Below are positions 1 through 64,000 of a stretch of 64,000 nt of DNA, piece after piece; positions within the stretch are counted from its first letter, which is position 1, and every line of letters starts with the position of its first letter. The notes beneath the pieces were generated by a model. That model made no database searches. It worked only from the letters and a program-made list of their open reading frames with translations, and had not been told where the DNA came from. The DNA is from Streptomyces sp. NBC_00271 (GTDB taxonomy: Bacteria > Actinomycetota > Actinomycetes > Streptomycetales > Streptomycetaceae). The stretch covers positions 744,001 through 808,000 of the forward strand of contig NZ_CP108070.1 of the NCBI RefSeq assembly GCF_036178845.1, written 5' to 3'. The translations under genes and the position numbers were made by a program.

Positions 1-72
1 GGCCTGGTTCACGCGGTCGACCATCGAGGTGCGCGGACGCAGTCGGCGGCGGGCCGGGCGCTTCGACGGAGG

Positions 73-696
73 TCAGACGTCCGCACGAGGCGACTCTGCC
101 CTCGGGATCAGGGCCACGCCGGATCGCGCCGCCTGCTCGAGCCTAGTGGCGTCGACATCCGCCTTGGCAATGGAATCGATGCCCCTGATGACGCTCAGCA
201 GCAGATACCCCAGAGCCGAGGAGTCGACATGGTCGGCCACTTCCCCTGCGTCCTGGGCGTCGCGGATCGCGCCCGCGAGGGCGCCGGCGAGATCGTCGAA
301 CGCGCGGCGGGCCGTCTGCGCCACCTCCTCGTCCTCACCGGCACGGTCCGCGGTGACCTTGGTGAGGAAGCACCCACGGTGGGGCGACTCGCCGGCGAAG
401 GCGCCAGCGAGGGAGACGAGGTAGTGCTCGAGTCGCGCCATCGGCGAGGGAAGCACCGCTTTCGGGCCGCCCTGCAGCTGCTCACGGGCTTGGGCGACGA
501 GGTCCCGGCAGTAGTCGGAGAAGACACGCACGTACAGGTCGTGCTTGTTGCCGAACGCCTTGTAGATGCTGCCCTTGCCCAGCCCAGTTGCTTCCATGAG
601 GTCATAGGTGGACGTGCCTACAAATCCAGTCGTCCAGAACTGGTCGCGCACGACATTCAGTACAGCGTCCTCGTCGAAGCCTCGCCTTCTTCCCAT
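73..696 (-). CDS. TetR/AcrR family transcriptional regulator
   Basis: A 207-aa one-helix-turn-helix repressor. The N-terminal third reads as a TetR DNA-binding domain, with a recognition region around TGLGKGSIYKAFGNKHDLY. The alpha-helical C-terminal part would bind an unknown small ligand. I chose the ATG at 696 (MGRRRGF) over the upstream extension because the extension would run through a perfect palindrome at 711-738, which looks like its own operator. It is transcribed away from the flavodoxin and F420-reductase genes, whose promoter carries a related half-site. It probably represses both itself and that pair; this is inference from the operators. Confidence 0.85.
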   Translation of the reverse strand: MGRRRGFDEDAVLNVVRDQFWTTGFVGTSTYDLMEATGLGKGSIYKAFGNKHDLYVRVFSDYCRDLVAQAREQLQGGPKAVLPSPMARLEHYLVSLAGAFAGESPHRGCFLTKVTADRAGEDEEVAQTARRAFDDLAGALAGAIRDAQDAGEVADHVDSSALGYLLLSVIRGIDSIAKADVDATRLEQAARSGVALIPRAESPRADV

Positions 697-710
697 GCCG
701 TCAGGGTACG

Positions 711-738
711 CCGTTGTGGTCCACCTGGACCACAACGG
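711..738. promoter_or_regulatory. Perfect palindromic operator upstream of the TetR gene
   Basis: Two 13-bp arms (CCGTTGTGGTCCA and its exact reverse complement) are separated by 2 bp. The site ends 14 bp before the chosen TetR start codon, which is the usual place for an autoregulatory TetR operator. The core GTGGTC...GACCAC recurs at 921-941 in front of the divergent flavodoxin gene. Confidence 0.7.
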
Positions 739-902
739 CTGCTGACCCGCTCACGACACACGGAACACCTCTCGGCTCGGACCGACCCCATCAGGCCCTC
801 GGCGACCGGCTCCGCCGCGGCCCGGCACACGACTGCTCCCGCCTCGACACACCCGACGCCACCTCAATGAACTTCACTGGATACCTAGACTCAATTTTTC
901 AT

Positions 903-941
903 TTGAACACTAATAGAGGTGTGGTCTACTTTAGAGACCAC
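903..941 (+). promoter_or_regulatory. Putative promoter with overlapping TetR-type half-sites
   Basis: A -35-like TTGAAC (903-908) and a -10-like TACTTT (927-932) are separated by 18 bp. The inverted repeat GTGGTCT/AGACCAC (921-927 and 935-941) overlaps the -10 box, so a bound repressor would block polymerase. It shares the GTGGTC/GACCAC half-sites of the 711-738 palindrome but has a longer spacer, so affinity may differ. Confidence 0.5.
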
Positions 942-979
942 TAGGAGACCGCTTCGTTCGACTTACCAAGGAGTCACAG

Positions 980-1594
980 ATGCCCCATGTTGTCGCCCCC
1001 CAGCCGCGCGTAGTTGTTGCCTTCCACTCCGGATACGGACACACCGCCGTCCTCGCCGAGGCCGTCCAACACGGTGCCGAGAAGGCCGGCGCACACGTGA
1101 CGTTCGTGGCGGTGGACGCCATCACCGACGAGCAGTGGCACGAGCTGGACACGGCTGACGCAGTGATCTTCGGGGCGCCGACCTACATGGGCGGCGCATC
1201 CGCGGGTTTCCACGCGTTCGCCGAGGCCAGTAGCGGCAGGTACCTCAACGGCACCTGGGCGGACAAGATCGCTGCCGGCTTCACCAACTCCGCCTCCAAG
1301 AGTGGGGACAAGCTCAACACCCTGAACTTCCTGGCCGCCTTCGCCGCCCAGCACCACATGATCTGGGTGGGCCTGGGACTGGCCCCGGGCTGGAACGCCC
1401 TCCAGGCCAGCGAAAACGACCTCAACCGGCTCGGCTTCTGGGTCGGTGCGGGCGCCCAGACTCCTCAGGACGGTGGCATCGAGACGGTGCACGAAGCCGA
1501 CATCGCCACCGCAGAGCATCTCGGGGCGCGGGTCACCGCACAGGCCGCAGCCCTCACCGTCGGCCGGGCCGCCCTGGCCGAAGTCACTGTCTGA
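980..1594 (+). CDS. Flavodoxin / NADPH-dependent FMN reductase family protein (WrbA-like)
   Basis: A 204-aa soluble flavodoxin-fold protein. The FMN phosphate loop is visible near the N-terminus (HSGYGHTAVLAEAV, residues about 15-29), as is the aromatic-flanked FMN loop APTYMGGASAGF around residues 68-80. This resembles WrbA-type NAD(P)H:quinone oxidoreductases, which reduce quinones by two electrons using FMN. AAGGAG at 968-973 lies 6 bp before the ATG. It is followed after 120 bp by a Ddn-type reductase in the same orientation, and the promoter overlaps a TetR-type palindrome, suggesting an inducible electrophile or quinone response. The substrate is unknown. Confidence 0.8.
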   Translation: MPHVVAPQPRVVVAFHSGYGHTAVLAEAVQHGAEKAGAHVTFVAVDAITDEQWHELDTADAVIFGAPTYMGGASAGFHAFAEASSGRYLNGTWADKIAAGFTNSASKSGDKLNTLNFLAAFAAQHHMIWVGLGLAPGWNALQASENDLNRLGFWVGAGAQTPQDGGIETVHEADIATAEHLGARVTAQAAALTVGRAALAEVTV

Positions 1595-1714
1595 CCCATC
1601 CCGGTACCCCAATTCCCGGCATTCCAGAGGCCTTCTGGTGAAAAGCCTCTCCCTTACCAGGACCACGAGGATCCTCACGGTCCGTGCCATGAAGAACGAC
1701 TAGGAGCACGAGCA

Positions 1715-2272
1715 ATGCCTCTGCACGGTGAGTACAAGCCGAGCGCCACCTCGTGGGTGCGCGACCAGGTCGCCCAGTACGAGGCCAACGACGGCGCGGA
1801 AGGCGGGACCTTCCTGGACCTGCCGGTCATCATCCTGACCACCAAGGGCGTGAAGTCCGGAAAGATCCGCAAGATGCCCCTGATGCGCGTCGAGCACAAC
1901 GGCTCCTACGCGGTGGCCGCCTCCAACGGAGGCGCCGACACACACCCTTCCTGGTACCAGAACGTCGTCGCCCATCCCCTTGTCGAGGTGCAGGACCGAG
2001 CGGTCCAGCAGGACATGATCGCCCGCGAGCTCCATGGCGAGGAGAAGGCCGAATGGTGGAAGCGCGCGGACGCCGCCTACCCACCCTTCGTCGACTACCG
2101 GGCCGGAACCGCCCGCGACATCCCGCTCTTCGGCACCGCTCCACCCGGACACCCACGTACCCGCGACGGCGACACGACGGTGTCAGTCCGGCTGACAGCC
2201 CCTCAGGTCGAGGGCATCGACAGCGATGCACGGTCCTCGACGACAGCCTCGCCGACACCGCGCAGGAACTGA
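1715..2272 (+). CDS. Nitroreductase family deazaflavin-dependent oxidoreductase (Ddn-like)
   Basis: The first ~140 residues match the split beta-barrel Ddn/FGD family, which uses reduced coenzyme F420: LPVIILTTKGVKSGKIRKMPLMRVEHNG, then SWYQNVVAHPLVEVQ, and a terminal YRAGTARDIPLF. Family members usually stop at about 145-150 residues; this ORF runs to 185 with a low-complexity tail rich in Thr, Ser and Arg. The last ~44 residues are therefore probably read-through of an altered 3' end rather than a real domain. AGGAG at 1703 precedes the ATG. It is likely co-regulated with the flavodoxin gene upstream. The substrate is unknown. Confidence 0.75.
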   Translation: MPLHGEYKPSATSWVRDQVAQYEANDGAEGGTFLDLPVIILTTKGVKSGKIRKMPLMRVEHNGSYAVAASNGGADTHPSWYQNVVAHPLVEVQDRAVQQDMIARELHGEEKAEWWKRADAAYPPFVDYRAGTARDIPLFGTAPPGHPRTRDGDTTVSVRLTAPQVEGIDSDARSSTTASPTPRRN

Positions 2273-2626
2273 ACGCTCAGCGCGTGGAGGCCTGGTGGCC
2301 AGCCTCACCTCGGTGGTCAACGGCCGCTGCACAGCGCATGCATGCCTGCACACCACCCACGTGTAAGGCAACACGCGCCGCGTTACGACGGTGAATCGCG
2401 GCTTCGCCACCAGCCCGGCCCCGCACCACCCGGACGTCTCGTCGAGCAACTGACCGACGAGGAGAAGTGATTCCACAACTACCGCTTCGATGACCCCGGC
2501 CCGGTTCCGGTGGTGGGCGGCTTCTACCAGGCGTGCCTGGACCGCATCACTACCTTGCTCGGCACCTGACCACACGGCGGAACAGCCCGCGCGGTCCGGT
2601 CCCGGCCACTCACCGCCGGATTCGGC
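2273..2626. other. Gene-poor stretch with a possible ORF relic
   Basis: No intact gene is visible here. On the plus strand around 2419-2569 a reading frame gives RLVEQLTDEEK, a TGA, then FHNYRFDDPGPVPVVGGFYQ and a normal-looking C-terminal end before a stop at 2569. This looks like the decayed tail of a small protein gene, but I cannot assign a family. Confidence 0.3.
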
Positions 2627-3046
2627 TCATACGCCCTGGTCGGAGGCGTGGCGCTGGTCGTAGGCGACGCGGGCCGCGTGCACGCGCGAAGCCCGCTTCT
2701 CGGTCCAGGAACACAGGGCCCGGGTCTCCTCGGCGATCTCACCGCCGAGGTCGGTCAGCCCGTAGAGCACCAAAGGCGGCAGGACCTCAGGGTCGACGCT
2801 GCGCAGGACCAGGCCGTCACGTTCCAGCGTCCGCAAGGTCTGCGACAGCATCTTCCGGCTGATCCCACCCAGAGACCGGTGCAGTTCCGAATACCGCTGG
2901 GCACCACGCTCTCGCAAGCTCGCCAGCATGAGCAGGGCCCACTTGTCGGCCAAGTCCACAAAGACATCACGACTGGGACAGGCCGCGTCGAGGATGTCCA
3001 TCGGCCGGTCCGAGTCGATGGTCACTGACCGCTCCTGCTCTACCAT
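2627..3046 (-). CDS. HxlR family winged-helix transcriptional regulator
   Basis: A 139-aa protein with the HxlR/MarR-like winged helix: a Cys near the N-terminus (DAACPSRDVF), the hallmark DKWALLMLASLRERG, SELHRSLGGISRKMLSQTLRTLERDGLV and a wing at LYGLTDLGGEI. HxlR proteins commonly sense electrophiles or oxidants through the N-terminal Cys and control an adjacent oxidoreductase. Here the upstream neighbour is the divergent PP2C sensor gene and no oxidoreductase is adjacent, so the target is not evident. Confidence 0.85.
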   Translation of the reverse strand: MVEQERSVTIDSDRPMDILDAACPSRDVFVDLADKWALLMLASLRERGAQRYSELHRSLGGISRKMLSQTLRTLERDGLVLRSVDPEVLPPLVLYGLTDLGGEIAEETRALCSWTEKRASRVHAARVAYDQRHASDQGV

Positions 3047-3253
3047 GACCGCATTCTATACCAGGAAACCAAGGATCCCCATAGACTCTTCTGGAGTCAA
3101 TGTCTCCAGTGAGCTCTCGCCGGGTAGCGACCTTCTCGCGGTTGTTCTGGCGTCGGAGCAGACCAACCCTCACGAAAGCTGGGATCTTCGGCATTCCACC
3201 CATTCGGATAGGTTTGTTTATAACTTTCCTTGCCGGATTACAGGTGGGAGACG

Positions 3254-6163
3254 ATGTCAGGCAAGAGCAGGTGTACCCAGCAGCCACAGGCGGCGGAAGG
3301 ATCCTCCTCCGGCGCCCCGGCGCAGGCCCTTCACTCCCCCTTGCCGCCCGCACAGAGTGCGGATGTGAACACTTACGACACGCTACGGCTCGGGCTGAAC
3401 CGCGCGGTGGCAGTGACTGAGGCCATGGGCGGCATGGTGCACCTCGGGCCCCTGGGGAGCAGCGGCCTGTACTTGGCGGTGGAGAGCAACGTCGAGGGGC
3501 CGGCAACACAACGCTGGGAAGAAGTCGACCGCCGCTCGCCGCAGGCTCCCGCATACGCGGTACGCACCAACGCCCCGGCATGGGCGGCGCCGACGAGCCC
3601 CGAATTCGCCACGTGCTTGCCTGGCGTGCCCTCAGGAGCCGGACTGCTCTCGGTACCGATACCGGTAGCGGGCTCGGACGAGCCGCTCGGCGTACTGTCC
3701 GTCTTCACCCGTACGCCGGAGAAGCCGGCCCTGCACCAGCAACTGACAGCCGTGGCCGGCTGGATCGCCGACTGCCTGGGCAACAGTCCGGGCCCTCGTC
3801 AACCTGAGGATGAGGGACGCCCGGCCGACTGCGACACCACGGAACTCCCCGTCGGATTCTGGGGCTGGGATTTCGGTACCGGCACGGTGATCTGGGACGA
3901 TGCCGCGCTCGGCATCCTGGGGATCGACGCGAAGGGGTTCGACGGGCAGATCCGTACCTGGCGGCGACTGGTCCACCCGCAGGATCTCCCGCAGTTGCTG
4001 GCCCGGGCCGACGAGGCCATCCGCGCCCGCACGCCCTACCAGGCGGAATTTCGGGTCCGCCGGCCGGATGCCGACATGCGCCGGGTGGAGGTCCAGGGCC
4101 AGGCATCGAGTGCCGACGACGGCTCCGGCCCGCGCCTGGCCGGGATCGTGCGTGACATCACCTCGGGCCACCCGGCCAAGGGACCGGCGGAGCACGCCCA
4201 GCGGCCTGTGCGCTACGGATTCCTGGCCGTCGACCGCTCCTGGCGGATCATCTTTGCCAATCCGGAGGCCGAGCGCCTGCTTGCCCCGTCGCGGCAGTGG
4301 CTCGGGCAGGTGCTGTGGGATGCGGTTCCGGCGCTGTGTTCACCCGGCATGGAGGAAGTCGGCAGGCAAGCAGCGGCCGAGGGCAGACCGACCGAACTGG
4401 ACACACGTAAGCACACCGGCCGACGGCTGCATGTGCGACTGGCCCCGTTGTCGGACGGCCTGACCCTGTGCATCACCGACATCAGCAGCATCCGGCACCC
4501 GCAAGCCGACGAGGCCTCCGCCGAGGGCGCTGCCGTCGAACGCACCATGCGCATCGTGGAGCTGACCCGAGCCCTTGCCGGTGCGGTCACCGGACATGAC
4601 GTGGCCGACGTGATGGCCACCCACATGGTTCCCCTGTTCGGCGCCAAAGGCGTCGGTGTCTGGACTCACGAAAACGGCCGAGCGTTTCTGATGGGCAGTG
4701 CCGGCCCCAAGGAGAGCCTCCGCCGCTTCGAAGGCGCCCGCGTCGCAGAGCTTCCGCCGTCTGCCCAAGCCTTCATCGAGGGCACCTTGGACTTCATCTG
4801 CTCCGCGGAGGAGTTCATCAGCCGCTTCCCAGCGCTTGCCGACCTGCCCGCTGCGAGCGGGACCCAGGCATGGGCGATCCTGCCGCTGATCGCCTCCGGG
4901 CGCACCGTGGGCGCTTCCTGTGTCAGCTATGAGCATCCGCACGCCTTCAGCCACGAGGAACGCACCCTGTTCACCGCTATGAGTGGCATGGTCGCCCAGG
5001 CCATGGAGCGTGCCCGGCTGTACGACGCCGAGCACCGCCGGGCCCAGGAACTCCAGCGCGGTTTGCTCCCGCGGCGTCTGCCGGTCCTGCCCGCTGTGAC
5101 CGCCTCCGCCCGCTACCAGCCCGCCGGTGACGGCACGAAGGCCGGCGGCGACTGGTATGACGTCATCCCACTGTCGGCCGAGCAGGTTGCTCTGGTCATT
5201 GGAGACGTCATGGGGCACGGCGTGTCCGAGGCCGTCACCATGGGCCGACTGCGCACCGCGGGCCGTACGCTCGCTGATCTCGAGCAGCCTCTGGACGAGC
5301 TCTTCTTCCACCTCAACGAAATCGTCAGCGGCCTCGGCGACGGCTTTTACGCCACCTGCCTCTGCATCGTCTACGACCCGGTCAGCCGCATGTGCCAGGC
5401 CATCACCGCCGGCCATCCTCCGCCCGTCATCCTCCGGCCCGACGGAACCTGCTACTTTCCGGACCTGCCTGTCAACCCCCCGCTCGGCGCCGCCACCCCG
5501 CCCTTCGACACAGCCGAGTTCAGCCTGCCCGACGGCGCGATCCTCGCGCTCTACACCGACGGCCTCGTCGAATCCGGCGGACTGGACATCGCCGAAGGCA
5601 TGGGGCGCCTCGCCTGCCAACTTCGCCCCGCACACGTTCAGGTGACAGAGACCCTCGACGACCTGTGCGACCGTCTGATCGCCACCCTGCTGCCCGACCC
5701 GCGCAGCCGCGATGACAGCGCACTGCTCGTGGCCCGCACCAAGGCGCTGGCTCCCGAGAACATCTCCTGCCTGCAGCTGCACGACGAACCCACAGCCGCA
5801 GGCCAGGCCCGCGCGCATGTCCGAGCCCAGCTGGCCGCCTGGAACCTGGATGAGCTGATCATGACCACCGAACTCGTCGCCAGCGAGCTCGTCGGCAATG
5901 TCGTCCGCCATGCAAGAGGACCGATCACCCTGCGGCTGCTGCGCGGCCGCACCCTCATCTGCGAAGTCGCAGACGCCAGCCCCGCGATGCCCAGAATCCG
6001 TCGAGCGGCTGACACCGACGAGAACGGCCGCGGGCTCCAGCTGATCTCCGCTGTGACCAGCCGGTGGGGCGCCCGCTACACAGGCTCCGGCAAGTGCATC
6101 TGGACCGAGCAGCTCCTGTCCACCGACCCGCTTGGTGAGCGAATCTCGTACGAGTCCGTGTGA
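3254..6163 (+). CDS. GAF-PAS-PAS-GAF-PP2C (SpoIIE/RsbU)-HATPase signalling protein
   Basis: A 969-aa cytosolic multi-domain regulator. Order: N-terminal GAF (about 50-180), PAS with PAC tail (about 195-300), second PAS (about 315-415), GAF (about 430-585), SpoIIE/RsbU-type PP2C phosphatase (about 605-800; GGDWYDV near 630, GDVMGHG, RDDSALL) and an RsbW-like HATPase (about 830-955; ELVGNVVRHA, ENGRGLQL). Phosphatase plus anti-sigma-like kinase in one chain suggests switching of an anti-sigma antagonist (STAS partner) in response to ligands or redox. The ATG at 3254 follows GGGAG at 3246-3250; an upstream TTG at 3230 has no better ribosome site. No STAS gene is adjacent, although one lies at 48.5 kb. 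Confidence 0.88.
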   Translation: MSGKSRCTQQPQAAEGSSSGAPAQALHSPLPPAQSADVNTYDTLRLGLNRAVAVTEAMGGMVHLGPLGSSGLYLAVESNVEGPATQRWEEVDRRSPQAPAYAVRTNAPAWAAPTSPEFATCLPGVPSGAGLLSVPIPVAGSDEPLGVLSVFTRTPEKPALHQQLTAVAGWIADCLGNSPGPRQPEDEGRPADCDTTELPVGFWGWDFGTGTVIWDDAALGILGIDAKGFDGQIRTWRRLVHPQDLPQLLARADEAIRARTPYQAEFRVRRPDADMRRVEVQGQASSADDGSGPRLAGIVRDITSGHPAKGPAEHAQRPVRYGFLAVDRSWRIIFANPEAERLLAPSRQWLGQVLWDAVPALCSPGMEEVGRQAAAEGRPTELDTRKHTGRRLHVRLAPLSDGLTLCITDISSIRHPQADEASAEGAAVERTMRIVELTRALAGAVTGHDVADVMATHMVPLFGAKGVGVWTHENGRAFLMGSAGPKESLRRFEGARVAELPPSAQAFIEGTLDFICSAEEFISRFPALADLPAASGTQAWAILPLIASGRTVGASCVSYEHPHAFSHEERTLFTAMSGMVAQAMERARLYDAEHRRAQELQRGLLPRRLPVLPAVTASARYQPAGDGTKAGGDWYDVIPLSAEQVALVIGDVMGHGVSEAVTMGRLRTAGRTLADLEQPLDELFFHLNEIVSGLGDGFYATCLCIVYDPVSRMCQAITAGHPPPVILRPDGTCYFPDLPVNPPLGAATPPFDTAEFSLPDGAILALYTDGLVESGGLDIAEGMGRLACQLRPAHVQVTETLDDLCDRLIATLLPDPRSRDDSALLVARTKALAPENISCLQLHDEPTAAGQARAHVRAQLAAWNLDELIMTTELVASELVGNVVRHARGPITLRLLRGRTLICEVADASPAMPRIRRAADTDENGRGLQLISAVTSRWGARYTGSGKCIWTEQLLSTDPLGERISYESV

Positions 6164-6342
6164 GCGGGCTCCCCATCCCGATGCAAGACGTCGACAAGCC
6201 GCATGCCTGCCGCCGGACGTGCCGCTCCCATCAACCTGCGCGCTTGCCGGGTCAGCTGCATGCATTGATTCGGTGAGGGACACCCCAGAGCCTCCTAAGG
6301 CCAAATCTTGTGCATTAGCATCACTGCAAACCTGGAGGAGAC

Positions 6343-6376
6343 TTAACGCCAAGCGGTGTGCGTTATAGTGGGTTGA
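6343..6376 (+). promoter_or_regulatory. Putative leaderless promoter with an inverted repeat
   Basis: A -10-like TATAGT (6364-6369) ends 6 bp before the ATG at 6376, so transcription would start at or next to the start codon (leaderless mRNA). No Shine-Dalgarno sequence is present near that ATG. TAACGC (6344-6349) and GCGTTA (6360-6365) form an inverted repeat with a 10-bp spacer overlapping the promoter, a plausible TetR autoregulatory site. Confidence 0.45.
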
Positions 6377-6927
6377 TGGTTGCAGAATCGTCCCCGCGGC
6401 GGCGTACCGGCGGCCGCAGCGCCCTGGTGCTGACGTCCATCAGGAAGGCCGTCGAGGAACTGATCGCCGAACGGGGCAGTGACGCCATCACCATCCCGAT
6501 GGTCGCGGAGCGTGCGGGAGTGAATCACTCCAGCATCTACCGACGGTGGGGCGACGCCCGGACCATGATCAACGACCTGGCGACCTACCGGCTCGACCCG
6601 GACCGCGGCCTTCCCGACACCGGGGACCTGCGCGCCGATCTGACCACCTGGGCACAGGAGCTGATCAGCCACTACAGCGTCCCGGTGAACGCCGCCCTCC
6701 TGCGCGGCGGGGCCGCCGCGGCCGGTGAGGACGAATCGGACTGCCTGCGCGACCGCCGGACAGAAGCAGCCGGCTTCGCCGCACGCCCCGGCAGCACCTT
6801 CACCGGCGACCAGGTCATCGACCTGCTGGTGGCCCCCATCATCTACAGAGCCATCTTCCTGCCCTGGACACTGCCCGAGGCGGATGCGCGCACGTACGTC
6901 GACGAACTCTGCGACCGCTCCACCTGA
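6376..6927 (+). CDS. TetR/AcrR family transcriptional regulator
   Basis: A 183-aa TetR protein. After a basic N-terminus (RRRTGGRSA) comes the DNA-binding domain: TSIRKAVEELIAERGSDAITIPMVAERAGVNHSSIYRRWGDARTMI. The C-terminal part is a TetR_C-type helical domain (DLRADLTTWAQELISHYSVPV). The ATG at 6376 fits a leaderless transcript; an in-frame GTG at 6358 lies upstream of the -10 box and would not be transcribed. No obvious divergent target exists; the next downstream gene on the same strand is the acyl-CoA dehydrogenase 0.9 kb away, separated by relic DNA. Confidence 0.82.
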   Translation: MVAESSPRRRTGGRSALVLTSIRKAVEELIAERGSDAITIPMVAERAGVNHSSIYRRWGDARTMINDLATYRLDPDRGLPDTGDLRADLTTWAQELISHYSVPVNAALLRGGAAAAGEDESDCLRDRRTEAAGFAARPGSTFTGDQVIDLLVAPIIYRAIFLPWTLPEADARTYVDELCDRST

Positions 6928-6943
6928 TCCCCATCACGCGAAC

Positions 6944-6961
6944 CGGCGACACCGGTCGCCG
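6944..6961 (+). terminator. Weak hairpin after the TetR gene
   Basis: CGGCGAC (6944-6950) pairs with GTCGCCG (6955-6961) around a 4-base loop, 17 bp after the TetR stop, followed by TCTTC. The stem is short and there is no real T tract, so termination is only a possibility. Confidence 0.35.
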
Positions 6962-7023
6962 TCTTCGCCCGCTCGGGTCCACCCTCTTGGGAGCCCGATG
7001 AGTGCGGCGCACAGATCAGGTAA

Positions 7024-7345
7024 TCAGACGGCCTGGCCAAGTGCCCTGAACTGGGCGTCGGACAAAGCGACCTGCGCGGCCTGGGTGTTCTCCTCCAGGT
7101 GAGCCACGCGGGAGGTACCAGGAATGGACAGCATCACCGGGGAGCGCCGCAGCAGCCAGGCCAGAGCCATCCGAGAGGGGCTCGCGCCCAGCTCCTTGGC
7201 GAGAGTGTCCAGCGGGCCACCCGGTCACGCCAGTTGGCCGGTGGCGATCGGGAACCACGGGATGAAGCCCAGGTTCTCCCACTCGGCGTACCCGGTTGTC
7301 AGGATCTCGAGGATGACGGCCTTGTTCCGCTCCGTCTGAGTCCGA
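7024..7345 (-). pseudogene. Aldo/keto reductase relic (C-terminal part, frameshifted)
   Basis: On the minus strand one frame encodes WENLGFIPWFPIATGQLA and then stops. A second frame, picking up near 7225, encodes [40 protein letters not shown] and [21 protein letters not shown], ending at 7024. Together these are the last ~105 residues of a typical aldo/keto reductase, with a frameshift and without the catalytic N-terminal two-thirds. An intact but different aldo/keto reductase lies at 13.9 kb. Confidence 0.75.
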
Positions 7346-7356
7346 GTCCGAGTCCG
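7338..7356. repeat. Three tandem GAGTCC hexamers
   Basis: GAGTCC occurs three times head to tail at 7338-7355, just at the 5' edge of the aldo/keto reductase relic. It is short and probably a slippage product at the broken gene end. Confidence 0.5.
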
Positions 7357-7371
7357 AAATCCTCCACTAGG

Positions 7372-7426
7372 TTTGTTGACCGATTGGACCACTATCGACC
7401 ACGATGTGGTCCAATCGGTCAACAAA
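7372..7426. repeat. Perfect 21-bp inverted repeat with 13-bp loop
   Basis: The left arm 7372-7392 (TTTGTTGACCGATTGGACCAC) is the exact reverse complement of 7406-7426. The 13-bp loop (7393-7405) contains a smaller ATCG/CGAT palindrome. It sits between the aldo/keto reductase relic and the acyl-CoA operon. It could be a bidirectional terminator, a mobile-element end or a regulator site; the arms contain TTGAC and the GGACCAC/GTGGTCC core seen inverted in the 711-738 operator. The following 7427-7851 holds no gene that I can recognise. Confidence 0.6.
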
Positions 7427-7851
7427 TCGCTCGCCCCGGCCCGGTCTGCCCTGATCGACGCCAGCACGTCGTCCGCCAGCAGCACCTGGTGGGGCTCAGA
7501 CAGGCCGATCGGTTGAGATGGCGGGGAGCCCGATCGGGAGGTTCCGGGGATGCCGGACGCCGGGTGGACCGCTCCATGCCCCGCCTACGGAGTGCGTGTG
7601 CGAGACCACTTACGCCGAACATCGCGCGGCCCCACCGTCACGTAGCGGTCGAGCGGGGTGGGCACTCGAAGACGACGCCCTCGCGACCGAGCCGCGGGCG
7701 AGGTGATAGCAAGACAAACTGTCACGAGAACACCAAATCGGTCAGAAACGTGGTATTCCGCTTCCAGTGGCTACGCCTCTGCTCCGGCCTAGCGTCGTAC
7801 GTACTGACGCCATCCGGATCCTCGATCGAGATCGATCTGAAGGAGCGGAAC
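7427..7851. other. Intergenic stretch, no recognisable gene
   Basis: Reading frames here are short and do not resemble known families. The last part (about 7720-7851) is less GC-rich and presumably contains the promoter and leader of the acyl-CoA operon; AAGGAGCGG at 7840-7848 is the ribosome binding site for the next gene. Confidence 0.5.
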
Positions 7852-9141
7852 ATGAAGCCGACACAGAGCTCAGCGGTGGACCCGGGCCAGACCGTGCCGA
7901 ACGGCGCTTCCCCGAGCGGCAACGGAAAGTTGTCCGGGGTGGAGCCGCCGGTACTGGGCGGACCGGAGCACTCCGACTACTACCTTCTGGACAACCTGAT
8001 CACCGACGAGCAACGGGCCCTTCGGAAAAAGGTCCGCGAGTTCATGGACCAGGAGGTCACCCCGATCATCAACCCGTATTGGGAGCGGGCGGAGTTCCCC
8101 TTCGAGCTGGTGCCCAAGCTGGCGCAGCTGAACATCGCGGGCTTTCAGATCGCCGGCCACGGCTGCCCCGGGATGAGCAACCTGACGGCCGGCCTGGTGA
8201 TCCTCGAACTGGCCCGGGGCGATCTGAGCATGTCGACGTTCATGGGGGTCCACTCGGCCCTGGCCATGACGTCGATCGGACTGCTCGGCTCCGAGGAGCA
8301 GAAGGAGCGCTTCCTGCCGCCGATGGCACGTCTGGAGAAGATCGGCGCCTTCGGCCTGACCGAGCCCGCGCACGGCACGGACGTGGTCAAGCTGGAGGCG
8401 ACCGCGCGCCGGGACGGTGATTCCTACGTCCTCAACGGCTACAAGAGGTGGATCGGCAATGCATCCTTCGCCGACTACGTGATCATCTGGGCCCGCGGCG
8501 ACGACGGGCACGTGGGCGGCTACGTGGTCGAAAAGGGCACGACCGGCTTCGACGCCCAGGTCATCAAGGGCAAGACGGCTCTGCGCTGTGTCCAGAACGC
8601 GCAGATCTCCCTCACCGACGTCCGGGTGCCCGCCGAGAACCGGCTGGCGAACGTGAAGACCTTCCGCGACACCGAAAAGGTCCTGCTGGCCTCGCGCTTC
8701 TGCGTGGCCTGGGAGTCGATCGGCGCCGCCGTCGCGGGCTACGAGACGGCTCTGGCCTACGCCAAGCAGCGCAAGCAGTTCGGGATGCCGCTGGCCGCCT
8801 TCCAACTCGTCCAGTACCGGCTCTCCCGGATGCTGGCGGACATCACCGACATGCTGTGCATGCAGTTCCGGCTCAGCCAACTCCTGGACGAGGGCGAGTA
8901 CTCGATGCCCCGGGTCGCGCTGGCCAAGATGCACTACACCGAACGAGCCCGGGCCATCCTCGCCGACGCCCGCGACATGCTCGGCGGCAACGGCATCCTG
9001 CTCGACTACCACGTCGCCCGGCATTTGTGCGACATCGAGGCGATCGACACGTACGAGGGCACCGACACCGTGCAGGCGCTGATCGTCGGCCGCGACATCA
9101 CCGGCTACAACGCCTTCGTGCCCATGGTGCCGAGCCACTGA
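7852..9141 (+). CDS. Acyl-CoA dehydrogenase, glutaryl-CoA dehydrogenase / ACX4-like clade
   Basis: A 429-aa FAD-dependent acyl-CoA dehydrogenase. Diagnostic segments: FGLTEPAHGTDVVKLEATA (flavin/substrate loop), YKRWIGNASFADYVIIWAR, RKQFGMPLAAFQLVQYRL, ARDMLGGNGILLDYHVARHL, and IDTYEGTDTVQALIVGRDI, which contains the catalytic glutamate in the position used by glutaryl-CoA dehydrogenase. The arginine that holds the distal carboxylate in glutaryl-CoA dehydrogenases (YRSAM segment) appears to be serine here (LSMSTFMG), as in plant short-chain ACX4. A monocarboxylic acyl-CoA is therefore more likely than glutaryl-CoA. Start: AAGGAGCGG precedes the ATG. First gene of a four-gene CoA operon. Confidence 0.85.
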   Translation: MKPTQSSAVDPGQTVPNGASPSGNGKLSGVEPPVLGGPEHSDYYLLDNLITDEQRALRKKVREFMDQEVTPIINPYWERAEFPFELVPKLAQLNIAGFQIAGHGCPGMSNLTAGLVILELARGDLSMSTFMGVHSALAMTSIGLLGSEEQKERFLPPMARLEKIGAFGLTEPAHGTDVVKLEATARRDGDSYVLNGYKRWIGNASFADYVIIWARGDDGHVGGYVVEKGTTGFDAQVIKGKTALRCVQNAQISLTDVRVPAENRLANVKTFRDTEKVLLASRFCVAWESIGAAVAGYETALAYAKQRKQFGMPLAAFQLVQYRLSRMLADITDMLCMQFRLSQLLDEGEYSMPRVALAKMHYTERARAILADARDMLGGNGILLDYHVARHLCDIEAIDTYEGTDTVQALIVGRDITGYNAFVPMVPSH

Positions 9142-9223
9142 CCCCGGTGTGTATCGCGGCGCCCCGTGACAGCGGGTCACCCCCGGGCACCGCGTGCGAC
9201 CCCACTGAGGACAAGGAGTAGTC

Positions 9224-10429
9224 ATGAGCAGCACACCCCTCCTGGAGGGACTGCACGTCGTCGATCTCGCCAGCTTCATTGCCGGGCCCGCCGCGGCCAC
9301 CGTCCTCGGTGGCTTCGGCGCCGACGTCGTCAAGGTGGAACCACCACACACGGGCGACGCATACCGTTCGCTCAGCCGCATCCCTCCCAACCCCCAGGTC
9401 GAAGGGGTCAACTTGGACAACCGCAACAAGCGCAGCATCGCGCTCAACCTCAAGTCGCCCAGCGCCCGGCCCGTACTCGAGAGTCTGGTGCGGTGGGCCG
9501 ATGTGCTGGTGACGAACTTCCCGCCGCGGACGCGCGAGAAGCTGGGCCTGGAATACGACGCACTGGCCCCCCTCAATCCCCGGCTGATCTACGCCGATGT
9601 CACCGGCTTCGGCGAGGAAGGTCCCGACGCGCATCTGCCCGGCTTCGACGTGACGGCGTACTGGGCGCGCAGCGGCCTGATGGACCTCACACGCCAAAGG
9701 GACGTTGCGCCGGCCACGAACGGGTTCGGATCGGGTGATCACTCCACGGCGATCACCCTGTTCGCCGGGATCATGACCGCGCTGTACCGGAGGGAGAAGA
9801 CCGGCCAGGGCGCGCGCGTCACGGCCTCGCTGCTCGCCGAAGGCGCCTGGGCGGCGAGCATGTGGCTGCAAGCCGTACTGGTCGGGGCGAAGCCCCCCCG
9901 CCCCATCGACCGGTCCGACCCGCCCAACGCACTCGTGAACATGTACCGCACGGCGGACGACCGCTGGATCGTCCTCGGCTTCGCCAACGAGAACAAGCAG
10001 GTCCCGCTCTTCCTCAAGGCCATCGGTCATCCCGAGGCGGCGGAGAACCCGCACTACGCCGACACCCCGAGCCGCCGCGCCCACGCCGCCGAGATCGTCG
10101 CCGTGCTGGACAAGACCTTCGCGACTCGCTCCCTGGCCGAGTGGCGCGAGGTGCTCGACGCCGCGGGCCTCACGTACGGGGTCGCCCAGACGCTCGAAGA
10201 GTGCGCCCAGGACCCCCAACTCCTCGCCAACCGGGTGTTCGTGCCGATCGACGACGGCAGCGACGACCCGCACCTGACCGTCGACAGCCCCGTCCGACTG
10301 GACCAGGAACAGAAGGTCCGTCCGGGCCCGGCCCCCGACCTTGGCGAACACACCGAGTCCGTGCTCCGCGACCTCGGCTTCGACGCCTCCGGAATCGAGG
10401 AGCTGCGCAAGGCCGAAGCAGTCGTCTGA
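9224..10429 (+). CDS. CaiB/BaiF family (class III) CoA-transferase
   Basis: A 401-aa class III CoA-transferase, which moves CoA between an acyl-CoA donor and a carboxylic acid through aspartyl-CoA intermediates. Visible signatures: GLHVVDLASFIAGPAAATVLGG with FGADVVKVEPP, the NRNKRSIALNLKSP segment, DVLVTNFPPRTREKLGLEYD, LIYADVTGFGEEGPDAHLPG followed by the expected catalytic Asp in FDVTAYWARSGLM, and the small C-terminal domain around WREVLDAAGLTYGVAQTLEE. AAGGAG precedes the ATG. Located 82 bp after the acyl-CoA dehydrogenase; it probably activates the organic acid that the dehydrogenase oxidises. Confidence 0.9.
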   Translation: MSSTPLLEGLHVVDLASFIAGPAAATVLGGFGADVVKVEPPHTGDAYRSLSRIPPNPQVEGVNLDNRNKRSIALNLKSPSARPVLESLVRWADVLVTNFPPRTREKLGLEYDALAPLNPRLIYADVTGFGEEGPDAHLPGFDVTAYWARSGLMDLTRQRDVAPATNGFGSGDHSTAITLFAGIMTALYRREKTGQGARVTASLLAEGAWAASMWLQAVLVGAKPPRPIDRSDPPNALVNMYRTADDRWIVLGFANENKQVPLFLKAIGHPEAAENPHYADTPSRRAHAAEIVAVLDKTFATRSLAEWREVLDAAGLTYGVAQTLEECAQDPQLLANRVFVPIDDGSDDPHLTVDSPVRLDQEQKVRPGPAPDLGEHTESVLRDLGFDASGIEELRKAEAVV

Positions 10430-10471
10430 AGCCACGACTCAGCAACGCGACGGAAGAAGGGAAACATCATC

Positions 10472-11251
10472 ATGACTACGGCCAACGACACGCCGACCGT
10501 ACGAACCGAGGAAAACGACGGCATCTTCGTGATCACGATCGACCGGCCGCAGGCTCGCAACGCCATCGACGGGGCCACCGCCAGGGCGCTCGCAGCTGCC
10601 GTCGATCACTTGGAGTCCCGTGACGACCTCCTGGTCGGCATCCTCACCGGTGCCGACGGTGTCTTCAGCGCCGGTATGGACCTCAAGGCCTTCGCGTCCG
10701 GAGACCAGCCCATCGTCGAAGGACGTGGCTTCGCCGGCATCACCCGCGCCCGGATCAAGACCCCGCTCATCGCCGCCGTCGAGGGCTACGCGCTGGGTGG
10801 CGGGACCGAGATGGCGCTCGCCTGCGACATGATCGTGGCCGCGCGGAACGCCACTTTCGGTCAGACCGAGGTCCACTACGGCATCGTGCCACCCGAAGGG
10901 GGCATGGTTCGCCTGCCCGAGCGCATCCCGCGCAACATCGCCCTGGAGCTACTGCTGACCGGCGAGCCTCTGCCCGCCGAACGCGCCGAGCGGTTGGGCC
11001 TGGTCAACCACCTCACCGAACCGGGCCAGGCCCTGCAGCGGGCCCAGGAACTGGCCACCAGCATCGCGCACAACGCGCCCCTGGCCGTGGCAGCCATCAA
11101 ACGCGTCGTCAACGAGCGGCGAGCGTTCAGCGACGAGGACGCGTTTGTCGAGCAGGACCGGATCGTCGCACCGGTCCTGGCGTCCCACGACGCACAGGAG
11201 GGCGCCCATGCCTTCGCCGAGAGGCGCTCACCGCACTGGCAGGGCCGCTGA
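10472..11251 (+). CDS. Enoyl-CoA hydratase/isomerase (crotonase) family protein
   Basis: A 259-aa crotonase-fold enzyme. The oxyanion-hole segments are present (GVFSAGMDLKAFASGD around residues 66-81 and YALGGGTEMALACDMIVA around 108-126), as is the glutamate-containing YGIVPPEGGMVRLPERI. The C-terminus AEERRSPHW-like end (FAERRSPHWQGR) is common in actinobacterial members. It would hydrate or isomerise the enoyl-CoA made by the upstream dehydrogenase. It lies 42 bp after the CoA-transferase, consistent with one transcript. Exact substrate unknown. Confidence 0.88.
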   Translation: MTTANDTPTVRTEENDGIFVITIDRPQARNAIDGATARALAAAVDHLESRDDLLVGILTGADGVFSAGMDLKAFASGDQPIVEGRGFAGITRARIKTPLIAAVEGYALGGGTEMALACDMIVAARNATFGQTEVHYGIVPPEGGMVRLPERIPRNIALELLLTGEPLPAERAERLGLVNHLTEPGQALQRAQELATSIAHNAPLAVAAIKRVVNERRAFSDEDAFVEQDRIVAPVLASHDAQEGAHAFAERRSPHWQGR

Positions 11252-11486
11252 CACCAGCCCCGGCTCCGTCATCGCGATGGCCGAACACCTTCGCGCAGGT
11301 GACGCGTCGCCCGGTCCTACGAGCCGGCCCGCGCCCCCGCTGACGGAGAAGTTGCGCGCTTCCGTCGCCAGTGACGGGATCAACGGTGCGTTTCATGGGG
11401 GGGCTGACACGAAGGAGGGTTCGAACCGAGGTACTCAAGGGGCTGCGCGGCCGAAAGACCCAGAAAGTCGAGGAGTTGGAGCTGAC

Positions 11487-12982
11487 ATGAACCTCGCATC
11501 CCACTTGGTGAGCAGCGCCTGGACTCATCCGGATCGCTCGGCGCTCCGTCTCGAGGACGCCGTCGTGGCCTATCGCGCGCTCGACCAGGGCAGCGCCCAC
11601 ATGTCCGGACTGCTCGACAACCATGGTGTGAAGCCCGGGGACCGAGTGGCGATCATGCTGCCCAACGTCCCGGAGTTCGCCCTCGCGTACTTCGGCGTAC
11701 TCCGGGCCGGCGGCATCGTCGTCCCGATGAACCCCCTGCTCAAGTCCCGCGAGGTCGCCTACTACCTCGGCGACTCAGGTGCCCGGCTCCTGTTCGCCTG
11801 GCACGCCTTCGCCGACGAGGCACGGGCCGGTGCGCAGCAGGCCGAGGCCGAGGTGGTCGTCGTCAGTCCCGGCGCATTCGATTCTCTGCTCGCGTCCGCC
11901 CCATCCGTCGAGGACGTGGCCGACCTGGACGAGGACGACACCGCGGTGATTCTCTACACCTCGGGAACGACCGGTCAGCCGAAGGGCGCCGAACTGACCC
12001 ACGCCAACCTCAGCCGCAACTGCGACATCGCCGGCGAACTGGTCCAGCTCACCGCCGACGACGTGATCTTCGGTGGGCTGCCCCTGTTCCACGCGTTCGG
12101 ACAGACCTGCACCCTCAACGCCGCCGTCGGCTCCGGCGCGTGCCTCACCCTGCTGCCGCGCTTCGACGCCGGGAAGGCACTGGGATCCTCGGCGAGCACG
12201 GGGTGACCGTCTTCGCCGGGGTGCCGACCGTGTTCAGCAGGCTGGTGCAGGAGCCCGACCGGGACGCGTACCCCGTCTCCCGGCTACGTGTGTCCCTCAC
12301 CGGCGGCGCGGCGATGCCGGCCCAGGTGCTGCACGACTTCCAGACCGCGTTCGACTGCGTCGTGCTCGAAGGGTACGGGCTGTCGGAGACCTCGCCCATC
12401 GTCTCGTTCAACACCTTGCAGGCCGGACCCAAGCCCGGTTCGGTCGGCACCCCGATCCGGGGCGTCGAGATGCGGGTGGTCGCCAACGGCAGGGAGGTAC
12501 CGCACGGGGAAAGCGGCGAGATCGCGATTCGCGGGCACAACGTGATGAAGCGGTATTGGCACCGCCCCGAGGAGACCGCCGCCGCGATCCGGGACGGTTG
12601 GTTGTACACCGGCGACATCGGCCGGGTCGACGAGGACGGGTCCTTCTGGATCATCGGACGGACGAAGGACGTGATCATTCGGGGCGGCTACAACGTGTAT
12701 CCCCGCGAAGTCGAAGACGTGTTCTACGAGCATCCGGCGGTCGCCGACGCCGCGGTCATCGGCCTCCCCAGCTCCGATCTCGGTGAGGAGGTCGGTGCGG
12801 CGGTCGTCCTCAAGCCGGGCGCCCGAACGACGGCCGAGGAACTGCGTGAATACGTCAAGCATCAGGTCGCCGCTTACAAGTACCCGCGGAAGGTGTGGAT
12901 CACGGACGCGCTGCCGAAGGGACCGACCGGCAAGATCCTCAAGCGGCAGATCGTCCCGCCGCCCGAGCTGGGCAGGCGATGA
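11487..12982 (+). pseudogene. Long-chain-type acyl-CoA synthetase (AMP-binding), frameshifted
   Basis: The first frame (ATG 11487) encodes residues typical of an acyl-CoA ligase, including the P-loop-like ILYTSGTTGQPKGAELTHAN, up to LLPRFDAGKAL, then leaves frame at about 12180 and stops at 12206. The next frame carries the rest: ILGEHGVTVFAGVPTVFSRL, EGYGLSETSPIVSFN, GWLYTGDIGRVDEDG, and the catalytic Lys motif LPKGPTGKILKR near the end (stop 12982). The text around 12179-12186 looks like loss of one base. The split removes the C-terminal half, so as written the ligase is inactive; a sequencing error is possible. Last gene of the acyl-CoA operon. Confidence 0.85.
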
Positions 12983-13242
12983 GGCGACTGGGCGGGGGCG
13001 GATCTCCCGACGCAGGCCGCCCGCGCGGGACCGCGAGGCCGCGGTGGGGCGGTGGGGCGGTGGGGCGGTGCGAGTGTGCGGCAGTGCGGCAGTGCGGCAG
13101 TGCGGCGGTCGATGCTGACGCCGTCGTCGATGTCGTGCAGTCGCCCGAAGCCGCCCGCGACTGCCCGCGACCGCCGTAGCGCTTCCCGACCTGAGGAACA
13201 CACCCCCCGCCATACGCCAGGCGAGCGTGCCCACAGGGACCG
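12983..13242. other. Convergent intergenic region containing octamer repeats
   Basis: This lies between the 3' ends of the ligase and the TetR gene. Apart from the octamer tandem repeats at 13041-13104 no feature was recognised. Confidence 0.5.
13041..13104. repeat. Two adjacent arrays of 8-bp tandem repeats
   Basis: GCGGTGGG is repeated three times (13041-13064) plus a degenerate fourth copy, followed after 8 bp by GCAGTGCG repeated three times (13081-13104). The two octamers are related, suggesting slippage-generated DNA between convergent genes. Confidence 0.7.
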
Positions 13243-13839
13243 CTACTCCCCGGCGGCCTTCGGCTCGCTCATCCGGCGCGCGGCCTCGACGACTGCCGAG
13301 CGGTGCAGGGCCAGCCGCTGTGGCGACCAGGACTGGATGACCTCCTCGGGGCCGACGTCCTCGGCGGCCCAGAACCATGCCTGGGCCGCGGCGAGAACCA
13401 TGGTCAGGAGATCGGCGGGCTCCATCCCCTGGGCGAGCTCGCCACGCTGCTGCGCGTCGGCCACTTCGGTGGCCTTGCGCCGGAAGGCGTCCGGTTCGAG
13501 TCCGGTGGCGGAGGGGCGCTCCAGCAGTTTCCACAGGCGTAGGCGCATCAGGTCCGGCCGGGCGACGAGGTGGTCGAAGATCGCGGCGGCGTATCCGGGC
13601 AGGTCCTCGACGTCGAACGGCACCGACTCGGCTCCCGCCGTCATCGCCCGTCGCAACACCTCGTCGAACAACTGCTCCTTGTTGCCGAAGTAGGCGTAGA
13701 TCAGCCGCTTGTTCGCCCCCGCGGCCTCCGCGATGCGGTCCACTCGCGCACCGGCGATGCCGTAGGTGGCGAATTCGGTGAAGGCGGCGTCGAGCAGCCG
13801 GGCCTTGGTGGCGCTGGAGTCCCGTGGCATACGTGCCAC
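13243..13839 (-). CDS. TetR/AcrR family transcriptional regulator
   Basis: A 198-aa TetR repressor: ATKARLLDAAFTEFATYGIAGARVDRIAEAAGANKRLIYAYFGNKEQLF is the DNA-binding domain, followed by a C-terminal domain with RPDLMRLRLWKLLERPSA typical of a common actinobacterial subgroup. Two in-frame ATGs (13839, 13830) are possible; the shorter MPRDSSATK start is also acceptable. It is divergent from an aldo/keto reductase, with two copies of an AACTATCTAGTTA-like site in the shared 90-bp gap, so it very likely represses that reductase. Confidence 0.87.
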   Translation of the reverse strand: MARMPRDSSATKARLLDAAFTEFATYGIAGARVDRIAEAAGANKRLIYAYFGNKEQLFDEVLRRAMTAGAESVPFDVEDLPGYAAAIFDHLVARPDLMRLRLWKLLERPSATGLEPDAFRRKATEVADAQQRGELAQGMEPADLLTMVLAAAQAWFWAAEDVGPEEVIQSWSPQRLALHRSAVVEAARRMSEPKAAGE

Positions 13840-13848
13840 CCTAGCAAG

Positions 13849-13912
13849 TAACTATCTAGTTATTGACACTGGCAACCCGCGGGTCTACGGTGATGTATCT
13901 ATCCAGTTAGTT
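13849..13912 (+). promoter_or_regulatory. Aldo/keto reductase promoter bracketed by two TetR-type sites
   Basis: A near-consensus promoter, TTGACA (13863-13868) and TACGGT (13886-13891) with a 17-bp spacer, is flanked upstream by the perfect palindrome TAACTATCTAGTTA (13849-13862) and downstream by CTATCCAGTTAG (13899-13910), a diverged copy of the same site. Two operators around one promoter fit repression by the divergent TetR protein. Confidence 0.65.
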
Positions 13913-13929
13913 ATGGAAGGACCCCCCTC

Positions 13930-14913
13930 ATGGAACACCGCGCACTGGGCAGCCAGGGCCTGATTGTCGGAGCCCAAGGCCTCGGCTGCATGGGTATGAG
14001 CGCGTTCTACGGCGCCACCGACGAGGCCGAGTCGCTGGCCACCATCGACCGCGCGCTGGAGCTCGGCGTCACCCTGCTGGACACCGCCGAGAGCTACGGC
14101 CCCTTCGTCAACGAGCAGCTCCTCGGCAAGGCGCTGGCAGGGCGCCGGGATGTCGCCGTGGTCGCCACCAAGACCGGCGTCGAGATCACCGACGACGGCC
14201 GCGCGCTCGGCCTCAACGGCCGGCCCGAGTACGTCCGCCGGGCCCTCGAACGCTCACTGCGGCACCTGGACACCGACCACGTCGACCTGTACTACCTGCA
14301 CCGCATCGACCCCAACGTGCCCATCGAGGAGACCGTCGGGGCGCTGGCCGAGCTGGTCGCCGAGGGCAAGGTCGGCCACATCGGCCTGAGCGAGGCCTCC
14401 GCGAAGACCATCCGGCGTGCCCACGCCGTCCACCCACTCACCGCCGTCCAGACCGAGTACTCACTCTTCGAGCGCGGCATCGAACAGGACGGGGTGCGCG
14501 ACGCGCTGCAGGAGCTGGGAATCGGCCTGGTCGCCTACTCCCCGCTGGGCCGCGGTTTCCTGTCCGGCGCGATCACCAGCCCTGACGACTTCGCCGCGGA
14601 CGACTGGCGCCGGACCGACCCCCGGTTCCAGGGCGATAACTTCGACCGCAACCTGGACGTCGTCCGCGAGGTCCGCCGCATCGCGTCCGACAAGAACGTC
14701 ACACCCTCCCAGCTGGCCCTGGCCTGGGTCCAGCACCAGGGCGCGATCGCCATTCCCGGCACCAAGCGCCGCCCCTACCTGGAGGAGAACGTCGCCGCGA
14801 CCGAGGTGACTCTCACCACCGACGACATCGCCGCGATCGAGGCGGTCGCCCCGCACGGCGTGGTCACCGGCGACCGCTACGCGCCCGAGTACATGGGGAC
14901 GCTCAACGGCTGA
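13930..14913 (+). CDS. Aldo/keto reductase
   Basis: A 327-aa NADP-dependent (beta/alpha)8 oxidoreductase. The catalytic tetrad can be read as Asp51, Tyr56 (LLDTAESYG), Lys81 (ATKTG) and His124 (YYLHRID). The nucleotide-binding C-terminal segment [17 protein letters not shown] is intact. It resembles the YakC/AKR13 type that acts on small aldehydes and ketones. GGAAGG at 13915-13920 precedes the ATG. Expression should respond to the divergent TetR regulator and its two operators. Confidence 0.9.
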
Positions 14914-15008
14914 GAGCCGACCTGCGCCTCACAAGGTCCCACCGCTGGTCCAGAAGACCCCTGCCCCCCCACACGCACTCCCAAGCCCTCGCGTCTCGAA
15001 AGGCCCCC

Positions 15009-15902
15009 ATGCCCCAGCCGGCCATACGGTCCCGGATCACTATCGGCGAAACGACGATCACCTATCTCCCCGACGGTTTCGGCGCACACAATCCAGACGT
15101 CCTGTTTCCGGGCGTGGACTGGACGACGCGCCCCGGGTTTCTCGAAGACGGGCAGCTCATCCTCTCGTTCGGCTCCTTCCTGATACACGCCGGGGACCAG
15201 AGGATTCTCGTGGATCTGGCCGTAGGGAAGATCGACGTGGACGTGCCCGGCGTCGCTCAGCTCAAGGGCGGTTCGCTTCTGCGGAACCTCGCAGAGGAAG
15301 GACTGTCCGCCGACGACATCGACGCGGTGGTGTTCACCCATCTGCACCTCGATCACGTCGGCTGGACCAGCGATGTCGCGCCGCTCCCGAACGCGCCCAC
15401 GACGGACTCGCCCACGGGCCTCACCTTCGCCCGCGCACGCCATCTCATGTCGGAAGCCGAGTGGCAGTACTGGTCGACGAGGGCGGCGGCCATGGGCGGA
15501 CCGGACGCCGAGGCAGTGCTCAAGCCGCTCGACGGCGTCGTCGAGTTCGTCAGGAGCGGTGACAGCATCGCGCCCGGGGTGACCGTCGAAGCGACACCTG
15601 GGCACACCCCCGGACATCTGGCGATCGTCGTACGGGATCCGTCGGGTGGCAGCACTGAATCCGCCTACATCGTGGGAGACATCCTTCACTCCCCCGCTCA
15701 AGTCGGCGACCCCGATCTGGTGTTCTCCTCCGACGTCGCTCCGGACCAGGCCCGAGCGGTGCGCGACCGCGTGCTCCAGCGGCCGGACACCGTGATCGCC
15801 GCCGGGCACTTCACGGACGACGTGTTCGGCCGTGTCACGTCGGTGGGCGACGCGCACGCCTGGGCTCCCGTCGGCGAGGCGCCGAACGCGATCGGCGACT
15901 GA
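15009..15902 (+). CDS. MBL-fold metallo-hydrolase
   Basis: A 297-aa metallo-beta-lactamase-fold protein. The metal motif HxHxDH is intact (THLHLDHVGW, His111, His113, Asp115, His116), followed by a second His at TPGHTPGHLAI, an Asp in YIVGDILHSP and a late His in AAGHFTDDVFG. This pattern fits the lactonase/hydrolase subgroup with a dinuclear zinc site. No signal peptide is visible. It lies about 95 bp after the aldo/keto reductase and 76 bp before an SDR, so it may be cotranscribed. The substrate cannot be read from sequence. Confidence 0.85.
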   Translation: MPQPAIRSRITIGETTITYLPDGFGAHNPDVLFPGVDWTTRPGFLEDGQLILSFGSFLIHAGDQRILVDLAVGKIDVDVPGVAQLKGGSLLRNLAEEGLSADDIDAVVFTHLHLDHVGWTSDVAPLPNAPTTDSPTGLTFARARHLMSEAEWQYWSTRAAAMGGPDAEAVLKPLDGVVEFVRSGDSIAPGVTVEATPGHTPGHLAIVVRDPSGGSTESAYIVGDILHSPAQVGDPDLVFSSDVAPDQARAVRDRVLQRPDTVIAAGHFTDDVFGRVTSVGDAHAWAPVGEAPNAIGD

Positions 15903-15978
15903 GCCACACACATCGCGGCCCTCGGTTTTCTCAAGTCACTCAAGTAATCCAACTCACTCACATCAGGAGACCCACCTC

Positions 15979-16935
15979 ATGTCCGTGCCTCAGACGCCCC
16001 ACCTGTTCGGGGCAAGCACCACCGCCGCCGAGGTGATCAACGGCGTCGACCTGCACGGCCGCCGGGCCGTGGTGACCGGAGCCAGTTCCGGAATCGGGGT
16101 GGAGACGGCCCGGGCACTCGCCGCGGCGGGCGCCGATGTCACCCTGGCCGTGCGGGACACCGACGCGGGTGCCCGCGTAGTGGCACGCCTGGAAGCTGAA
16201 CTGCCGCCCAAGTCGGGACAGTTGACGGTAGGACGGCTCGACCTGGCCGACCGGTCGACGGTCGCCGCGTTCGTGGCGGCCTGGCACGGCCCGTTGGACA
16301 TCCTGGTCAACAACGCCGGAGTGATGGCTCCGCCGAAACTCATCCGCACACCTGACGGTCGGGAGACGCAGTTCGCCGTCAACCACCTGGGCCACTTCGC
16401 CCTCGCCCTCGGCCTCCACCCGGCACTCGCGGCGGCGGACGGCGCCCGGATCGTCTCGGTCGCCTCGATCGGCCACCTCTTCTCCCCCGTCGTCTTCGAC
16501 GACCTCGACTACCGGTACCGCCCCTACGACCCCTGGACCTCCTACGGGCAGTCGAAGACCGCCAACGTCCTGTTCGCCGTCGGTGCCGCCGAGCGATGGG
16601 CCGACGACGGCATCACCGCCAACGCACTGATGCCGGGCAACATCGCGGACACGTCCCTGGCCCGGCACATGGACATGCAGCAGGTGGCCGACTTCATCGC
16701 CTCGGGCGAACTCGCGCTGCCACCGCAGAAGACCGTGGAGCAGGGCGCAGCGACCTCGGTGCTGTTGGCCGCCTCGCCGTCGGTGGAGGGCATCACCGGC
16801 CGCTATTTCGAGGACTGTGCGCCGTCCGAGCCGGTCGCCGAGCGAGCCGGTGCCGTCGCCGGCGTCGCGCCGTACGCCCTGGACCCGGAGAACGCCGCCC
16901 GCCTGTGGACCGTGTCCGAAGCTCTCGTCGGCTAG
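15979..16935 (+). CDS. SDR family NAD(P)-dependent oxidoreductase
   Basis: A 318-aa short-chain dehydrogenase of the retinol-dehydrogenase-like type. The cofactor loop TGASSGIG, the structural NNAG (ILVNNAGVMAPP) and the catalytic YGQSK (Tyr-x-x-x-Lys) are present. Specific family blocks are HLGHFALALGLHPAL, GHLFSPVVFDDLDYRYRPYD and a late GRYFEDC. It is clearly paralogous to the SDR at 33933-34856, which has the same blocks and gene length. The ATG at 15979 follows CAGGAGACC. The substrate is unknown. Confidence 0.88.
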   Translation: MSVPQTPHLFGASTTAAEVINGVDLHGRRAVVTGASSGIGVETARALAAAGADVTLAVRDTDAGARVVARLEAELPPKSGQLTVGRLDLADRSTVAAFVAAWHGPLDILVNNAGVMAPPKLIRTPDGRETQFAVNHLGHFALALGLHPALAAADGARIVSVASIGHLFSPVVFDDLDYRYRPYDPWTSYGQSKTANVLFAVGAAERWADDGITANALMPGNIADTSLARHMDMQQVADFIASGELALPPQKTVEQGAATSVLLAASPSVEGITGRYFEDCAPSEPVAERAGAVAGVAPYALDPENAARLWTVSEALVG

Positions 16936-16952
16936 AGCTCTACGCTGCCGAC

Positions 16953-18209
16953 ATGACCTCACGACATGAGCAGTGGACCCGGCTGCGCCGTCAGCTGTGG
17001 CAGCCTCCGCGCGCCCATGGCGAGCAGCCTATCGAGCGCGTGGTCGGCCCGCTCGAACTGTTCTACGACCTGGTCGTGGTCGTGCTGGTCGCCCAGGCCG
17101 CCCACCACTTGGCCGGGGACCTCGACTGGCACGGTCTGGGTCTGTTCGCCGCGGTGTTCGCACTGGTGTGGATCGCCTGGTTCAACGGCACCCTCCACCA
17201 CGAACTGCACGGGCACGAGGATGCACGCGGCCGGAGCATGTTCCTGCTGCAGATCCTCGTGCTCGTCCCGCTGGGCGCGTTCATCCCCGAGGCGGGCGGC
17301 GCACGCGGAGTCGCGTTCGCCGTGACCGCGGGGGTGCTGTTCGCGGTGCTGGCGGTGTTGTGGCTGCTCGCCGCACGCGGTGACAGCCCCGAATTCCGCC
17401 GCCCCAGCAGGTTGTTCGTGACGGGGACGGCAGCCTGCGCGGTCGTCCTGGCCGCGAGCGCCGCTCTGCCCGCGGACGTCCGTGTGCTGACGTGGGGCCT
17501 TTTGGCCGTCGCCTACCTGGCGGGGTTCGCGGTCGTGATCGGTACGGCCACCCCGGTACAGGCGGTCGCGCTCAGCGTGACCGACGCACTCACCGAACGG
17601 TTCGGGCTGTTCATCATCATCGTGCTCGGCGAGACCGTGACCGGCGTCGTCGACGGACTGGCCCACGAGCCGACCAACGCGCTCACCCTCGCCGTCGGGC
17701 TCGTCGCCGTCGTCATCGGCTTCGGTGCCTGGTGGACGTACTTCGACTTCGCCGGGCACCGGCGGCCGAGGCCCCCACGTGCGAGCACCGTGTAGTGGAT
17801 GCTGGTGCACATGCCGCTCACGGCCGCGGTGGCCGCCATGGGCGCCGCGATGGTCGGCCTCGTCGAGCACGCCCACGACAGCCGGACCCCCGCCGCCACG
17901 GCCTGGGTGCTCTGCGGGGGCGCGGCCGTGGTGCTCTGCGCGACGATGGTGCTCGCGACCTCTCTGCGTGTCTGGGACCTGGACCGCGGGCTCCACCGGC
18001 CGCTGGCCCGCACCTGCGTCGTCGTAGCCGTCATGTGTGTGGGAGTCGGTGCGGCACGCCCGGCTCCCCTCGTTCTGGGCCTCGCCCTCGTCCTCCTCCT
18101 CGGAGTCCCCTGGGGACTCGCCGTGGCATACCGCCTGTCCCACGAAGAGGAGTCCGCCGCCGAGGAAGTGTCTACGGTGGCGGAGCATCAGGACGACAAG
18201 CGGCGCTGA
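16953..18209 (+). pseudogene. Low temperature requirement protein A (LtrA)-like membrane protein with internal amber codon
   Basis: An LtrA-family polytopic membrane protein. The family start ERVVGPLELFYDLVVVVLVA is followed by many hydrophobic helices and the conserved ALTERFGLFIIIVLGETVTG. The frame is interrupted at codon 281 by TAG (17793-17795) inside RASTV-stop-WMLVH, then continues in the same frame (MPLTAAVAAMGAAMVGL) to 18209. Family members read through this point without a stop, and a single C-to-T change (CAG to TAG) explains it. As written it yields a 280-aa truncated protein plus an untranslated 3' half. It starts 17 bp after the SDR stop with no clear ribosome site. Confidence 0.8.
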
Positions 18210-18228
18210 GCCCTGCGCTCGAAGCACC

Positions 18229-18246
18229 CCGGACGGTCCTGTCCGG
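18229..18246. terminator. Small hairpin between convergent genes
   Basis: CCGGAC (18229-18234) pairs with GTCCGG (18241-18246) around a 6-base loop in the 42-bp gap between the LtrA-like gene and the PfkB kinase gene. Its convergent position suggests a bidirectional terminator, though the stem is short. Confidence 0.4.
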
Positions 18247-18251
18247 AGGGA

Positions 18252-19235
18252 TCAGTCGATGACGGCGGCCCGCCAGGTCTCCTCGTCGGCGTCCAGGAGC
18301 GCCGCGACGAGGGCGGGGTCCGGCAGCGGGCCGTGGTCGGCGGCGACCCTCAGCGCCGAGGCCGCGGTCAGATGACCCAGCCGCAGGGCGCGGTCCACGG
18401 GCAGCTGCCGCAGCACGCCGCTGAGGAACCCGGCGGCGAAGGCGTCGCCGGCGCCGACCGGCTCGGCGACGCGCACGGTCAGGGCGGGCACGCTGTGGGC
18501 AGCGGCCCCCACGAAGGCGGTGGCGGCGCGGTCCCCGTCCTTCACGACGACCACGCGCGGGCCGGACAGGAGATCGCGGACCCGTTCGGCGTCGGTGATC
18601 CCGTCCCCCCACAGGGCCTGGGCCTCGTCGAGGCCGACGAACACGATGTCGGCCCGGTCCGCGAGCCGCCGCAGCACGTCGGCGGCGGAGCGGCCGTCCC
18701 ACAGCGCGGGGCGGTGGTTGACGTCGAAGCTGACGGGCCACGGGCGGTCGGGGCGCAGCGCGCGTTCGACGAGGGCGCGGCAGCCGGGCGACAGGGCGGG
18801 GGTGATGCCGCTGAGGTGGACGAGCGCGGCGCCCGCCACCGCCGGATCGTCGAGCACGTCGGGGGTGAGGGCCGAGGCCGCAGATCCGGCGCGGTGGTAG
18901 TGGACACGGGTGCCGTGCCCGCGCGGGCCCGGGTCCTTGAGCAGCAGTCCGGTGGGCCGCTGCGGGTCGGTGCGGACGCCGCTCACGTCGACGCCGCCCG
19001 CGGCGATCCGGGCGCGGACGCGGCGGCCGAAGGGGTCGTCGCCGACCGCGGAGACCCAGCGGGCGGGAATGCCGTGGTCGGCGAGGTAGAGGGCGACGTT
19101 CGACTCGGCGCCCGCGATGTCGACGCGCAGCAGGTCGGCGCCGTCCAGCGGCCCGAGGGGGTCGGGGGCGAGGGCGGCCATGGTCTCGCCGACGCAGACC
19201 ACGGGGCCGGGGCGCAGTGGCCGGTGGGTACTCAT
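18252..19235 (-). CDS. PfkB-family carbohydrate kinase, probable 2-keto-3-deoxy-sugar-acid kinase
   Basis: A 327-aa ribokinase-family kinase. N-terminal motif: VVCVGETMAALAPDPLGPLD; sugar-binding AGAESNVALYLADHG; C-terminal catalytic signature VRVAEPVGAGDAFAAGFLSG with the general-base Asp in GAGDAFAAG. Members with this N-terminus are typically 2-keto-3-deoxygluconate kinases. Last gene of the 11-gene galactose operon, 10 bp after the SMP-30 gene. Together with the KDPG/KDPGal aldolase it would phosphorylate 2-keto-3-deoxygalactonate before aldol cleavage. The role as KDGal kinase is inferred from context; this is not the DgoK (ASKHA) family. Confidence 0.82.
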   Translation of the reverse strand: MSTHRPLRPGPVVCVGETMAALAPDPLGPLDGADLLRVDIAGAESNVALYLADHGIPARWVSAVGDDPFGRRVRARIAAGGVDVSGVRTDPQRPTGLLLKDPGPRGHGTRVHYHRAGSAASALTPDVLDDPAVAGAALVHLSGITPALSPGCRALVERALRPDRPWPVSFDVNHRPALWDGRSAADVLRRLADRADIVFVGLDEAQALWGDGITDAERVRDLLSGPRVVVVKDGDRAATAFVGAAAHSVPALTVRVAEPVGAGDAFAAGFLSGVLRQLPVDRALRLGHLTAASALRVAADHGPLPDPALVAALLDADEETWRAAVID

Positions 19236-19245
19236 GGTGGGCTTC

Positions 19246-20151
19246 CTAGAGAGTGCCGGCGCGGTCCGCCGGAGCCGGGGCGGACGGGACCGCCGGGCGG
19301 TACGGGGCGGCCGGGGCGCCGGGAACGTCGACCCGGAGCGCGAAGACGGCGCCGTCGAGGGGTCCTGGGACGGGCAGGCCGATGTGCGCGCTGGTGACCA
19401 GGAGCGTACGGCCGTCGGGGCCGCCTAGGCAGAGTCCCGCGGGCTGCCCGGCGGGCAGGTCGACGATCCGGTCGAGGCCCCCGTCGGGGCGGTAGCGGTG
19501 GACCTGCCCGGCGCCCCAGACGGCGGTCCACAGGCAGCCCTCGATGTCGGTGGTCATGCCGTCGGGGCTGCCGGAGCCGAGGGTGACGAAGGGTTCGGGG
19601 GTGCCCGGGTCGCCGCTCACGGGGTCGACCGGGTAGCGCCGGATGATGCCCCGGGCGCTGTCGGCGAGATACATGACGGTGCCGTCGGCGCTGAAGGCCG
19701 GGCCGTTGGGGATCGTGACGTCCCGCAGGACGCGGGTGACGCGGCCGTCGCGGTCCAGGCGGTAGAGGGAGCCCGCGTCCTGGGTGGCCTCGTACGCCAT
19801 GCTGCCCGCCCAGAAGCGGCCGTGCGGGTCGGCGACGCCGTCGTTCATCCGCATCGGCACGGGTGCGCCCTCCTCGGGGCGTGCGATCCAGTCGACGCGG
19901 CCCTCGGGGTCGATGCGGCAGATGCCGGTGCCCGCCGCCGCGATCCAGTGGCCGGGGTGCCCCTCCACCGGTGCCACGGCGCCCAGCGGGCAGGGCAGTC
20001 GGGTGATCGGGGCGAGCGGCGCGTCGGGTCCGTCGGGCAGGGCGAGCAGCCGGCCGGTGAGGATGTCGGTCAGCACGGCGCGGCCGTCCGTCCAGCGGAT
20101 GCCCTCGCCCAGTTCGAGGCGGTCGGCCCCCAGGACCGCGGGGGCGGTCAC
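19246..20151 (-). CDS. SMP-30/gluconolactonase/LRE-like family protein
   Basis: A 301-aa six-bladed beta-propeller lactonase. Blocks seen: LGEGIRWTDGRAVLTDI, MNDGVADPHGRFWAGSMAYE (calcium-site Asn/Asp), GPAFSADGTVMYLADSARG and SPDGMTTDIEGCLWTAVWG. The family hydrolyses sugar lactones using a divalent metal. I take the GTG at 20151, which overlaps the aldolase stop as GTGA (translational coupling); reading further upstream would just be aldolase sequence out of frame. In this operon it would open galactono-lactone to galactonate. Confidence 0.87.
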   Translation of the reverse strand: MTAPAVLGADRLELGEGIRWTDGRAVLTDILTGRLLALPDGPDAPLAPITRLPCPLGAVAPVEGHPGHWIAAAGTGICRIDPEGRVDWIARPEEGAPVPMRMNDGVADPHGRFWAGSMAYEATQDAGSLYRLDRDGRVTRVLRDVTIPNGPAFSADGTVMYLADSARGIIRRYPVDPVSGDPGTPEPFVTLGSGSPDGMTTDIEGCLWTAVWGAGQVHRYRPDGGLDRIVDLPAGQPAGLCLGGPDGRTLLVTSAHIGLPVPGPLDGAVFALRVDVPGAPAAPYRPAVPSAPAPADRAGTL

Positions 20152-20783
20152 GGGCGGGCGTCCGCGCGGACGACGTCCAGGAAGGCGCGGGCGCGCTCGC
20201 GCAGGGCGGTGAGGTCGCCGCCCTCGGCGGCGTCGCCGATCAGGGGCGATCCGACGCCGACGGCTATGGCTCCCTCGCGCAGGTAGTCGGCGGCTGCCGG
20301 CGCGTCCACTCCCCCGACGGGTACGAAGGGCAGGTCCGGGAAGGGCCCGCGCAGGTCCCGGAGATAGCCGGGGCCCCCGGCGCTGCCTGCCGGGAAGAGC
20401 TTGAGGGCGTCGGCGCCGAGCCGCTGTGCCTGGAGGATGTCGGTGGGCGTCATCACGCCCGCGAGCACGGGGAGTTCGAGTTCCCGCCCGGTGGCGATGC
20501 CGTCGCTGACCCCCGGGGTGACGAGGAAGGCGGCGCCGGCCTTCTGGGCGGCACGGGCGTCGTCGGAGCTGAGCACGGTTCCGGCGCCGAGCGTCGCGTC
20601 GGGGCCGAGCGCGGTGCGAGCCCGCGCGATGACGTCGAGCGCGTCGCGCCCGGAGAGGGAGACCTCGATGAGGGTGACGCCCTCCTCGGCGAGGGTGAGC
20701 ACGGTGGTCAGCGCGGCGTCCGGGTCGCTGCCCCGGACGATGGCGAGCAGCCGGTGGGCGCGCAGCGCGGCGAGCAGGTTCAT
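20148..20783 (-). CDS. 2-dehydro-3-deoxy-6-phosphogalactonate/gluconate aldolase (KDPG/KDPGal aldolase)
   Basis: A 211-aa class I aldolase of the EDA/DgoA family. Conserved elements: LLAIVRGSDPD, EEGVTLIEVSLSG (catalytic Glu40), LGAGTVLSSDDARAAQKAGA, FLVTPGV, and the Schiff-base lysine in DALKLFPAG (Lys128). It cleaves 2-keto-3-deoxy-6-phosphogalactonate (or gluconate) to pyruvate and glyceraldehyde 3-phosphate. It overlaps the SMP-30 gene by 4 bp and follows the epimerase by 26 bp. DgoA-type specificity is inferred from the adjacent dehydratase. Confidence 0.88.
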   Translation of the reverse strand: MNLLAALRAHRLLAIVRGSDPDAALTTVLTLAEEGVTLIEVSLSGRDALDVIARARTALGPDATLGAGTVLSSDDARAAQKAGAAFLVTPGVSDGIATGRELELPVLAGVMTPTDILQAQRLGADALKLFPAGSAGGPGYLRDLRGPFPDLPFVPVGGVDAPAAADYLREGAIAVGVGSPLIGDAAEGGDLTALRERARAFLDVVRADARP

Positions 20784-20809
20784 CCGACATCCCTTCTGGT
20801 GACGGTGGT

Positions 20810-21607
20810 TCAGGTGCGGCGGGTCGCGGTGACGGTGAGCCGCCAGGTGACCTCGCCGGTCGGCGGCACCACGGCGGTGTCGCCGTCGTCCGCCGCGGCG
20901 CGGTCGAAGACGCGGCCGAGCATCGGCTCGACGCCGATCGAGCGGTACGGCGCGCCCTGGGGGAAGCCGCCGAGGTTGCGCCAGAGGGCGACCGCGACGG
21001 GCTGCCCGTCGGCCTCGACGGACAGGTGCAGCGTGTCGGCGCCGTCGTGCACGGACACCCGGGGGGTGAGGACGACCGCTCCGACGGCGCTCCCGTCGTC
21101 CGGGCCGAGCCGGTCCAGCGGTACGCCGTCGACGCTGGGCCAGTCGCCGGCGACCCAGCGGTCGCCCTCGTCCGGGTAGAGCCGGGTCACCGCCGGTCCG
21201 GCGACGCCGATCCGGGCGGCCGGAGAGAGGTCCAGCAGGGCGTGGGCGGCCCACACGAAGCGGTAGCCGGGCTCGGCGGCGAGCGTGTAGTCGGCGACGA
21301 CCGCGTCCCCTCGCTCACCGATGCGCCGGGTCAGGCGGAAGTCGGGACACTCCACGACGTCCTCCTCCCCCGCCCTCCGCCAGGGCCGCGACCAGGTGTC
21401 CCCGTGGTCGGGCAGCCCGCGCACGGTGGGCACGCACTCCTCCAGGCCGCCCGCGTCAGCGAAGGAGTCACCAGGCCGGACCGTACGGCGTCGAGGCTCG
21501 TCGCGGTGCCGCAGCCACTCGCGGCCACCGGCGGTCAGCGACGTCCAGCGTCCGCCGTGGTCCGGGTCGGTGGCGACGCGCACGGGCAGCCGCGTGGCGC
21601 TCACCAT
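20810..21607 (-). CDS. Aldose 1-epimerase-like protein
   Basis: A 265-aa protein resembling the galactose mutarotase fold: an early GGRWTSLTAGGREWL, GGLEECVPTVRGLPDHGDTW, a central WAAHALLDLSP corresponding to the catalytic-His strand, and FPQGAPYRSIGVEPMLGR near the C-terminus, which contains the catalytic Glu. It would interconvert alpha and beta anomers of galactose before oxidation. The ATG at 21607 overlaps the dehydratase stop by 7 bp; a GTG at 21604 would give a GTGA overlap and is equally plausible. Co-expression with the galactonate enzymes is therefore very tight. Confidence 0.75.
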   Translation of the reverse strand: MVSATRLPVRVATDPDHGGRWTSLTAGGREWLRHRDEPRRRTVRPGDSFADAGGLEECVPTVRGLPDHGDTWSRPWRRAGEEDVVECPDFRLTRRIGERGDAVVADYTLAAEPGYRFVWAAHALLDLSPAARIGVAGPAVTRLYPDEGDRWVAGDWPSVDGVPLDRLGPDDGSAVGAVVLTPRVSVHDGADTLHLSVEADGQPVAVALWRNLGGFPQGAPYRSIGVEPMLGRVFDRAAADDGDTAVVPPTGEVTWRLTVTATRRT

Positions 21608-22746
21608 TCGGCGAAGGAACCGTCGGCGTGCCGCCAGACGGGGTTGCGCCAGGCGTGGCCGGACCGGTCGGCGGCGCGGACCGCGACCTCGTCGACGGCG
21701 ATGCCGAGTCCGGGCAGTCCGGTGCGGTGCGCCTGGCCGTCGACGAAGCGGAAGGGCTCGGTGTCGACCAGGTAGGACAGCAGGTCGGCGTCCTTGTTGT
21801 AGTGGATGCCCCGGCTCTGCTCCTGGATCAGGAAGTTGGGCGTGGCGAAGGCGACCTGGAGGCTGGCGGCCAGCGCGATGGGACCGAGCGGGCAGTGCGG
21901 CGCCAGGTGGGCTCCGAAGGTCTCGGCGAGCGAGGCGATCCGGGTGACCTCCGATATCCCGCCGGCGTGCGACAGGTCCGGCTGGGCCACGGCGACGCCC
22001 GCGGTCAGCACCGGGAGGAAGTCGGCCCGTCCGTAGAGCCGTTCGCCGGTGGCCAGCGGCACGGACGAGGCGGCGACCAGGCCGGGCAGCAGGTGGGCCT
22101 GCTCGGGCAGGACGGGTTCCTCGACGAACAGCGGGTGCAGCGGGGCCATCTCGTGGAGTACGCGGCGCGCGTTGGCGGCGCTGAAGCGGCCGTGGAAGTC
22201 GACGGCGACGTCGCGGTGCGGGCCAAGGGCCTCGCGGGCGGCCGCCACGCGCTCGACGACGGCAGCCGTCTCGGCGGGGCTGCCGATCGGCGGGGTGCGC
22301 CCGGCGGCGTTCATCTTGACGGCGGTGAACCCGGCCTCCACCTGGGCGGTGACCTCCTCCTTGAGCCGCGCGGGTTCGTCGCCGCCGACCCAGGCGTACA
22401 CCCGGACGGTGTCGCGGACCGGGCCGCCGAGCAGGGTGTGCACCGGCACCCCGAGGGCGCGGCCCGCGATGTCCCACAGGGCCTGGTCGATGCCGGCGAC
22501 GGCGCTGGAGAGGACCGGGCCGCCCCGGTAGAAGCCGCCCTTGCTCAGCACCTGCCAGTGGTCCTGGATGCGCAGCGGGTCCTGGCCCACCAGGTACTCC
22601 GCCAGCACCTCGACGGCCGACCGGACGACCTCGGCCCGGCCCTCCACCACCGGCTCGCCCCAGCCGACGACGCCGTCGTCGGTCTCGATGCGGCAGAACA
22701 GCCACCGGGGCGGGACGAGAAAGGTCTCGACGCGCGCGATCTTCAC
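21601..22746 (-). CDS. dgoD: Enolase-superfamily D-galactonate dehydratase-like enzyme
   Basis: A 381-aa mandelate racemase/muconate lactonising enzyme family protein, the same length as E. coli DgoD (382). Residues corresponding to the DgoD active site are present: Asp183 and His185 (AVDFHGRF), Glu209 (FVEEPV), Glu235 (TGERLYGR) and His284 (LAPHCPLGP). GQDPLRIQDHWQVLSKGGFYRGG and IHYNKDADLLSYL are typical DgoD blocks. It dehydrates D-galactonate to 2-keto-3-deoxygalactonate with Mg2+. The ATG overlaps the GntR stop by 4 bp (ATGA). Confidence 0.88.
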   Translation of the reverse strand: MKIARVETFLVPPRWLFCRIETDDGVVGWGEPVVEGRAEVVRSAVEVLAEYLVGQDPLRIQDHWQVLSKGGFYRGGPVLSSAVAGIDQALWDIAGRALGVPVHTLLGGPVRDTVRVYAWVGGDEPARLKEEVTAQVEAGFTAVKMNAAGRTPPIGSPAETAAVVERVAAAREALGPHRDVAVDFHGRFSAANARRVLHEMAPLHPLFVEEPVLPEQAHLLPGLVAASSVPLATGERLYGRADFLPVLTAGVAVAQPDLSHAGGISEVTRIASLAETFGAHLAPHCPLGPIALAASLQVAFATPNFLIQEQSRGIHYNKDADLLSYLVDTEPFRFVDGQAHRTGLPGLGIAVDEVAVRAADRSGHAWRNPVWRHADGSFAEW

Positions 22747-23504
22747 TGTGCCTGGCCGTCCTTCTCGTCGGTGGAGCCGTCCGCGCCCTCGGGCGCGGAC
22801 GGACCGCTGAGTTTGTCGAGGTCGCGCGTCGCCTGGTCGAGCAGGGCGCGCATGGCGTGTTCCGCGCCGTCGGGGTCCCGCTCGCGCACGGCGTCGAGGA
22901 CGGCTCGGTGGCTGGGGACCGGGTCCTCGCTGTGGGGGGCGCTGTGCACGAGCCGATCACGCTGGGCCAGGCCGGACTCGATGACCATCTCCATGCGTTC
23001 CAGCAGTTCGTTGTGGGTGGCCGCGAGCAGCGCCCGGTGGAAGGCGAGGTCGGCCTCGACGGCGTCGCTCGCGCCGCCCTCCTGGCCCATCGCGGTCAGT
23101 GCCGCCTCCAACGCCTCGAGGTCGGCGTCGGTGCGGCGGGCCGCGGCCAGCCGCACGGCGGCGGGTTCGATGATGCCGCGGACCTCGCCGAGGTTGCGGA
23201 GCAGCGCGGGGTCGGCGCCGGTGCCGTCGCTCTCGGAGAACTGCCAGCGCAGCACGTCGGCGTCGAGCAGGTTCCAGTCGGAGCGGGGCCGGACGAACGT
23301 GCCGCGCTTCTGCCGGGCGTCGACCATGCCCTTGGCCGCGAGCACCTTGAGCGATTCACGCAGGGCGGTCAGGCTGACGTCCAGTTCGCTCTGCAGGGCC
23401 GCCATGTCGAGCGTCGCTCCCTCGGCGATCTCGCCGCTGAGCACCCGGCGGGCAAGGGTCTCCACGGTCTGGCCGTGCACTCCGCGGCGCGCGTATGGCG
23501 TCAT
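22743..23504 (-). CDS. GntR/FadR-family transcriptional regulator (DgoR-like)
   Basis: A 253-aa regulator. N-terminal winged helix: VETLARRVLSGEIAEGATLDMAALQSELDVSLTALRESLKVLAAKGMV, then TFVRPRSDWNLLDADVLRW, which is the linker block typical of galactonate/gluconate DgoR-like regulators. The all-helical FCD domain follows with a metal-binding set (DLAFHRALLAATHN; SHRAVLDAV). It sits inside the operon that it probably controls, directly in front of dgoD. Likely effector: galactonate or KDGal, by analogy with E. coli DgoR. Confidence 0.88.
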   Translation of the reverse strand: MTPYARRGVHGQTVETLARRVLSGEIAEGATLDMAALQSELDVSLTALRESLKVLAAKGMVDARQKRGTFVRPRSDWNLLDADVLRWQFSESDGTGADPALLRNLGEVRGIIEPAAVRLAAARRTDADLEALEAALTAMGQEGGASDAVEADLAFHRALLAATHNELLERMEMVIESGLAQRDRLVHSAPHSEDPVPSHRAVLDAVRERDPDGAEHAMRALLDQATRDLDKLSGPSAPEGADGSTDEKDGQAQ

Positions 23505-23553
23505 GTGTTTGCCTTTCTTGCTGGTCGGTCGGTGGCTGAAGCGGTCGGTCCCG

Positions 23554-24312
23554 TCACGCGGAGGCCTTACTGACGCTCCAGCCGCCGTCCACGAGCAGGC
23601 TCGATCCGGTGATGTAGGAGGCTTCGTCGGCGGCGAGGAAGGCGACGGCGGCGGCGACCTCCTCGGGGGTGCCGAAGCGGCGGGCCGCGGTCTCGGCGAC
23701 GCTGAGCTCGCGCTCGGCCTGCGGGACCCGGTCCCAGGCGGCGGTCAGGATCGGACCCGGCAGTACGGCGTTGAAGCGGACCCCGGGGCCGTACTCGACG
23801 GCGAGCTGACCGCACAGCGACAGCAGCGCTCCCTTGCTCGCCGCGTACGCCGGGTGGCCGGGGATCCCCCGGTGGGCGTGGACGGAGGAGACGAGCACCA
23901 CGGCCCCCTGGTGCTCGCGCAGGTCGGGCAGCGCCGCCCTGACTCCTAGGAAGGCGCCGGTGAGGTTGACCGAGAGCTGCCGTTCCCAGGAGGCGAGGCT
24001 GGTCTCGTGGGCCGGCGCGACCGCCACTGTGTACGCGTTGCTGACCAGGACGCCCACGGGCCCGAAGCTGTGGGCAGCGGTGATCACCCGCTGCCAGTCG
24101 TCCTCGCTCGCGACGTCGGCGGCGACGAACAGGGTCCGGGCACCGTCCTTGCGCAGCCGCTCGGCGGCTTCCTCGCCGCGTTCGGCGGCGATGTCGACCA
24201 GGACGACGGCCGCGCCCTCCGCGGCGAGGCGTGCCGCGGTGGCCGCGCCGATGCCCGACGCGGCGCCGGTGACGACGGCGACGCGGTTGGTGAAGCGGGC
24301 GGCTGGGTTCAT
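23554..24312 (-). CDS. SDR family oxidoreductase, probable galactose dehydrogenase
   Basis: A 252-aa classical short-chain dehydrogenase: cofactor loop AVVTGAASGIGAATAARLA (residues about 12-31), VLVSNAY in place of NNAG, a catalytic Ser in VVLVSSVHAHRG, Tyr-x-x-x-Lys in YAASKG, and the C-terminal EASYITGSSLLVDGGWSV. Between the alpha-galactosidase and galactonate genes the obvious job is oxidation of D-galactose to galactonolactone. That role is contextual, since SDR substrate cannot be read from these motifs. GGAGACGACC precedes the ATG. Confidence 0.8.
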   Translation of the reverse strand: MNPAARFTNRVAVVTGAASGIGAATAARLAAEGAAVVLVDIAAERGEEAAERLRKDGARTLFVAADVASEDDWQRVITAAHSFGPVGVLVSNAYTVAVAPAHETSLASWERQLSVNLTGAFLGVRAALPDLREHQGAVVLVSSVHAHRGIPGHPAYAASKGALLSLCGQLAVEYGPGVRFNAVLPGPILTAAWDRVPQAERELSVAETAARRFGTPEEVAAAVAFLAADEASYITGSSLLVDGGWSVSKASA

Positions 24313-24388
24313 GAGGTGGGTCGTCTCCTGTTCGAGAGGGAGGTGGGGTGCAGATGTGCGAGAGAGGGGGCGAATTCTTCCGTTGTCG

Positions 24389-26500
24389 TCACTGCCGGGC
24401 CAGCACGGTCAGCCCCGCGTCGTGTCCGGCGGTCCAGGCGAACGGCAGCCCCGAGTGGAGCAGGTACGCGCCGCTGTAGCGGGTGCCGGTCGCGGTGTCG
24501 GTGTAGCCGGCGTCCGGCCTCAGGCCGCGCAGTCGGAGCCGGGCGGCCCGGCCGGGCACCAGGGGCGCGCCGTCGAGCGGGCCGGTGTTCCAGGCCGTCA
24601 CCACCAGGCGGGCGCCGCCCGGTTCCTCGTACTGGATGCCGCAGGTCGGGTCGGCGGGGCTGCCGAGCAGGCTCACCTCGCCGTGGTGGACGATGTCGCG
24701 GATCTCCTTGTAGCGGGCGATCCACTCGGTGGCCTCGGCCCGCTGCTGTGGCGTCCAGTGGCGTATGTCGGCGCCGATGCCCAGGACTCCGGCGATGGAG
24801 TTGACGAACCGGAAGGCGAGGGAGCGGCGGCGCGGGTCGAAGACGCCGGGGGCGTCGGTGACCCAGGAGCTCATGGTGTGCGGGGCGTGCGCGTGGAGGT
24901 AGCCGTACTGGATGCGCAGCCGGTCCATGGGCGCGGTGTTGTCGCTGGGCCACATCACGTCGGTGCGGGCGAGGGTGGCGTGCTCGACGCGGGCGCCGCC
25001 GCCTGCGCAGCCCTCGACGGTGACGTGTGGGTGGGCGGTGCGCAGGTGGTCCAGGACGCGCTGGTAGCCGGCGACGTGGGCGGCGTCGAGGTCCTGGAGC
25101 TCGGGGTCGGGACCGGCCGGGTGGCCGGGGCGGCCGCGCTCGGTGGGCGGCCGGTTCATGTCCCACTTGAGGTAGCTGATGGCGTACGAGCCGAGCAGCC
25201 GGTCGAGCGTGCCGATGACGAAGTCCTGGACGTCCTCGCGGCCGAGGTCGAGCAGGAGCTGGTTGCGTACGAGCGTCGCGGGCCGCCCCTCGATCCGGTA
25301 CACCCACTCGGGATGTTCGGCGTAGAGCCTGGAGCGGGGGCTGATGCCCTCGGGCTCCACCCACAGGCCGAAGTCCATGCCGAGGGCGCGGACGTCCTCG
25401 ACGAACCGCTCGAACCCGCCGGGGAATTCGGCCGGGTCCGGGTCCCAGTCGCCGAGGCCGCCGGTGTCGTCGGGGCGTCCGGTGAACCAGCCGTCGTCGA
25501 CGACGAAGAGTTCGGCGCCCAGCTCCGCGGCCGTCTTGGCGAGCTCCAGCTGCCCGGCGGCGTCGACGTCGAAGCCGGTCGCCTCCCACGAGTTGTAGAG
25601 GACCTTGCGCGGCCGGTGGATGCGCTCGCCGGTGAGGTGCCGCTCGTAGCGGTGCCACACACGGGCCAGCCCGTCGAGCCCGTCCGGGCTGAAGGCGCAG
25701 GCCAGCCGGGGTGTGACGAGGGTGGCCCCGGGGGCGAGGCGGACCGCACCCTCATGGGGCACGCGGCCGGCTCGTACGCGTACGGCGCCGCCGGGCTCGG
25801 CGTCGGCGGTGATCCGCCAGTTGCCGGACCACTCCAGGGCGATGCCGTACGTGGGGGTGGCGCCTTCGGCGGGGGCGGCGGCGTCCTGGACCGCGAGCCA
25901 GGGGTGGTACGCATGCCCTGCCGAGCCCTGGGTGCTCTCCATCTCGAAGCGGCCGCGCTCCAGCTCGACGTGCTGCAGCTGGAACTCCTGCGACCACTGT
26001 CCGGCCAGGTACGTCAGCCGCGCACCGCCCTGGACGGGCACGTTGACGGCGGCGGAGTCGAAGCGCTCCAGGCGTACCTCGGTCTCGCCGGTGCAGGTCA
26101 GCTCCGTCCAGCGCAGCACGACGTCGGTGCCGGGCACCGTCTCGTAGCGGAGCGTCGTGCGCAGTCCGAGGACGTCGTCGGCGAACTCCAGGCGCAGTGC
26201 CCGGTCGCCGTCCTGCGTGGCGCCGGTGAACCGCCACCAGCTGCCGCGGTCGCCGCCGGGGCGGGAGGCGACCAGGTCGGCGCCGGTGAACGGCCGCAGC
26301 CCGTACGGGATGTACTCGGCCGGGGCGGCGTCGGCGGGGACGATGAAGTGGGTGCGCCGCGACCAGTCCATGGGCGACGGCCCGTCCTCGACGCCGTGCG
26401 GACCCCAGGCGGCGAGTTCGGCCCAGTGGTCGTCGCCGCCGAGGGTGACCGCGTAGGTGGTGGTGTCGGTGCGCAGCAGCCACCGGTCGTGCGGGGTCAC
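24389..26500 (-). CDS. GH36 alpha-galactosidase, intracellular
   Basis: A 703-aa family 36 glycoside hydrolase. It has an N-terminal beta-sandwich, a TIM barrel with FVVDDGWFTGRPDDTGGLGDW, the catalytic nucleophile Asp447 in SYLKWDMNRPPTE, VEGCAGGGARVE and the acid/base Asp520 in MWPSDNTAPMDRLRIQYGY. A C-terminal beta domain follows. No signal peptide, so it acts in the cytosol on imported alpha-galactosides (melibiose, raffinose type). The GTG at 26500 overlaps the permease stop as GTGA; the long upstream extension in this frame is only the permease gene read out of frame. Confidence 0.93.
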   Translation of the reverse strand: MTPHDRWLLRTDTTTYAVTLGGDDHWAELAAWGPHGVEDGPSPMDWSRRTHFIVPADAAPAEYIPYGLRPFTGADLVASRPGGDRGSWWRFTGATQDGDRALRLEFADDVLGLRTTLRYETVPGTDVVLRWTELTCTGETEVRLERFDSAAVNVPVQGGARLTYLAGQWSQEFQLQHVELERGRFEMESTQGSAGHAYHPWLAVQDAAAPAEGATPTYGIALEWSGNWRITADAEPGGAVRVRAGRVPHEGAVRLAPGATLVTPRLACAFSPDGLDGLARVWHRYERHLTGERIHRPRKVLYNSWEATGFDVDAAGQLELAKTAAELGAELFVVDDGWFTGRPDDTGGLGDWDPDPAEFPGGFERFVEDVRALGMDFGLWVEPEGISPRSRLYAEHPEWVYRIEGRPATLVRNQLLLDLGREDVQDFVIGTLDRLLGSYAISYLKWDMNRPPTERGRPGHPAGPDPELQDLDAAHVAGYQRVLDHLRTAHPHVTVEGCAGGGARVEHATLARTDVMWPSDNTAPMDRLRIQYGYLHAHAPHTMSSWVTDAPGVFDPRRRSLAFRFVNSIAGVLGIGADIRHWTPQQRAEATEWIARYKEIRDIVHHGEVSLLGSPADPTCGIQYEEPGGARLVVTAWNTGPLDGAPLVPGRAARLRLRGLRPDAGYTDTATGTRYSGAYLLHSGLPFAWTAGHDAGLTVLARQ

Positions 26501-27420
26501 TTGACGGCTCCGAGGTTCAGTCCGGCCACGAAGTAGCGCTGGAAGCGGAGAAAGACGGCCACCGTCGGGGCGGCGGCGATCACCGAGCCGGCCGCGATCA
26601 CGTTCCACATGGACACGTACTGGCCCTGCAGTCCGATGAGGGAGGCGGTGATGGGCATCTGGGTGTCGGTGCGCAGCACGGTGATGGCCCACAGCAGGTC
26701 GTTGAAGATCCAGGTGAACGACAGGGCGGTCAGCGCGGCCAGCGCCGGGCGGGCCAGCGGCAGGATGATCCGCCAGTAGATCTGCCACGGGTTCGCGCCG
26801 TCGATGACGGCGGCCTGCTGGATCTCGCCGGGGATCGCCCGCATGAAGCCGTGCAGGACGAAGACGTAGAAGCCGACGCCGAAGCCGACCTGCACGCCGA
26901 TCAGGGCGTACAGCTGGTCGTAGATGCCGAGCATTTCGCTGAGCTTGGAGACCGGGATCAGCAGGATCTGCGGGGGCAGCAGGTTGCCGCCGAGCATGAG
27001 CAGCAGCAGGACGCGCCGGAAGGGCAGGTCGTAGCGGCTGAGCGCGAAGGCCGCCATGGAGGCGAGGCCGAGCGAGAGCAGCACGGTGGGGATGGTGACC
27101 AGCATGCTGTTGATGAGGGCGCGCTGCTGGCCGCCGTCCACCCACGCCTGCCGGAAGCTGTCGAAGGTGAACGAGTGCGGCCAGCTGCCGACGCCGTGCG
27201 CTGCGATGTCGTCGAACGTCCGGGTGCTGGTGACCAGGACGAGGGCGATCGGCAGCAGCCACAGCGCGGACAGCAGGCCCGCGGAGAGGTGGAAGCCGGC
27301 GGTGCGCAGGGCGCGGCCGCTCGGGGCGGGGCGGCGGGGTGCCGCGACCTTGGCGGGCCCGGTCCGGCCCGCCGGGCCCTCGGCGTCCTTGAGGTCCGTG
27401 GTGGCGTGGGTGGCGGTCAT
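26497..27420 (-). CDS. Carbohydrate ABC transporter permease (MalG-like)
   Basis: A 307-aa inner-membrane permease with an N-terminal cytosolic tail, about six transmembrane helices (first at SAGLLSALWLLPIALVLV) and the EAA loop that docks the ATPase (EIQQAAVIDGANPWQIYWRIILPLARPAL). The short C-terminus FLRFQRYFVAGLNLGAVK is typical of CUT1-family MalG proteins (VAGLTAGAVKG in others). It overlaps the MalF-like gene by 4 bp (ATGA). It forms the channel for alpha-galactoside import with the MalF-like partner. Confidence 0.92.
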   Translation of the reverse strand: MTATHATTDLKDAEGPAGRTGPAKVAAPRRPAPSGRALRTAGFHLSAGLLSALWLLPIALVLVTSTRTFDDIAAHGVGSWPHSFTFDSFRQAWVDGGQQRALINSMLVTIPTVLLSLGLASMAAFALSRYDLPFRRVLLLLMLGGNLLPPQILLIPVSKLSEMLGIYDQLYALIGVQVGFGVGFYVFVLHGFMRAIPGEIQQAAVIDGANPWQIYWRIILPLARPALAALTALSFTWIFNDLLWAITVLRTDTQMPITASLIGLQGQYVSMWNVIAAGSVIAAAPTVAVFLRFQRYFVAGLNLGAVK

Positions 27421-28316
27421 GAGTCGGCCTCCCGGAAGGCGCGCACGAGGTAGCTCGCGATGACGCCGAAGGCCAGCACGAAGATGACGACGGCGAGTGC
27501 GGAGCCGTATCCCAGGCGCAGCGACTGGAACGCGGTGGAGTACATGTACGTGCTCAGCAGTTCGGAGGAGTGGTACGGGCCGCCGCGGGTGAGCGCCCAC
27601 ACCACGTCGAACGAGCGCAGCGAGTCGATGACGATCACCGAAAGGACGACCGCGTTGACGCTGCGCAGCTGCGGGAGGGTGATGTGCCGGAACTGCTGCA
27701 GGCGGGTGGCGCCGTCGACCTTCGCCGCCTCGTACAGCACGGGGTCGATGCCCTTGAGGCCGGCCAGGTACAGCACCATCACGTAGCCGACCTGGCGCCA
27801 CAGCGCGGGCACGATCACCGCGTAGAAGGCGGTGTCCTGGTCGGCGAGCCAGGCGTGCTTCCAGCCACCCAGACCGATGGCTTGCAGCACGTTGTTGATC
27901 AGGCCGTCCGGCTGGTACATGGCCTGCCACACCAGCGCGGTCGCGACCAGTGAGAAGACCACGGGCAGGAAGAGCGCCGCCCGGTAGAACCCGATGCCGC
28001 GCCGCTCCTGCTGGAGCAGCAGTGCGGCACCGAGTCCGAGGGCGGCGGACAGCCCGCCGAAGAGCAGCAGCCACAGCACCGTGTTGATCGCGGCGGTGCG
28101 GAAGACCTCGTCGTGCACCATCTCGCTGAAGTTGCCGAGGCCGACGAACTTCGGGGCCGACAGACCGTCCCAAGAGGTCAGGGAGAGGTAGAAGCCCTGG
28201 AGGGCCGGCCAGAAGACCCAGAACGCCTCGGCGAGCAGCGGGACGAGGACGAAGGCCAGGACCACCGGGGGCACCCGCGTGGCCCTGGACCGTCGTGTGG
28301 AGCCGAGCAAAGCCAT
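27417..28316 (-). CDS. Carbohydrate ABC transporter permease (MalF-like)
   Basis: A 299-aa polytopic permease of the CUT1 family: first helix at PPVVLAFVLVPLLAEAFWVFWPALQGFYLSLT, then the typical periplasmic FVGLGNFSEMVHDEVF, and the EAA loop YEAAKVDGATRLQQFRHITLPQLR. GGPYHSSELLSTYMYSTAF is a further MalF-type block. It starts 2 bp after the binding-protein gene stops. No ATPase gene is adjacent; Streptomyces CUT1 importers are usually energised by the shared ATPase MsiK, which must be elsewhere. Confidence 0.92.
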   Translation of the reverse strand: MALLGSTRRSRATRVPPVVLAFVLVPLLAEAFWVFWPALQGFYLSLTSWDGLSAPKFVGLGNFSEMVHDEVFRTAAINTVLWLLLFGGLSAALGLGAALLLQQERRGIGFYRAALFLPVVFSLVATALVWQAMYQPDGLINNVLQAIGLGGWKHAWLADQDTAFYAVIVPALWRQVGYVMVLYLAGLKGIDPVLYEAAKVDGATRLQQFRHITLPQLRSVNAVVLSVIVIDSLRSFDVVWALTRGGPYHSSELLSTYMYSTAFQSLRLGYGSALAVVIFVLAFGVIASYLVRAFREADS

Positions 28317-28318
28317 TG

Positions 28319-29611
28319 TCACTGGCTCCAGATCTTCTGTGCGCTGCGCTGCCACGTGGTGAGGATGGAGCCGATCTCCTTGGGCTTGGCCAGGTAGTGC
28401 ACGAGCGCCGTGTCGGCGGTCGGCTGGAGCGCGTCGCTGGAGTCCCGGTTGAAGAACTGCGTCACGTCGGTGGCGCTCTCGATGAGTTTGCGGCCCTTGA
28501 GGACGAGCGGGGTGCCGGCGTCCTTGGCGTCCGGGTGCGTGGGCAGCGCGGTGCCGGAGGAGTTCCTGAGGTACAGCTCCTGCGCCTCGGCGGAGGCCAG
28601 GTAGCGCAGCAGCTCCTTGACGCCGTCGACGCGCTTGGTGCGGGCGCTGGCGAAGTAGCCGTCCGTGGGCGCCTCTTCGGCGACCGGCACCTTCGGGTCG
28701 ATGATGGGGAACTGGAAGAAGTCCAGGTCGCCCAGGGCGTCCTTGGGGGCGGCGTCGGCGAAGAAGGTGCCGATGAGCATCATGCCGGTGCGGCCCTGGA
28801 GGAGGGCGGTGGTGGCGTCCTGGAAGGGGATGGCCGTGCCGTTGGGGTCGAAGAACGGGCGGGCCTCGTCCCACTTGTCGAAGACCTTGCGGACCTCGGG
28901 GTCGTCGAAGCGGTGCTTGCCCGCGAGGAGTTCGCGGTGGTACTTGGCGCCGTTGACGCGGATGTTGAGGTAGTCGAACCAGGTGGAGGCGACCCAGGGG
29001 GTGTCACCGCCGGCGCCGAGGCCGATCGGGGCGACGCCCTTGCTCTTGAGCTTGTCGCACAGGTCGAGGAACTCGTCCCACGTCTTGGGCTCCTTGACAC
29101 CCCACTTGGCGAAGTTCGACTTCCGGTAGAACACGCCCCACCAGTAGTAGCTGGTGGGCACGAAGACCTTCTTGCCGCTGGAGGCCGAGGTGCACAGCTT
29201 CTTCAGCGCGTCGGAGTAGCCGGCGAGCTCGGGCTTCTCCCAGATGTCGTCGAGGCCGAGGAGCAGGTCCTTCTTGGCGTACGACTCGGCGACGGAGCCG
29301 GGGTACCAGGTGTAGGCGTCCGGCGGGTTGGCCGAGGTGAGGTAGGTCGGCAGCTGCGTGCGGAACGTCTCCGACGCGACCGTGTTGAGCTGGGCCCTGG
29401 CGTCGCCGCGCTTGTCGTAGGCGGCCACGACCGCCTGCATCGCGGTCTTGGCCTGCGGAGAGGAGAGGTTGGACTGCAGGGTCACCGGGCCGCCGGACTT
29501 TCCTCCGGAGGTGGACGGGGTCTGGGTGACGCAGCCGCTGAGCAGCGCGCCGGCGCCGACTGCGCCCGTTCCTACGAGGAATCTGCGGCGGGTGGCGTTG
29601 AAAACGGTCAT
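28319..29611 (-). CDS. Extracellular solute-binding lipoprotein for an alpha-galactoside-type sugar
   Basis: A 430-aa substrate-binding protein of the CUT1 cluster. The N-terminus has a twin-arginine motif (RRRFLVG, residues 8-14) and a lipobox LLSGC with Cys27, so it is probably Tat-exported and lipid-anchored. YTWYPGSVAESYAKKDLLLGL and TPWVASTWFDYLNIRVNG are typical of sugar-binding proteins. It is the first gene of the long operon, preceded by GGGAG and by an AT-rich operator at 29717-29731. The ligand is inferred from the two alpha-galactosidases nearby. Confidence 0.9.
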   Translation of the reverse strand: MTVFNATRRRFLVGTGAVGAGALLSGCVTQTPSTSGGKSGGPVTLQSNLSSPQAKTAMQAVVAAYDKRGDARAQLNTVASETFRTQLPTYLTSANPPDAYTWYPGSVAESYAKKDLLLGLDDIWEKPELAGYSDALKKLCTSASSGKKVFVPTSYYWWGVFYRKSNFAKWGVKEPKTWDEFLDLCDKLKSKGVAPIGLGAGGDTPWVASTWFDYLNIRVNGAKYHRELLAGKHRFDDPEVRKVFDKWDEARPFFDPNGTAIPFQDATTALLQGRTGMMLIGTFFADAAPKDALGDLDFFQFPIIDPKVPVAEEAPTDGYFASARTKRVDGVKELLRYLASAEAQELYLRNSSGTALPTHPDAKDAGTPLVLKGRKLIESATDVTQFFNRDSSDALQPTADTALVHYLAKPKEIGSILTTWQRSAQKIWSQ

Positions 29612-29682
29612 CTGTGCACTCCCTAAGTGCCTGCGGAACAGAGTTGAGGCCCCCTGACGGCCCGGCTCCGCCTGCGGCAGGC

Positions 29683-29731
29683 ACAGCCTGTCGCAGGGGT
29701 ACGGACACCGTCAAGATTAATTACTAATTTA
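29683..29731 (-). promoter_or_regulatory. AT-rich operator and promoter of the galactoside operon
   Basis: TTAATTACTAATTTA (29717-29731) is a one-mismatch palindrome (6-3-6) and the sole very AT-rich patch in the region. On the minus strand it runs directly into TTGACG (a -35-like box), with CAGGCT about 18 bp further as a possible -10. The same arrangement occurs upstream of the GH27 gene at 32035-32049, so one regulator probably controls both. Confidence 0.6.
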
Positions 29732-29741
29732 TTTCTCGGAG

Positions 29742-29779
29742 GATGTGCCTCCGGGCCGAACAAGGCCCGGAGGCACATC
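29742..29779 (-). terminator. Strong hairpin terminator after the GH27 gene
   Basis: A perfect 16-bp stem (29742-29757 with 29764-29779, arms GATGTGCCTCCGGGCC) closes a 6-base loop, 18 bp after the GH27 stop codon on the minus strand. No T tract follows, which is usual for actinobacterial hairpins. It insulates the GH27 gene from the operon promoter just downstream. Confidence 0.8.
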
Positions 29780-29797
29780 AAAGCGAGCGCGCGGAGC

Positions 29798-31930
29798 TCA
29801 GAGCCCGGTCTGGTGGACGCGGCCGTCCACCCCGCGGTAGGCGGCCAGTACGCCGCCGTCCGGCCCGGCGACGGCACCGAGCGCGCCGTCGAAGGCACCG
29901 CTGACGAAGTCGGTCTCCTTGCTCCAGCCGGCCCAGCCGCCGTCGGCGGTCCACCTGCGCGTCCAGAGCGTGTAGTCCCCGGCCCGCGCGTACAGGTGGA
30001 CGGTTCCGCCCGAGGCCACCAAGGTCGGGCTGCCACTGGTCGTGCCGCCGAGGGCGGTCCAGTCCGACCAGGTGCCGGAGGTGTCGCGGGTCCGCGACCA
30101 CACCGAGTCGTCGGGGGTGCGCACGGCCACGTGCAGCCGCCCGGCGTCGTCGACGACGGCCGACGGACGTCCGTAGAACGGCCGGCCCTGCGGGGCGCCG
30201 AGCGAGGTCCAGCCGGAGGCCGGGCCGCGCGACCACACACTGCCGTCCGCACCGCGCACGAACAGGGTCCAGTCGTCCGGTCCCGCGAAGGCCGCGGTCG
30301 GCGCGTCCGTCAGCGTCCCGCCGAGGTTCTGCCAGCGCCCCCAGTGCCCGTTCGCGTACACGCGCTGGTAGGCGGTGTCGTCGGTGCCGCGCACGAAGAC
30401 GTCGATCCGCCCCCCGGCCGAGGCGTACGCCGCGGGCTGACCCAGGATGCGGCCGCGCGTCGGGCCACCCAGATCGGTGGTCCGGGACGTGGCCCAGTCA
30501 CCACCGCGCGCGCTCTGCGCGCGCAGCGCGCCGTCCGTGCCGCGGGTGAAGACGGTGAGCGTGTCACCGTCGCGCACCAGGGCCGGGCTCGCCGACGAGC
30601 GGCCGGGAAGCTGCGTGCCGGGGGCCTCGTCGGTGCCGGTCAGCTTGAGGAAGGCCGTGCCGTGCGCGGGGACGCGCACCGTGTACGAGCCGGTGAAGGT
30701 GCCGCGCGAGGCACGGGCCCGCAGGTCACGCACCGCGACCTTGCCCGCGAGGCCGGCGTCCGCGAAGGTCACCGTGCGGTCCTGCGCCTGGTCGGAACGG
30801 TTGAGCAGGACGACCGCCCGCTTGCCCGCGCCCTGCAGCACCTTGCTGTAGACGTCGCCGACCGAGTCGGTCGCCACGCGGGCGCCCTGGATGCCCAGAG
30901 GGTCCTGGTCGACGGCGATGATCTCGGGGTTGCGCAGGGTGTCGATCATGGACTGCGCCAGGGTGCGCGGGTCACTGCCGAGCATGAGCGGCGAGGCCAT
31001 CTCGGCCCACATCACGAACTGAGTGGTGGACTCCTCCTCCGTCAGCTCGTAGCCACCCTCGGCGAGCTTGCGCATCGGGATCAGGTAGTCGGGGTCGTTC
31101 CAGTGCCCGGGCCCCTGCGCCTCGGGGTGCCAGGCGTTGGCATCCATGTTGCGCAGGATGTTCGGCCACTCCCCCGCGGTCGGGGTGCCCCAGGCGATGT
31201 CGGTGCCGGTGCGCCAGGAGTCGGCCGCCGTCGGACCGTAGACGAAGGTGTTGTGCGCGTCCTGTTCCGGGGTGTGCGGCATGCCCCAGTCGTCGGTGAG
31301 CGGGTTGCACAGATTGAGCAGCATCTTCCGCCCGGACTTGGCGACGGCGTCGCTGAACTCCTTGAAGGCCGGGCCCGGATCGAGCCCCGCGCCGATGCCG
31401 CAGAGGAAGTCCACCTTGATGGCGTCGACCTTCCACCCGGCGAACTGGCGGGCGTCCTGCTCATAGTGGCCGCGGCTGCCCAGGCCACACCACTTCCCGC
31501 CGTCGTACTCACCCGCGTCGGTGTAGATGCCGACCTTGAGGCCCCGCTTGTGAAGGTACGTCACCAGCGCGGGGATACCGGAGGGAAAGCGGGTGGCGTT
31601 GGCCACGAGTTGGCCCGTCTGCGGATCGCGCGGCTGGTCCGCCTGCCAACCGCCGTCCAGCCAGACGATGTTGTAACCGCTGTCGCGCAGCCCGCTGCTG
31701 ACGAGGTGGTCGGCGACCTTCTTGACCTGGTCCTCCGTCGGGGCGCCGAGCCCGTAGTAGGTGTTCCATCCCATGTACGGCGTGGAGGCGAGACCGCTGT
31801 CGTAGTACTGCGGCGCGCCCTGGTCGTCCGCGGCGTGTGCCGCCGGCACCGCCGACCCGACCAGCACCACGGCACCGAGCACCACCGCTGTCCGCCGCGG
31901 TCGCGCCATCCCTGCACGATGCGAAGCCAC
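29798..31930 (-). CDS. Secreted GH27 alpha-galactosidase with C-terminal beta-propeller-like repeats
   Basis: A 710-aa exported enzyme. Signal peptide: basic MARPRR, hydrophobic AVVLGAVVLVGSAVP, cleavage at AAHA. The GH27 barrel (residues about 50-340) begins STPYMGWNTYYGLG, has the nucleophile Asp in DAIKVDFLCG and the acid/base Asp in GHWNDPDYL; a Greek-key domain follows (VVLLNRSDQAQDRTVTF). The last ~270 residues hold several repeats of the form VFVRGTDGALW...W.SLGG, like the PLL/fucolectin-type propeller found in secreted actinobacterial hydrolases. I chose GTG 31930 because GGGAG precedes it; ATG 31909 is also possible. It would release galactose or shorter oligosaccharides outside the cell. 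Confidence 0.9.
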   Translation of the reverse strand: MASHRAGMARPRRTAVVLGAVVLVGSAVPAAHAADDQGAPQYYDSGLASTPYMGWNTYYGLGAPTEDQVKKVADHLVSSGLRDSGYNIVWLDGGWQADQPRDPQTGQLVANATRFPSGIPALVTYLHKRGLKVGIYTDAGEYDGGKWCGLGSRGHYEQDARQFAGWKVDAIKVDFLCGIGAGLDPGPAFKEFSDAVAKSGRKMLLNLCNPLTDDWGMPHTPEQDAHNTFVYGPTAADSWRTGTDIAWGTPTAGEWPNILRNMDANAWHPEAQGPGHWNDPDYLIPMRKLAEGGYELTEEESTTQFVMWAEMASPLMLGSDPRTLAQSMIDTLRNPEIIAVDQDPLGIQGARVATDSVGDVYSKVLQGAGKRAVVLLNRSDQAQDRTVTFADAGLAGKVAVRDLRARASRGTFTGSYTVRVPAHGTAFLKLTGTDEAPGTQLPGRSSASPALVRDGDTLTVFTRGTDGALRAQSARGGDWATSRTTDLGGPTRGRILGQPAAYASAGGRIDVFVRGTDDTAYQRVYANGHWGRWQNLGGTLTDAPTAAFAGPDDWTLFVRGADGSVWSRGPASGWTSLGAPQGRPFYGRPSAVVDDAGRLHVAVRTPDDSVWSRTRDTSGTWSDWTALGGTTSGSPTLVASGGTVHLYARAGDYTLWTRRWTADGGWAGWSKETDFVSGAFDGALGAVAGPDGGVLAAYRGVDGRVHQTGL

Positions 31931-32005
31931 TGAGTTCTCCCGAGAGTTGGGGGTACGAGGCACCCCGCTCCGGTCCTGCCTGGGCGTCGGTGCCACGGCG
32001 GAAAC

Positions 32006-32049
32006 TGTGCCCAGGCCCCTCAGGCCTGTCAATATTAATTGCTAATTAA
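32006..32049 (-). promoter_or_regulatory. AT-rich palindromic operator and promoter of the GH27 gene
   Basis: TTAATTGCTAATTAA (32035-32049) is a perfect 6-3-6 palindrome. On the minus strand it leads into TTGACA (32028-32033) and, 17 bp on, CACAGT as a weak -10. It closely matches the element in front of the binding-protein operon (29717-29731). A ROK- or LacI-type sugar repressor is a reasonable candidate; none is encoded next to it. Confidence 0.6.
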
Positions 32050-32263
32050 CTTAAAAACGGGATCCCGCGGTGACGTAGGCACCGCCCCGGGACGGTTTCC
32101 CCAGGCTGCGGCGGTGCCCCACCCCCCGACTGCTGGCCGGCGGGGCGGGCGTGGAATTGTTTGGAACCCTCACGCGCTGATGAAGCCAGAGGGCATGGGA
32201 TGCCGCCGGTGTGCGAGCCGAGCAGCCCGAGTGACCGAGGCGACAGACATTGGAGGGGCCGAC

Positions 32264-32776
32264 ATGGCAGCGCAGACGCAGAGGGCCGTACTGGCGGGCG
32301 GATGCTTCTGGGGGATGGAGGACCTGATCCGCCGGCTCCCGGGCGTGACAGCGACCCGGGTCGGATACACCGGGGGTGACGTGCCGAACGCGACGTACCG
32401 TAACCACGGCACCCACGCGGAGGCCATTGAGATCCTTTTCGACCCCGAGAAGACCGACTTCCGCGCGATCTTGGAGTTCTTCTTCCAGATCCACGACCCG
32501 AGCACCAAGAACCGCCAAGGCAACGACATCGGTCTCAGCTACCGCTCGGCGATCTACTACGTGGACGACGAGCAGAAGCGGATCGCCGAGGACACCATCG
32601 CGGACGTCGACGCCTCCGGACTGTGGCCGGGCAAGGTCGTCACCGAGGTCGAGCCGGTCGGCCCCTTCTGGGAGGCCGAGCCCGAGCACCAGGACTACCT
32701 GGAGCGTTACCCCGATGGCTACACCTGCCACTTCCCGCGCCCGGGATGGCGGCTGCCCGCCCGCGCGGAGGGCTGA
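32264..32776 (+). CDS. msrA: Peptide-methionine (S)-S-oxide reductase MsrA
   Basis: A 170-aa MsrA. The catalytic motif GGCFWGMED is intact with Cys14, followed by [19 protein letters not shown], and [19 protein letters not shown], all MsrA signatures. It reduces the S-epimer of methionine sulfoxide using thioredoxin. TGGAGGGG precedes the ATG at 32264; the earlier in-frame sequence lacks family similarity. No MsrB is fused or adjacent. Cytosolic (no signal peptide). Confidence 0.95.
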
Positions 32777-32911
32777 CGGCTCGGCGGACTGACCGTGTGG
32801 AGGGCTGACGCGGAGGGTTGACCGCGCGAGGCGGCAACCGGCTCATCCAGCGTGAGCAAGAACGACGAGTGCATCGGCGACCGGACCGGTCGCCGATGTC
32901 CGGGGAGCACG

Positions 32912-33799
32912 TCAAGGCATGGCGCGTCCGGGCGTTCGGGTCTGGTCGCCGGCCGGCCGCGTACCGCCGACCTGGTCAGGGGCGTGCATGCTGGCGAGCA
33001 GACGCAGGCGTTCTTCGGAGTCGCTGCCCGGCTGTGCGTGGTAGGTGACCAGTGTCTGCTCGCCAGTGCCCGGGACCAGCAGCTTTTCGTAGTGCAGTTC
33101 CAGAGGGCCGGCCTCGGGGTGATGAAGCAGGCTGATGCCGGTGGTCTTGTGCTTGACGTCCTGCCGGGCCCAGAGCGTACGGAAGCGCTCGCTGCGCAGG
33201 GAGAGCTCTCCGACGATCTCGACGAGGCGCGGGTCTTCGATGCCCGCGCCGACGACCGAGCGCAGATACGGGACGACCCGGGCGGTCATGTCTTCCCAGT
33301 CCTGATGGAGTTCCCGCATCTCCGGTTCCAGGAACGCGGCCAGGATGCCGTTGCGCCCCGGCGCGTTGAACGGTGAGAGCGCGACGGCGAGGCTGTTGGC
33401 GGCCAGGACGTCCATGTACGTGCCGTGGATGTACGCCGGGGTCAATGGCCAGGAGTCGATGAGCGTGCGCAGACCGTCACCGACCTGCTCCGGCCTGCGG
33501 GGCCGCTTGCGCCGCGGACTCTTGCGTGTGGCGATCTCCAGCAGGTACGTCGTCGCCTCCTCGTCCAGTCGCAGGGCGCGGGCGATGCTGCGCAGTACCT
33601 GCTCCGAGGGGTTCCTGTCGCGGCCCTGCTCCAAGCGGTTGTAGTAGTCGGAGCTGATGCCCGCGAGGAACGCGACCTCCTCGCGGCGCAGCCCCGGGAC
33701 ACGCCGGTTCCCCTGATCCCAGGCCTCGTCGGGCTGGACCAGTTCCCTGCGGGCACGCAGATACCGGCCCAGTGCGTTGGCGTCTCCGGCGGCTGTCAT
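32912..33799 (-). CDS. MmyB-type XRE family transcriptional regulator
   Basis: A 295-aa regulator with an N-terminal Cro/C1 helix-turn-helix (LGRYLRARRELV...GNRRVPGLRREEVAFLAGISSDYYNRLEQGRD) and a C-terminal MmyB ligand-binding domain (PLTPAYIHGTYMDVLAANSLAVALSPF; RFRTLWARQDVKHKTTGISLLHHPEAGPLELHYEKL). MmyB-like proteins are common in Streptomyces and usually control an adjacent short-chain dehydrogenase, which fits here: the divergent neighbour at 33933 is an SDR. The shared gap is 133 bp. Confidence 0.92.
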   Translation of the reverse strand: MTAAGDANALGRYLRARRELVQPDEAWDQGNRRVPGLRREEVAFLAGISSDYYNRLEQGRDRNPSEQVLRSIARALRLDEEATTYLLEIATRKSPRRKRPRRPEQVGDGLRTLIDSWPLTPAYIHGTYMDVLAANSLAVALSPFNAPGRNGILAAFLEPEMRELHQDWEDMTARVVPYLRSVVGAGIEDPRLVEIVGELSLRSERFRTLWARQDVKHKTTGISLLHHPEAGPLELHYEKLLVPGTGEQTLVTYHAQPGSDSEERLRLLASMHAPDQVGGTRPAGDQTRTPGRAMP

Positions 33800-33932
33800 G
33801 TTTCCAGCGTACGAATGCGTTCCCGGTTCATGGGTGGCCCTGTCAGTCCCAGTCTCACCCCGTCCTGGTTCGCCCCACAGCCTTCGGCGCAGTATGACGG
33901 CGCAGTTTCGAACGACCGGAGGAACGCATCAC

Positions 33933-34856
33933 ATGTCCCAGCTCTTCACGACCCCGCTCGGCCGCGACAGCACCGCCTCGGAGGTGATCGAGGGCGTCGA
34001 CCTGTCAGGCAGGCGGGCGATCGTCACGGGCGCGGGCTCGGGCCTCGGAGTCGAGACCGCCCGCGCTCTGGCGGCCAACGGTGCCGAGGTCACGCTCGCC
34101 GTCCGCCGTCCGGAAGCCGGCGAGCAGGTCGCTGCCGACCTGCGCAAGGCCACCGGGAACGACGCGATCCACGTCGCCCGCCTGGACGTGGCCGACCTGG
34201 AATCGGTGCGAGCGTTCACCGCCGGCTGGCAGGGTCCGCTGCACATCCTGATCAACAACGCCGGCATCATGATGCCGCCGGAGCTCGGGCGGGGCATCGG
34301 CGGCCACGAGCAGCAGTTCGCCACCAACTACCTGGGGCACTTCGCCCTGACCCTGGGGCTGCACCGCGCCCTCGCCGACGGCGACGGAGCGCGCCTGGTC
34401 TCGGTCTCCTCCAGCGGCCATCTCTTCTCTCCCGTCGTCTTCGACGACATCGACTTCCGCTTCCGCCCGTACGACGCGCTCATCGCCTACGGCCAGTCCA
34501 AGACCGCCGCCGTCCTCCTGGCCGTCGAGGCGCAGCGCCGCTGGTCCGGCGACGGCATCACGGCCAACTCCCTGCACCCGGGTGCGATCGCCACCAACCT
34601 CCAGCGGCACACCGGAGGCCTGCGGACCCCGGAGCCCTACCGCAAGACGATCGAGCAGGGCGCCGCGACCACCGTGTTCCTCGCCGCTTCCCCGCTGGTC
34701 GAAGGCGTCGGCGGCCGCTACTTCGAGGACGTCAACGAGGCCCCTCTCGTCCACGCACGCCCCACCCAGCTGGGCGTCCCCGGCGTGGCCCCCTACGCAC
34801 TGGACCCTGCGAACGCCGAGCGCCTGTGGGAACTGGCGAGCGACATCGTCCGCTGA
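33933..34856 (+). CDS. SDR family NAD(P)-dependent oxidoreductase
   Basis: A 307-aa short-chain dehydrogenase. Cofactor loop GRRAIVTGAGSGLGVETARALA, ILINNAGIMMPPE, catalytic Tyr and Lys in YGQSKTAAVLL, and the blocks GHLFSPVVFDDIDFRFRPYD and GRYFEDVNEAP shared with the paralogue at 15979-16935. CCGGAGGAACG (33917 on) precedes the ATG. It is divergent from an MmyB-type regulator, which probably represses it. Substrate unknown. Confidence 0.9.
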   Translation: MSQLFTTPLGRDSTASEVIEGVDLSGRRAIVTGAGSGLGVETARALAANGAEVTLAVRRPEAGEQVAADLRKATGNDAIHVARLDVADLESVRAFTAGWQGPLHILINNAGIMMPPELGRGIGGHEQQFATNYLGHFALTLGLHRALADGDGARLVSVSSSGHLFSPVVFDDIDFRFRPYDALIAYGQSKTAAVLLAVEAQRRWSGDGITANSLHPGAIATNLQRHTGGLRTPEPYRKTIEQGAATTVFLAASPLVEGVGGRYFEDVNEAPLVHARPTQLGVPGVAPYALDPANAERLWELASDIVR

Positions 34857-34861
34857 CCTTC

Positions 34862-34948
34862 GCAGGTCAGGGGCCTGGTGTGACGCTGTCGGGGGTGCTC
34901 GTGCCGGTCGGGGGCGGCAGTCTGCTGTGCAGATCGTCTGGCAGGGCG
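34862..34948. repeat. Imperfect direct repeat, copy 1
   Basis: About 87 bp beginning GCAGGTCAGGGGCCTGGTGT, 6 bp after the SDR stop, match 37711-37798 with only a few substitutions and two single-base indels. The two copies bracket the ABC transporter/MerR cassette. Neither copy looks coding. It may be an old insertion or recombination scar or a repeated intergenic element. Confidence 0.75.
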
Positions 34949-35242
34949 GTTTCGGGGTCTTCCGCTCATCGTCGCCGGTGCCGCTCTTGCGATCCGGCTC
35001 ATGACGGACCCTGACTCTGAAAGACGCTGGACCATATGCGAGCCAGGCGTGGCACGATCGCGCTGAGCCAGCAGGTGATCGACCTCGTGATCCGCCGCCG
35101 CCCCTCGCCCGAGGCGATGTTCGCACTGATCGCGGACTTCTTCGACGCTGGAGAAGCTGCGCCCAGCCATTGCCCGATGGGAACGAATCACGGGACGACC
35201 CGCATCAGCGCCGGCGGTCTGGATGCCGTGGGCGGAGCGGGC
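34949..35242. other. Intergenic stretch upstream of the ABC cassette
   Basis: An open frame from 35036 joins the ABC gene in phase, but it ends inside a MerR-type promoter and lacks family similarity, so I treat it as non-coding leader. Confidence 0.5.
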
Positions 35243-35274
35243 TTGACCCTGACGCTGGGTCAACCCTCCATCCT
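35243..35274 (+). promoter_or_regulatory. MerR-type promoter with long spacer and palindromic operator
   Basis: TTGACC (35243-35248) and CATCCT (35269-35274) are separated by 20 bp, and the spacer region holds the palindrome TTGACCC-7 bp-GGGTCAA (35243-35263). An overlong spacer containing a dyad is the hallmark of promoters activated by MerR proteins through DNA distortion. A MerR gene is the third gene of the operon it drives. Confidence 0.65.
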
Positions 35275-35332
35275 TCCGGCAGGAGCTTCCTCGCAGTCGC
35301 CTGGAACAGCTCCGCAAAGGAGGCAGGTGACC

Positions 35333-36130
35333 ATGACAGCCCCATCGATCGCCGGTCCGGCGATTCGCGTGCAGGGTCTCGAGAAGTCGTACGGGAAGCT
35401 CGAAGTGCTGCGCGGCGTGGACTTCGACGTGGCGCGGGGCAACATCTTCGCCCTGCTCGGCTCCAACGGGTCGGGCAAGACCACGACCGTGAGGATCCTC
35501 GCCACGCTCCTCAAGGCCGACGCGGGGACGGCGAGCGTCAATGGCTTCGACATCGCCACCCAACCGGCGAACGCGCGGGAGTCCATCAGCCTCACCGGGC
35601 AGTTCGCGGCCGTCGACGAGATCCTCAGCGGTCGGGAGAACCTCGTACTCGTCGCCAGGCTGCGCCACCTCAAGGACCCGGGCGCGATCGCGGATGACCT
35701 GCTGAGGCGTTTCTCGCTGACCGAGGCGGGCGCGCGCAGAGTGTCGACGTATTCGGGTGGGATGCGCCGCCGGCTGGATATCGCGATGAGCCTCATCGGG
35801 AATTCGCCGGTGATCTTCCTGGACGAGCCGACGGCCGGGCTCGACCCCGAGGCGCGCATCGAGGTGTGGCATGCGGTCAAGGAGCTCGCCGGCTACGGAA
35901 CGACGGTGCTGCTCACCACGCAGTACCTGGACGAGGCCGAGCAGTTGGCCGACCGGATCGCGATCCTCCACCAGGGTCGGATCATCGTGAACGGCACCCT
36001 CGCCGAGCTCAAGCGGCTCTTCCCGCCCGCCACGGTCGAGTACGTCGAGAAGCAGCCGACCCTCGAGGAGATCTTCCTCGCGATCATCGGCGGCGACGGC
36101 AAGAGCGACGCCACCGGCACGAACAACTAG
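35333..36130 (+). CDS. ABC transporter ATP-binding protein (DrrA-type exporter)
   Basis: A 265-aa ATPase. Walker A GSNGSGKTTT (about residues 42-51), Q-loop TGQFAAVDEILSGREN, signature YSGGMRRRLDIAMSL, Walker B VIFLDEPTAGLDP and the switch His region TTQYLDEAEQLADRI. The QYLDEA and TLEEIFL blocks are typical of drug-resistance DrrA/daunorubicin-type exporters. The ATG at 35333 follows AAGGAGG at 35317 with good spacing; the GTG 6 bp earlier is too close to it. Works with the ABC-2 permease 9 bp downstream, probably for efflux of a hydrophobic compound. Confidence 0.93.
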   Translation: MTAPSIAGPAIRVQGLEKSYGKLEVLRGVDFDVARGNIFALLGSNGSGKTTTVRILATLLKADAGTASVNGFDIATQPANARESISLTGQFAAVDEILSGRENLVLVARLRHLKDPGAIADDLLRRFSLTEAGARRVSTYSGGMRRRLDIAMSLIGNSPVIFLDEPTAGLDPEARIEVWHAVKELAGYGTTVLLTTQYLDEAEQLADRIAILHQGRIIVNGTLAELKRLFPPATVEYVEKQPTLEEIFLAIIGGDGKSDATGTNN

Positions 36131-36139
36131 GGGGCAAGG

Positions 36140-36901
36140 ATGACCGCGTACTTCTTCGGCGACACCGCTGTTCTCACGGGGCGGACCCTGCGCCATGTCA
36201 CACGCAGCATGGACACCATCATCACGACCGTCATCACGCCGGTCGCCATGATGCTGATGTTCGTCTACGTGTTCGGCGGCGCGATCGACACAGGGTCGGT
36301 TGCGTACGTGAACTACATGCTGCCCGGCATCCTGCTCATCACGATCGCGTCGGGCATCTCCTACACCGCGTACCGGCTGTTCACCGACATGAAGAGTGGG
36401 ATCTTCGAGCGATTCCAGTCCATGCCGATCGCACGGTCGGGTGTGCTGTGGGCACATGTCTTCACCTCTCTGGCCGCCAACCTGATCTCGCTCGTGATCG
36501 TCGTGGGCGTCGCTCTGCTCATGGGCTTCCGCTCAGGGGCAGGAGTGCTGGCATGGCTCGCGGTCGCCGGCATCCTGCTCCTGTTCACCCTGGCGCTGAC
36601 CTGGATCGCCGTGATCCCCGGGCTCTCCGCGGCGTCGGTCGAAGGCGCGGGCGCGTTCGCCTACCCGCTCATCTTCCTGCCGTTCATCAGCTCGGCGTTC
36701 GTGCCCACGGAGACCATGCCTGGCCCGGTGCGCTGGTTCGCCGAGCATCAGCCGGTGACGTCGATCGTCAACACGATCCGCGACCTGTTCGCCCGGCAGC
36801 CGGTCGGCGACGACATCTGGAGCGCACTCGCGTGGTGCGTCGGCATCCTCGTCGTCGCGTACGTCTTCGCGATGGTCACCTATCGCCGGAAGATCGCCTG
36901 A
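36140..36901 (+). CDS. ABC-2 type transporter permease (DrrB-like)
   Basis: A 253-aa membrane protein with about six helices. It opens with FFGDTAVLTGRTLRHVTRSMDTIITTVITPVAMMLMFVYVFGGA, the conserved DrrB/ABC-2 N-terminal helix, and ends PLIFLPFISSAFVPTETMPGPVRWFAEHQPVTSIVNTIRDL, a strong family block. It starts 9 bp after the ATPase gene and is 15 bp before the MerR gene. The substrate is unknown; DrrAB-type exporters usually confer drug tolerance. Confidence 0.92.
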   Translation: MTAYFFGDTAVLTGRTLRHVTRSMDTIITTVITPVAMMLMFVYVFGGAIDTGSVAYVNYMLPGILLITIASGISYTAYRLFTDMKSGIFERFQSMPIARSGVLWAHVFTSLAANLISLVIVVGVALLMGFRSGAGVLAWLAVAGILLLFTLALTWIAVIPGLSAASVEGAGAFAYPLIFLPFISSAFVPTETMPGPVRWFAEHQPVTSIVNTIRDLFARQPVGDDIWSALAWCVGILVVAYVFAMVTYRRKIA

Positions 36902-36916
36902 GGCAGGCTGAGACCC

Positions 36917-37708
36917 ATGCTCACCATCAGCCAGCTTGCCGCGTACGCCGGGGTGACGGTGCGGGCGGTACGCCACTACCACCAGATCGGCCTGCTGCCG
37001 GAGCCCGCACGCGACCGGTCCGGGTACCGGACCTACGACGCTGCCGCGGTCGTGCGACTGATCCGGATCCGCAGCCTGGCAGACGCCGGCGTGCCGCTGG
37101 CCAGGGTGCAGGCACTCCTCGACGCCGGCCCGGAGGAGTTCGCCGATGGCGTCCAGGAGATCGACAAGGACCTGCGTGCCGAGATCCGGCGGCTGCAGGG
37201 CACGCGCAGACGGCTCGCCCGGCTCGCGGCCGGAGAGCACCTGGCGCTCCCCCCGAGCGTCGTGGACTACCTTGACCGGCTGCGCGGTCTCGGTGTCGAG
37301 GAGCGGTACATCGAACTGGAGCGGGATGCCTGGATCATGATCGCCGCCCAGGTGCCACACCTGATCGACGCCGTGATCGCCAAGAAGCACGAGCAGTTGG
37401 ACGACCCCGACATGGTGAGGCTCTACAGCTTTCTCAGAGGAGCGCTCGACTGGCCGGCCGACGATCCGCGGGTCGTCGAGGTCGCCGACATCCTGGAGCG
37501 CCTCAGGATTCGCGCCGTGGAGGCCGGCGAGGTGGGTGCCGACGGCTTCGACGACCAGTTCGTCGACCTGCTGGACTCAACCATGGTCGAGTCCTCACCG
37601 GGTGCCGAGCGGGTGTTGGCGATCCTGGAGGAGCGTGGCTGGAGGGGCTGGACCCGCATCGAGCGGGTGCCTGCCGACAGGCTCAACACTGAGCTGCCGC
37701 CACCTTGA
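36917..37708 (+). CDS. MerR family transcriptional regulator
   Basis: A 263-aa MerR protein. The N-terminal winged helix is MLTISQLAAYAGVTVRAVRHYHQIGLLPEPARDRSGYRTYDAAAVVRLIRI, followed by a coiled-coil (IDKDLRAEIRRLQGTRRRLARLAAG) and a ~150-aa C-terminal effector domain. It lacks obvious metal-binding Cys and is likely a drug sensor like TipA/BmrR relatives. It is the third gene of the exporter operon and should act on the long-spacer promoter at 35243-35274, giving autoregulated, ligand-inducible efflux. Confidence 0.92.
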   Translation: MLTISQLAAYAGVTVRAVRHYHQIGLLPEPARDRSGYRTYDAAAVVRLIRIRSLADAGVPLARVQALLDAGPEEFADGVQEIDKDLRAEIRRLQGTRRRLARLAAGEHLALPPSVVDYLDRLRGLGVEERYIELERDAWIMIAAQVPHLIDAVIAKKHEQLDDPDMVRLYSFLRGALDWPADDPRVVEVADILERLRIRAVEAGEVGADGFDDQFVDLLDSTMVESSPGAERVLAILEERGWRGWTRIERVPADRLNTELPPP

Positions 37709-37710
37709 AG

Positions 37711-37798
37711 GCAGGTCAGTGACCTGGTGTGACGCTGTTCGGGGGTGCTCGTGCCGGCCGGGGCGGCAGTCTGCCGTGCAGATCGCCTGGCAGGGCGC
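37711..37798. repeat. Imperfect direct repeat, copy 2
   Basis: It begins 2 bp after the MerR stop with GCAGGTCAGTGACCTGGTGT and matches 34862-34948. This copy starts with a perfect small palindrome CAGGTCA-G-TGACCTG. Together the copies flank a 2.8-kb ABC/MerR cassette. Confidence 0.75.
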
Positions 37799-37874
37799 TG
37801 TCCGAGGCCCCTGCCCCTGCCCTGGCATCCACGCCTGGCATCAGTGGTGGCGGACTCCCGGCGACCTTCGGCCA

Positions 37875-38639
37875 ATGGCCAGAAACAGGCAGGCCGGCAG
37901 TTTCTCCCGTGGCGTGACGCGCACCACTCAACTCACCTCGGGGTCGGGACTACGGGTAACTAGCCGGTCGGACGATTGCCTGATTCTTCCCCTCGGGAGA
38001 GGAAGGTCCACGCGCATAGGGTCACAGCGGAGCAACAGCATCCGTTTCCCCTCAGAAATCCACGTAGCCAGCACGAGGGGCGATCTGATTGGCTCTCACC
38101 GCTGTTATCGCTTCGCCCATTCAGCAAGAATCTTCTTTTCAGCGGCCGCAGCCACCCTGGGCATACTCGGCCTGACTGCTCCGCAGGTCGCAGCGGCCGA
38201 CCGGCCGATTCCCAGCATTTCGGCCAAGGCCGACAAGAACGCCAGGGCAATTGCAGCGGAGAATCCCGCTGCAGTCGTAGCAGCCGCAACTGTCTGCGGT
38301 ACGGGATACAATCTCTACAAGGCCGAGCAGTTGCCCGACGCCTCGCGCCTGGGGACCCTCTTCGTCTACGTCAAGGGATCCAACCCCGCGAGTAATGACG
38401 CTCCTACGTGCGCCATCTTCGATAACAACACGAGTGGCGCGAAGTGGATGAAGCTCAAGCTCTGCTCGAACTGCACGGCAGAGGGCTGTGCGAGTGACGA
38501 GGGCAACTTCAGCCAGTACGCAGGACCTGTCTACCGCGCCCACGGCGGTTGCGGCACGGTCACCGCACTGATGAAGAACACCTCAAGCTCAAGCACATAC
38601 CTCGTCAACGCCGTTCGAGACTCGACGAACTGCAACTAG
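37875..38639 (+). CDS. Secreted protein resembling spore-associated protein A (start uncertain)
   Basis: The credible part begins about 38097: a basic stretch HRCYRFAHSARI, hydrophobic FFSAAAATLGILGLTAPQVAAA and probable signal cleavage, then a ~150-aa mature protein with paired Cys. It has VCGTGYNLYKAEQLPD, RLGTLFVYVKGS, TCAIFDN and NFSQYAGPVYRAHGGCGTVT, an arrangement like SapA of Streptomyces spores. In this frame the only standard starts are far upstream (ATG 37875, GTG 37914) and lack ribosome sites. A strong GGGAGAGGAAGG is followed 9 bp on by ATA (38017), so the true start may be mutated or non-canonical. Confidence 0.65.
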   Translation: MARNRQAGSFSRGVTRTTQLTSGSGLRVTSRSDDCLILPLGRGRSTRIGSQRSNSIRFPSEIHVASTRGDLIGSHRCYRFAHSARIFFSAAAATLGILGLTAPQVAAADRPIPSISAKADKNARAIAAENPAAVVAAATVCGTGYNLYKAEQLPDASRLGTLFVYVKGSNPASNDAPTCAIFDNNTSGAKWMKLKLCSNCTAEGCASDEGNFSQYAGPVYRAHGGCGTVTALMKNTSSSSTYLVNAVRDSTNCN

Positions 38640-39614
38640 GCAGCGCCGCACGAGCCGCAAGCCCGGGGCTCCATGCTGTCTCACGGAATGGAATCCCGGG
38701 CGCACTCCTGGTCTCAGTTGAGCTCTTCGCCTTTCAGTGGGGCCTTTGAGAGGCAATCAGAGGCTGCTCCGCCATAGAACGCGCCCAGTGGACGTATAGG
38801 GGTGCGCTGCCCCGCGCTCGCGCCTGAACACCGGCTGATCAAGGCACCGTTGAGGTCCGTCTCCCTCCGGCTGATCGACGATTGACGACGCACATAAGTC
38901 GCCCTCGCATGCGCGCCCAACTGCAAGAACGACGCCACGGTCAACGCCAAGTTGTTCACCGGCAGCGGCAAGCCGACGGCCATCGCCTCGGGCAGACTCG
39001 GCCATCTCGACCGCACGCAGGGTGAGGTGGGCAAGATCTTCCTCACCGGCCACCCCACGGGCACCCCCGCGACCGCGGGAACCGGCGTCAACGCCCAGGC
39101 CGACACCGATGTCTCCTCCCACGGCCGCCTCACAGTCGACCCGGTCTCATCTCTGGTACGCGCCGGCCTGGCTCACGTCAAGGCAGTGCGCTCACGCAGA
39201 GCGTGCGGCAGGAAGCCGTCGACGGCTCAGGGAACAACCCCTCTCCGGCCCTTGGTACGACCACCGCGACGCACCCCAACTGACGCGCACCGCTGCGACC
39301 GCTGGTGCACCGTGTCCCGCAACGACATCAACGCACAAGCGCTGCAGCCGGTTCGGTCGTGAAGACGATTTCCTCGCCAACTCCGGCATCCCGGCAGCGG
39401 TCTGGGCCGGAGGTCCAGGAGCGCGGGGCACACAGTTCCTGGTCCAGTCCACCGTCCGCGTGCCCGCGCCGACCTGCGTCATCAGGGAGACGACGACCTG
39501 GGTGTTCCCAGGCGGCGCCAGGGCGTGTCCGATGGGTCGCATTCGATTCAGACATCCAACGGCCGTCTTGGCATGCCGCCCATTGGCGCTTCGTCAGTCC
39601 GCTAGTGTGCGGCC
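38640..39614. other. Nearly 1 kb without an intact gene; decayed coding fragments
   Basis: A plus-strand frame around 38913-39180 reads NCKNDATVNAKLFTGSGKPT, AIASGRLGHLDRT and GKIFLTGHPTGTPATAG, which looks like real protein sequence (balanced composition, no low complexity) but has no start and degrades after about 80 residues. I could not assign a family. The rest is featureless except for the promoter region of the nitronate monooxygenase gene. Confidence 0.4.
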
Positions 39615-40613
39615 ATGTTGCAGACGAGATTCACCGATATGTTTGGGCTTGCTCATCCGGTGATGTCGGCCCCCATGGCTCTGCACAGCGGCGGAACACT
39701 CGCTGCCGCGGTCTCCGCCGCCGGCGGCCTCGGCTGTTTCGGGGGTACGCATCCCTGGAAGGGACCCGACTGGATCCGTGCGGAGATCGCGACCATCCGT
39801 GCCACGACGGACCGGCCGTTCGCAGTCGGGTTCATCACGCCGTTCCTCCCTTTCACCGAGGCGCTGTTCGACGCCACGCTGGAGGAGCGGCCGGCAGTCG
39901 TCGCATTGTCGTTCGCCGATCCCCAGCCGTGGCTTGCCCGGGCCAAGGACGCGGGAGCCCGGGTGATGTGCCAGGTCCAGAACTACGAGGACGCCGAGGC
40001 GGCGGTTGCCGCGGGGGCCGATGTCCTCGTGGCGCAGGGCAACGAGGCCGGCGGTCACACCGGGACGATGGGTCTGCTGCCGTTCCTGACCGGGATCGTG
40101 CGCAGGTACCCCGATGTCCCGGTGCTGGCCGCAGGCGGCATTGGCGACGGCCGAACGCTCGCGGCCGTCCTCACCGCCGGCGCGGACGGTGCCTGGCTGG
40201 GCACGGCGTTCCTTGCCACACCCGAGGCGGTCGAGGTGCACGACATCCACAAGCGCCTGATCGTCGAGAGCGACGGCGGCGACACCGTATGGACACGGGC
40301 CTACGACATCGTGTCAGGACTGCCGTGGCCGACCGGTATCGGTGAACGCGTCCGCCGCAACCGGTTCACCGACGAGTGGGCGGAGCGCGAATCAACCCTG
40401 CGGGACCGCGCGGAGGAATTGAGGCCTGAGGAAGCCGCCAACCCCTTCGGGGCCCCGCCCGACCCCGACACGGGTGAGATCATCTACGGCCAGTCGGCGT
40501 CCTTCGTCGATGGCGTACGCCCGGCCGCCGACGTGGTCCGCGCGATCAGCGACGAGGCCGAAGCGATCCTGGTTTCGCGGCCTCGCTCGCTACTCGGCCG
40601 ACCGACAACCTGA
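39615..40613 (+). CDS. Nitronate monooxygenase family protein
   Basis: A 332-aa FMN-dependent TIM-barrel enzyme of the 2-nitropropane dioxygenase type. Blocks: HPVMSAPMALHSGGTLAAAVSAAGGLG, LSFADPQPWLARAKDAGARVMCQV, DVLVAQGNEAGGHTGTMGLLPF (catalytic His), VLAAGGIGDGRTLAAVLTAGADGAWLGTAFLATPEA (FMN phosphate site). It oxidises alkyl nitronates to carbonyl compounds and nitrite, protecting against nitro compounds. The ATG at 39615 is consistent with the family N-terminus. No operon partner is visible. Confidence 0.9.
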   Translation: MLQTRFTDMFGLAHPVMSAPMALHSGGTLAAAVSAAGGLGCFGGTHPWKGPDWIRAEIATIRATTDRPFAVGFITPFLPFTEALFDATLEERPAVVALSFADPQPWLARAKDAGARVMCQVQNYEDAEAAVAAGADVLVAQGNEAGGHTGTMGLLPFLTGIVRRYPDVPVLAAGGIGDGRTLAAVLTAGADGAWLGTAFLATPEAVEVHDIHKRLIVESDGGDTVWTRAYDIVSGLPWPTGIGERVRRNRFTDEWAERESTLRDRAEELRPEEAANPFGAPPDPDTGEIIYGQSASFVDGVRPAADVVRAISDEAEAILVSRPRSLLGRPTT

Positions 40614-40784
40614 TCGGCGTGGCAGCCGGCCCCGACGGAAACGGCCGCACACGCCCGTGCCGTGTGGCACTGACACCAAGGGTCACGGTGCCGTGGCAGA
40701 CACAGGCCCGCCTGCCAGAGCGCGTGGCCACGCGAACGCGTTCCAGGACCGCGATCATCTGCGAAACGATCCCCCTGTCGCCGG

Positions 40785-41666
40785 TCAGGGCTGGATGTTC
40801 TCCAGGTCCTCCAGGAGGCGTGGGTGCTTCGGCTCCCAGCCGAGTGCCTGGCGGGTGTGGGTGCTGGAGGAGGGCTGGTCGGTCGCGAAGATCGGGCCGA
40901 GAGGACCGTAGGTCTCCGACGGGACCGACTCGACCGGCAGGCCCAGCCGTCGGCCGATGACCGCGGCGATGTCCCGCACCTTGTCTCCCTCGTCGGCCAC
41001 GGCATGCCAGGAGGTACCGGCCGGCGCCTGCTCCAGGGCGAGGCGGAAGAGGACTGCCGCGTCGAGCGCGTGCACGGCCGGCCAACGCTGTGCGCCGTCG
41101 CCCGGGTAGCCGGACACTCCGGTCTGGCGTGCGATGCCGGTCAGCAGACCGGCGAACCCTCCCGTGCCCTGGTAGTGAACCGTGCGTGGCATGCGTACGG
41201 CCGTGCTCCGGACTCCGCGCGAGGCCAAGCCCAGAACCGCCGTGACCGCGCGACCGCGACCACCCACCGGCCCGTCGGTCGGCAGCGGGTCGGCCTCGGT
41301 GGAGACGCGGCCCGGCACATAGGGCGTACCCGAGACGGTGACGAAGGGGCGGTCGCTGCCGACGAGTTCCTCGCCGAGGGTCGCGAGGGCGGCACTTTCC
41401 TCGGCGACCGCCTTCGCGAGGGCGTCGGGGCTGCTGAAGTCGTTGGCGAATGCCAGGTGGATCACCCCGTCGGCCTGAGCGACGCCGGCGCGAAGGATGT
41501 CCAGATCGGCGAGACCTCCCCGGAGCGGTTCGGCGCCGGTCGCCTCGGCGACCAGCGCGGACGCGTCGGAACGGGCGAGCGCGAGGACGGTGTGGCCGTT
41601 GCCGAGCAGTTCGGCGACGACGGCGGAACCGATCAGACCGGTGCCGCCGGTGACAAAGACGCGCAT
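40785..41666 (-). CDS. NAD(P)-binding epimerase/SDR-extended family protein
   Basis: A 293-aa atypical SDR. The N-terminal Rossmann motif MRVFVTGGTGLIGSAVVAELLGNGHTV has GxxGxxG; VIHLAFANDF and TVSGTPYV are typical of the WcaG-like group, and GWEPKHPRLLEDLEN is the usual C-terminal end. The expected catalytic YxxxK is not obvious (the region reads TVHYQGTGGF), so it may be a binding-only or altered member. It is divergent from a TetR gene with a perfect nested palindrome between them, so it is almost surely its target. Confidence 0.85.
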   Translation of the reverse strand: MRVFVTGGTGLIGSAVVAELLGNGHTVLALARSDASALVAEATGAEPLRGGLADLDILRAGVAQADGVIHLAFANDFSSPDALAKAVAEESAALATLGEELVGSDRPFVTVSGTPYVPGRVSTEADPLPTDGPVGGRGRAVTAVLGLASRGVRSTAVRMPRTVHYQGTGGFAGLLTGIARQTGVSGYPGDGAQRWPAVHALDAAVLFRLALEQAPAGTSWHAVADEGDKVRDIAAVIGRRLGLPVESVPSETYGPLGPIFATDQPSSSTHTRQALGWEPKHPRLLEDLENIQP

Positions 41667-41681
41667 GAAACTCTCCCCCAA

Positions 41682-41738
41682 GTGATGGGACTCTTGTCCC
41701 ATCACCATAGCAGGGTGATGGGACAAGAGTCCCATCAC
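41682..41738. promoter_or_regulatory. Twin nested-palindrome TetR operators
   Basis: Two 24-bp palindromes, each with 10-bp arms GTGATGGGAC/GTCCCATCAC and a 4-bp centre (41682-41705 and 41715-41738), are exact reverse complements of each other and are separated by 9 bp. The whole 57-bp block is thus one large inverted repeat. It fills the divergent promoter region. A -10-like TACGAT (41740-41745) ends 6 bp before the TetR ATG, implying a leaderless TetR mRNA. Confidence 0.8.
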
Positions 41739-41751
41739 GTACGATGGCCCC

Positions 41752-42330
41752 ATGGGTCGATGGGAACCAGGCGCACGCGAACGCCTCGTCATGGCCGCCG
41801 TCGACCTGTTCACCGAGCAGGGGTACGACGCCACGACGGTCGCGCAGATCGCCGAGCGCGCAGGAGTCACCAAAAGCACCTTCTTCCGGCACTTCCCCGA
41901 CAAGCGCGAGCTGCTGGTGGCCGGACAGGAGACGCTGAGCCGACTACTGGCCGAGGGGATCGCCGAGGCGCCCGGTGATGCCAGCCCGCTCGAGGCGGTC
42001 GCCGCCGGTCTTGAGCGCGCCTCGAGCGCGATGGGCCCCATGAATCGCGAGCTCGCCCCGCGCCTGAAGGCGGCCGTCGCCGCCAGCGCCGAGCTTCAAG
42101 AACGTGACGCCCTCAAGAGCGTCAGCCTCGCGGCCGCGATGACAGTCGCTCTGGTCGCCCGCGGCGTACCCGATCCGACCGCGGCTCTCGCGGGCGAGCT
42201 GGGCGTCCTCGCGTTCAAACGGGGGTACGCCGAATGGTCCGAGGGCGACCGCGACGCCAAGGACGGGCTCGCCGAGTACACCCTGGCGGCCCTGGACGAG
42301 TTGCGTGCGGCGAGCGCATCGCTGGGCTGA
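41752..42330 (+). CDS. TetR/AcrR family transcriptional regulator
   Basis: A 192-aa TetR repressor: RLVMAAVDLFTEQGYDATTVAQIAERAGVTKSTFFRHFPDKRELL is the DNA-binding domain; the C-terminal part is Ala/Leu-rich helical. It starts at ATG 41752 with no Shine-Dalgarno sequence, 6 bp after a TACGAT -10 box, so its mRNA is probably leaderless. The adjacent twin operators would give coordinated autorepression and control of the divergent NAD(P)-binding protein. Confidence 0.88.
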   Translation: MGRWEPGARERLVMAAVDLFTEQGYDATTVAQIAERAGVTKSTFFRHFPDKRELLVAGQETLSRLLAEGIAEAPGDASPLEAVAAGLERASSAMGPMNRELAPRLKAAVAASAELQERDALKSVSLAAAMTVALVARGVPDPTAALAGELGVLAFKRGYAEWSEGDRDAKDGLAEYTLAALDELRAASASLG

Positions 42331-42937
42331 CCGGACAAACCTCACCGTCGTTCACAGAACTGCGGTCACAGCCGTTTTCCAGAGTCCTCATCAGTTTCCG
42401 GAGCCGGGTGGTCTCGTCGCGGATTCAGGACCCGGGCTTGGCCTTTCGGGCATGCTGTGCGGTCTTCAGGTTTCCGGCAGGAAGCGGTTCTCGAGGGCCG
42501 TGCGGCGAGTGGCGGCGTCTGTCGCTGCATGGTTGATCGGGATGACGGCCGACGTCCAGACGCAGGACGTGCTCATCTCCGCTGCGATCTTCTCCCGGTC
42601 CACATACAGCTCGCGTGCCTCAGGGGCGAGGACGATCCAGCGGGTGAGGTCGGTTCGCGGTAGGGCACGGCCGAGGCCGCCTCACGGCTGGACCGTTGGA
42701 CCCGACAGCCACGGCTTCGACGGCGGCAAGCTCATCAATGGCATGCCTCGGGGCGTCGCCGCGCTTTCAGGCCGGCTCTACCGCGGCCCGGCGCGGTGGC
42801 TGTGCCCCTCCCGAGGGACTCAGCGGGCCCACCGGCTCCCCTGCGTCTCGTCGAGCGGCCCTGGACGGCGTCAACGGACGAGCAGTTCACGAACGCGGCA
42901 AGGATGCGGGGGCAACTCGCCCGTGGCACCGTTCGGC
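42331..42937. other. Gene-poor stretch with an unassigned relic on the minus strand
   Basis: On the minus strand 42476-42665 a frame reads DLTRWIVLAPEARELYVDRE, KIAAEMSTSCVWTSAVIPIN and HAATDAATRRTALENRFLPE then stops. It has no start and its upstream part (to 42937) is out of frame, so it is a gene fragment. I do not recognise the family. Confidence 0.4.
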
Positions 42938-44151
42938 TCAGTTGTCCGCCGTATCCGCGGTGCCGGTCGAGAACGGGGGCTTGGGCGTCTGCCGCACGGC
43001 GCGCAGCGCGAGGGAGAGTTCGGTGATGCCGCGCGGATCGGTGAGGGAGCGGCCCGTACGCTCGGCGATGCGGCGCAGGCGCAGGCGCACCGTGTTGGGA
43101 TGAACGTACAGACGCTTGGCGGCCTCCTCGGCCGATCCACCGGGTCGAACCAGGCGTCCAGCGTGTCCAACAGCAACTCACAATCGCCGGCCGGCAGGGC
43201 CTCGATCGGGCCGAGGACGGTGGTGGCGACGCGGGCCATGACGTCGGGGGCGCCGGCTGACGCGACCGCAACCGGGGAGTCGTCGAAGACGGTCACGGCG
43301 CCGCTCTCCGCGTCGCCGCCGCGCATGGCGACCTTGGCGAAGCGCAGGGCTTCCCCCGTGCGGCACAGGTCGTCGTAGGAGGGGCTCACCCCAACCCGCT
43401 GCTTCGTGTGCTGGCGCAGCACCTCGGCGAGGTCGTTCAGGTCCCGCGGGGTACGCAGGTACACGATGCCCAGCTGCATATCGGGGCGCAGCCGCCAGGC
43501 GGACCGAATTCCCTGCCGACTCAGGAGGGCCGCAGCCTCCGGCAGGGCCTGTCGACCGATGTGCGGTACCTCTGCGGCGACCACGGTGAACGGGCCCTTG
43601 CGCGGCACGCCCAGAACCTCCGCCGCGGACCACGCGGCGTCGGCGTCCATGCTCCTGCCTTCCAGTAGCGCCTCCACCAGCGCCGAACGCTCATGCTCAT
43701 GGGCGACGAGCCGCTCGGCCACCGCGTCGTGGTAGCCAGAGACCATGGCCTCGGTGATGCCGTCCTGGAGCACCCACATCGCCGAGGCCGCCGCGACCAG
43801 CATGTCGCTCCCCACCTCGGGGTTCGTGGTGGCTTCGGCGAGTACTGCCTCCCAGAAGTACTTCACACCGATGCGGTAGGCCGTCATCACGGCGGGAAGC
43901 GGCACATTCTGCAGAGCGCGGCGGCGGCCGATACGGGCCGCGGCCTCGGTGTCCACGGGTACCTGTCCGGTCAGCGTCCGGAGCGCGTTGCCAAGGTGGG
44001 TCCGGCAAGCCGCCTCCAGCTCTTCCGCGGGCACCACGTCGTAGTGGTAGTCGCGCGAGCCGGCGCGGATCCGCGCCGCCATCTCCTTCGCCAGCTGCCC
44101 GACGCGTTCGAGCAACACGGTCGCCAGGGCGTTGATCTCCTTCTCGACCAA
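42938..44151 (-). pseudogene. PucR family (CdaR-like) transcriptional regulator, frameshifted before the HTH
   Basis: The first ~340 codons read as a PucR-type sensor/GGDEF-like regulator: an N-terminal helical domain (HYDVVPAEELEAACRTHLGNALR), the middle domain GIVYLRTPRDLNDLAEVLRQ and LLDTLDAWFDP just before the DNA-binding part. At about 43145 the frame shifts by one base. The continuing frame gives GGSAEEAAKRLYVHPNTVRL, RLRRIAERTGRSLTDPRGIT and a stop at 42938, the expected PucR helix-turn-helix. In the original frame the protein instead gains an Arg/Pro/Ser-rich tail. Without the HTH it cannot bind DNA; one missing base accounts for it. Confidence 0.8.
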
Positions 44152-44440
44152 GGTCTTCTCCGGCTCACCGATCAGGAGTCTTCCCTCTACAGTACCGCCG
44201 GAGCGTCGGTTCGCACCGTGCCCGAGTCACCTGACACCGCCGCGGGCCGACGACGACCGGAAGCCGTTGGACCAGTCGGCGGGGCTTCGACGCATGGCCC
44301 AGGCCAGGTCGAAGGCCAGACGCCAGAACCAGCAGGGACCCAAGTCAACACGGTGATGGCCAGCGGTGGAATGACGGCACGTCAGAACGGCGAGTACACG
44401 GACCAACTCGGCGTGCCGTAACGATGAGCATGCGGACCAA
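44152..44440. other. Intergenic stretch left of the IS630 element
   Basis: No gene is recognisable. It ends in CTA at the left insertion site of the IS630-family element. Confidence 0.5.
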
Positions 44441-44443
44441 CTA

Positions 44444-45597
44444 GTGTCCTGCGCCAGTAGTTGATCGTTAGAAGTTGCGTGACTTCTACTGCTGGTGCGT
44501 CAGCTCCTCGTCGGGGCCCGAAGCTGGAACCGTTGCTGCTGTCTGATGACGAGCGGGCGGTGTTGGAGCGGTGGACGCGTCGGGCTACATCGGCCCAGGC
44601 GCTGGCCCTGCGCGCGCGGATCGTGCTGGCGTGCGCGGGCCCGGAGGTGCCGCCGATCGTCGCGGTCGCCCGGGAACTGCGGGTGACCGCGGACACCGTC
44701 CGCAAGTGGCGCCGACGCTTCCTCGCCGAGCGGCTGGACGGGCTGGCGGACGAGCCCCGGCCGGGCCGGCCGCCCACCATCAGCGTCGATCAGGTGGAAG
44801 CGGTGGTGGTCACCACGCTGGAACAGCTCCCGAAGAACGCCACCCACTGGTCGCGGACATCGATGGCGCAGCACAGTGGTCTGTCGAAGTCGACCGTGGG
44901 CCGGATCTGGCGGCAGTTCCAGCTCAAGCCGCATCTGGCGGACACCTTCAAGCTGTCGACGGACCCGTTGTTCGTGGAGAAGGTCTACGACGTCGTGGGC
45001 TTGTACTTCAACCCGCCCGAGGGTGCGGTGGTGCTGTCGGTGGACGAGAAGTCGCAGATCCAGGCACTGGACCGGTCCCAGCCGGTGCTGCCGATAATGC
45101 CGGGCATGCCCGAGCGGCGTACGCACGACTATGTGCGCAACGGCCTGACCACGTTGTTCGCCGCGTTCGATGTCGCCACGGGTGAAGTCATCACTGCCCT
45201 GCACCGCCGGCACCGGGCCGTGGAGTTCAAGAAGTTCCTGATCCGGATCGACAAGGAGGTGCCCGCGCACTTGCAGGTCCACCTGATCGTGGACAATTAC
45301 GGCACCCACAAGACACCCGCGATCAAGGCTTGGCTGGCCAAACACCCGCGGTTCGAGCTGCACTTCACCCCGACCGGCTCGTCCTGGATCAACCAGGTCG
45401 AGCGGTGGTTCGGCTACCTCGCCCACCAGATGATCCGCCGCGGCGCACACAAAAACATCCAGGCCCTGGAAGCCGACATCCGGGCATGGGTCAAGGACTG
45501 GAACGAAGCCCCCAAGCCGTTCGTCTGGACCAAGACGGCCGAAGAAATCCTCGACTCCCTCGCCCGCTTCTGCCGACGGATCTCTGGCGCAGGACAC
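44444..45597 (+). mobile_element. IS630-family insertion sequence
   Basis: About 1.15 kb. The outermost 17 bp, counting the flanking CTA/TAG, form a perfect inverted repeat CTAGTGTCCTGCGCCAG (44441-44457 against 45584-45600). IS630 elements insert at TA and duplicate it, giving TA at 44442-44443 and 45598-45599. It holds one complete transposase gene whose stop codon is formed by the duplicated TA plus the next base. Its right end was later hit by an IS701-type element. Confidence 0.85.
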
Positions 45598-45600
45598 TAG
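44479..45600 (+). CDS. IS630 family transposase
   Basis: A 373-aa transposase. N-terminal helix-turn-helix (LALRARIVLACAGPEVPPIVAVARELRVTADTVRKWRRRF and a second HTH ending HSGLSKSTVGRIWRQFQL) and a DDE domain: first Asp in VLSVDEKSQIQALDRSQP, second Asp in LIVDNYGTHKTP, Glu in PTGSSWINQVERWFGYL. It looks intact. I chose the GTG at 44479 (VTSTAGASAPRRGPKLEP) because related proteins begin here; a TTG at 44461 is the longer option. Confidence 0.88.
   Translation: MTSTAGASAPRRGPKLEPLLLSDDERAVLERWTRRATSAQALALRARIVLACAGPEVPPIVAVARELRVTADTVRKWRRRFLAERLDGLADEPRPGRPPTISVDQVEAVVVTTLEQLPKNATHWSRTSMAQHSGLSKSTVGRIWRQFQLKPHLADTFKLSTDPLFVEKVYDVVGLYFNPPEGAVVLSVDEKSQIQALDRSQPVLPIMPGMPERRTHDYVRNGLTTLFAAFDVATGEVITALHRRHRAVEFKKFLIRIDKEVPAHLQVHLIVDNYGTHKTPAIKAWLAKHPRFELHFTPTGSSWINQVERWFGYLAHQMIRRGAHKNIQALEADIRAWVKDWNEAPKPFVWTKTAEEILDSLARFCRRISGAGH
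45597..45600. repeat. Left CTAG target-site duplication of the IS701-type element
   Basis: CTAG at 45597-45600 is repeated at 47030-47033, immediately outside the ends of the IS701-type element. It fits the YTAR 4-bp target of the IS701 family. The C is the last base of the IS630 element. Confidence 0.8.
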
Positions 45601-47029
45601 TAGGACTCCGTTAGGTTGCTCTGGTTCTTGGGTTTGGGCTGGTGGTGGCTGTTCTGGGCAGGGGGCGGTGGCAGGTGGGGCAGGTGCCGGTCCAGCAGTT
45701 CAGCAGGTCTTGGATGGCGTCGAGGATCTGGTAGAGGGTGAGTCCGCTGTATCGGCTTTTGGGGCCAGGCGCTGTTCGGTGAGGAACGCGTGGGCGGCGG
45801 TGACCAGGGTGACATGGTGATGCCACCCCGCCCAGGAACGGCCCTCGAAGTGGTCCAGGCCGAGGCCGTGCTTGAGTTCCCGGTAGTCGTGTTCGATGCG
45901 CCAGCGGATCTTGGCCAGACGGACCAGTTCTGCCACTGGGGTGCCGGCGGGCAGGTTGGACAGCCAGTAGCCGGTGGGTGCTTCGGCACCTTCGGGCCAT
46001 TCGGCCAGGAGCGTCACTTCGGGCAGGACACCGTTCCAGCAGCCCGCCTGCGCGGTGGCGGCGGCCCGGGCCAGACGGCGGGCCCTGACCCCAGCCGGCC
46101 GCACCCGCACTGCCAGGAAGTGCGAGCGCATCGGCCCGCGGGAACCGTCACGCCAGGTGACCTCGGTGAACGCCTGCCGCCCCTGGCCGGCCGCGAGCGC
46201 GACCACCGGGGACGGCTTGTCCCGGTAGCGGGGCTGCGGCTTGCGGCCGTGGCCCGACCACGGCGGCGTGAGGGGCTCGGTGCCGTGCGGGTGGACGGTC
46301 ACGTCCGAACGGACCGCCACGACATAGCCGATGCCCCGCTCGCTCAGGCCGGCCCGGAAGTCGGCGTTCTGCCCGTAACCGGCATCGGCCACCACCACCG
46401 GCGGCACCAGACCCCACCCGGCCAGCTCGTCGATGGTGTCCAGGGCCAGGCGCCACTTCTCCCGGTGCCCGACCCCCTGCGGCATCCCGGTCTTCTTCCG
46501 CCGTGCGGCATCGTGCGCCCACTCCTCGGGCACGAACAACCGCCACTGCAGCGGACAGGACGCGGTGTCGGAGACCGCGTGCACGCTCACCGCGACCTGG
46601 CAGTTGGCCTGCTTGCCCAAAGCGCCGCAGTACTGGGGCGCGACCGCCACCGACATCTTCCCGTCCTTGGGAAACGACACGTCGTCGACCGCCCACGCGT
46701 CCGGGCCGATCTGCGGCACCATCCGCTCAGCGATCCGCCGCCGCACAGGCACCGGATCCCAGGTCGACTGGTTCACGAACTGCTGCAGGTTCTGCTCGTT
46801 GCCGTCCGGCAGCCGCTCCGCCATGGCCTGGATGGACTTGCGCCGCCCGTCCAGCATCAGTCCGCGCAGATAGCAGTCACCCTTCGCCCGCTGATCCTTG
46901 CGCGGCACCGACGCGAACACATCAGCCACGAATAACGCCAACTTCGCCCGAGCACGGTTCACTTCATGTGCGTCCACACCCCCACCATGCCCTCAAACAG
47001 GACCGCGAGACAGACCTAACGGAGTCCTA
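45601..47029 (-). mobile_element. IS701-type insertion sequence nested at the right end of the IS630 element
   Basis: A 1,429-bp element bounded by perfect 16-bp inverted repeats (TAGGACTCCGTTAGGT at 45601-45616 and its complement at 47014-47029) and by a CTAG duplication. It encodes one transposase on the minus strand. Because its target CTAG straddles the IS630 right junction, it arrived after the IS630 element. Confidence 0.88.
45700..46977 (-). CDS. IS701-family transposase (0-frame part; C-terminus continues in the -1 frame)
   Basis: A 425-aa DDE transposase: early PRKDQRAKGDCYLRGLMLDG, first catalytic Asp in DAWAVDDVSFPKDGK, VVADAGYGQNADFRAGL, and the Glu region IRWRIEHDYRELKHGLGLDHFEGRSW. 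The 0 frame ends in a Ser/Thr-rich tail unlike the family, whereas the -1 frame continues with GLTLYQILDAIQDLLNCW and TGTCPTCHRPLPRTA to a stop at 45611. Exactly at the junction the mRNA reads C CCA AAA (plus-strand 45757-45763), a canonical -1 slip heptamer, so the full-length protein may arise by frameshifting. A simple indel is the alternative. Start GTG 46977. Confidence 0.85.
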   Translation of the reverse strand: MDAHEVNRARAKLALFVADVFASVPRKDQRAKGDCYLRGLMLDGRRKSIQAMAERLPDGNEQNLQQFVNQSTWDPVPVRRRIAERMVPQIGPDAWAVDDVSFPKDGKMSVAVAPQYCGALGKQANCQVAVSVHAVSDTASCPLQWRLFVPEEWAHDAARRKKTGMPQGVGHREKWRLALDTIDELAGWGLVPPVVVADAGYGQNADFRAGLSERGIGYVVAVRSDVTVHPHGTEPLTPPWSGHGRKPQPRYRDKPSPVVALAAGQGRQAFTEVTWRDGSRGPMRSHFLAVRVRPAGVRARRLARAAATAQAGCWNGVLPEVTLLAEWPEGAEAPTGYWLSNLPAGTPVAELVRLAKIRWRIEHDYRELKHGLGLDHFEGRSWAGWHHHVTLVTAAHAFLTEQRLAPKADTADSPSTRSSTPSKTC

Positions 47030-47033
47030 CTAG
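47030..47033. repeat. Right CTAG target-site duplication of the IS701-type element
   Basis: Second copy of the CTAG flank; see 45597-45600. Confidence 0.8.
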
Positions 47034-47052
47034 TCATGCGGTTCGGCAATGT

Positions 47053-47518
47053 TCAGTCATGCGTGGCCGAACGGGGTTGGTCCTCGCCGGGTGCCATCAC
47101 CTCCAGGGCGGCGCGAAGCGCGGCGCGTGAGGTGATACCGAGTTTGGGATACAGCCGGTGCAGATGGGAGCCGACCGTGCGGTGGGACAGGAACAGCCGC
47201 TCGCCGATCTGCTTGTTGGTCAGGCCGATGGCCGCCAGCTCGGCGATCTGGCGTTCCTGCACGGTCAACGCGACTGTCGGTGCGTCCGACCCGGTCGTGG
47301 TGGCGACGCCAGTGGCGCGTAGCTCGTTGCGGGCCCGCTGGGCCATGGCTTTCGCGCCGATCCGGTCGAAGGTTTCGAGGGCGGCGCTCAGGTACAGGCG
47401 GGCGCGGGGGTCGCGGGTGCGGCGCAGCCACTGCCCGTAGGCGAGCTGGATGCGCGCGTGCTCCCACGGCCACCGGGCCGCTTGGGGCAGGGACAGGGCA
47501 GCCTCGAACAGGGGCAGG
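47053..47518 (-). pseudogene. LuxR-family (large ATP-binding type) regulator, C-terminal fragment
   Basis: About 150 residues remain: ALSLPQAARWPWEHARIQLAYGQWLRRTR, SAALETFDRIGAKAMAQRARNELRATG and a complete LuxR helix-turn-helix, LTVQERQIAELAAIGLTNKQIGERLFLSHRTVGSHLHRLYPKLGI. This is the end of a ~900-aa LAL regulator; the ATPase part is gone. The fragment stops at about 47518, where sequence on the other strand abruptly becomes a 3-hydroxyacyl-CoA dehydrogenase. It is therefore a deletion or rearrangement junction. Confidence 0.8.
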
Positions 47519-48180
47519 ACCTCTTCGCCCGGATCGAGCACGCCGCACGTCCCGACGCCCTGCTGCTCAGCTCCACCTCGGGCATTCGCGCCACCGACAT
47601 CGCACAAACGCTGCGGCAGCCCGAACGACTCGTCATCGGGCACCCGTTCAATCCGCCGCACCTCATCCCGCTGGTAGAGATCGTCCCGGGCGAGAAGACC
47701 AGTCAGGAGGTGGTCGAGCGCGCTGTCGCCTTCTACACGGCGCTCGGCAAGAAGCCGCAGGTCCTGCGCAAGGAGGTGCCGGGTTTCGTCGCCAACCGGC
47801 TGCAGGCAGCGCTGTTTCGCGAGGCCGTGAACCTTGTCGTACAGGGCGTGGTGACCGAGGCGGAACTCGACACCATCGTGACCTCCTCCGTCGGCCTACG
47901 CTGGGCTGTCGCCGGTCCCTTCCGCAGCTTCCACCTCGGTGGCGGCTCCGGCGGCCTGCCCCACTTCCTCGAACACCTCGGCCCCGGCCTCGAGAGCCTC
48001 TGGCGGGATCTCGGTACCCCGGTACTCGATGAGTCAACGGTCCAACTCCTCTCCGGACAAGCCAGTTTCGGCGCGAGCATCGAGGAACTGGAGGGCGCAC
48101 GCGACGAGGCTCAGATCAAGGTGCTGCAGGCGGTGTCCGCACCGTCCGGCCTCGCCATCGAGCCCGCACGAAAGCAGTGA
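47519..48180 (+). pseudogene. 3-hydroxyacyl-CoA / carnitine-type dehydrogenase, 5'-truncated
   Basis: The plus strand from about 47519 encodes LFARIEHAARPDALLLSSTSGIRATDIA, then the signature RLVIGHPFNPPHLIPLVEIVPGEKTS, FYTALGKKPQVLRKEVPGFVANRLQAALFREAVNLV and a C-terminal domain (GLRWAVAGPFRSFHLGG). It lacks the N-terminal NAD-binding Rossmann motif (first ~100 residues), cut at the junction with the LuxR fragment. It resembles L-carnitine dehydrogenase/3-hydroxyacyl-CoA dehydrogenase. No function expected. Confidence 0.8.
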
Positions 48181-48498
48181 GCTCGAGACGACCGAGCAGC
48201 CTTCCCCGCGGGAACTCCCTGACGGTTGACGCCGCTCCGGGCACGTGACCCGCCGATGACCCCGCGCGGGCGCGGACGATCCGTGAGCACGGCATACGCC
48301 CACTGATGATCGTCCCCGTCCGCGCGACACACTGCGCTGGGTACGGTGGTGTTCCTCCGCACCAAGGAACCAATCCGCTGTCCGGCGCCCGGACGGCCCG
48401 AAGGGCTGGCTGCTGTTCGACATGGTGCTCTCATCGTTCCGCGCCTTCCCCGTTGGCGGCTCTCCTGAGGCAGCCACGGTGGTGCACTCCCAACAAGC
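48181..48498. other. Intergenic stretch, nothing recognisable
   Basis: No intact gene, repeat or clear promoter could be read between the dehydrogenase relic and the STAS gene. Confidence 0.5.
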
Positions 48499-48918
48499 AT
48501 GAACGGGCCTTCCATGACCGATCGTCGACCGCTCCGTCCGTCGTCCGTCGCCCTTGTGGCTGCTCCGACCCTCGAACGCCTGCTACGGGATGCCCCACTC
48601 CTACGTGTCATCTCGACGATCTGCCCGTCAGGGCTGCGGTTCGAAGGAGAAATAGACCTTTCCTCCCGGGAGCTGCTGGCCGCAGCTCTGGATGAGGCGG
48701 TCCGGTTCGGCAGTGGTGATCTGCACGTTGATCTCACAGACATCACATTCATCGACGTCACCGGAATCCGCATGATGACGACCGTTGCGAGGACGCTCAG
48801 CCGCGACGGCCGCCGTCTGCTGCTACACGCCACGCCGCCCGGCGCACACCGAGTGATCCGCCTCATGGGTTGGGAGACGACCCCCGGCCTGATGCACTGC
48901 ATCGGCGTAACGCTGTAG
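48499..48918 (+). CDS. STAS domain protein (anti-sigma factor antagonist-like)
   Basis: A 139-aa protein. After a ~40-aa N-terminus the STAS fold is visible: GLRFEGEIDLSSRELLAAALDEAV, DLHVDLTDITFIDVTGIRMMTTVA, and a final GWETTPGLMHCIG. The usual phosphorylatable Ser/Thr in D(S/T)SG is replaced here by DVTG, so Thr in FIDVTGIR is the candidate site. Such proteins partner RsbW-like kinases and PP2C phosphatases. Start could be 48499 or 48514; neither has a strong ribosome site. It lies alone. Confidence 0.75.
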   Translation: MNGPSMTDRRPLRPSSVALVAAPTLERLLRDAPLLRVISTICPSGLRFEGEIDLSSRELLAAALDEAVRFGSGDLHVDLTDITFIDVTGIRMMTTVARTLSRDGRRLLLHATPPGAHRVIRLMGWETTPGLMHCIGVTL

Positions 48919-49002
48919 CGACCCGTCATTTCGCCGGGGTACGGGCGGCGTCCTCGCCTCCGACACACCCTCGCCGATCGTGAGCAGGCCAAGGGTGAAG
49001 GA

Positions 49003-49558
49003 GCGGAAGCAGTCGCACGCCCAACGCACTCCTCTGGCGCGGCCTGCTCGCCGTCGTCATCGGCATCGTCTCCGTCTCATGGCCCGGCATCACCGTCGGC
49101 GCCTTCGTCATCCTCTTCGCCGTCTACGCGTTCATGAGTGCGGCGACGGACGCTGCCCGTGCTTTCGCGGGCGACAGGGTGGGCCCGTATTGGGCTGGCT
49201 GCTGCTCGCCCTACTCTCGTTGGCGGCCGGCGTGATCGCGCTGGCGTGGCCCGGCATCACGGCTCTCGCGCTCACGATCTGGATCGCCGCGTGGGCACTG
49301 ACGACCGGTGTCATGGAGATCGTCCTGGCGTTCCGACGCGGCGAGAAGGCGGGCGAGCGGGCCTTGTTCCTGCTGACCGGCCTGGTGTCGATCGCGTCTG
49401 CGTTCGTGCTGTTCGTCCGTCCGGACAGCGGCGCGGTCTCACTCGCCACCGTCTTCGGGCTGTTCAGCATCGTCTACGGCGTTTCGGCGGTCTTCGCCTC
49501 GTTCGAGGAGCGGCGCCACCGTACCGACTCGAGGCGGTCCGATCCGGTCAGCGCCTGA
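49003..49558 (+). pseudogene. HdeD/DUF308-type membrane protein, broken
   Basis: One frame encodes NALLWRGLLAVVIGIVSVSWPGITVGAFVILFAVYAFMSAATD and leaves frame near 49188. The next frame encodes GPVLGWLLLALLSLAAGVIALAWPGITALALTIWIAAWALTTGVMEIVLAFRRGEKAGER and ends at 49558. These are the two halves of an acid-resistance HdeD-like six-helix protein. The first half has no start codon (an in-frame TGA lies just upstream), and one base appears missing at the junction. It is a relic. Confidence 0.75.
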
Positions 49559-49870
49559 GCCGCGGTGCCGGTCGGTGAGCAGATCTCGCTCAGCGGCAGC
49601 GGTCGCGGTGTCGCCGTCGGTGTTGATGAACGCGTGGTAGCAGCTCTGCGAGGTGTTGAAGGTCGCCCGGCGAGTGACGGTTCCGGGGGCTGCGTAGACG
49701 GAGTAGTCGGTGATGGGGCCGGAGCCTGCGGCCGGGGAGACGGACGGCTGAACCAGTGCGGGTGGCGGGGACCGCCGTCCGCGGCGGATCCCTTGGCCGG
49801 TGACGGCAGCGACGCGCTCGTGCCGGCTGCCACTTCGGTCGTATCCATCTCTTGTGGTCGGCCTGTGGAT
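49559..49870. other. Gene-poor stretch with a minus-strand relic
   Basis: The minus strand can be read as SPAAGSGPITDYSVYAAPGT followed by RRATFNTSQSCYHAFINTDG, plausible protein without a start or family assignment. It directly abuts the AraC gene end at 49871. Confidence 0.35.
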
Positions 49871-50632
49871 CTACCCACCGGATCCGATGCGATAGGTTCC
49901 CGGTGTCTGGCCCATGGTGCGGCCGAACGTGTCGATGAACGCACTGGTCGTGGCCCATCCGCACTGTCGTCCCGTTTCGCTGACGCTTGCTCCTTCCGCC
50001 AGCAGCACCATGGCGTGAAAGACCCGGATGTTGGTCCGCCATTGCGGATACGTCATGCCGAACTCGGTCCTGAACAGCCGGGCCAGGGTGCGCTCGCTCA
50101 CGCCGATGCGCCGTGCGAGCCAGGCGGCGGTCCGCGGTTGCCGCAGATCGTCGGTCACCAGCGCGCACGCCTGCCGCAGCAGGGGGTTGTTGGGGGTGGG
50201 CAGCGTCAATGGCTCTACGAGGGCTCGCCGCAGCCGGTCCCGCAGGACGGCGCGCAGGCGGCGTGCCTCCTGCTGCGGGAGGGACGGTTCACTGCACGCG
50301 ATGATCAGTTCACGCACCAGGGCGTCCACGACCACGACGACCGGCGCCTCGGACCTCAGCAGGATGTCGTGGGCGGCGAAGCCGAGCGTGTGCACAGAGC
50401 TGTGCCCGTGTACCCGGTGCTGATGCCAGGTGCCCGCCGGAATCCACACGGCGCGTGCGCTGGACGCCACCCAGGACGCCTCGCCCGTCTGCACGGCCAC
50501 CACACCGGCGCTGACGTAGAGAAGCTGGTGATAGCCATGCTGGTGGCGGCCGATGACCTCACCCGCGAGGTGGGCATGGGTGCTGTCCCTGGGTTCCGCC
50601 GCCGCCTTCTGCGCCTGACCGTTTTCCGACAT
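49871..50632 (-). CDS. AraC family transcriptional regulator with cupin sensor domain
   Basis: A 253-aa regulator. N-terminal cupin-like domain: HLAGEVIGRHQHGYHQLLYVSAGVVAVQTGEASWV with a conserved His cluster, and WIPAGTWHQHRVHG. C-terminal double helix-turn-helix: RTAAWLARRIGVSERTLARLFRTEFGMTYPQWRTNIRVFHAMVLLAEGASVSETGRQCGWATTSAFIDTFGRTMGQTPG. Start ATG 50632 (MSENGQAQK). It is divergent from an MFS transporter with a ~50-bp gap, so it likely controls efflux by that transporter. Confidence 0.88.
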   Translation of the reverse strand: MSENGQAQKAAAEPRDSTHAHLAGEVIGRHQHGYHQLLYVSAGVVAVQTGEASWVASSARAVWIPAGTWHQHRVHGHSSVHTLGFAAHDILLRSEAPVVVVVDALVRELIIACSEPSLPQQEARRLRAVLRDRLRRALVEPLTLPTPNNPLLRQACALVTDDLRQPRTAAWLARRIGVSERTLARLFRTEFGMTYPQWRTNIRVFHAMVLLAEGASVSETGRQCGWATTSAFIDTFGRTMGQTPGTYRIGSGG

Positions 50633-50681
50633 ACGACGGCAGAATATCGGAAGCGGCGCACCGTGCGGTCCTGCCAGCGTG

Positions 50682-52043
50682 ATGACCATGCCCACGACAT
50701 CCGACACTCCGCGTGATTTTCCCCCCGCCGCCCCGCCCGCGCTGAAGGCCCGGCTGGCCTCCGGGCTGCGCGGCGTCACCCTCGACACGCGCCCGCTGGC
50801 GCACCCCGTCTTCCGGCGCCTGTTGATCGGGCAGAGCGCGGCCTACGTCGGGACCATGGTCACCGGCGTCACCATCCCGGTACAGATCTACGCGCTGTCG
50901 CGGTCGTCGCTGTCCGTGGGGCTGACGGGACTGGCCGGCCTCGTGCCGCTCGTGGTCTTCGGCCTGTACGGCGGTGCCATCGCCGACCGGTTCGACCGCC
51001 GTGTGCTGTACCTGGCGTCGGCATGCCTCACCTGGGTGACCACGCTCGCCCTGCTGCTTCAGGCAGTCACCGATCTGCGCTCGGTTCCCCTCATTCTCGC
51101 CCTCGTCGCCGTCCAGGCCGGCGCCTTCGCCGTGTCGTCCGCCGCCCGGGGCGCGATCATTCCCCGCATCGTTCCGACACCCCTGGTACCCGCCGCGAAC
51201 ACGCTGTACTTCACCGCTGGCAACGTCGGGCAGGTCGCCGGGCCGCTTGTGGCGGGCATCCTGATCTCACTGCCGAACGGCTACTGCTGGGCCTACGGCG
51301 CCGACGCCCTGCTGTTCTCTCTCCTGCTGTACTCGGCCGTTCACCTGCCCCCGATCATGCCGACCGGATCGGGGGCCCGGACCGGTGGGCTGCGCTCGGT
51401 CTTCGACGGGCTGCGGTTCATCGCTGCCGCCCCCGTGCTGTGGATGTCCTTCGCGGTCGACATCGCCGCGATGACGTTGGCCATGCCGACCGCCCTGTTC
51501 CCGGAAGCGGCACAGGTGCGCTTCGGCGGAGGAGTGGGGCTGCTGTACTCGGCCATCGCCGTCGGGTCGGTCGTAGCGGGGCTCTTCAGCGGATGGATCG
51601 GACGCGTGCGCCGCCAAGGCCGGGCACTGGCCGTCGCCGTCACGGCCTGGGCGGCGGCCATCGCCCTCGCGGGCACCGTCCACCACCTCCTCGCCGCCGC
51701 GGCCCTACTGGCCGCTGCCGGAGCGGCGGACCTCGTCAGCGCGGTCTACCGCGAGACGATTCTGCAAACCTACGCACCCGACGCCATGCGCGGCCGTCTG
51801 CAAGGCGTCTTCACCGTCGTCGTCGCCGGCGGTCCCCGCCTCGGAGACCTGCGCGCCGGCGCCATGGCCTCCGCCACCGGTCTCGGGCTCGCATGGACAG
51901 GCAGCTCGCTGCTCTGCATGATCGTCGTCATCGTCGGCACACTGCTCGTGCGACCGTTCTGGCGCTATGCCGTCACCTCGGTACAGCCTCCGTCCCCACC
52001 GACGCAGCCCTCCCCGCCCGCCGTTGACCCGCTCAGTCGGTGA
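50682..52043 (+). CDS. MFS transporter (EntS/enterobactin-exporter-like)
   Basis: A ~453-aa major facilitator with about 12 helices. The N-terminal loop motif FGLYGGAIADRFDRRVLY (MFS motif A between helices 2 and 3) is intact, then AANTLYFTAGNVGQVAGPLVAGILI, SAVYRETILQTYAPDAMRGRLQGVF, and a Pro-rich tail. This resembles the EntS/siderophore- or drug-exporter subgroup (DHA3). Start codon choice among GTG 50679, ATG 50682 and ATG 50688 is open. It is divergent from the AraC regulator and presumably under its control. Confidence 0.85.
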   Translation: MTMPTTSDTPRDFPPAAPPALKARLASGLRGVTLDTRPLAHPVFRRLLIGQSAAYVGTMVTGVTIPVQIYALSRSSLSVGLTGLAGLVPLVVFGLYGGAIADRFDRRVLYLASACLTWVTTLALLLQAVTDLRSVPLILALVAVQAGAFAVSSAARGAIIPRIVPTPLVPAANTLYFTAGNVGQVAGPLVAGILISLPNGYCWAYGADALLFSLLLYSAVHLPPIMPTGSGARTGGLRSVFDGLRFIAAAPVLWMSFAVDIAAMTLAMPTALFPEAAQVRFGGGVGLLYSAIAVGSVVAGLFSGWIGRVRRQGRALAVAVTAWAAAIALAGTVHHLLAAAALLAAAGAADLVSAVYRETILQTYAPDAMRGRLQGVFTVVVAGGPRLGDLRAGAMASATGLGLAWTGSSLLCMIVVIVGTLLVRPFWRYAVTSVQPPSPPTQPSPPAVDPLSR

Positions 52044-53484
52044 GGCCCAGCGCCCCCGCTGCCTGGATCGCCAGCCAGACCTCGGCCAGGGCTCCCGTCG
52101 ACGTCAGGTCACGATCGGCGAGTGCGCCGAAGCGGCGCAGCCGGTAGGCGAGGGTGTTGGGGTGGATGTGGAGCGCGGCCGCAGCCGTCTCGGTACGGCG
52201 GTCGCGCTCCATCCAGGTGCGGGCGGAGACCAGCAGATGCGAGTCATGGGCCTCGTCGTAGCGCAGGACCTCGCCGAGCACGTGCTCGACCAGCGCGGTC
52301 AGGACAGCGGGGTCGTCGGGCAGCCACCGGCCCGTCGAGTCGTCGCCGTATCGGACGACGGGGCGGCCCGACTCCACGGCCTTGGAGACCGCCCAGAGCG
52401 CTTCGCGCTGGGCGACCTTCAGTGCGGCGCCCGGCAGGAAGGGGCGGCTGATCCCGGCCGCGACGGCCGGGAGCTCACCGACGGCCGCCGCCAGTTCCGG
52501 TGCCCCCAGGACGTAGCGGTCCTCGCCCCGGGTGAGCAGTAGATGGGGTCGGTCCTCCAGACAGCGCAGCAGCGCCTCGTCGGTGGTGTGGCGCACTACG
52601 AGGAGTACGGTGTCGCCCTCGATCGCGTGCCGGGCGAGCCGGCGGCGCGCCGCCTCCGGGTCGAGCACCTCCTGCAGCAGTTCGGCCAGCGTCTCCGCGC
52701 CCTCGCGGCGCAGCGTCTCGCGTTCGTTGCGTACCATCGCCAGCCGCAGCGCCGCCACGGTGGCGATGTGCTGGACGACGGCGAGTCCCGCGGGCTGGGC
52801 GCCCTGACGCTCGTATGCGACGAGAAAGCCCGCCGGGCCCCCGGGCGCGGGCACCGGGAGGACGAATCCGCCGGGGATCGTCGGTGGAGCGTCGACGGAA
52901 GCGGGCAGGACAGCGGGATCCGGTACGGGAACGCCGGGCAGGAGGGGGCGGCCCTGCGGCGTGCAGAGGTGGACGTCGTATCCCGACAGGCCTTCGAGAC
53001 GGCGCAGAAGTGTCGGTGTGTCGAGGTCCTCGGCGACCAGCCAGCGCAGCGCGCCGAAGACCTGGAGCTGCGCGCCCAGCCGGTGCCGGGCGTCCTCCTG
53101 GGCCGCGGCGGCGATCTCCTGGGCGACGGCGATGAAGGGGACGGCGAGCGGCACTTCGAGGACCGGGAAGCCCCGCTCCTCCGCCGCCTGGAAGAACGCG
53201 TCGTGCAGCGGGGGCATGTGCAGCTGCGCGGAGAGCGCGAGAGCGGATACCCCGGCGTCGTCCAGCCGCTCCAGATAGGCACGCTGTCCGGCCGCGGTAC
53301 GGGGGACCGCCAGGCCCGCCGTCATGATCACCTCGGCGCCCAGGAGCCAGGGCGTCGGATCGGCGAGCTCGCTGGCGTGCGCCCAGGACACGGACCGGTG
53401 CAGACCGCCGCTGCCGGCCTTCACGGAGAGCTGGAGTGCCGGGAAGGAGAGCAGGTCCCCGACGGTGAGTTTGTTGCTGGCCAC
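52033..53484 (-). CDS. PucR family transcriptional regulator
   Basis: A 483-aa PucR-type activator. It has an N-terminal purine catabolism-like sensory domain (LTVGDLLSFPALQLSVKAGSGGLHRSVSWAHASELADPTPWLLGAEVIMTAGL), a middle GGDEF-like domain, and the C-terminal CdaR helix-turn-helix (ERDRRTETAAAALHIHPNTLAYRLRRFGALADRDL). The GTG at 53484 (VASNKLTVGDLL) is preferred; longer forms read promoter DNA. It is divergent from an NCS1 permease operon with a ~103-bp gap and overlaps the MFS 3' end by 11 bp. It likely activates the permease operon. Confidence 0.9.
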   Translation of the reverse strand: MASNKLTVGDLLSFPALQLSVKAGSGGLHRSVSWAHASELADPTPWLLGAEVIMTAGLAVPRTAAGQRAYLERLDDAGVSALALSAQLHMPPLHDAFFQAAEERGFPVLEVPLAVPFIAVAQEIAAAAQEDARHRLGAQLQVFGALRWLVAEDLDTPTLLRRLEGLSGYDVHLCTPQGRPLLPGVPVPDPAVLPASVDAPPTIPGGFVLPVPAPGGPAGFLVAYERQGAQPAGLAVVQHIATVAALRLAMVRNERETLRREGAETLAELLQEVLDPEAARRRLARHAIEGDTVLLVVRHTTDEALLRCLEDRPHLLLTRGEDRYVLGAPELAAAVGELPAVAAGISRPFLPGAALKVAQREALWAVSKAVESGRPVVRYGDDSTGRWLPDDPAVLTALVEHVLGEVLRYDEAHDSHLLVSARTWMERDRRTETAAAALHIHPNTLAYRLRRFGALADRDLTSTGALAEVWLAIQAAGALGLTD

Positions 53485-53587
53485 ACAAAACAGCGTACGT
53501 CTCTGTGATGGACACAATTGTCGCTGGTCAGCCATGGGCCACACACTGTGAAACCGTCCCCCTGCATGAACGGAAGGTGGAGCGCCC
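53485..53587. promoter_or_regulatory. Divergent PucR/permease control region
   Basis: A GACACAATTGTCGC motif at 53511-53524 includes the perfect palindrome ACAATTGT (53514-53521), the most AT-rich and symmetric part of the gap between the regulator and the permease. It is a candidate PucR binding site. GGAAGGTGGAG at 53571-53581 is the ribosome site of the permease gene. Confidence 0.4.
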
Positions 53588-55123
53588 GTGACGAGCTCGA
53601 TCACCGAAATCGAGACCTATGGTGTCGAGCGGATCCCGGACGAGGACCGCACGGCCCGCCCGCTCGATCTGTTCCGGCTCGCCTTCGGCGGTGCCAACAC
53701 CTTCGCGACCTGTGTGCTGGGCGCCTTCCCGATCCTCTTCGGACTCTCCTTCTGGCAGGGGCTCGCGGCGACCGTCCTCGGCCTCGTGGCGGGTGCGCTG
53801 CTGCTGGCCCCGATGGCACTGTTCGGCCCTGCCAACGGCACGAACAACGCCGTCTCCTCCTCCGCGCACCTGGGCGTGCACGGCCGGGTCGTCGGCTCGT
53901 TCCTGTCCCTACTCACCGCCGTCGCGTTCTTCTCGATCTCTGTGTGGTCCTCGGGGGACGCGCTCGTCGGCGGCGCGCACCGGCTCGTCCACGTCCCCGA
54001 GTCGGACGTCACCTACGGCATCGCGTACGCGATCTTCGCCGGGCTCGTGCTCGTCGTCTGCGTCTACGGCTTCCGGTTCATGCTGCTGGTCAACAAGATC
54101 GCGGTGCTGGCGGCATCGGCCCTCTTCGTGCTCGGTGCCTTCGCCTTCGCGGGCGACTTCGACCCCGGTTACGCGGGAACCTTCGCCTCCACCGCCGACC
54201 CGCTGTTCTGGCCGTCTTTCATCGGCGCCGCGCTGATCGTGCTCTCCAACCCGGTCTCCTTCGGCGCATTCCTCGGTGACTGGTCCCGCTACATCCCGGC
54301 CGGGACTCCGCGCCGCCGGGTGATGGGGGCCGCGTTCCTCGCCCAGATCGCGACCCTGCTGCCGTTCCTCTTCGGCCTGGCCACCGCGTCGATCATCGCG
54401 TCGAAGGCCGCGAAGTACGTCGACCCGGCCGCCCCGAACTACGTGGGCGGACTGCTCGCGATCTCGCCCGGCTGGTACTTCCTGCCGCTCTGCCTGATCG
54501 CCCTGATCGGCGGCCTCTCCACCGGCACGACGTCCCTGTACGGCACGGGGCTCGACTTCTCCAGCGTCTTCACACGCTTCAGCCGCGTCCAGGCCACCTT
54601 CTTCATCGGCGCCCTGTCCATCGCGTTCATCTTCGCCGGCCGCTTCGCGCTCAACCTCGCGCAGTCCATCTCCACCTTCGCCACGCTGATCATCACCTGC
54701 ACGGCACCGTGGATGATCGTCATGACGCTCGGCTATGTCACCCGGCGCGGCTGGTACGACGCGGACGCGCTGCAGGTCTTCAACCGCCGCCAGCGTGGGG
54801 GCCGCTACTGGTTCACGCACGGCTGGAACTGGCGCGGCATGTCCACCTGGCTCGTCTCCGCCGTCGTGGCGCTCCTCTTCACCAACCTGCCCGGCCAGTT
54901 CGTCGGCCCGCTGGGCAACCTCGCGGGCGGTACGGACATCTCGCTGCCGGTCGGCCTCGCCCTCGCGGTCGTGCTCTACCTCGCCCTGCTCACTCTGTTC
55001 CCCGAGCCGCGCGCCGTGTACGGACCGGCCGGACCCCGCTTCGTCCGGGCGTCGGACACCCCGGTGCCGCCGATCACCGGCGATACCGAGGAGATCGTCC
55101 CCGAACCCGCCGCGGCCCGCTGA
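53588..55123 (+). CDS. NCS1 family cytosine/purine permease
   Basis: A 511-aa 12-helix transporter. Family blocks: DRTARPLDLFRLAFGGANTFATCVLGAFPI, FWQGLAATVLGLVAGALLLAPMALFGPANGTNNAVSSSAHLGVHGRVVGSFLSLL, SFGAFLGDWSRYIPAGTPRRRVM (the W-SRY signature), and a long Tyr/Pro-rich tail. NCS1 proteins import nucleobases, hydantoins or allantoin by H+ or Na+ symport. Its operon partner is an aldehyde dehydrogenase, so the substrate may be a nitrogen-rich compound, possibly an amine. GTG start with a good ribosome site. Confidence 0.9.
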   Translation: MTSSITEIETYGVERIPDEDRTARPLDLFRLAFGGANTFATCVLGAFPILFGLSFWQGLAATVLGLVAGALLLAPMALFGPANGTNNAVSSSAHLGVHGRVVGSFLSLLTAVAFFSISVWSSGDALVGGAHRLVHVPESDVTYGIAYAIFAGLVLVVCVYGFRFMLLVNKIAVLAASALFVLGAFAFAGDFDPGYAGTFASTADPLFWPSFIGAALIVLSNPVSFGAFLGDWSRYIPAGTPRRRVMGAAFLAQIATLLPFLFGLATASIIASKAAKYVDPAAPNYVGGLLAISPGWYFLPLCLIALIGGLSTGTTSLYGTGLDFSSVFTRFSRVQATFFIGALSIAFIFAGRFALNLAQSISTFATLIITCTAPWMIVMTLGYVTRRGWYDADALQVFNRRQRGGRYWFTHGWNWRGMSTWLVSAVVALLFTNLPGQFVGPLGNLAGGTDISLPVGLALAVVLYLALLTLFPEPRAVYGPAGPRFVRASDTPVPPITGDTEEIVPEPAAAR

Positions 55124-55196
55124 GGCCTCACTCCCCCGTAACCGAACGCCAGCCGTTCCGGCCCCTCCGCCGAACGCCCGTGACCAGGAGCCGTGC

Positions 55197-55598
55197 ATGA
55201 GCACCACCACCGTCCAGGAAGTCCGGACCGCCGCGGACGCGCTTGTCGCCGCCTTCGCCGAGGGCCGCCTCGACGACTACTTCGGCGCCTTCGCCCCCGA
55301 CGCGACCTTCATCTTCCACACCACCCCGCAGCGGCTCGGCTCCACGGCCGAGTACCGCGCGCTCTGGCAGCAGTGGGTGGAACAGGACGGCTTCCGCATC
55401 CTCGGCTGCACCTCGTCGGCACAGCTGATCCAGCACTTCGGCGACACCGCCGTATTCAGTCACGACGTCGAAACCCGGGTCGCCACCAACGCCGGCGAGG
55501 AAACGGTCCACGAGCGGGAGACCATCGTCTTCACCCACGCCGACGACGGCGGCTGGGTCGCCGTCCACGAGCACCTGTCCGCCCGTACCGCCGCCTGA
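55197..55598 (+). CDS. NTF2-like (SnoaL/DUF4440-type) protein
   Basis: A 133-aa cone-fold protein: TAADALVAAFAEGRLDDYFGAFAPDATFIFHTTPQRLGSTAEYRALWQQWVEQDGFRI and ETIVFTHADDGGWVAVHEHLS. This is the nuclear-transport-factor-2-like fold often used by isomerases or as a calcium/calmodulin kinase association-type domain. AGGAG precedes the ATG at 55197. It lies between the permease and aldehyde dehydrogenase genes (73 bp and 15 bp gaps). The reaction is unknown. Confidence 0.82.
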   Translation: MSTTTVQEVRTAADALVAAFAEGRLDDYFGAFAPDATFIFHTTPQRLGSTAEYRALWQQWVEQDGFRILGCTSSAQLIQHFGDTAVFSHDVETRVATNAGEETVHERETIVFTHADDGGWVAVHEHLSARTAA

Positions 55599-55613
55599 CC
55601 AGGAGAGACGTTC

Positions 55614-57053
55614 ATGAGCACCACCTTCCGCAACTACATCGACGGTGCGTTCGCGGACGCCTCGGACGGCCGCACGCTCGATGTGGTGGACCCCACCACT
55701 GGTGACGTCTACGCGACCTCCCCGCTCTCGGGGGCGGCGGACGTCGACGCGGCGATGGCCGCCGCGGCCGCGGCGTTCCCCGTCTGGCGCGACACCACGC
55801 CGTCCGTGCGGCAGCGCGCGCTGTTGAAGATCGCCGACGCGATGGAGGCACGGGCCGACGAACTGGTCGCCGCGGAGAGCCGGGACACCGGCAAGCCGCT
55901 CCACCTCACCCGCAGCGAGGAACTCGCCCCCGCCATCGACCAGGTCCGCTTCTTCGCGGGCGCGGCCCGCATGCTGGAGGGCCGCTCGGCCGGCGAGTAC
56001 ATGGAGGGGATGACCTCCATCATCCGCCGCGAGCCGGTCGGTGTGTGCGCGCAGGTGGCGCCGTGGAACTACCCCCTGCTGATGGCGGTGTGGAAGTTCG
56101 CCCCGGCGCTCGCGGCAGGCAACGCGGTGGTCCTCAAGCCCTCGGACACCACCCCGGCCTCCACGGTGCTGATCGCCGAGATCATCGGCGGTGTCCTGGA
56201 GGAGCTGGCGCTGCCCCGCGGAATCTTCAACGTGATCTGCGGCGACCGTGAGACCGGCCGCCTGATGGTGGAGCACCCGACCCCCGCGATGGCCTCCATC
56301 ACAGGTTCGGTACGCGCCGGCATCCAGGTCGCCCAGAGCGCGGCCAAGGACGTCAAGCGGGTCCACCTGGAGCTCGGCGGCAAGGCCCCCGCTGTGATCT
56401 TCGAGGACGCCGACCTGACGAAGGCGGTCGAGGACCTGGTGGTCGGCGGCTTCTTCAACGCCGGTCAGGACTGCACGGCCGCGACCCGCGTCCTGGTCCA
56501 CGAGTCGGTCCACGACGAGTTCGTCGCCGCCCTCGCCAAGGCCGCGGCCGACACCAGGACCGGGCAGCCGGACGACGAGGACGTGCTGTACGGACCGCTC
56601 AACAACGCGAACCAGCTCGCCCAGGTCAGCGGCTTCATCGAACGCCTCCCCGAGCACGCCACGATCGAGGCGGGCGGCCACCGGGTCGGCGAGAAGGGCT
56701 ACTTCTACGCCCCGACCGTGGTCTCCGGCCTCAAGCAGGACGACGAGATCATCCAGAACGAGGTCTTCGGCCCGGTCATCACCGTCCAGTCCTTCACGGA
56801 CGAGGCCCAGGCCGTGCGGTACGCCAACGGCGTCGACTACGCACTGGCCTCTTCCGTGTGGACCAAGGACCACGCGCGGGCGATGCGGATGTCGAAGAAC
56901 CTCGACTTCGGATGTGTGTGGATCAACACCCACATGGCCCTCGTCGCCGAGATGCCGCACGGCGGCTTCAAGAAGTCCGGCTACGGCAAGGACCTCTCCG
57001 CGTACGGCTTCGAGGACTACACCCGGATCAAGCACGTCATGACGTCGCTCTGA
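55614..57053 (+). CDS. NAD-dependent aldehyde dehydrogenase (gamma-aminobutyraldehyde dehydrogenase-like)
   Basis: A 479-aa ALDH. Catalytic Cys287 (FFNAGQDCTAATR), Glu253 (LELGGKAP), the NAD loop APWNYPLLMAVWKFAPALAAGN, SITGSVRAGIQVA and IQNEVFGPVITVQSF are intact. MPHGGFKKSGYGKDLSAYGFEDYTRIKHVM is a typical C-terminal end. The overall pattern is like 4-aminobutyraldehyde/betaine aldehyde dehydrogenases (PuuC/PatD type). It would oxidise an aldehyde derived from the imported amine or nucleobase-like substrate. Last gene of the PucR-linked operon. Confidence 0.88.
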   Translation: MSTTFRNYIDGAFADASDGRTLDVVDPTTGDVYATSPLSGAADVDAAMAAAAAAFPVWRDTTPSVRQRALLKIADAMEARADELVAAESRDTGKPLHLTRSEELAPAIDQVRFFAGAARMLEGRSAGEYMEGMTSIIRREPVGVCAQVAPWNYPLLMAVWKFAPALAAGNAVVLKPSDTTPASTVLIAEIIGGVLEELALPRGIFNVICGDRETGRLMVEHPTPAMASITGSVRAGIQVAQSAAKDVKRVHLELGGKAPAVIFEDADLTKAVEDLVVGGFFNAGQDCTAATRVLVHESVHDEFVAALAKAAADTRTGQPDDEDVLYGPLNNANQLAQVSGFIERLPEHATIEAGGHRVGEKGYFYAPTVVSGLKQDDEIIQNEVFGPVITVQSFTDEAQAVRYANGVDYALASSVWTKDHARAMRMSKNLDFGCVWINTHMALVAEMPHGGFKKSGYGKDLSAYGFEDYTRIKHVMTSL

Positions 57054-57071
57054 CTTCCAGCTGACATCCAG

Positions 57072-57118
57072 GAACGCGTCGGCCGCCCCGGGCCTGCCCC
57101 GGGGCGGCCGACGCGTTC
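57072..57118 (+). terminator. Strong hairpin terminator after the aldehyde dehydrogenase
   Basis: A perfect 21-bp stem (57072-57092 with 57098-57118; arm GAACGCGTCGGCCGCCCCGGG) and a 5-base loop lie 18 bp after the stop codon. No T tract, as usual in actinomycetes. Confidence 0.85.
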
Positions 57119-57272
57119 TCGTGGGCCGGGCCCGGAGAATCCGCACAACAGCGCCACACGGACTGCACACAGGCTTTCGAAAGCCTCGTTAGCGTTGCTG
57201 GCTGCTCGATCCCACGTGCGAGCGCGACCAGGCCCGGCGGGGCGACGGCATGTCAACTCAGGAAGACCGCAA

Positions 57273-58130
57273 ATGGACTACTGCTCCTCGTGTCGGCGGC
57301 ATCTCAATGGCGCCCTGGTATGTCCCGGGTGCGGCGCCTACGCTCCGGACATCGCACCGGCCGGCGCCGACCGTGGCATCGTCCCGACCTGGGTCGGCAT
57401 GGCGCCGACGGGCACGGCGGTGAGCGCATCGGTGCCGTGGGAGTACACGGCCTCGGAGGCGTGGCACGACCACCCTCTTGATGATGGGGCAGCGGTCGAG
57501 GCCGGTCTGGAGGAGGCCTCGCAGACCGACCCGTACGGCGACCTCGAGGGCGCGCCGCCCGCACCGCAGGGGCGGGCGGCGCGGCGGCGCCAGCTGGCCC
57601 GCTGGAAGAAGAACCAGCGCCGGGCCGTGGTCGCGACTGCCGTCGCACTCGTCGGAGGCGGTCTGACCGTCGCCTCGATGGACCGGCAGTCCGGCGACCG
57701 AGCACAGGCGGCGACAGCGCCGGACGTCGAGACGATGGGCACCGCGGACGAACAGGCGGCCGAGCAGCCCCGCCCGTCGTCGACACAACCTGAAACCCAC
57801 GTGTCTTCGCACACTCCCGCCGCGCAGTCGCCCAGGACCGACCCTGCACGCCGGCAGTCCGCCGCCGCCCCGTCCCACGTCACGCCGACGAGCGCTCAGC
57901 CGTTCGCCGCTGCCTCTCCTCAGCCGACGGCGGCGTCGGCGACCCCGCAGCCTCTGGCCGCCTCCCCCTCCTCCATCGGAACGGTGCCCGACCACACCAG
58001 TACGTCGGCGCAGGAGACGTCCGCGCCTGCCGGCGCCGCCAGCCCGGCCTCGGGCACACCGCAGACGAGCCCCGCGCACACAACGACTTCGCCTTCACAC
58101 ATCTGCCTGCTCCTGGTGTGCCTCGGCTGA
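57273..58130 (+). CDS. Zinc-ribbon protein with one transmembrane helix and Pro/Ser/Thr-rich exterior
   Basis: A 285-aa protein of unknown function. The N-terminus MDYCSSCRRHLNGALVCPGCGAYAPDIAP holds a CxxC...CxxC zinc ribbon. A basic stretch (RAARRRQLARWKKNQRRA) precedes a single hydrophobic helix (VVATAVALVGGGLTVASM), then ~140 residues rich in Ala, Pro, Ser, Thr, Gln, ending with two Cys near the tail (SHICLLLVCLG). Topology would be zinc ribbon in the cytosol and a flexible exterior. I chose ATG 57273 because the zinc ribbon begins there. No operon partner. Confidence 0.7.
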   Translation: MDYCSSCRRHLNGALVCPGCGAYAPDIAPAGADRGIVPTWVGMAPTGTAVSASVPWEYTASEAWHDHPLDDGAAVEAGLEEASQTDPYGDLEGAPPAPQGRAARRRQLARWKKNQRRAVVATAVALVGGGLTVASMDRQSGDRAQAATAPDVETMGTADEQAAEQPRPSSTQPETHVSSHTPAAQSPRTDPARRQSAAAPSHVTPTSAQPFAAASPQPTAASATPQPLAASPSSIGTVPDHTSTSAQETSAPAGAASPASGTPQTSPAHTTTSPSHICLLLVCLG

Positions 58131-58205
58131 CCGGGCCGAACGTCTCGACCTGCTGAGGCGGGAGGTCGGCCCCCGATCCTCCGGGCGAGGAATGTCGTCG
58201 TTCCC

Positions 58206-58331
58206 TCAGAACACGCGGATCGGGATCTCGGCGGGGGCGGCGAGCAGCTCGGAGAACTCGTCGTCCAGCCGGACCAGTGTGACGGAGACGTCGGCCATGT
58301 CGAGCGACGCGAGGGTGCAGTACTCACCCAC
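58206..58331 (-). pseudogene. C-terminal fragment resembling dihydroxyacetone kinase DhaK
   Basis: On the minus strand the frame reads VGEYCTLASLDMADVSVTLV and RLDDEFSELLAAPAEIPIRV then a stop at 58206. The pattern (GEY.TSLDMAG.SVTL..LDDE...LL.AP) resembles the end of DhaK. It starts at the right edge of the TnpB element, so the element apparently entered a dhaK-like gene and the rest was lost. The family call is tentative. Confidence 0.5.
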
Positions 58332-58402
58332 TTGACTTGCTCTCCCTGCGAAGCAGGGAGATTCTGGCCTTCCTCACCGGGTGCTGTGCCGCTGCGCGGC
58401 AC
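58332..58402 (-). ncRNA. Candidate TnpB right-end/omega-RNA hairpin region
   Basis: Just downstream of and overlapping the tnpB stop are two hairpins on the minus strand: GTGCCGC/GCGGCAC (58386-58402, 3-base loop) and CTCCCTGC-TTC-GCAGGGAG (58342-58360). The region ends in ...GTCAA at 58332 where the dhaK-like sequence begins. In IS200/IS605-type elements the omega RNA runs through the 3' end of tnpB into the right end, with the flanking sequence as guide. This layout matches, but the RNA was not shown. Confidence 0.45.
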
Positions 58403-59621
58403 GAGTTCCGGTGTGGATTCCGTGGCTTCCTGCTTCTTCGCGTTGTGCCGGAACGAGTTCCGGTCTTACCTGCGCTCGACAGGCTGTCACCGCCAGTCCG
58501 GCGGCCTGTTTGACGTTCTTGGCGGCGTTGTGGTCCCGGTCATGGACCGTGCCGCAGGGCGTGCACGTCCAGGTACGCACGTGCAGGGGTTTGGGCCCGT
58601 CCTTGACTCCACAGACCGAGCACACCTGACTGGTGGGCTCGAACCGGCCGACCTTCACAAAGACGCGCCCGTACCGCTGCGCCTTGTACTCCAGCATCGC
58701 GAGGAACCGCGCCCAGCCGGCGTCGTGCACGGACTTGCCGAGCCGGGTGCGCGCGAGGGCTTTCACCGCCAAGTCCTCCACCGCGACCGCTTGGCTTTCG
58801 CGGATCAGGCGGGTGGAAAGCTGGTGGTGGAACTCGCGGCGGGCATCGGCGACCTGCGCATGCGCGCGGGCCACCTTCAAGCGGGCCTTCTCCCGGTTCT
58901 TCGACCGCTTCTGCTTGCGGGACAACTCCCGCTGAGCCTTCTTCAGCTTCTTCTCCGCCCGGCGCAGAAACCGCGGGCTGTCGATCTTCGTCCCGTCCGA
59001 CAGGACCGCGAAATGAGTCAGGCCCAAGTCGATCCCCACAGACGGCAGACCGTCGGCATCCGGCATCCGCGCCAGGTCGGTGTCCGGGTCGCTCTCCACA
59101 ACGAAGGAGGCGAAGTACCGGCCGGCCGCATCCCGGATCACCGTCACGCTGGACGGCACCGAGGGCAGGGTGCGCGACCAGCACACTTTCACCTCGCCGA
59201 TCTTCGGCAGGAGCAGCCGCCCCGCCTCGGTGATCTTCCATCGGGCGTTCGCGGTGAACCGGATCGCCTGGCGGGCATCCCTCTTCGACTTGAAGCGCGG
59301 CGCCCCCACCCGTGCCCCCCGGCGGGCTCCTTTCAAAGACGAGAAGTAGTTGGTGTAGGCGCGCTCCACGTCCCGCAGCGCCTGCTGCAGGATGACTGCC
59401 GACACCTCGGACAGCCACTGCCGCCCGGGGCTCCGCTTCGCCTCGGTGATCAGCGTCTTCGACAGCACGCCCGCACTCGGAAACGCAGCACCCTCCCGCC
59501 GGGCCCGCTCCCGGGCGGCGACCGCGTCGTTGTACACCACCCGCGCACACCCGAACGCCCGCGCCAGCGCAACGCGCTGACCGGGCCCCGGGTCGAGGCG
59601 GAAGGCATACCGAAGCTGCAT
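58374..59621 (-). CDS. tnpB: RNA-guided nuclease TnpB (IS200/IS605 family accessory protein)
   Basis: A 415-aa TnpB/IS1341-type protein. It has the N-terminal MQLRYAFRLDPGPGQRVALARAFGCARVVYNDAV, a RuvC-like core with candidate catalytic residues Asp198 (VGIDLGLTHF), Glu282 (AVEDLAV) and Asp363 (HDRDHNAAKN), and a zinc finger CSVCG...CTPCG between the last two. All key residues are present, so nuclease activity is plausible. No TnpA transposase gene is nearby, so this copy cannot move itself. I placed the start at MQLRYAF (ATG 59621), where the family begins. Confidence 0.92.
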   Translation of the reverse strand: MQLRYAFRLDPGPGQRVALARAFGCARVVYNDAVAARERARREGAAFPSAGVLSKTLITEAKRSPGRQWLSEVSAVILQQALRDVERAYTNYFSSLKGARRGARVGAPRFKSKRDARQAIRFTANARWKITEAGRLLLPKIGEVKVCWSRTLPSVPSSVTVIRDAAGRYFASFVVESDPDTDLARMPDADGLPSVGIDLGLTHFAVLSDGTKIDSPRFLRRAEKKLKKAQRELSRKQKRSKNREKARLKVARAHAQVADARREFHHQLSTRLIRESQAVAVEDLAVKALARTRLGKSVHDAGWARFLAMLEYKAQRYGRVFVKVGRFEPTSQVCSVCGVKDGPKPLHVRTWTCTPCGTVHDRDHNAAKNVKQAAGLAVTACRAQVRPELVPAQREEAGSHGIHTGTRAAQRHSTR

Positions 59622-60078
59622 GATCCAGACGCTAACACCCACCACCGACAACCCGACCCGATCAGCCCAACCCAGCCTCACCGGAACACTTCCGCACTGC
59701 TGCACTGCTGTCATACGGGCAACACCGGCCCGGACGAAGCATTCCCCGGCTCCGTCGGGCAGCCCTGCGGGCGCTCCACGCCCACCCCACCCGGCACCGC
59801 AACACTCCGCATCGCAGCCACAGGATGCGCTTCACCCCAGGCTGAATCCTGGAGCACTACGCAAGAAGTCCGGTTGCCTGGGCTCGGGGGGCCGGGCCCA
59901 CGCCCCAGGCCAGCCAGAAAGAGGGGTTACGCCGAATGGAGCCATGCGCCCTGAGAGCTTCCGCGCAAGCACCGGCGGGTCGGTGCGGTCGGTCAGCGGC
60001 ACCGTCGCCGTACCGGTGGCGACTTCGGACTGACGGAACGCAGGAAATGCCGGGCCTGCAGCGGATGTTGCTCACGTC
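59622..60078. other. Intergenic stretch between tnpB and the PPOX gene
   Basis: It should contain the left end of the TnpB element, but no clear boundary, TnpA gene or continuation of the dhaK-like gene could be found. Otherwise featureless. Confidence 0.5.
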
Positions 60079-60537
60079 ATGACTCAAGGTCCCGCACCGC
60101 GCCCCCTGTCCGACGAAGCCCTCTCCCACCTGCTCGGCAAGCAGCAGTTCGGCACCCTCGCCACGGTCAAGCGCACCGGCCATCCCCACCTGACCACCAT
60201 GCTCTACAGCTGGGACGCCGAGGCCCGCATCCTGCGGTTCTCGACGACGGCCGACCGCGTCAAGGTCAAGCACCTGCGGCGCGACCCGCATGCCGCGCTG
60301 CATGTGCACGGCGGCGATGTGTGGTCGTTCGCCGTCGCCGAGGGCACGGCCTCCGTCTCCGAGATCACGACGGTTCCCGGTGACGCGATCGGGCGGGAAC
60401 TCCTCGGGATGGTCCCGAAGGACTCGAAGCCGGCGGACGAAGCCGCGTTCCTGCGGCAGTTGGTCGACGAGCGTCGGCTGGTCATCCGGTTGAAGGTGGA
60501 CCGGTTGTACGGCACGGCGCTCGACATCAAGGACTAG
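60079..60537 (+). CDS. PPOX class (pyridoxamine 5'-phosphate oxidase-like) F420/FMN-binding protein
   Basis: A 152-aa split beta-barrel protein: LLGKQQFGTLATVKRTGHPHLTTMLYSWDAEARILRFSTTADRVKVKHLRRDPHAALHVHG and SFAVAEGTASVSEITT. This matches the actinobacterial F420-dependent PPOX family (oxidoreductases/reductases of the Rv1155/Rv0121c type) rather than true PdxH. ATG 60079. It is a single-gene unit. Cofactor could be F420 or FMN; the substrate is unknown. Confidence 0.85.
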   Translation: MTQGPAPRPLSDEALSHLLGKQQFGTLATVKRTGHPHLTTMLYSWDAEARILRFSTTADRVKVKHLRRDPHAALHVHGGDVWSFAVAEGTASVSEITTVPGDAIGRELLGMVPKDSKPADEAAFLRQLVDERRLVIRLKVDRLYGTALDIKD

Positions 60538-60726
60538 GGTCCGCCGGGAGGGCGCTGGTCACCGCCACGGAGCCGACCACGGACGGCCACCGTCGGCCGG
60601 ACGGGCGGCCAGTCCCTCCCTCGGCCGGACAGGCCAGTCCCTGCCCCGGCCGTCCACACCGCCCCGCCCCACTGCGAGAGCATCCCGACACGGGGCAAAC
60701 CGCGCGAACGGCTCTCCGAACACCGG

Positions 60727-61728
60727 CTACGCGGACTCACGCAGCCTGAGCTCCGCCCCCACCACCAGTTCGTCACGGCCGAGCGGATCCTCGCCGGTCA
60801 GCAGCCGGGCCGTCTGTTCCACGACGAGAGCGCCGAGCGCCCGCGTGTCCAGGGCCACGGTGGACAGCGGCGGCTCAACGAGCGCCCCCAGCTGGAGGCC
60901 GTCGAAGCCGATCACCGCGAGGTCGCGAGGAACCTCGCGTCCGAGCCTGCGCGCTCCGCGCAGCGCACCTATGGCGACGATGTCGTTGAAGGCGAACACG
61001 GCTGTCACGTCCGGGTGTTCGGCGAGCAGGTCCTTCAGCGCGCTCTCCCCGCCCTCCACGCTCTGGTCTGCGCGGCTCACGGGGCCGGCCTCGAGCCCGC
61101 AGGCAGCCATCGCGTCGGCGAACCAGGCGTGGCGGATGCTGGGCTCGGACCGGCCGGCGTGGTCGAGCATGCCGATGTGCCGGTGTCCGGACTCGACGAG
61201 GTGCGCGATGGCCGCGCGGACGCCCTTCTCGCCGTCGATCCGGATGGAACTGAACCGTTCGGTACGGTGCTCCCGGTCGATGAGCACCACGGGCAGTCCG
61301 CGTGCCAGTTTGTCGATCTCGTCCTCGGGCTGGCTCAGATAGCCGACCACGGCGTCCACCTGGGAGACGATCACCTGGAGTGTGCCGCGCTCCTCCTCGA
61401 TGCGGTCACCCGTGTCGTACACGACGACATGCCAGCCACGGGACCGCGCCGCGTCCAGAGCGGCCGCGGCGACCTCGGTGAAGAACGGGTTGAGCAGGTC
61501 GGGGATCACCAGCCCGACGCTGATGGTGTCCTGTCGCACGAGCCCTCTGGCGAACCTGCTGGGGCGGTACCCCAGCGCGAGCGCCGCGTCGAGGACGCGC
61601 TGCTTGGTGGTGACGTCGATCTCGCCCTTGTCGTTGAGCGCCCGTGACACCGTCTGCCGGGACACTCCTGCGGTCCGGGCCACATCGTTGATCGTCACTC
61701 TGCGGGGTCCGGTCCCCGACGACGCCAT
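60727..61728 (-). CDS. LacI family transcriptional regulator
   Basis: A 333-aa LacI/GalR repressor. The N-terminal helix-turn-helix is VTINDVARTAGVSRQTVSRALNDKGEIDVTTKQRVLDAALALGYRPS; the periplasmic-binding-like effector domain follows (ISVGLVIPDLLNPFFTEVAAAALDAARSRGW, VTAVFAFNDIVAIGALRGARRLG, PRDLAVIGFDGLQLGALVEPPLSTV). GGAGG lies 7 bp before the ATG at 61728. It is divergent from a sugar-binding protein gene whose upstream region carries a nested LacI-type operator. Confidence 0.92.
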   Translation of the reverse strand: MASSGTGPRRVTINDVARTAGVSRQTVSRALNDKGEIDVTTKQRVLDAALALGYRPSRFARGLVRQDTISVGLVIPDLLNPFFTEVAAAALDAARSRGWHVVVYDTGDRIEEERGTLQVIVSQVDAVVGYLSQPEDEIDKLARGLPVVLIDREHRTERFSSIRIDGEKGVRAAIAHLVESGHRHIGMLDHAGRSEPSIRHAWFADAMAACGLEAGPVSRADQSVEGGESALKDLLAEHPDVTAVFAFNDIVAIGALRGARRLGREVPRDLAVIGFDGLQLGALVEPPLSTVALDTRALGALVVEQTARLLTGEDPLGRDELVVGAELRLRESA

Positions 61729-61936
61729 CACTACCTCCGTACCTGTGTCGACGCAGGCGCGCCGTAGGGACACTGAGTATGCACCGGGCCGAAGCCATGG
61801 TGCGACCTTGTGCGCGGGCGCTCGACGATCATGGCCGTGGTGAGCCCTTCGCGGGTGGCGTCAGGCCATCACCGGTGGTCAGCGGCTCCATGTGAGCTCT
61901 CCTTTACCTGCCGGACCCATGGACGACTCGAGAGTC

Positions 61937-61966
61937 TTGACACTCGGCCGTGCCGCGGCGCAAACT
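61937..61966 (+). promoter_or_regulatory. Putative promoter of the second sugar ABC operon
   Basis: TTGACA (61937-61942) and CAAACT (61961-61966) with an 18-bp spacer; the predicted start near 61973 places the LacI operator at 61991-62028 just downstream, an arrangement suited to repression. Confidence 0.5.
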
Positions 61967-61990
61967 CCGAATCACTTCATAACACGTCCC

Positions 61991-62028
61991 CGTGAGCGCT
62001 CCCGTGAACGTTCACGTGATCGCTCACG
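61991..62028. promoter_or_regulatory. Nested LacI-type operator
   Basis: The perfect 14-bp palindrome CGTGAACGTTCACG (62003-62016) is enclosed by CGTGAGCG (61991-61998) and CGCTCACG (62021-62028), themselves inverted repeats, with 4-bp spacers. The CG-centred core matches the LacI/GalR operator style (..TGAACGTTCA..). Likely bound by the divergent LacI protein. Confidence 0.75.
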
Positions 62029-62118
62029 GACCTTATCCCAACCAGAAGGCATCCCCGCCTGAGCTGTCAACGTCGACCCGCCTAGCGCCGCCGCTAGTCG
62101 TTCTCTGGAACGGAAAAC

Positions 62119-63453
62119 ATGAGCAAGACAGTCACGCGCACCCGTCTCGCCGCAGTCGCCGCGGCAGCCACTCTCGTCGCCCTCGCCGGTTGCTCGTCGT
62201 CCGCTCCGTCGGACAAGGCGTCCGCGGCCTCCTGCACCCCCGCCAAGGGGAAGGTCACCCTCCAGTACTGGAACACCGTTCCGGGCATGGACAAGGTCGT
62301 GGACCTGTGGAACAAGAAGAACCCGGACATCCAGGTCCAGACGAAGAACATCTCCAACGACCAGTACGGCACCCTCGGCAACGCCCTCAAGGCGGGGAAG
62401 GCGCCGGACCTGGCTCAGGTGGGCTACGACGAGCTCCCCGCCCTGCGCACCCAGAACGCCTTCGTGGACGCCTCGGCGTGCTCGGCGGCCACGGCGGCCA
62501 AGTCGAAGTTCGTGCCGTGGACCTGGTCGCAGACCAGCTTCGGCGGCACAGGTGTCTTCGCGCTCCCGCAGGACACCGGTCCGATGGCCCTGTACGTGCG
62601 CAGTGACATCTTCAAGAAGTACGACATCGCGATCCCCACGACCTGGGACGAGTACGCGGCGGCCGCGCAGAAGCTGCACAAGGCGGACCCCAGCCTCGAC
62701 ATCACGTTCTTCGACCCGAACAACGCCGAGTGGTTCAACGGGCTCCTCTGGCAGAACAGCGCCCAGATGTACAGCTACTCCGGCGACAAGTGGCACGTCA
62801 CCGTCACGTCGGACCAGAGCAAGCAGGTCGCCGACTACTGGCAGAAGCTGATCGCCGGCAAGCTCGTGCGCACCGACCTCGCCAACGGTTCGACGCAGAT
62901 GTACGCCGCGTACCAGAAGGACCAGATCGCCAGCTACGTCGGTGCCGCCTGGGGCTACAGCATGTTCCGCGACAACCTGCCCAAGCAGTCCGGCAAGTGG
63001 TCGATCGTACCGATTCCGACATGGGGCGCGAACGGCTCCTCCGGTGACTGGGGCGGCTCGACCGTCGCGTTCATGAAGGGCAGCCAGCACCTCTACGAGT
63101 CGGTCAAGTTCAACACCTGGCTGAACTCCGACCCGGAGGCCCTGGCACTGGAGAACCAGTTGGGCGGCCTCTACCCGGCGGCCGACGCGGGGCTCAAGCT
63201 GCCCGCGCTGTCGAAGGGGGTGCCGTACTACAACAACGAGAAGGTCTTCGACGTCTTCGCCGACTCGTCCAGGAAGATCAACACCAACTTCGCCTGGGGC
63301 CCCACCCAGAAGACGGTGAACCTGGCCCTCCAGGACGCCATGGCCAAGGCCGCGGCCGGTGACGGCACGCTGACCGACGCGCTCTCGGCCGCCCAGGCCG
63401 CCGCCCTGAAGTCGATGAAGGCCCAGGCGATCCCGGCCACGGCGGGCAAGTGA
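62119..63453 (+). CDS. Extracellular sugar-binding lipoprotein of an ABC transporter
   Basis: A 444-aa CUT1-type substrate-binding protein. The N-terminus is a Sec lipoprotein signal with lipobox LAGC (Cys25), then GKVTLQYWNTVPGMDKVVDLWNKKNPDIQVQ, LGNALKAGKAPDLAQVGYDELPAL and ALPQDTGPMALYVRSDIFKKY, the standard architecture of oligosaccharide-binding proteins. It is immediately upstream of a permease gene and under a LacI-type operator. The ligand cannot be told from sequence. Confidence 0.92.
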   Translation: MSKTVTRTRLAAVAAAATLVALAGCSSSAPSDKASAASCTPAKGKVTLQYWNTVPGMDKVVDLWNKKNPDIQVQTKNISNDQYGTLGNALKAGKAPDLAQVGYDELPALRTQNAFVDASACSAATAAKSKFVPWTWSQTSFGGTGVFALPQDTGPMALYVRSDIFKKYDIAIPTTWDEYAAAAQKLHKADPSLDITFFDPNNAEWFNGLLWQNSAQMYSYSGDKWHVTVTSDQSKQVADYWQKLIAGKLVRTDLANGSTQMYAAYQKDQIASYVGAAWGYSMFRDNLPKQSGKWSIVPIPTWGANGSSGDWGGSTVAFMKGSQHLYESVKFNTWLNSDPEALALENQLGGLYPAADAGLKLPALSKGVPYYNNEKVFDVFADSSRKINTNFAWGPTQKTVNLALQDAMAKAAAGDGTLTDALSAAQAAALKSMKAQAIPATAGK

Positions 63454-63460
63454 CCCAGGA

Positions 63461-64000
63461 ATGACCGACATCGCACCCCGCGCGGTGACGTCAGGTGGCC
63501 GCCGCCGTCCAGGCGGCGGCCCCCGGGCGGGCACCGTCATCGCGTTCCTCACCCCGTTCTTCCTGCCGTTCGTGCTGTTCTACCTGGTGCCCGTCGGCTA
63601 CGCGCTCTGGCAGAGCTTCCGTGTCGTGCGCCGCACCGGAGGCCAGTACGGGACCTCGTACACGACTTTCGGCGGATTCGACCAGTACACACAGGTGTTC
63701 CAGAACAGCGAGTTCTGGAACAGCATCGGCCGCATCGGGCTGTTCGGCATCGTGCAGGTGCCCGTCATGCTGTTCGTGGCGCTGATCATGGCGCTACTGC
63801 TCGACACACCCCTGCTGAAGCTCAAGGCGTTCTTCCGCATCACCGCGTTCATGCCGTACGCCGTGCCCGGCGTCATCGCCGCGATCATGTGGTCGTACCT
63901 GTACTCGCCGCAACTCAGCCCCGTTGTCGACCTGTTCCAGCGCATCGGCCTGCACCCCGACTTCCTCGGTCCGGGCGCCGTGCTGTGGTCGGCGGCGAAC
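63461..64000 (+). CDS. Carbohydrate ABC transporter permease (MalF-like), cut by the window end
   Basis: The ATG at 63461 (7 bp after the binding-protein stop) opens a frame that runs off the end: at least 180 residues. It has a cytosolic Arg/Gly-rich N-terminus, then GTVIAFLTPFFLPFVLFYLVPVGYALWQSF (first helix), GFDQYTQVFQNSEFWNSIGRIGLFGIVQVPVMLFVALIMALLLDTP, and ITAFMPYAVPGVIAAIMWSYLYSPQLSPV, as in MalF/UgpA-type CUT1 permeases. The 3' part, including the EAA loop, lies outside the window. It forms an importer with the upstream binding protein. Confidence 0.88.
   Translation, partial: MTDIAPRAVTSGGRRRPGGGPRAGTVIAFLTPFFLPFVLFYLVPVGYALWQSFRVVRRTGGQYGTSYTTFGGFDQYTQVFQNSEFWNSIGRIGLFGIVQVPVMLFVALIMALLLDTPLLKLKAFFRITAFMPYAVPGVIAAIMWSYLYSPQLSPVVDLFQRIGLHPDFLGPGAVLWSAAN

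Follow-up and report, generated by a model that had tools for sequence, protein, structure and literature searches.

The 64,000-base window analysed here (bases 744001-808000 of contig 1 in a 12.28-Mb Streptomyces genome of three contigs) contains a locus that, judged from its genes, probably forms a galactose-scavenging regulon in which two transcription units are controlled by one local repressor, a reading that we give a probability of about 75%. Candidates are encoded for every reaction that leads from galactose to pyruvate and glyceraldehyde 3-phosphate, and an oxidative galactose pathway is probable. Gene content agrees with the initial annotation, which had proposed such a route, an importer and two alpha-galactosidase-family enzymes. 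The direct evidence consists of the genes themselves, the predicted mutarotase fold of one product, the rarity of an operator-like site and its linkage to dgoD, and the conservation of the gene modules.

In the proposed mechanism, the secreted GH27 enzyme would trim galactosides outside the cell, and an AcbH-like ABC importer, with an ATPase assumed to be encoded elsewhere, would take up galactose and/or small alpha-galactosides. The cytosolic GH36 enzyme would split imported alpha-galactosides and release alpha-galactose, to be converted to the beta anomer by the mutarotase-fold protein. The SDR would oxidize galactose to galactonolactone, the SMP-30 protein would open the lactone, and DgoD would convert the resulting D-galactonate to KDGal, which the PfkB kinase would phosphorylate to KDPGal and the aldolase would then cleave to pyruvate and glyceraldehyde 3-phosphate. 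Both promoters would be kept off by the DgoR-like protein, bound at TTAATTA-N-TAATTAA palindromes abutting TTGAC, until an accumulation of galactonate releases it.

The route had been described as operating without the Leloir pathway. This may hold at the locus, but another part of the genome carries galT and galK domains, separated by about 1.6 kb (C1:5.245-5.247 Mb); the locus would therefore be an additional galactose route. For Streptomyces and its relatives it provides a specific and conserved candidate for the oxidative use of galactose, beside Leloir-type genes in the same genome.

Organization of the locus

Twelve open reading frames, with start codons of our choice, lie on the minus strand between 18252 and 31930. 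Eleven form an operon in the order binding protein, two permeases, GH36, SDR, GntR regulator, DgoD, mutarotase-fold protein, aldolase, SMP-30 lactonase and PfkB kinase, and the GH27 gene lies upstream; all twelve frames are present and arranged as claimed initially. The GH27 gene is a transcription unit of its own, apart from the operon. The 186 bp that separate the two hold a terminator-like perfect 16-bp inverted repeat with a 6-nt loop (29742-29779, minus strand). The operon had been called tightly overlapping, which is true of five of its ten junctions, each with a 4-bp overlap; the other five have gaps of 2, 76, 49, 26 and 10 bp. The end assigned to the locus, 32049, coincides with the outer edge of the palindrome that precedes GH27 and not with a gene boundary. 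The gene families named earlier are confirmed by a Pfam match for 11 of the 12 products, the exception being the "aldose epimerase", which lacks Pfam and NCBIfam matches although a mutarotase fold is present (see below). By DgoD, the nearest named locus is that of Streptacidiphilus jeojiense (88%).

Enzymes of the galactonate route

The activities assigned to all enzymes of the locus are predictions from sequence that differ in firmness. The DgoD-like and DgoR-like assignments are strong, as judged by model scores, a solved relative and alignments with the E. coli proteins. With NF010624, the model for galactonate dehydratase (cut-off 311), DgoD (21601-22746, minus strand) reaches 571.6 bits, compared with 213.3 for the next-best model; it is 52% identical to DgoD of E. 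coli K-12. D183, H185, E209, E235 and H284, which we take to be the active-site set, are all found in the window protein, in accordance with the five residues expected at the outset, and are kept in 80 of 80 related loci.

The SDR (23554-24312, minus strand) passes the broad glucose-1-dehydrogenase subfamily model NF005559 alone (220.8 bits, cut-off 215), and its gene is a frequent neighbor of dgoD across the loci; it is a candidate galactose dehydrogenase with a presumed substrate. The lactonase step is represented by an SMP-30/gluconolactonase-family protein (19246-20151, minus strand) with a family-level SGL match of 217.3 bits. For the PfkB kinase (18252-19235, minus strand), the best NCBIfam model is that of the bifunctional KDG/KDGal kinase, at 161 bits and thus below the cut-off of 400, and the best solved relative is the 2-keto-3-deoxygluconate kinase 1v19. 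Similarity of this kinase to DgoK was not found. It is a candidate KDGal kinase whose stereochemistry is likewise presumed.

The aldolase (20148-20783, minus strand) scores 165.7 bits with TIGR01182, over the cut-off of 156.05. In KDPG/KDPGal aldolases a Val/Thr residue sets the stereopreference. The motif reads PVGG in the window protein, AVGG in E. coli DgoA and PTGG in Eda, so that the window enzyme has the DgoA-type valine. Among 53 locus matches, the position is Val in 37, Thr in 15 and unresolved in one. For this KDPG/KDPGal-type enzyme, a stereochemistry directed at KDPGal is presumed, as for the kinase.

Glycosidases, importer and mutarotase-fold protein

The GH27-family glycosidase (29798-31930, minus strand; Pfam Melibiase_2, 149.5 bits) has an N-terminus that, by eye, resembles a signal peptide. 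Its alignment retains KVD and WRTGTD, presumably the motifs that hold the catalytic Asp pair, and its nearest solved relative is 3a21, which we take to be SaArap27A. The C-terminal region, residues about 457-671, matches Photorhabdus PLL-/PHL-type lectins. Family, catalytic motifs and signal-like N-terminus fit a putatively secreted GH27-family enzyme, but the Asp of tested alpha-galactosidases is replaced by Gly. Excerpts of PMC4598101 tie the specificity of GH27 enzymes to this residue: alpha-galactosidases have Asp, beta-L-arabinopyranosidases Glu or Ile, and flexible fungal enzymes Cys. The position was located through alignments with 3a21, 1uas and 4ogz, which read Glu, Asp and Asp, and was found to be Gly (DGGW) in the window protein and in all 15 locus relatives of the alignment, which did not include the partial match of L008 or the distant one of L075. 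Neither Asp nor the Glu or Ile of the beta-L-arabinopyranosidases occurs there. The Gly residue thus marks a specific gap in enzyme annotation. Four further GH27 matches were obtained in the same genome. The two that were inspected, at G000:C1:1717322 and C1:914747, have DEGW and DDCW, respectively, and provide a built-in comparison set for the window enzyme.

In the GH36 protein (24389-26500, minus strand; Melibiase, 309 bits), the N-terminal, catalytic and C-terminal domains PF16875, PF02065 and PF16874 are all above their cut-offs, and no signal peptide was seen by eye. It is a member of the alpha-galactosidase family that is predicted to be cytosolic.

The importer consists of an SBP_bac_1 solute-binding protein (28319-29611, minus strand) with an N-terminus that looks lipoprotein-like by eye, and two BPD_transp_1 permeases (27417-28316 and 26497-27420, minus strand); an ATPase gene was not found in the 11-gene operon. 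The best solved relative of the binding protein is AcbH (3oo6, E 1.1e-49), which has high affinity for galactose according to the excerpted text of PMC3364876, where a cited title states that AcbH exclusively prefers beta-D-galactopyranose. An importer is thus encoded, as had been proposed, but because its nearest solved relative is reported to prefer galactose, galactose itself is just as probable a cargo as the alpha-galactosides originally named.

The "aldose epimerase" of the initial annotation (20810-21604, minus strand) yielded no Pfam match at E values up to 5 with filters on, and likewise none in NCBIfam. Its predicted fold is that of galactose mutarotase, which makes the protein a candidate galactose mutarotase, and its closest protein cluster is from Streptomyces mirabilis (96%). 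Retaining alpha-galactosidases release alpha-galactose, whereas galactose dehydrogenases act on the beta anomer, so that a mutarotase would make sense in an alpha-type operon. The gene occurs in 15 of 16 GH36 loci versus 2 of 25 others (Fisher p 3e-8), with partial matches in L019 and L029. With relatedness allowed for, two to three of five independent pairs speak for the association and none against it (median p 0.25); this is not significant, and the association may therefore reflect shared descent. A mutarotase-fold family without a Pfam match is, like the Gly of the GH27 enzyme, a specific gap in enzyme annotation.

Regulator and operator-like palindrome

The regulator (22743-23504, minus strand) combines GntR and FCD domains. 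Its best solved relative is 7c7e, with 120 bits compared with 50.8 for the next; 7c7e was identified as DgoR through excerpts of PMC7674646 and the E. coli alignment, in which the window protein is 36% identical to E. coli DgoR. The same excerpts list eleven DgoR residues near docked galactonate, including an Asp-His-His metal site. The metal site is kept in the window protein as D152, H156 and H199. Together with R109 and Q181, five of the eleven listed residues are kept and six are changed, four of the six in a gap-aligned stretch.

Both transcription units are preceded by an AT-rich palindrome, TTAATTA-N-TAATTAA, followed by TTGAC, an arrangement that is new in this analysis. The site upstream of GH27 (32028-32049, minus strand) reads TTAATTA-G-CAATTAA, and that upstream of the binding-protein operon (29710-29731, minus strand) reads TAAATTA-G-TAATTAA; each ends, with its TTGAC, about 100 bases before the start codon. 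A search of the window with up to three mismatches returned these two places only, compared with none in 100 shuffles. In the 12.28-Mb genome, with up to two mismatches, they were again the only two places, a third row of the search being the reverse reading of one of them, and the backwards control gave none.

In 150 genomes of the same genus, including that of the window, up to two mismatches yielded 40 matches in 25 genomes and none in the backwards controls. For 38 of these sites a dgoD match is no more than 11 kb away, one site is on the G028 contig that carries a GH36-ortholog fragment, and one (G049:C1:562572) comes from a genome in which the applied cut-off yielded no dgoD match. Conversely, in 22 of the 25 genomes with DgoD of at least 79% a site lies no farther than 15 kb away; the exceptions, which lack one at this distance on the same contig, are G007, G037 and G028, where the locus is split.

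A weight matrix built from six Streptomyces site strings was applied to the held-out loci L015-L080, where it told the 32 loci that have a DgoR-like gene apart from the 34 that lack one (Mann-Whitney p 2.6e-9, uncorrected for relatedness). A score threshold of 20, chosen post hoc, was reached by 25 of the 32 but only 2 of the 34; seven loci with a DgoR-like gene scored below it. The two high-scoring sites at which no DgoR-like gene was seen are at L016 5970 and L059 1248-1269, the latter, in Lentzea, directly before a GH27 gene. The GntR protein is the presumed binder of the palindrome, with galactonate as its presumed effector, and the rarity of the operator-like site should allow the regulon to be located and tested readily. 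If the sites belong to the GntR protein, they depart from the FadR-type operator consensus TKGT/ACMA given in the sections of PMC4494728 consulted.

The regulator contains a VSLTALRE helix, with Leu where L020, L028, L035, L038, L043, L056 and L057 have Arg. Three of these Arg-helix loci (L035, L043 and L057) have ACAA in their best-scoring site, a possible lead for protein-operator co-variation.

Distribution of the locus and its partners

DgoD of at least 79% is present in 25 of the 150 genomes, and a GH36 ortholog of at least 73% in 21, within 15 kb of dgoD, both counts including the window's own genome. There are 22 GH36 matches at this level, the 22nd being one piece of the copy that is split in G028, whereas none of the 86 GH36 matches below 50% identity (E up to 1e-100) lies within 15 kb of dgoD. 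Loci of Micromonospora, Actinoplanes, Kribbella, Nonomuraea and Nesterenkonia likewise combine GH36 with dgoD, and the stretches fetched for the last two showed no GH27. Although the combination was thought at first to be unusual for a Streptomyces operon, the pairing of GH36 with dgoD is therefore recurrent in the genus and extends to five other genera.

SDR, a DgoR-like gene (at least 47%) and dgoD occur together, not always adjacent, in the fetched stretch of 41 of 80 named loci. Loci were labeled by the best tblastn match to one representative per family, the representatives having been identified by Pfam. Sixteen of the 41 carry GH36, nine GH42, GH35 or GH2, ten a monosaccharide-type importer with DUF4380, and six other partners. 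The beta-galactosidase families and the monosaccharide-type importer point to galactose as the sugar of the core, since galactose alone would be shared by the three supply types. On a DgoD tree obtained by a quick method, 12 changes account for the four labels, compared with a mean of 21.6 after shuffling and a least possible number of 3. The supply modules are thus clustered on the tree, yet have been swapped more often than the minimum.

Tentatively, SDR, DgoR and DgoD may be regarded as a portable galactonate-sensing hub of Actinobacteria around which alpha-galactosidases, beta-galactosidases and a monosaccharide importer have repeatedly been exchanged. As the repressor would respond to the oxidized product instead of the glycoside, its AT-rich, non-FadR-type operator would place whichever module supplies galactose under appropriate control. 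Equally tentative is the part of this reading in which the secreted GH27 enzymes of the alpha branch belong to a clade marked by Gly at the specificity position, with a new substrate preference. Such an exchange of supply modules around a single sensor would be a clean case for sugar-regulon rewiring.

Alternative explanations

The pathway could be right and the glycoside nevertheless something other than a plain alpha-galactoside, namely a C6-substituted galactose or beta-L-arabinopyranose, with the importer carrying free galactose. Gly at the specificity position in the window enzyme and its 15 aligned relatives agrees with this proposal, as do the DDCW and DEGW of the two paralogs and the closeness of the importer to AcbH. 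We consider it unlikely, given that the motifs around both GH27 catalytic aspartates are kept, that the GH36 enzyme of the operon needs an imported alpha-galactoside, and that no bulky GH27 residue excludes galactose. That the acid at the core is another aldonate, such as D-fuconate, L-arabinonate or gluconate, appears very improbable. The matches of SDR, lactonase and PfkB kinase fix no substrate and the DgoR pocket is only partly kept, but the score gap between the galactonate dehydratase model and the next-best model, the identity to E. coli DgoD, the galactosidase families or monosaccharide-type importer found as locus partners, and the DgoA-type valine of the aldolase all argue for D-galactonate.

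The palindrome might also be bound by a different regulator whose gene lies outside the locus, such as a protein of the ROK or MarR type. Such a protein would account for a motif unlike the FadR-type consensus and for the high-scoring sites of L059 and L016 and the two-mismatch site of G049, where no DgoR-like gene or dgoD match was seen. Against it stand the location of both genome-wide places at this locus, the best site score, which in the held-out loci follows the presence of the DgoR-like gene, and the VSLTALRE helix, in which Leu replaces the Arg of several relatives and fits an unusual operator. Another binder is thus distinctly unlikely, and control by the local DgoR-like repressor remains the preferred reading.

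Relation to known systems

By its genes, the locus appears to be a variant of the known De Ley-Doudoroff pathway, with which it shares candidates for the dehydrogenase, lactonase, galactonate dehydratase, KDGal kinase and KDPGal aldolase. It differs by the addition of two alpha-galactosidase-family enzymes, an ABC importer, a mutarotase-fold protein and a shared operator-like site, and by the Leloir-type genes in the same genome. With the E. coli dgo operon (dgoR-K-A-D-T) it has dgoR-, dgoD- and dgoA-type genes in common (DgoA 33% identical; DgoD and DgoR as given above). Unlike in E. coli, the kinase is a PfkB protein instead of DgoK, the operon lacks a DgoT-type gene, galactonate would arise inside the cell from galactose and not by import, and the operator differs. 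In Arthrobacter arilaitensis, a four-gene dgo cluster with galactonate import by DgoT provides actinobacterial galactonate catabolism with growth evidence, as far as the excerpts of PMC2991359 describe it. For S. coelicolor, the excerpts of PMC9706016 describe a 3,6-anhydro-L-galactose route involving SCO3486 and SCO3480, which also reaches 2-keto-3-deoxygalactonate but starts from anhydrogalactose and proceeds via a cycloisomerase, in contrast to the conversion of galactose via DgoD proposed here.

The GH27 beta-L-arabinopyranosidase SaArap27A of Streptomyces avermitilis, although presumably the closest solved relative of the window GH27, has Glu in place of Gly at the specificity position and, in the source excerpts, a CBM13 in place of the PLL-like lectin region. 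The binding protein resembles AcbH, the Actinoplanes galactose-binding protein, in sequence, and galactose is a candidate ligand.

Other features of the window

No Pfam match at E values up to 1e-5 was found for a 444-aa open reading frame at 62119-63453. Two DDE transposase-family genes on opposite strands (44461-45600 and 45700-46977) are separated by 100 bases, and an IS605 OrfB-type protein with a Cas12f1-like TNB domain is encoded at 58374-59714.
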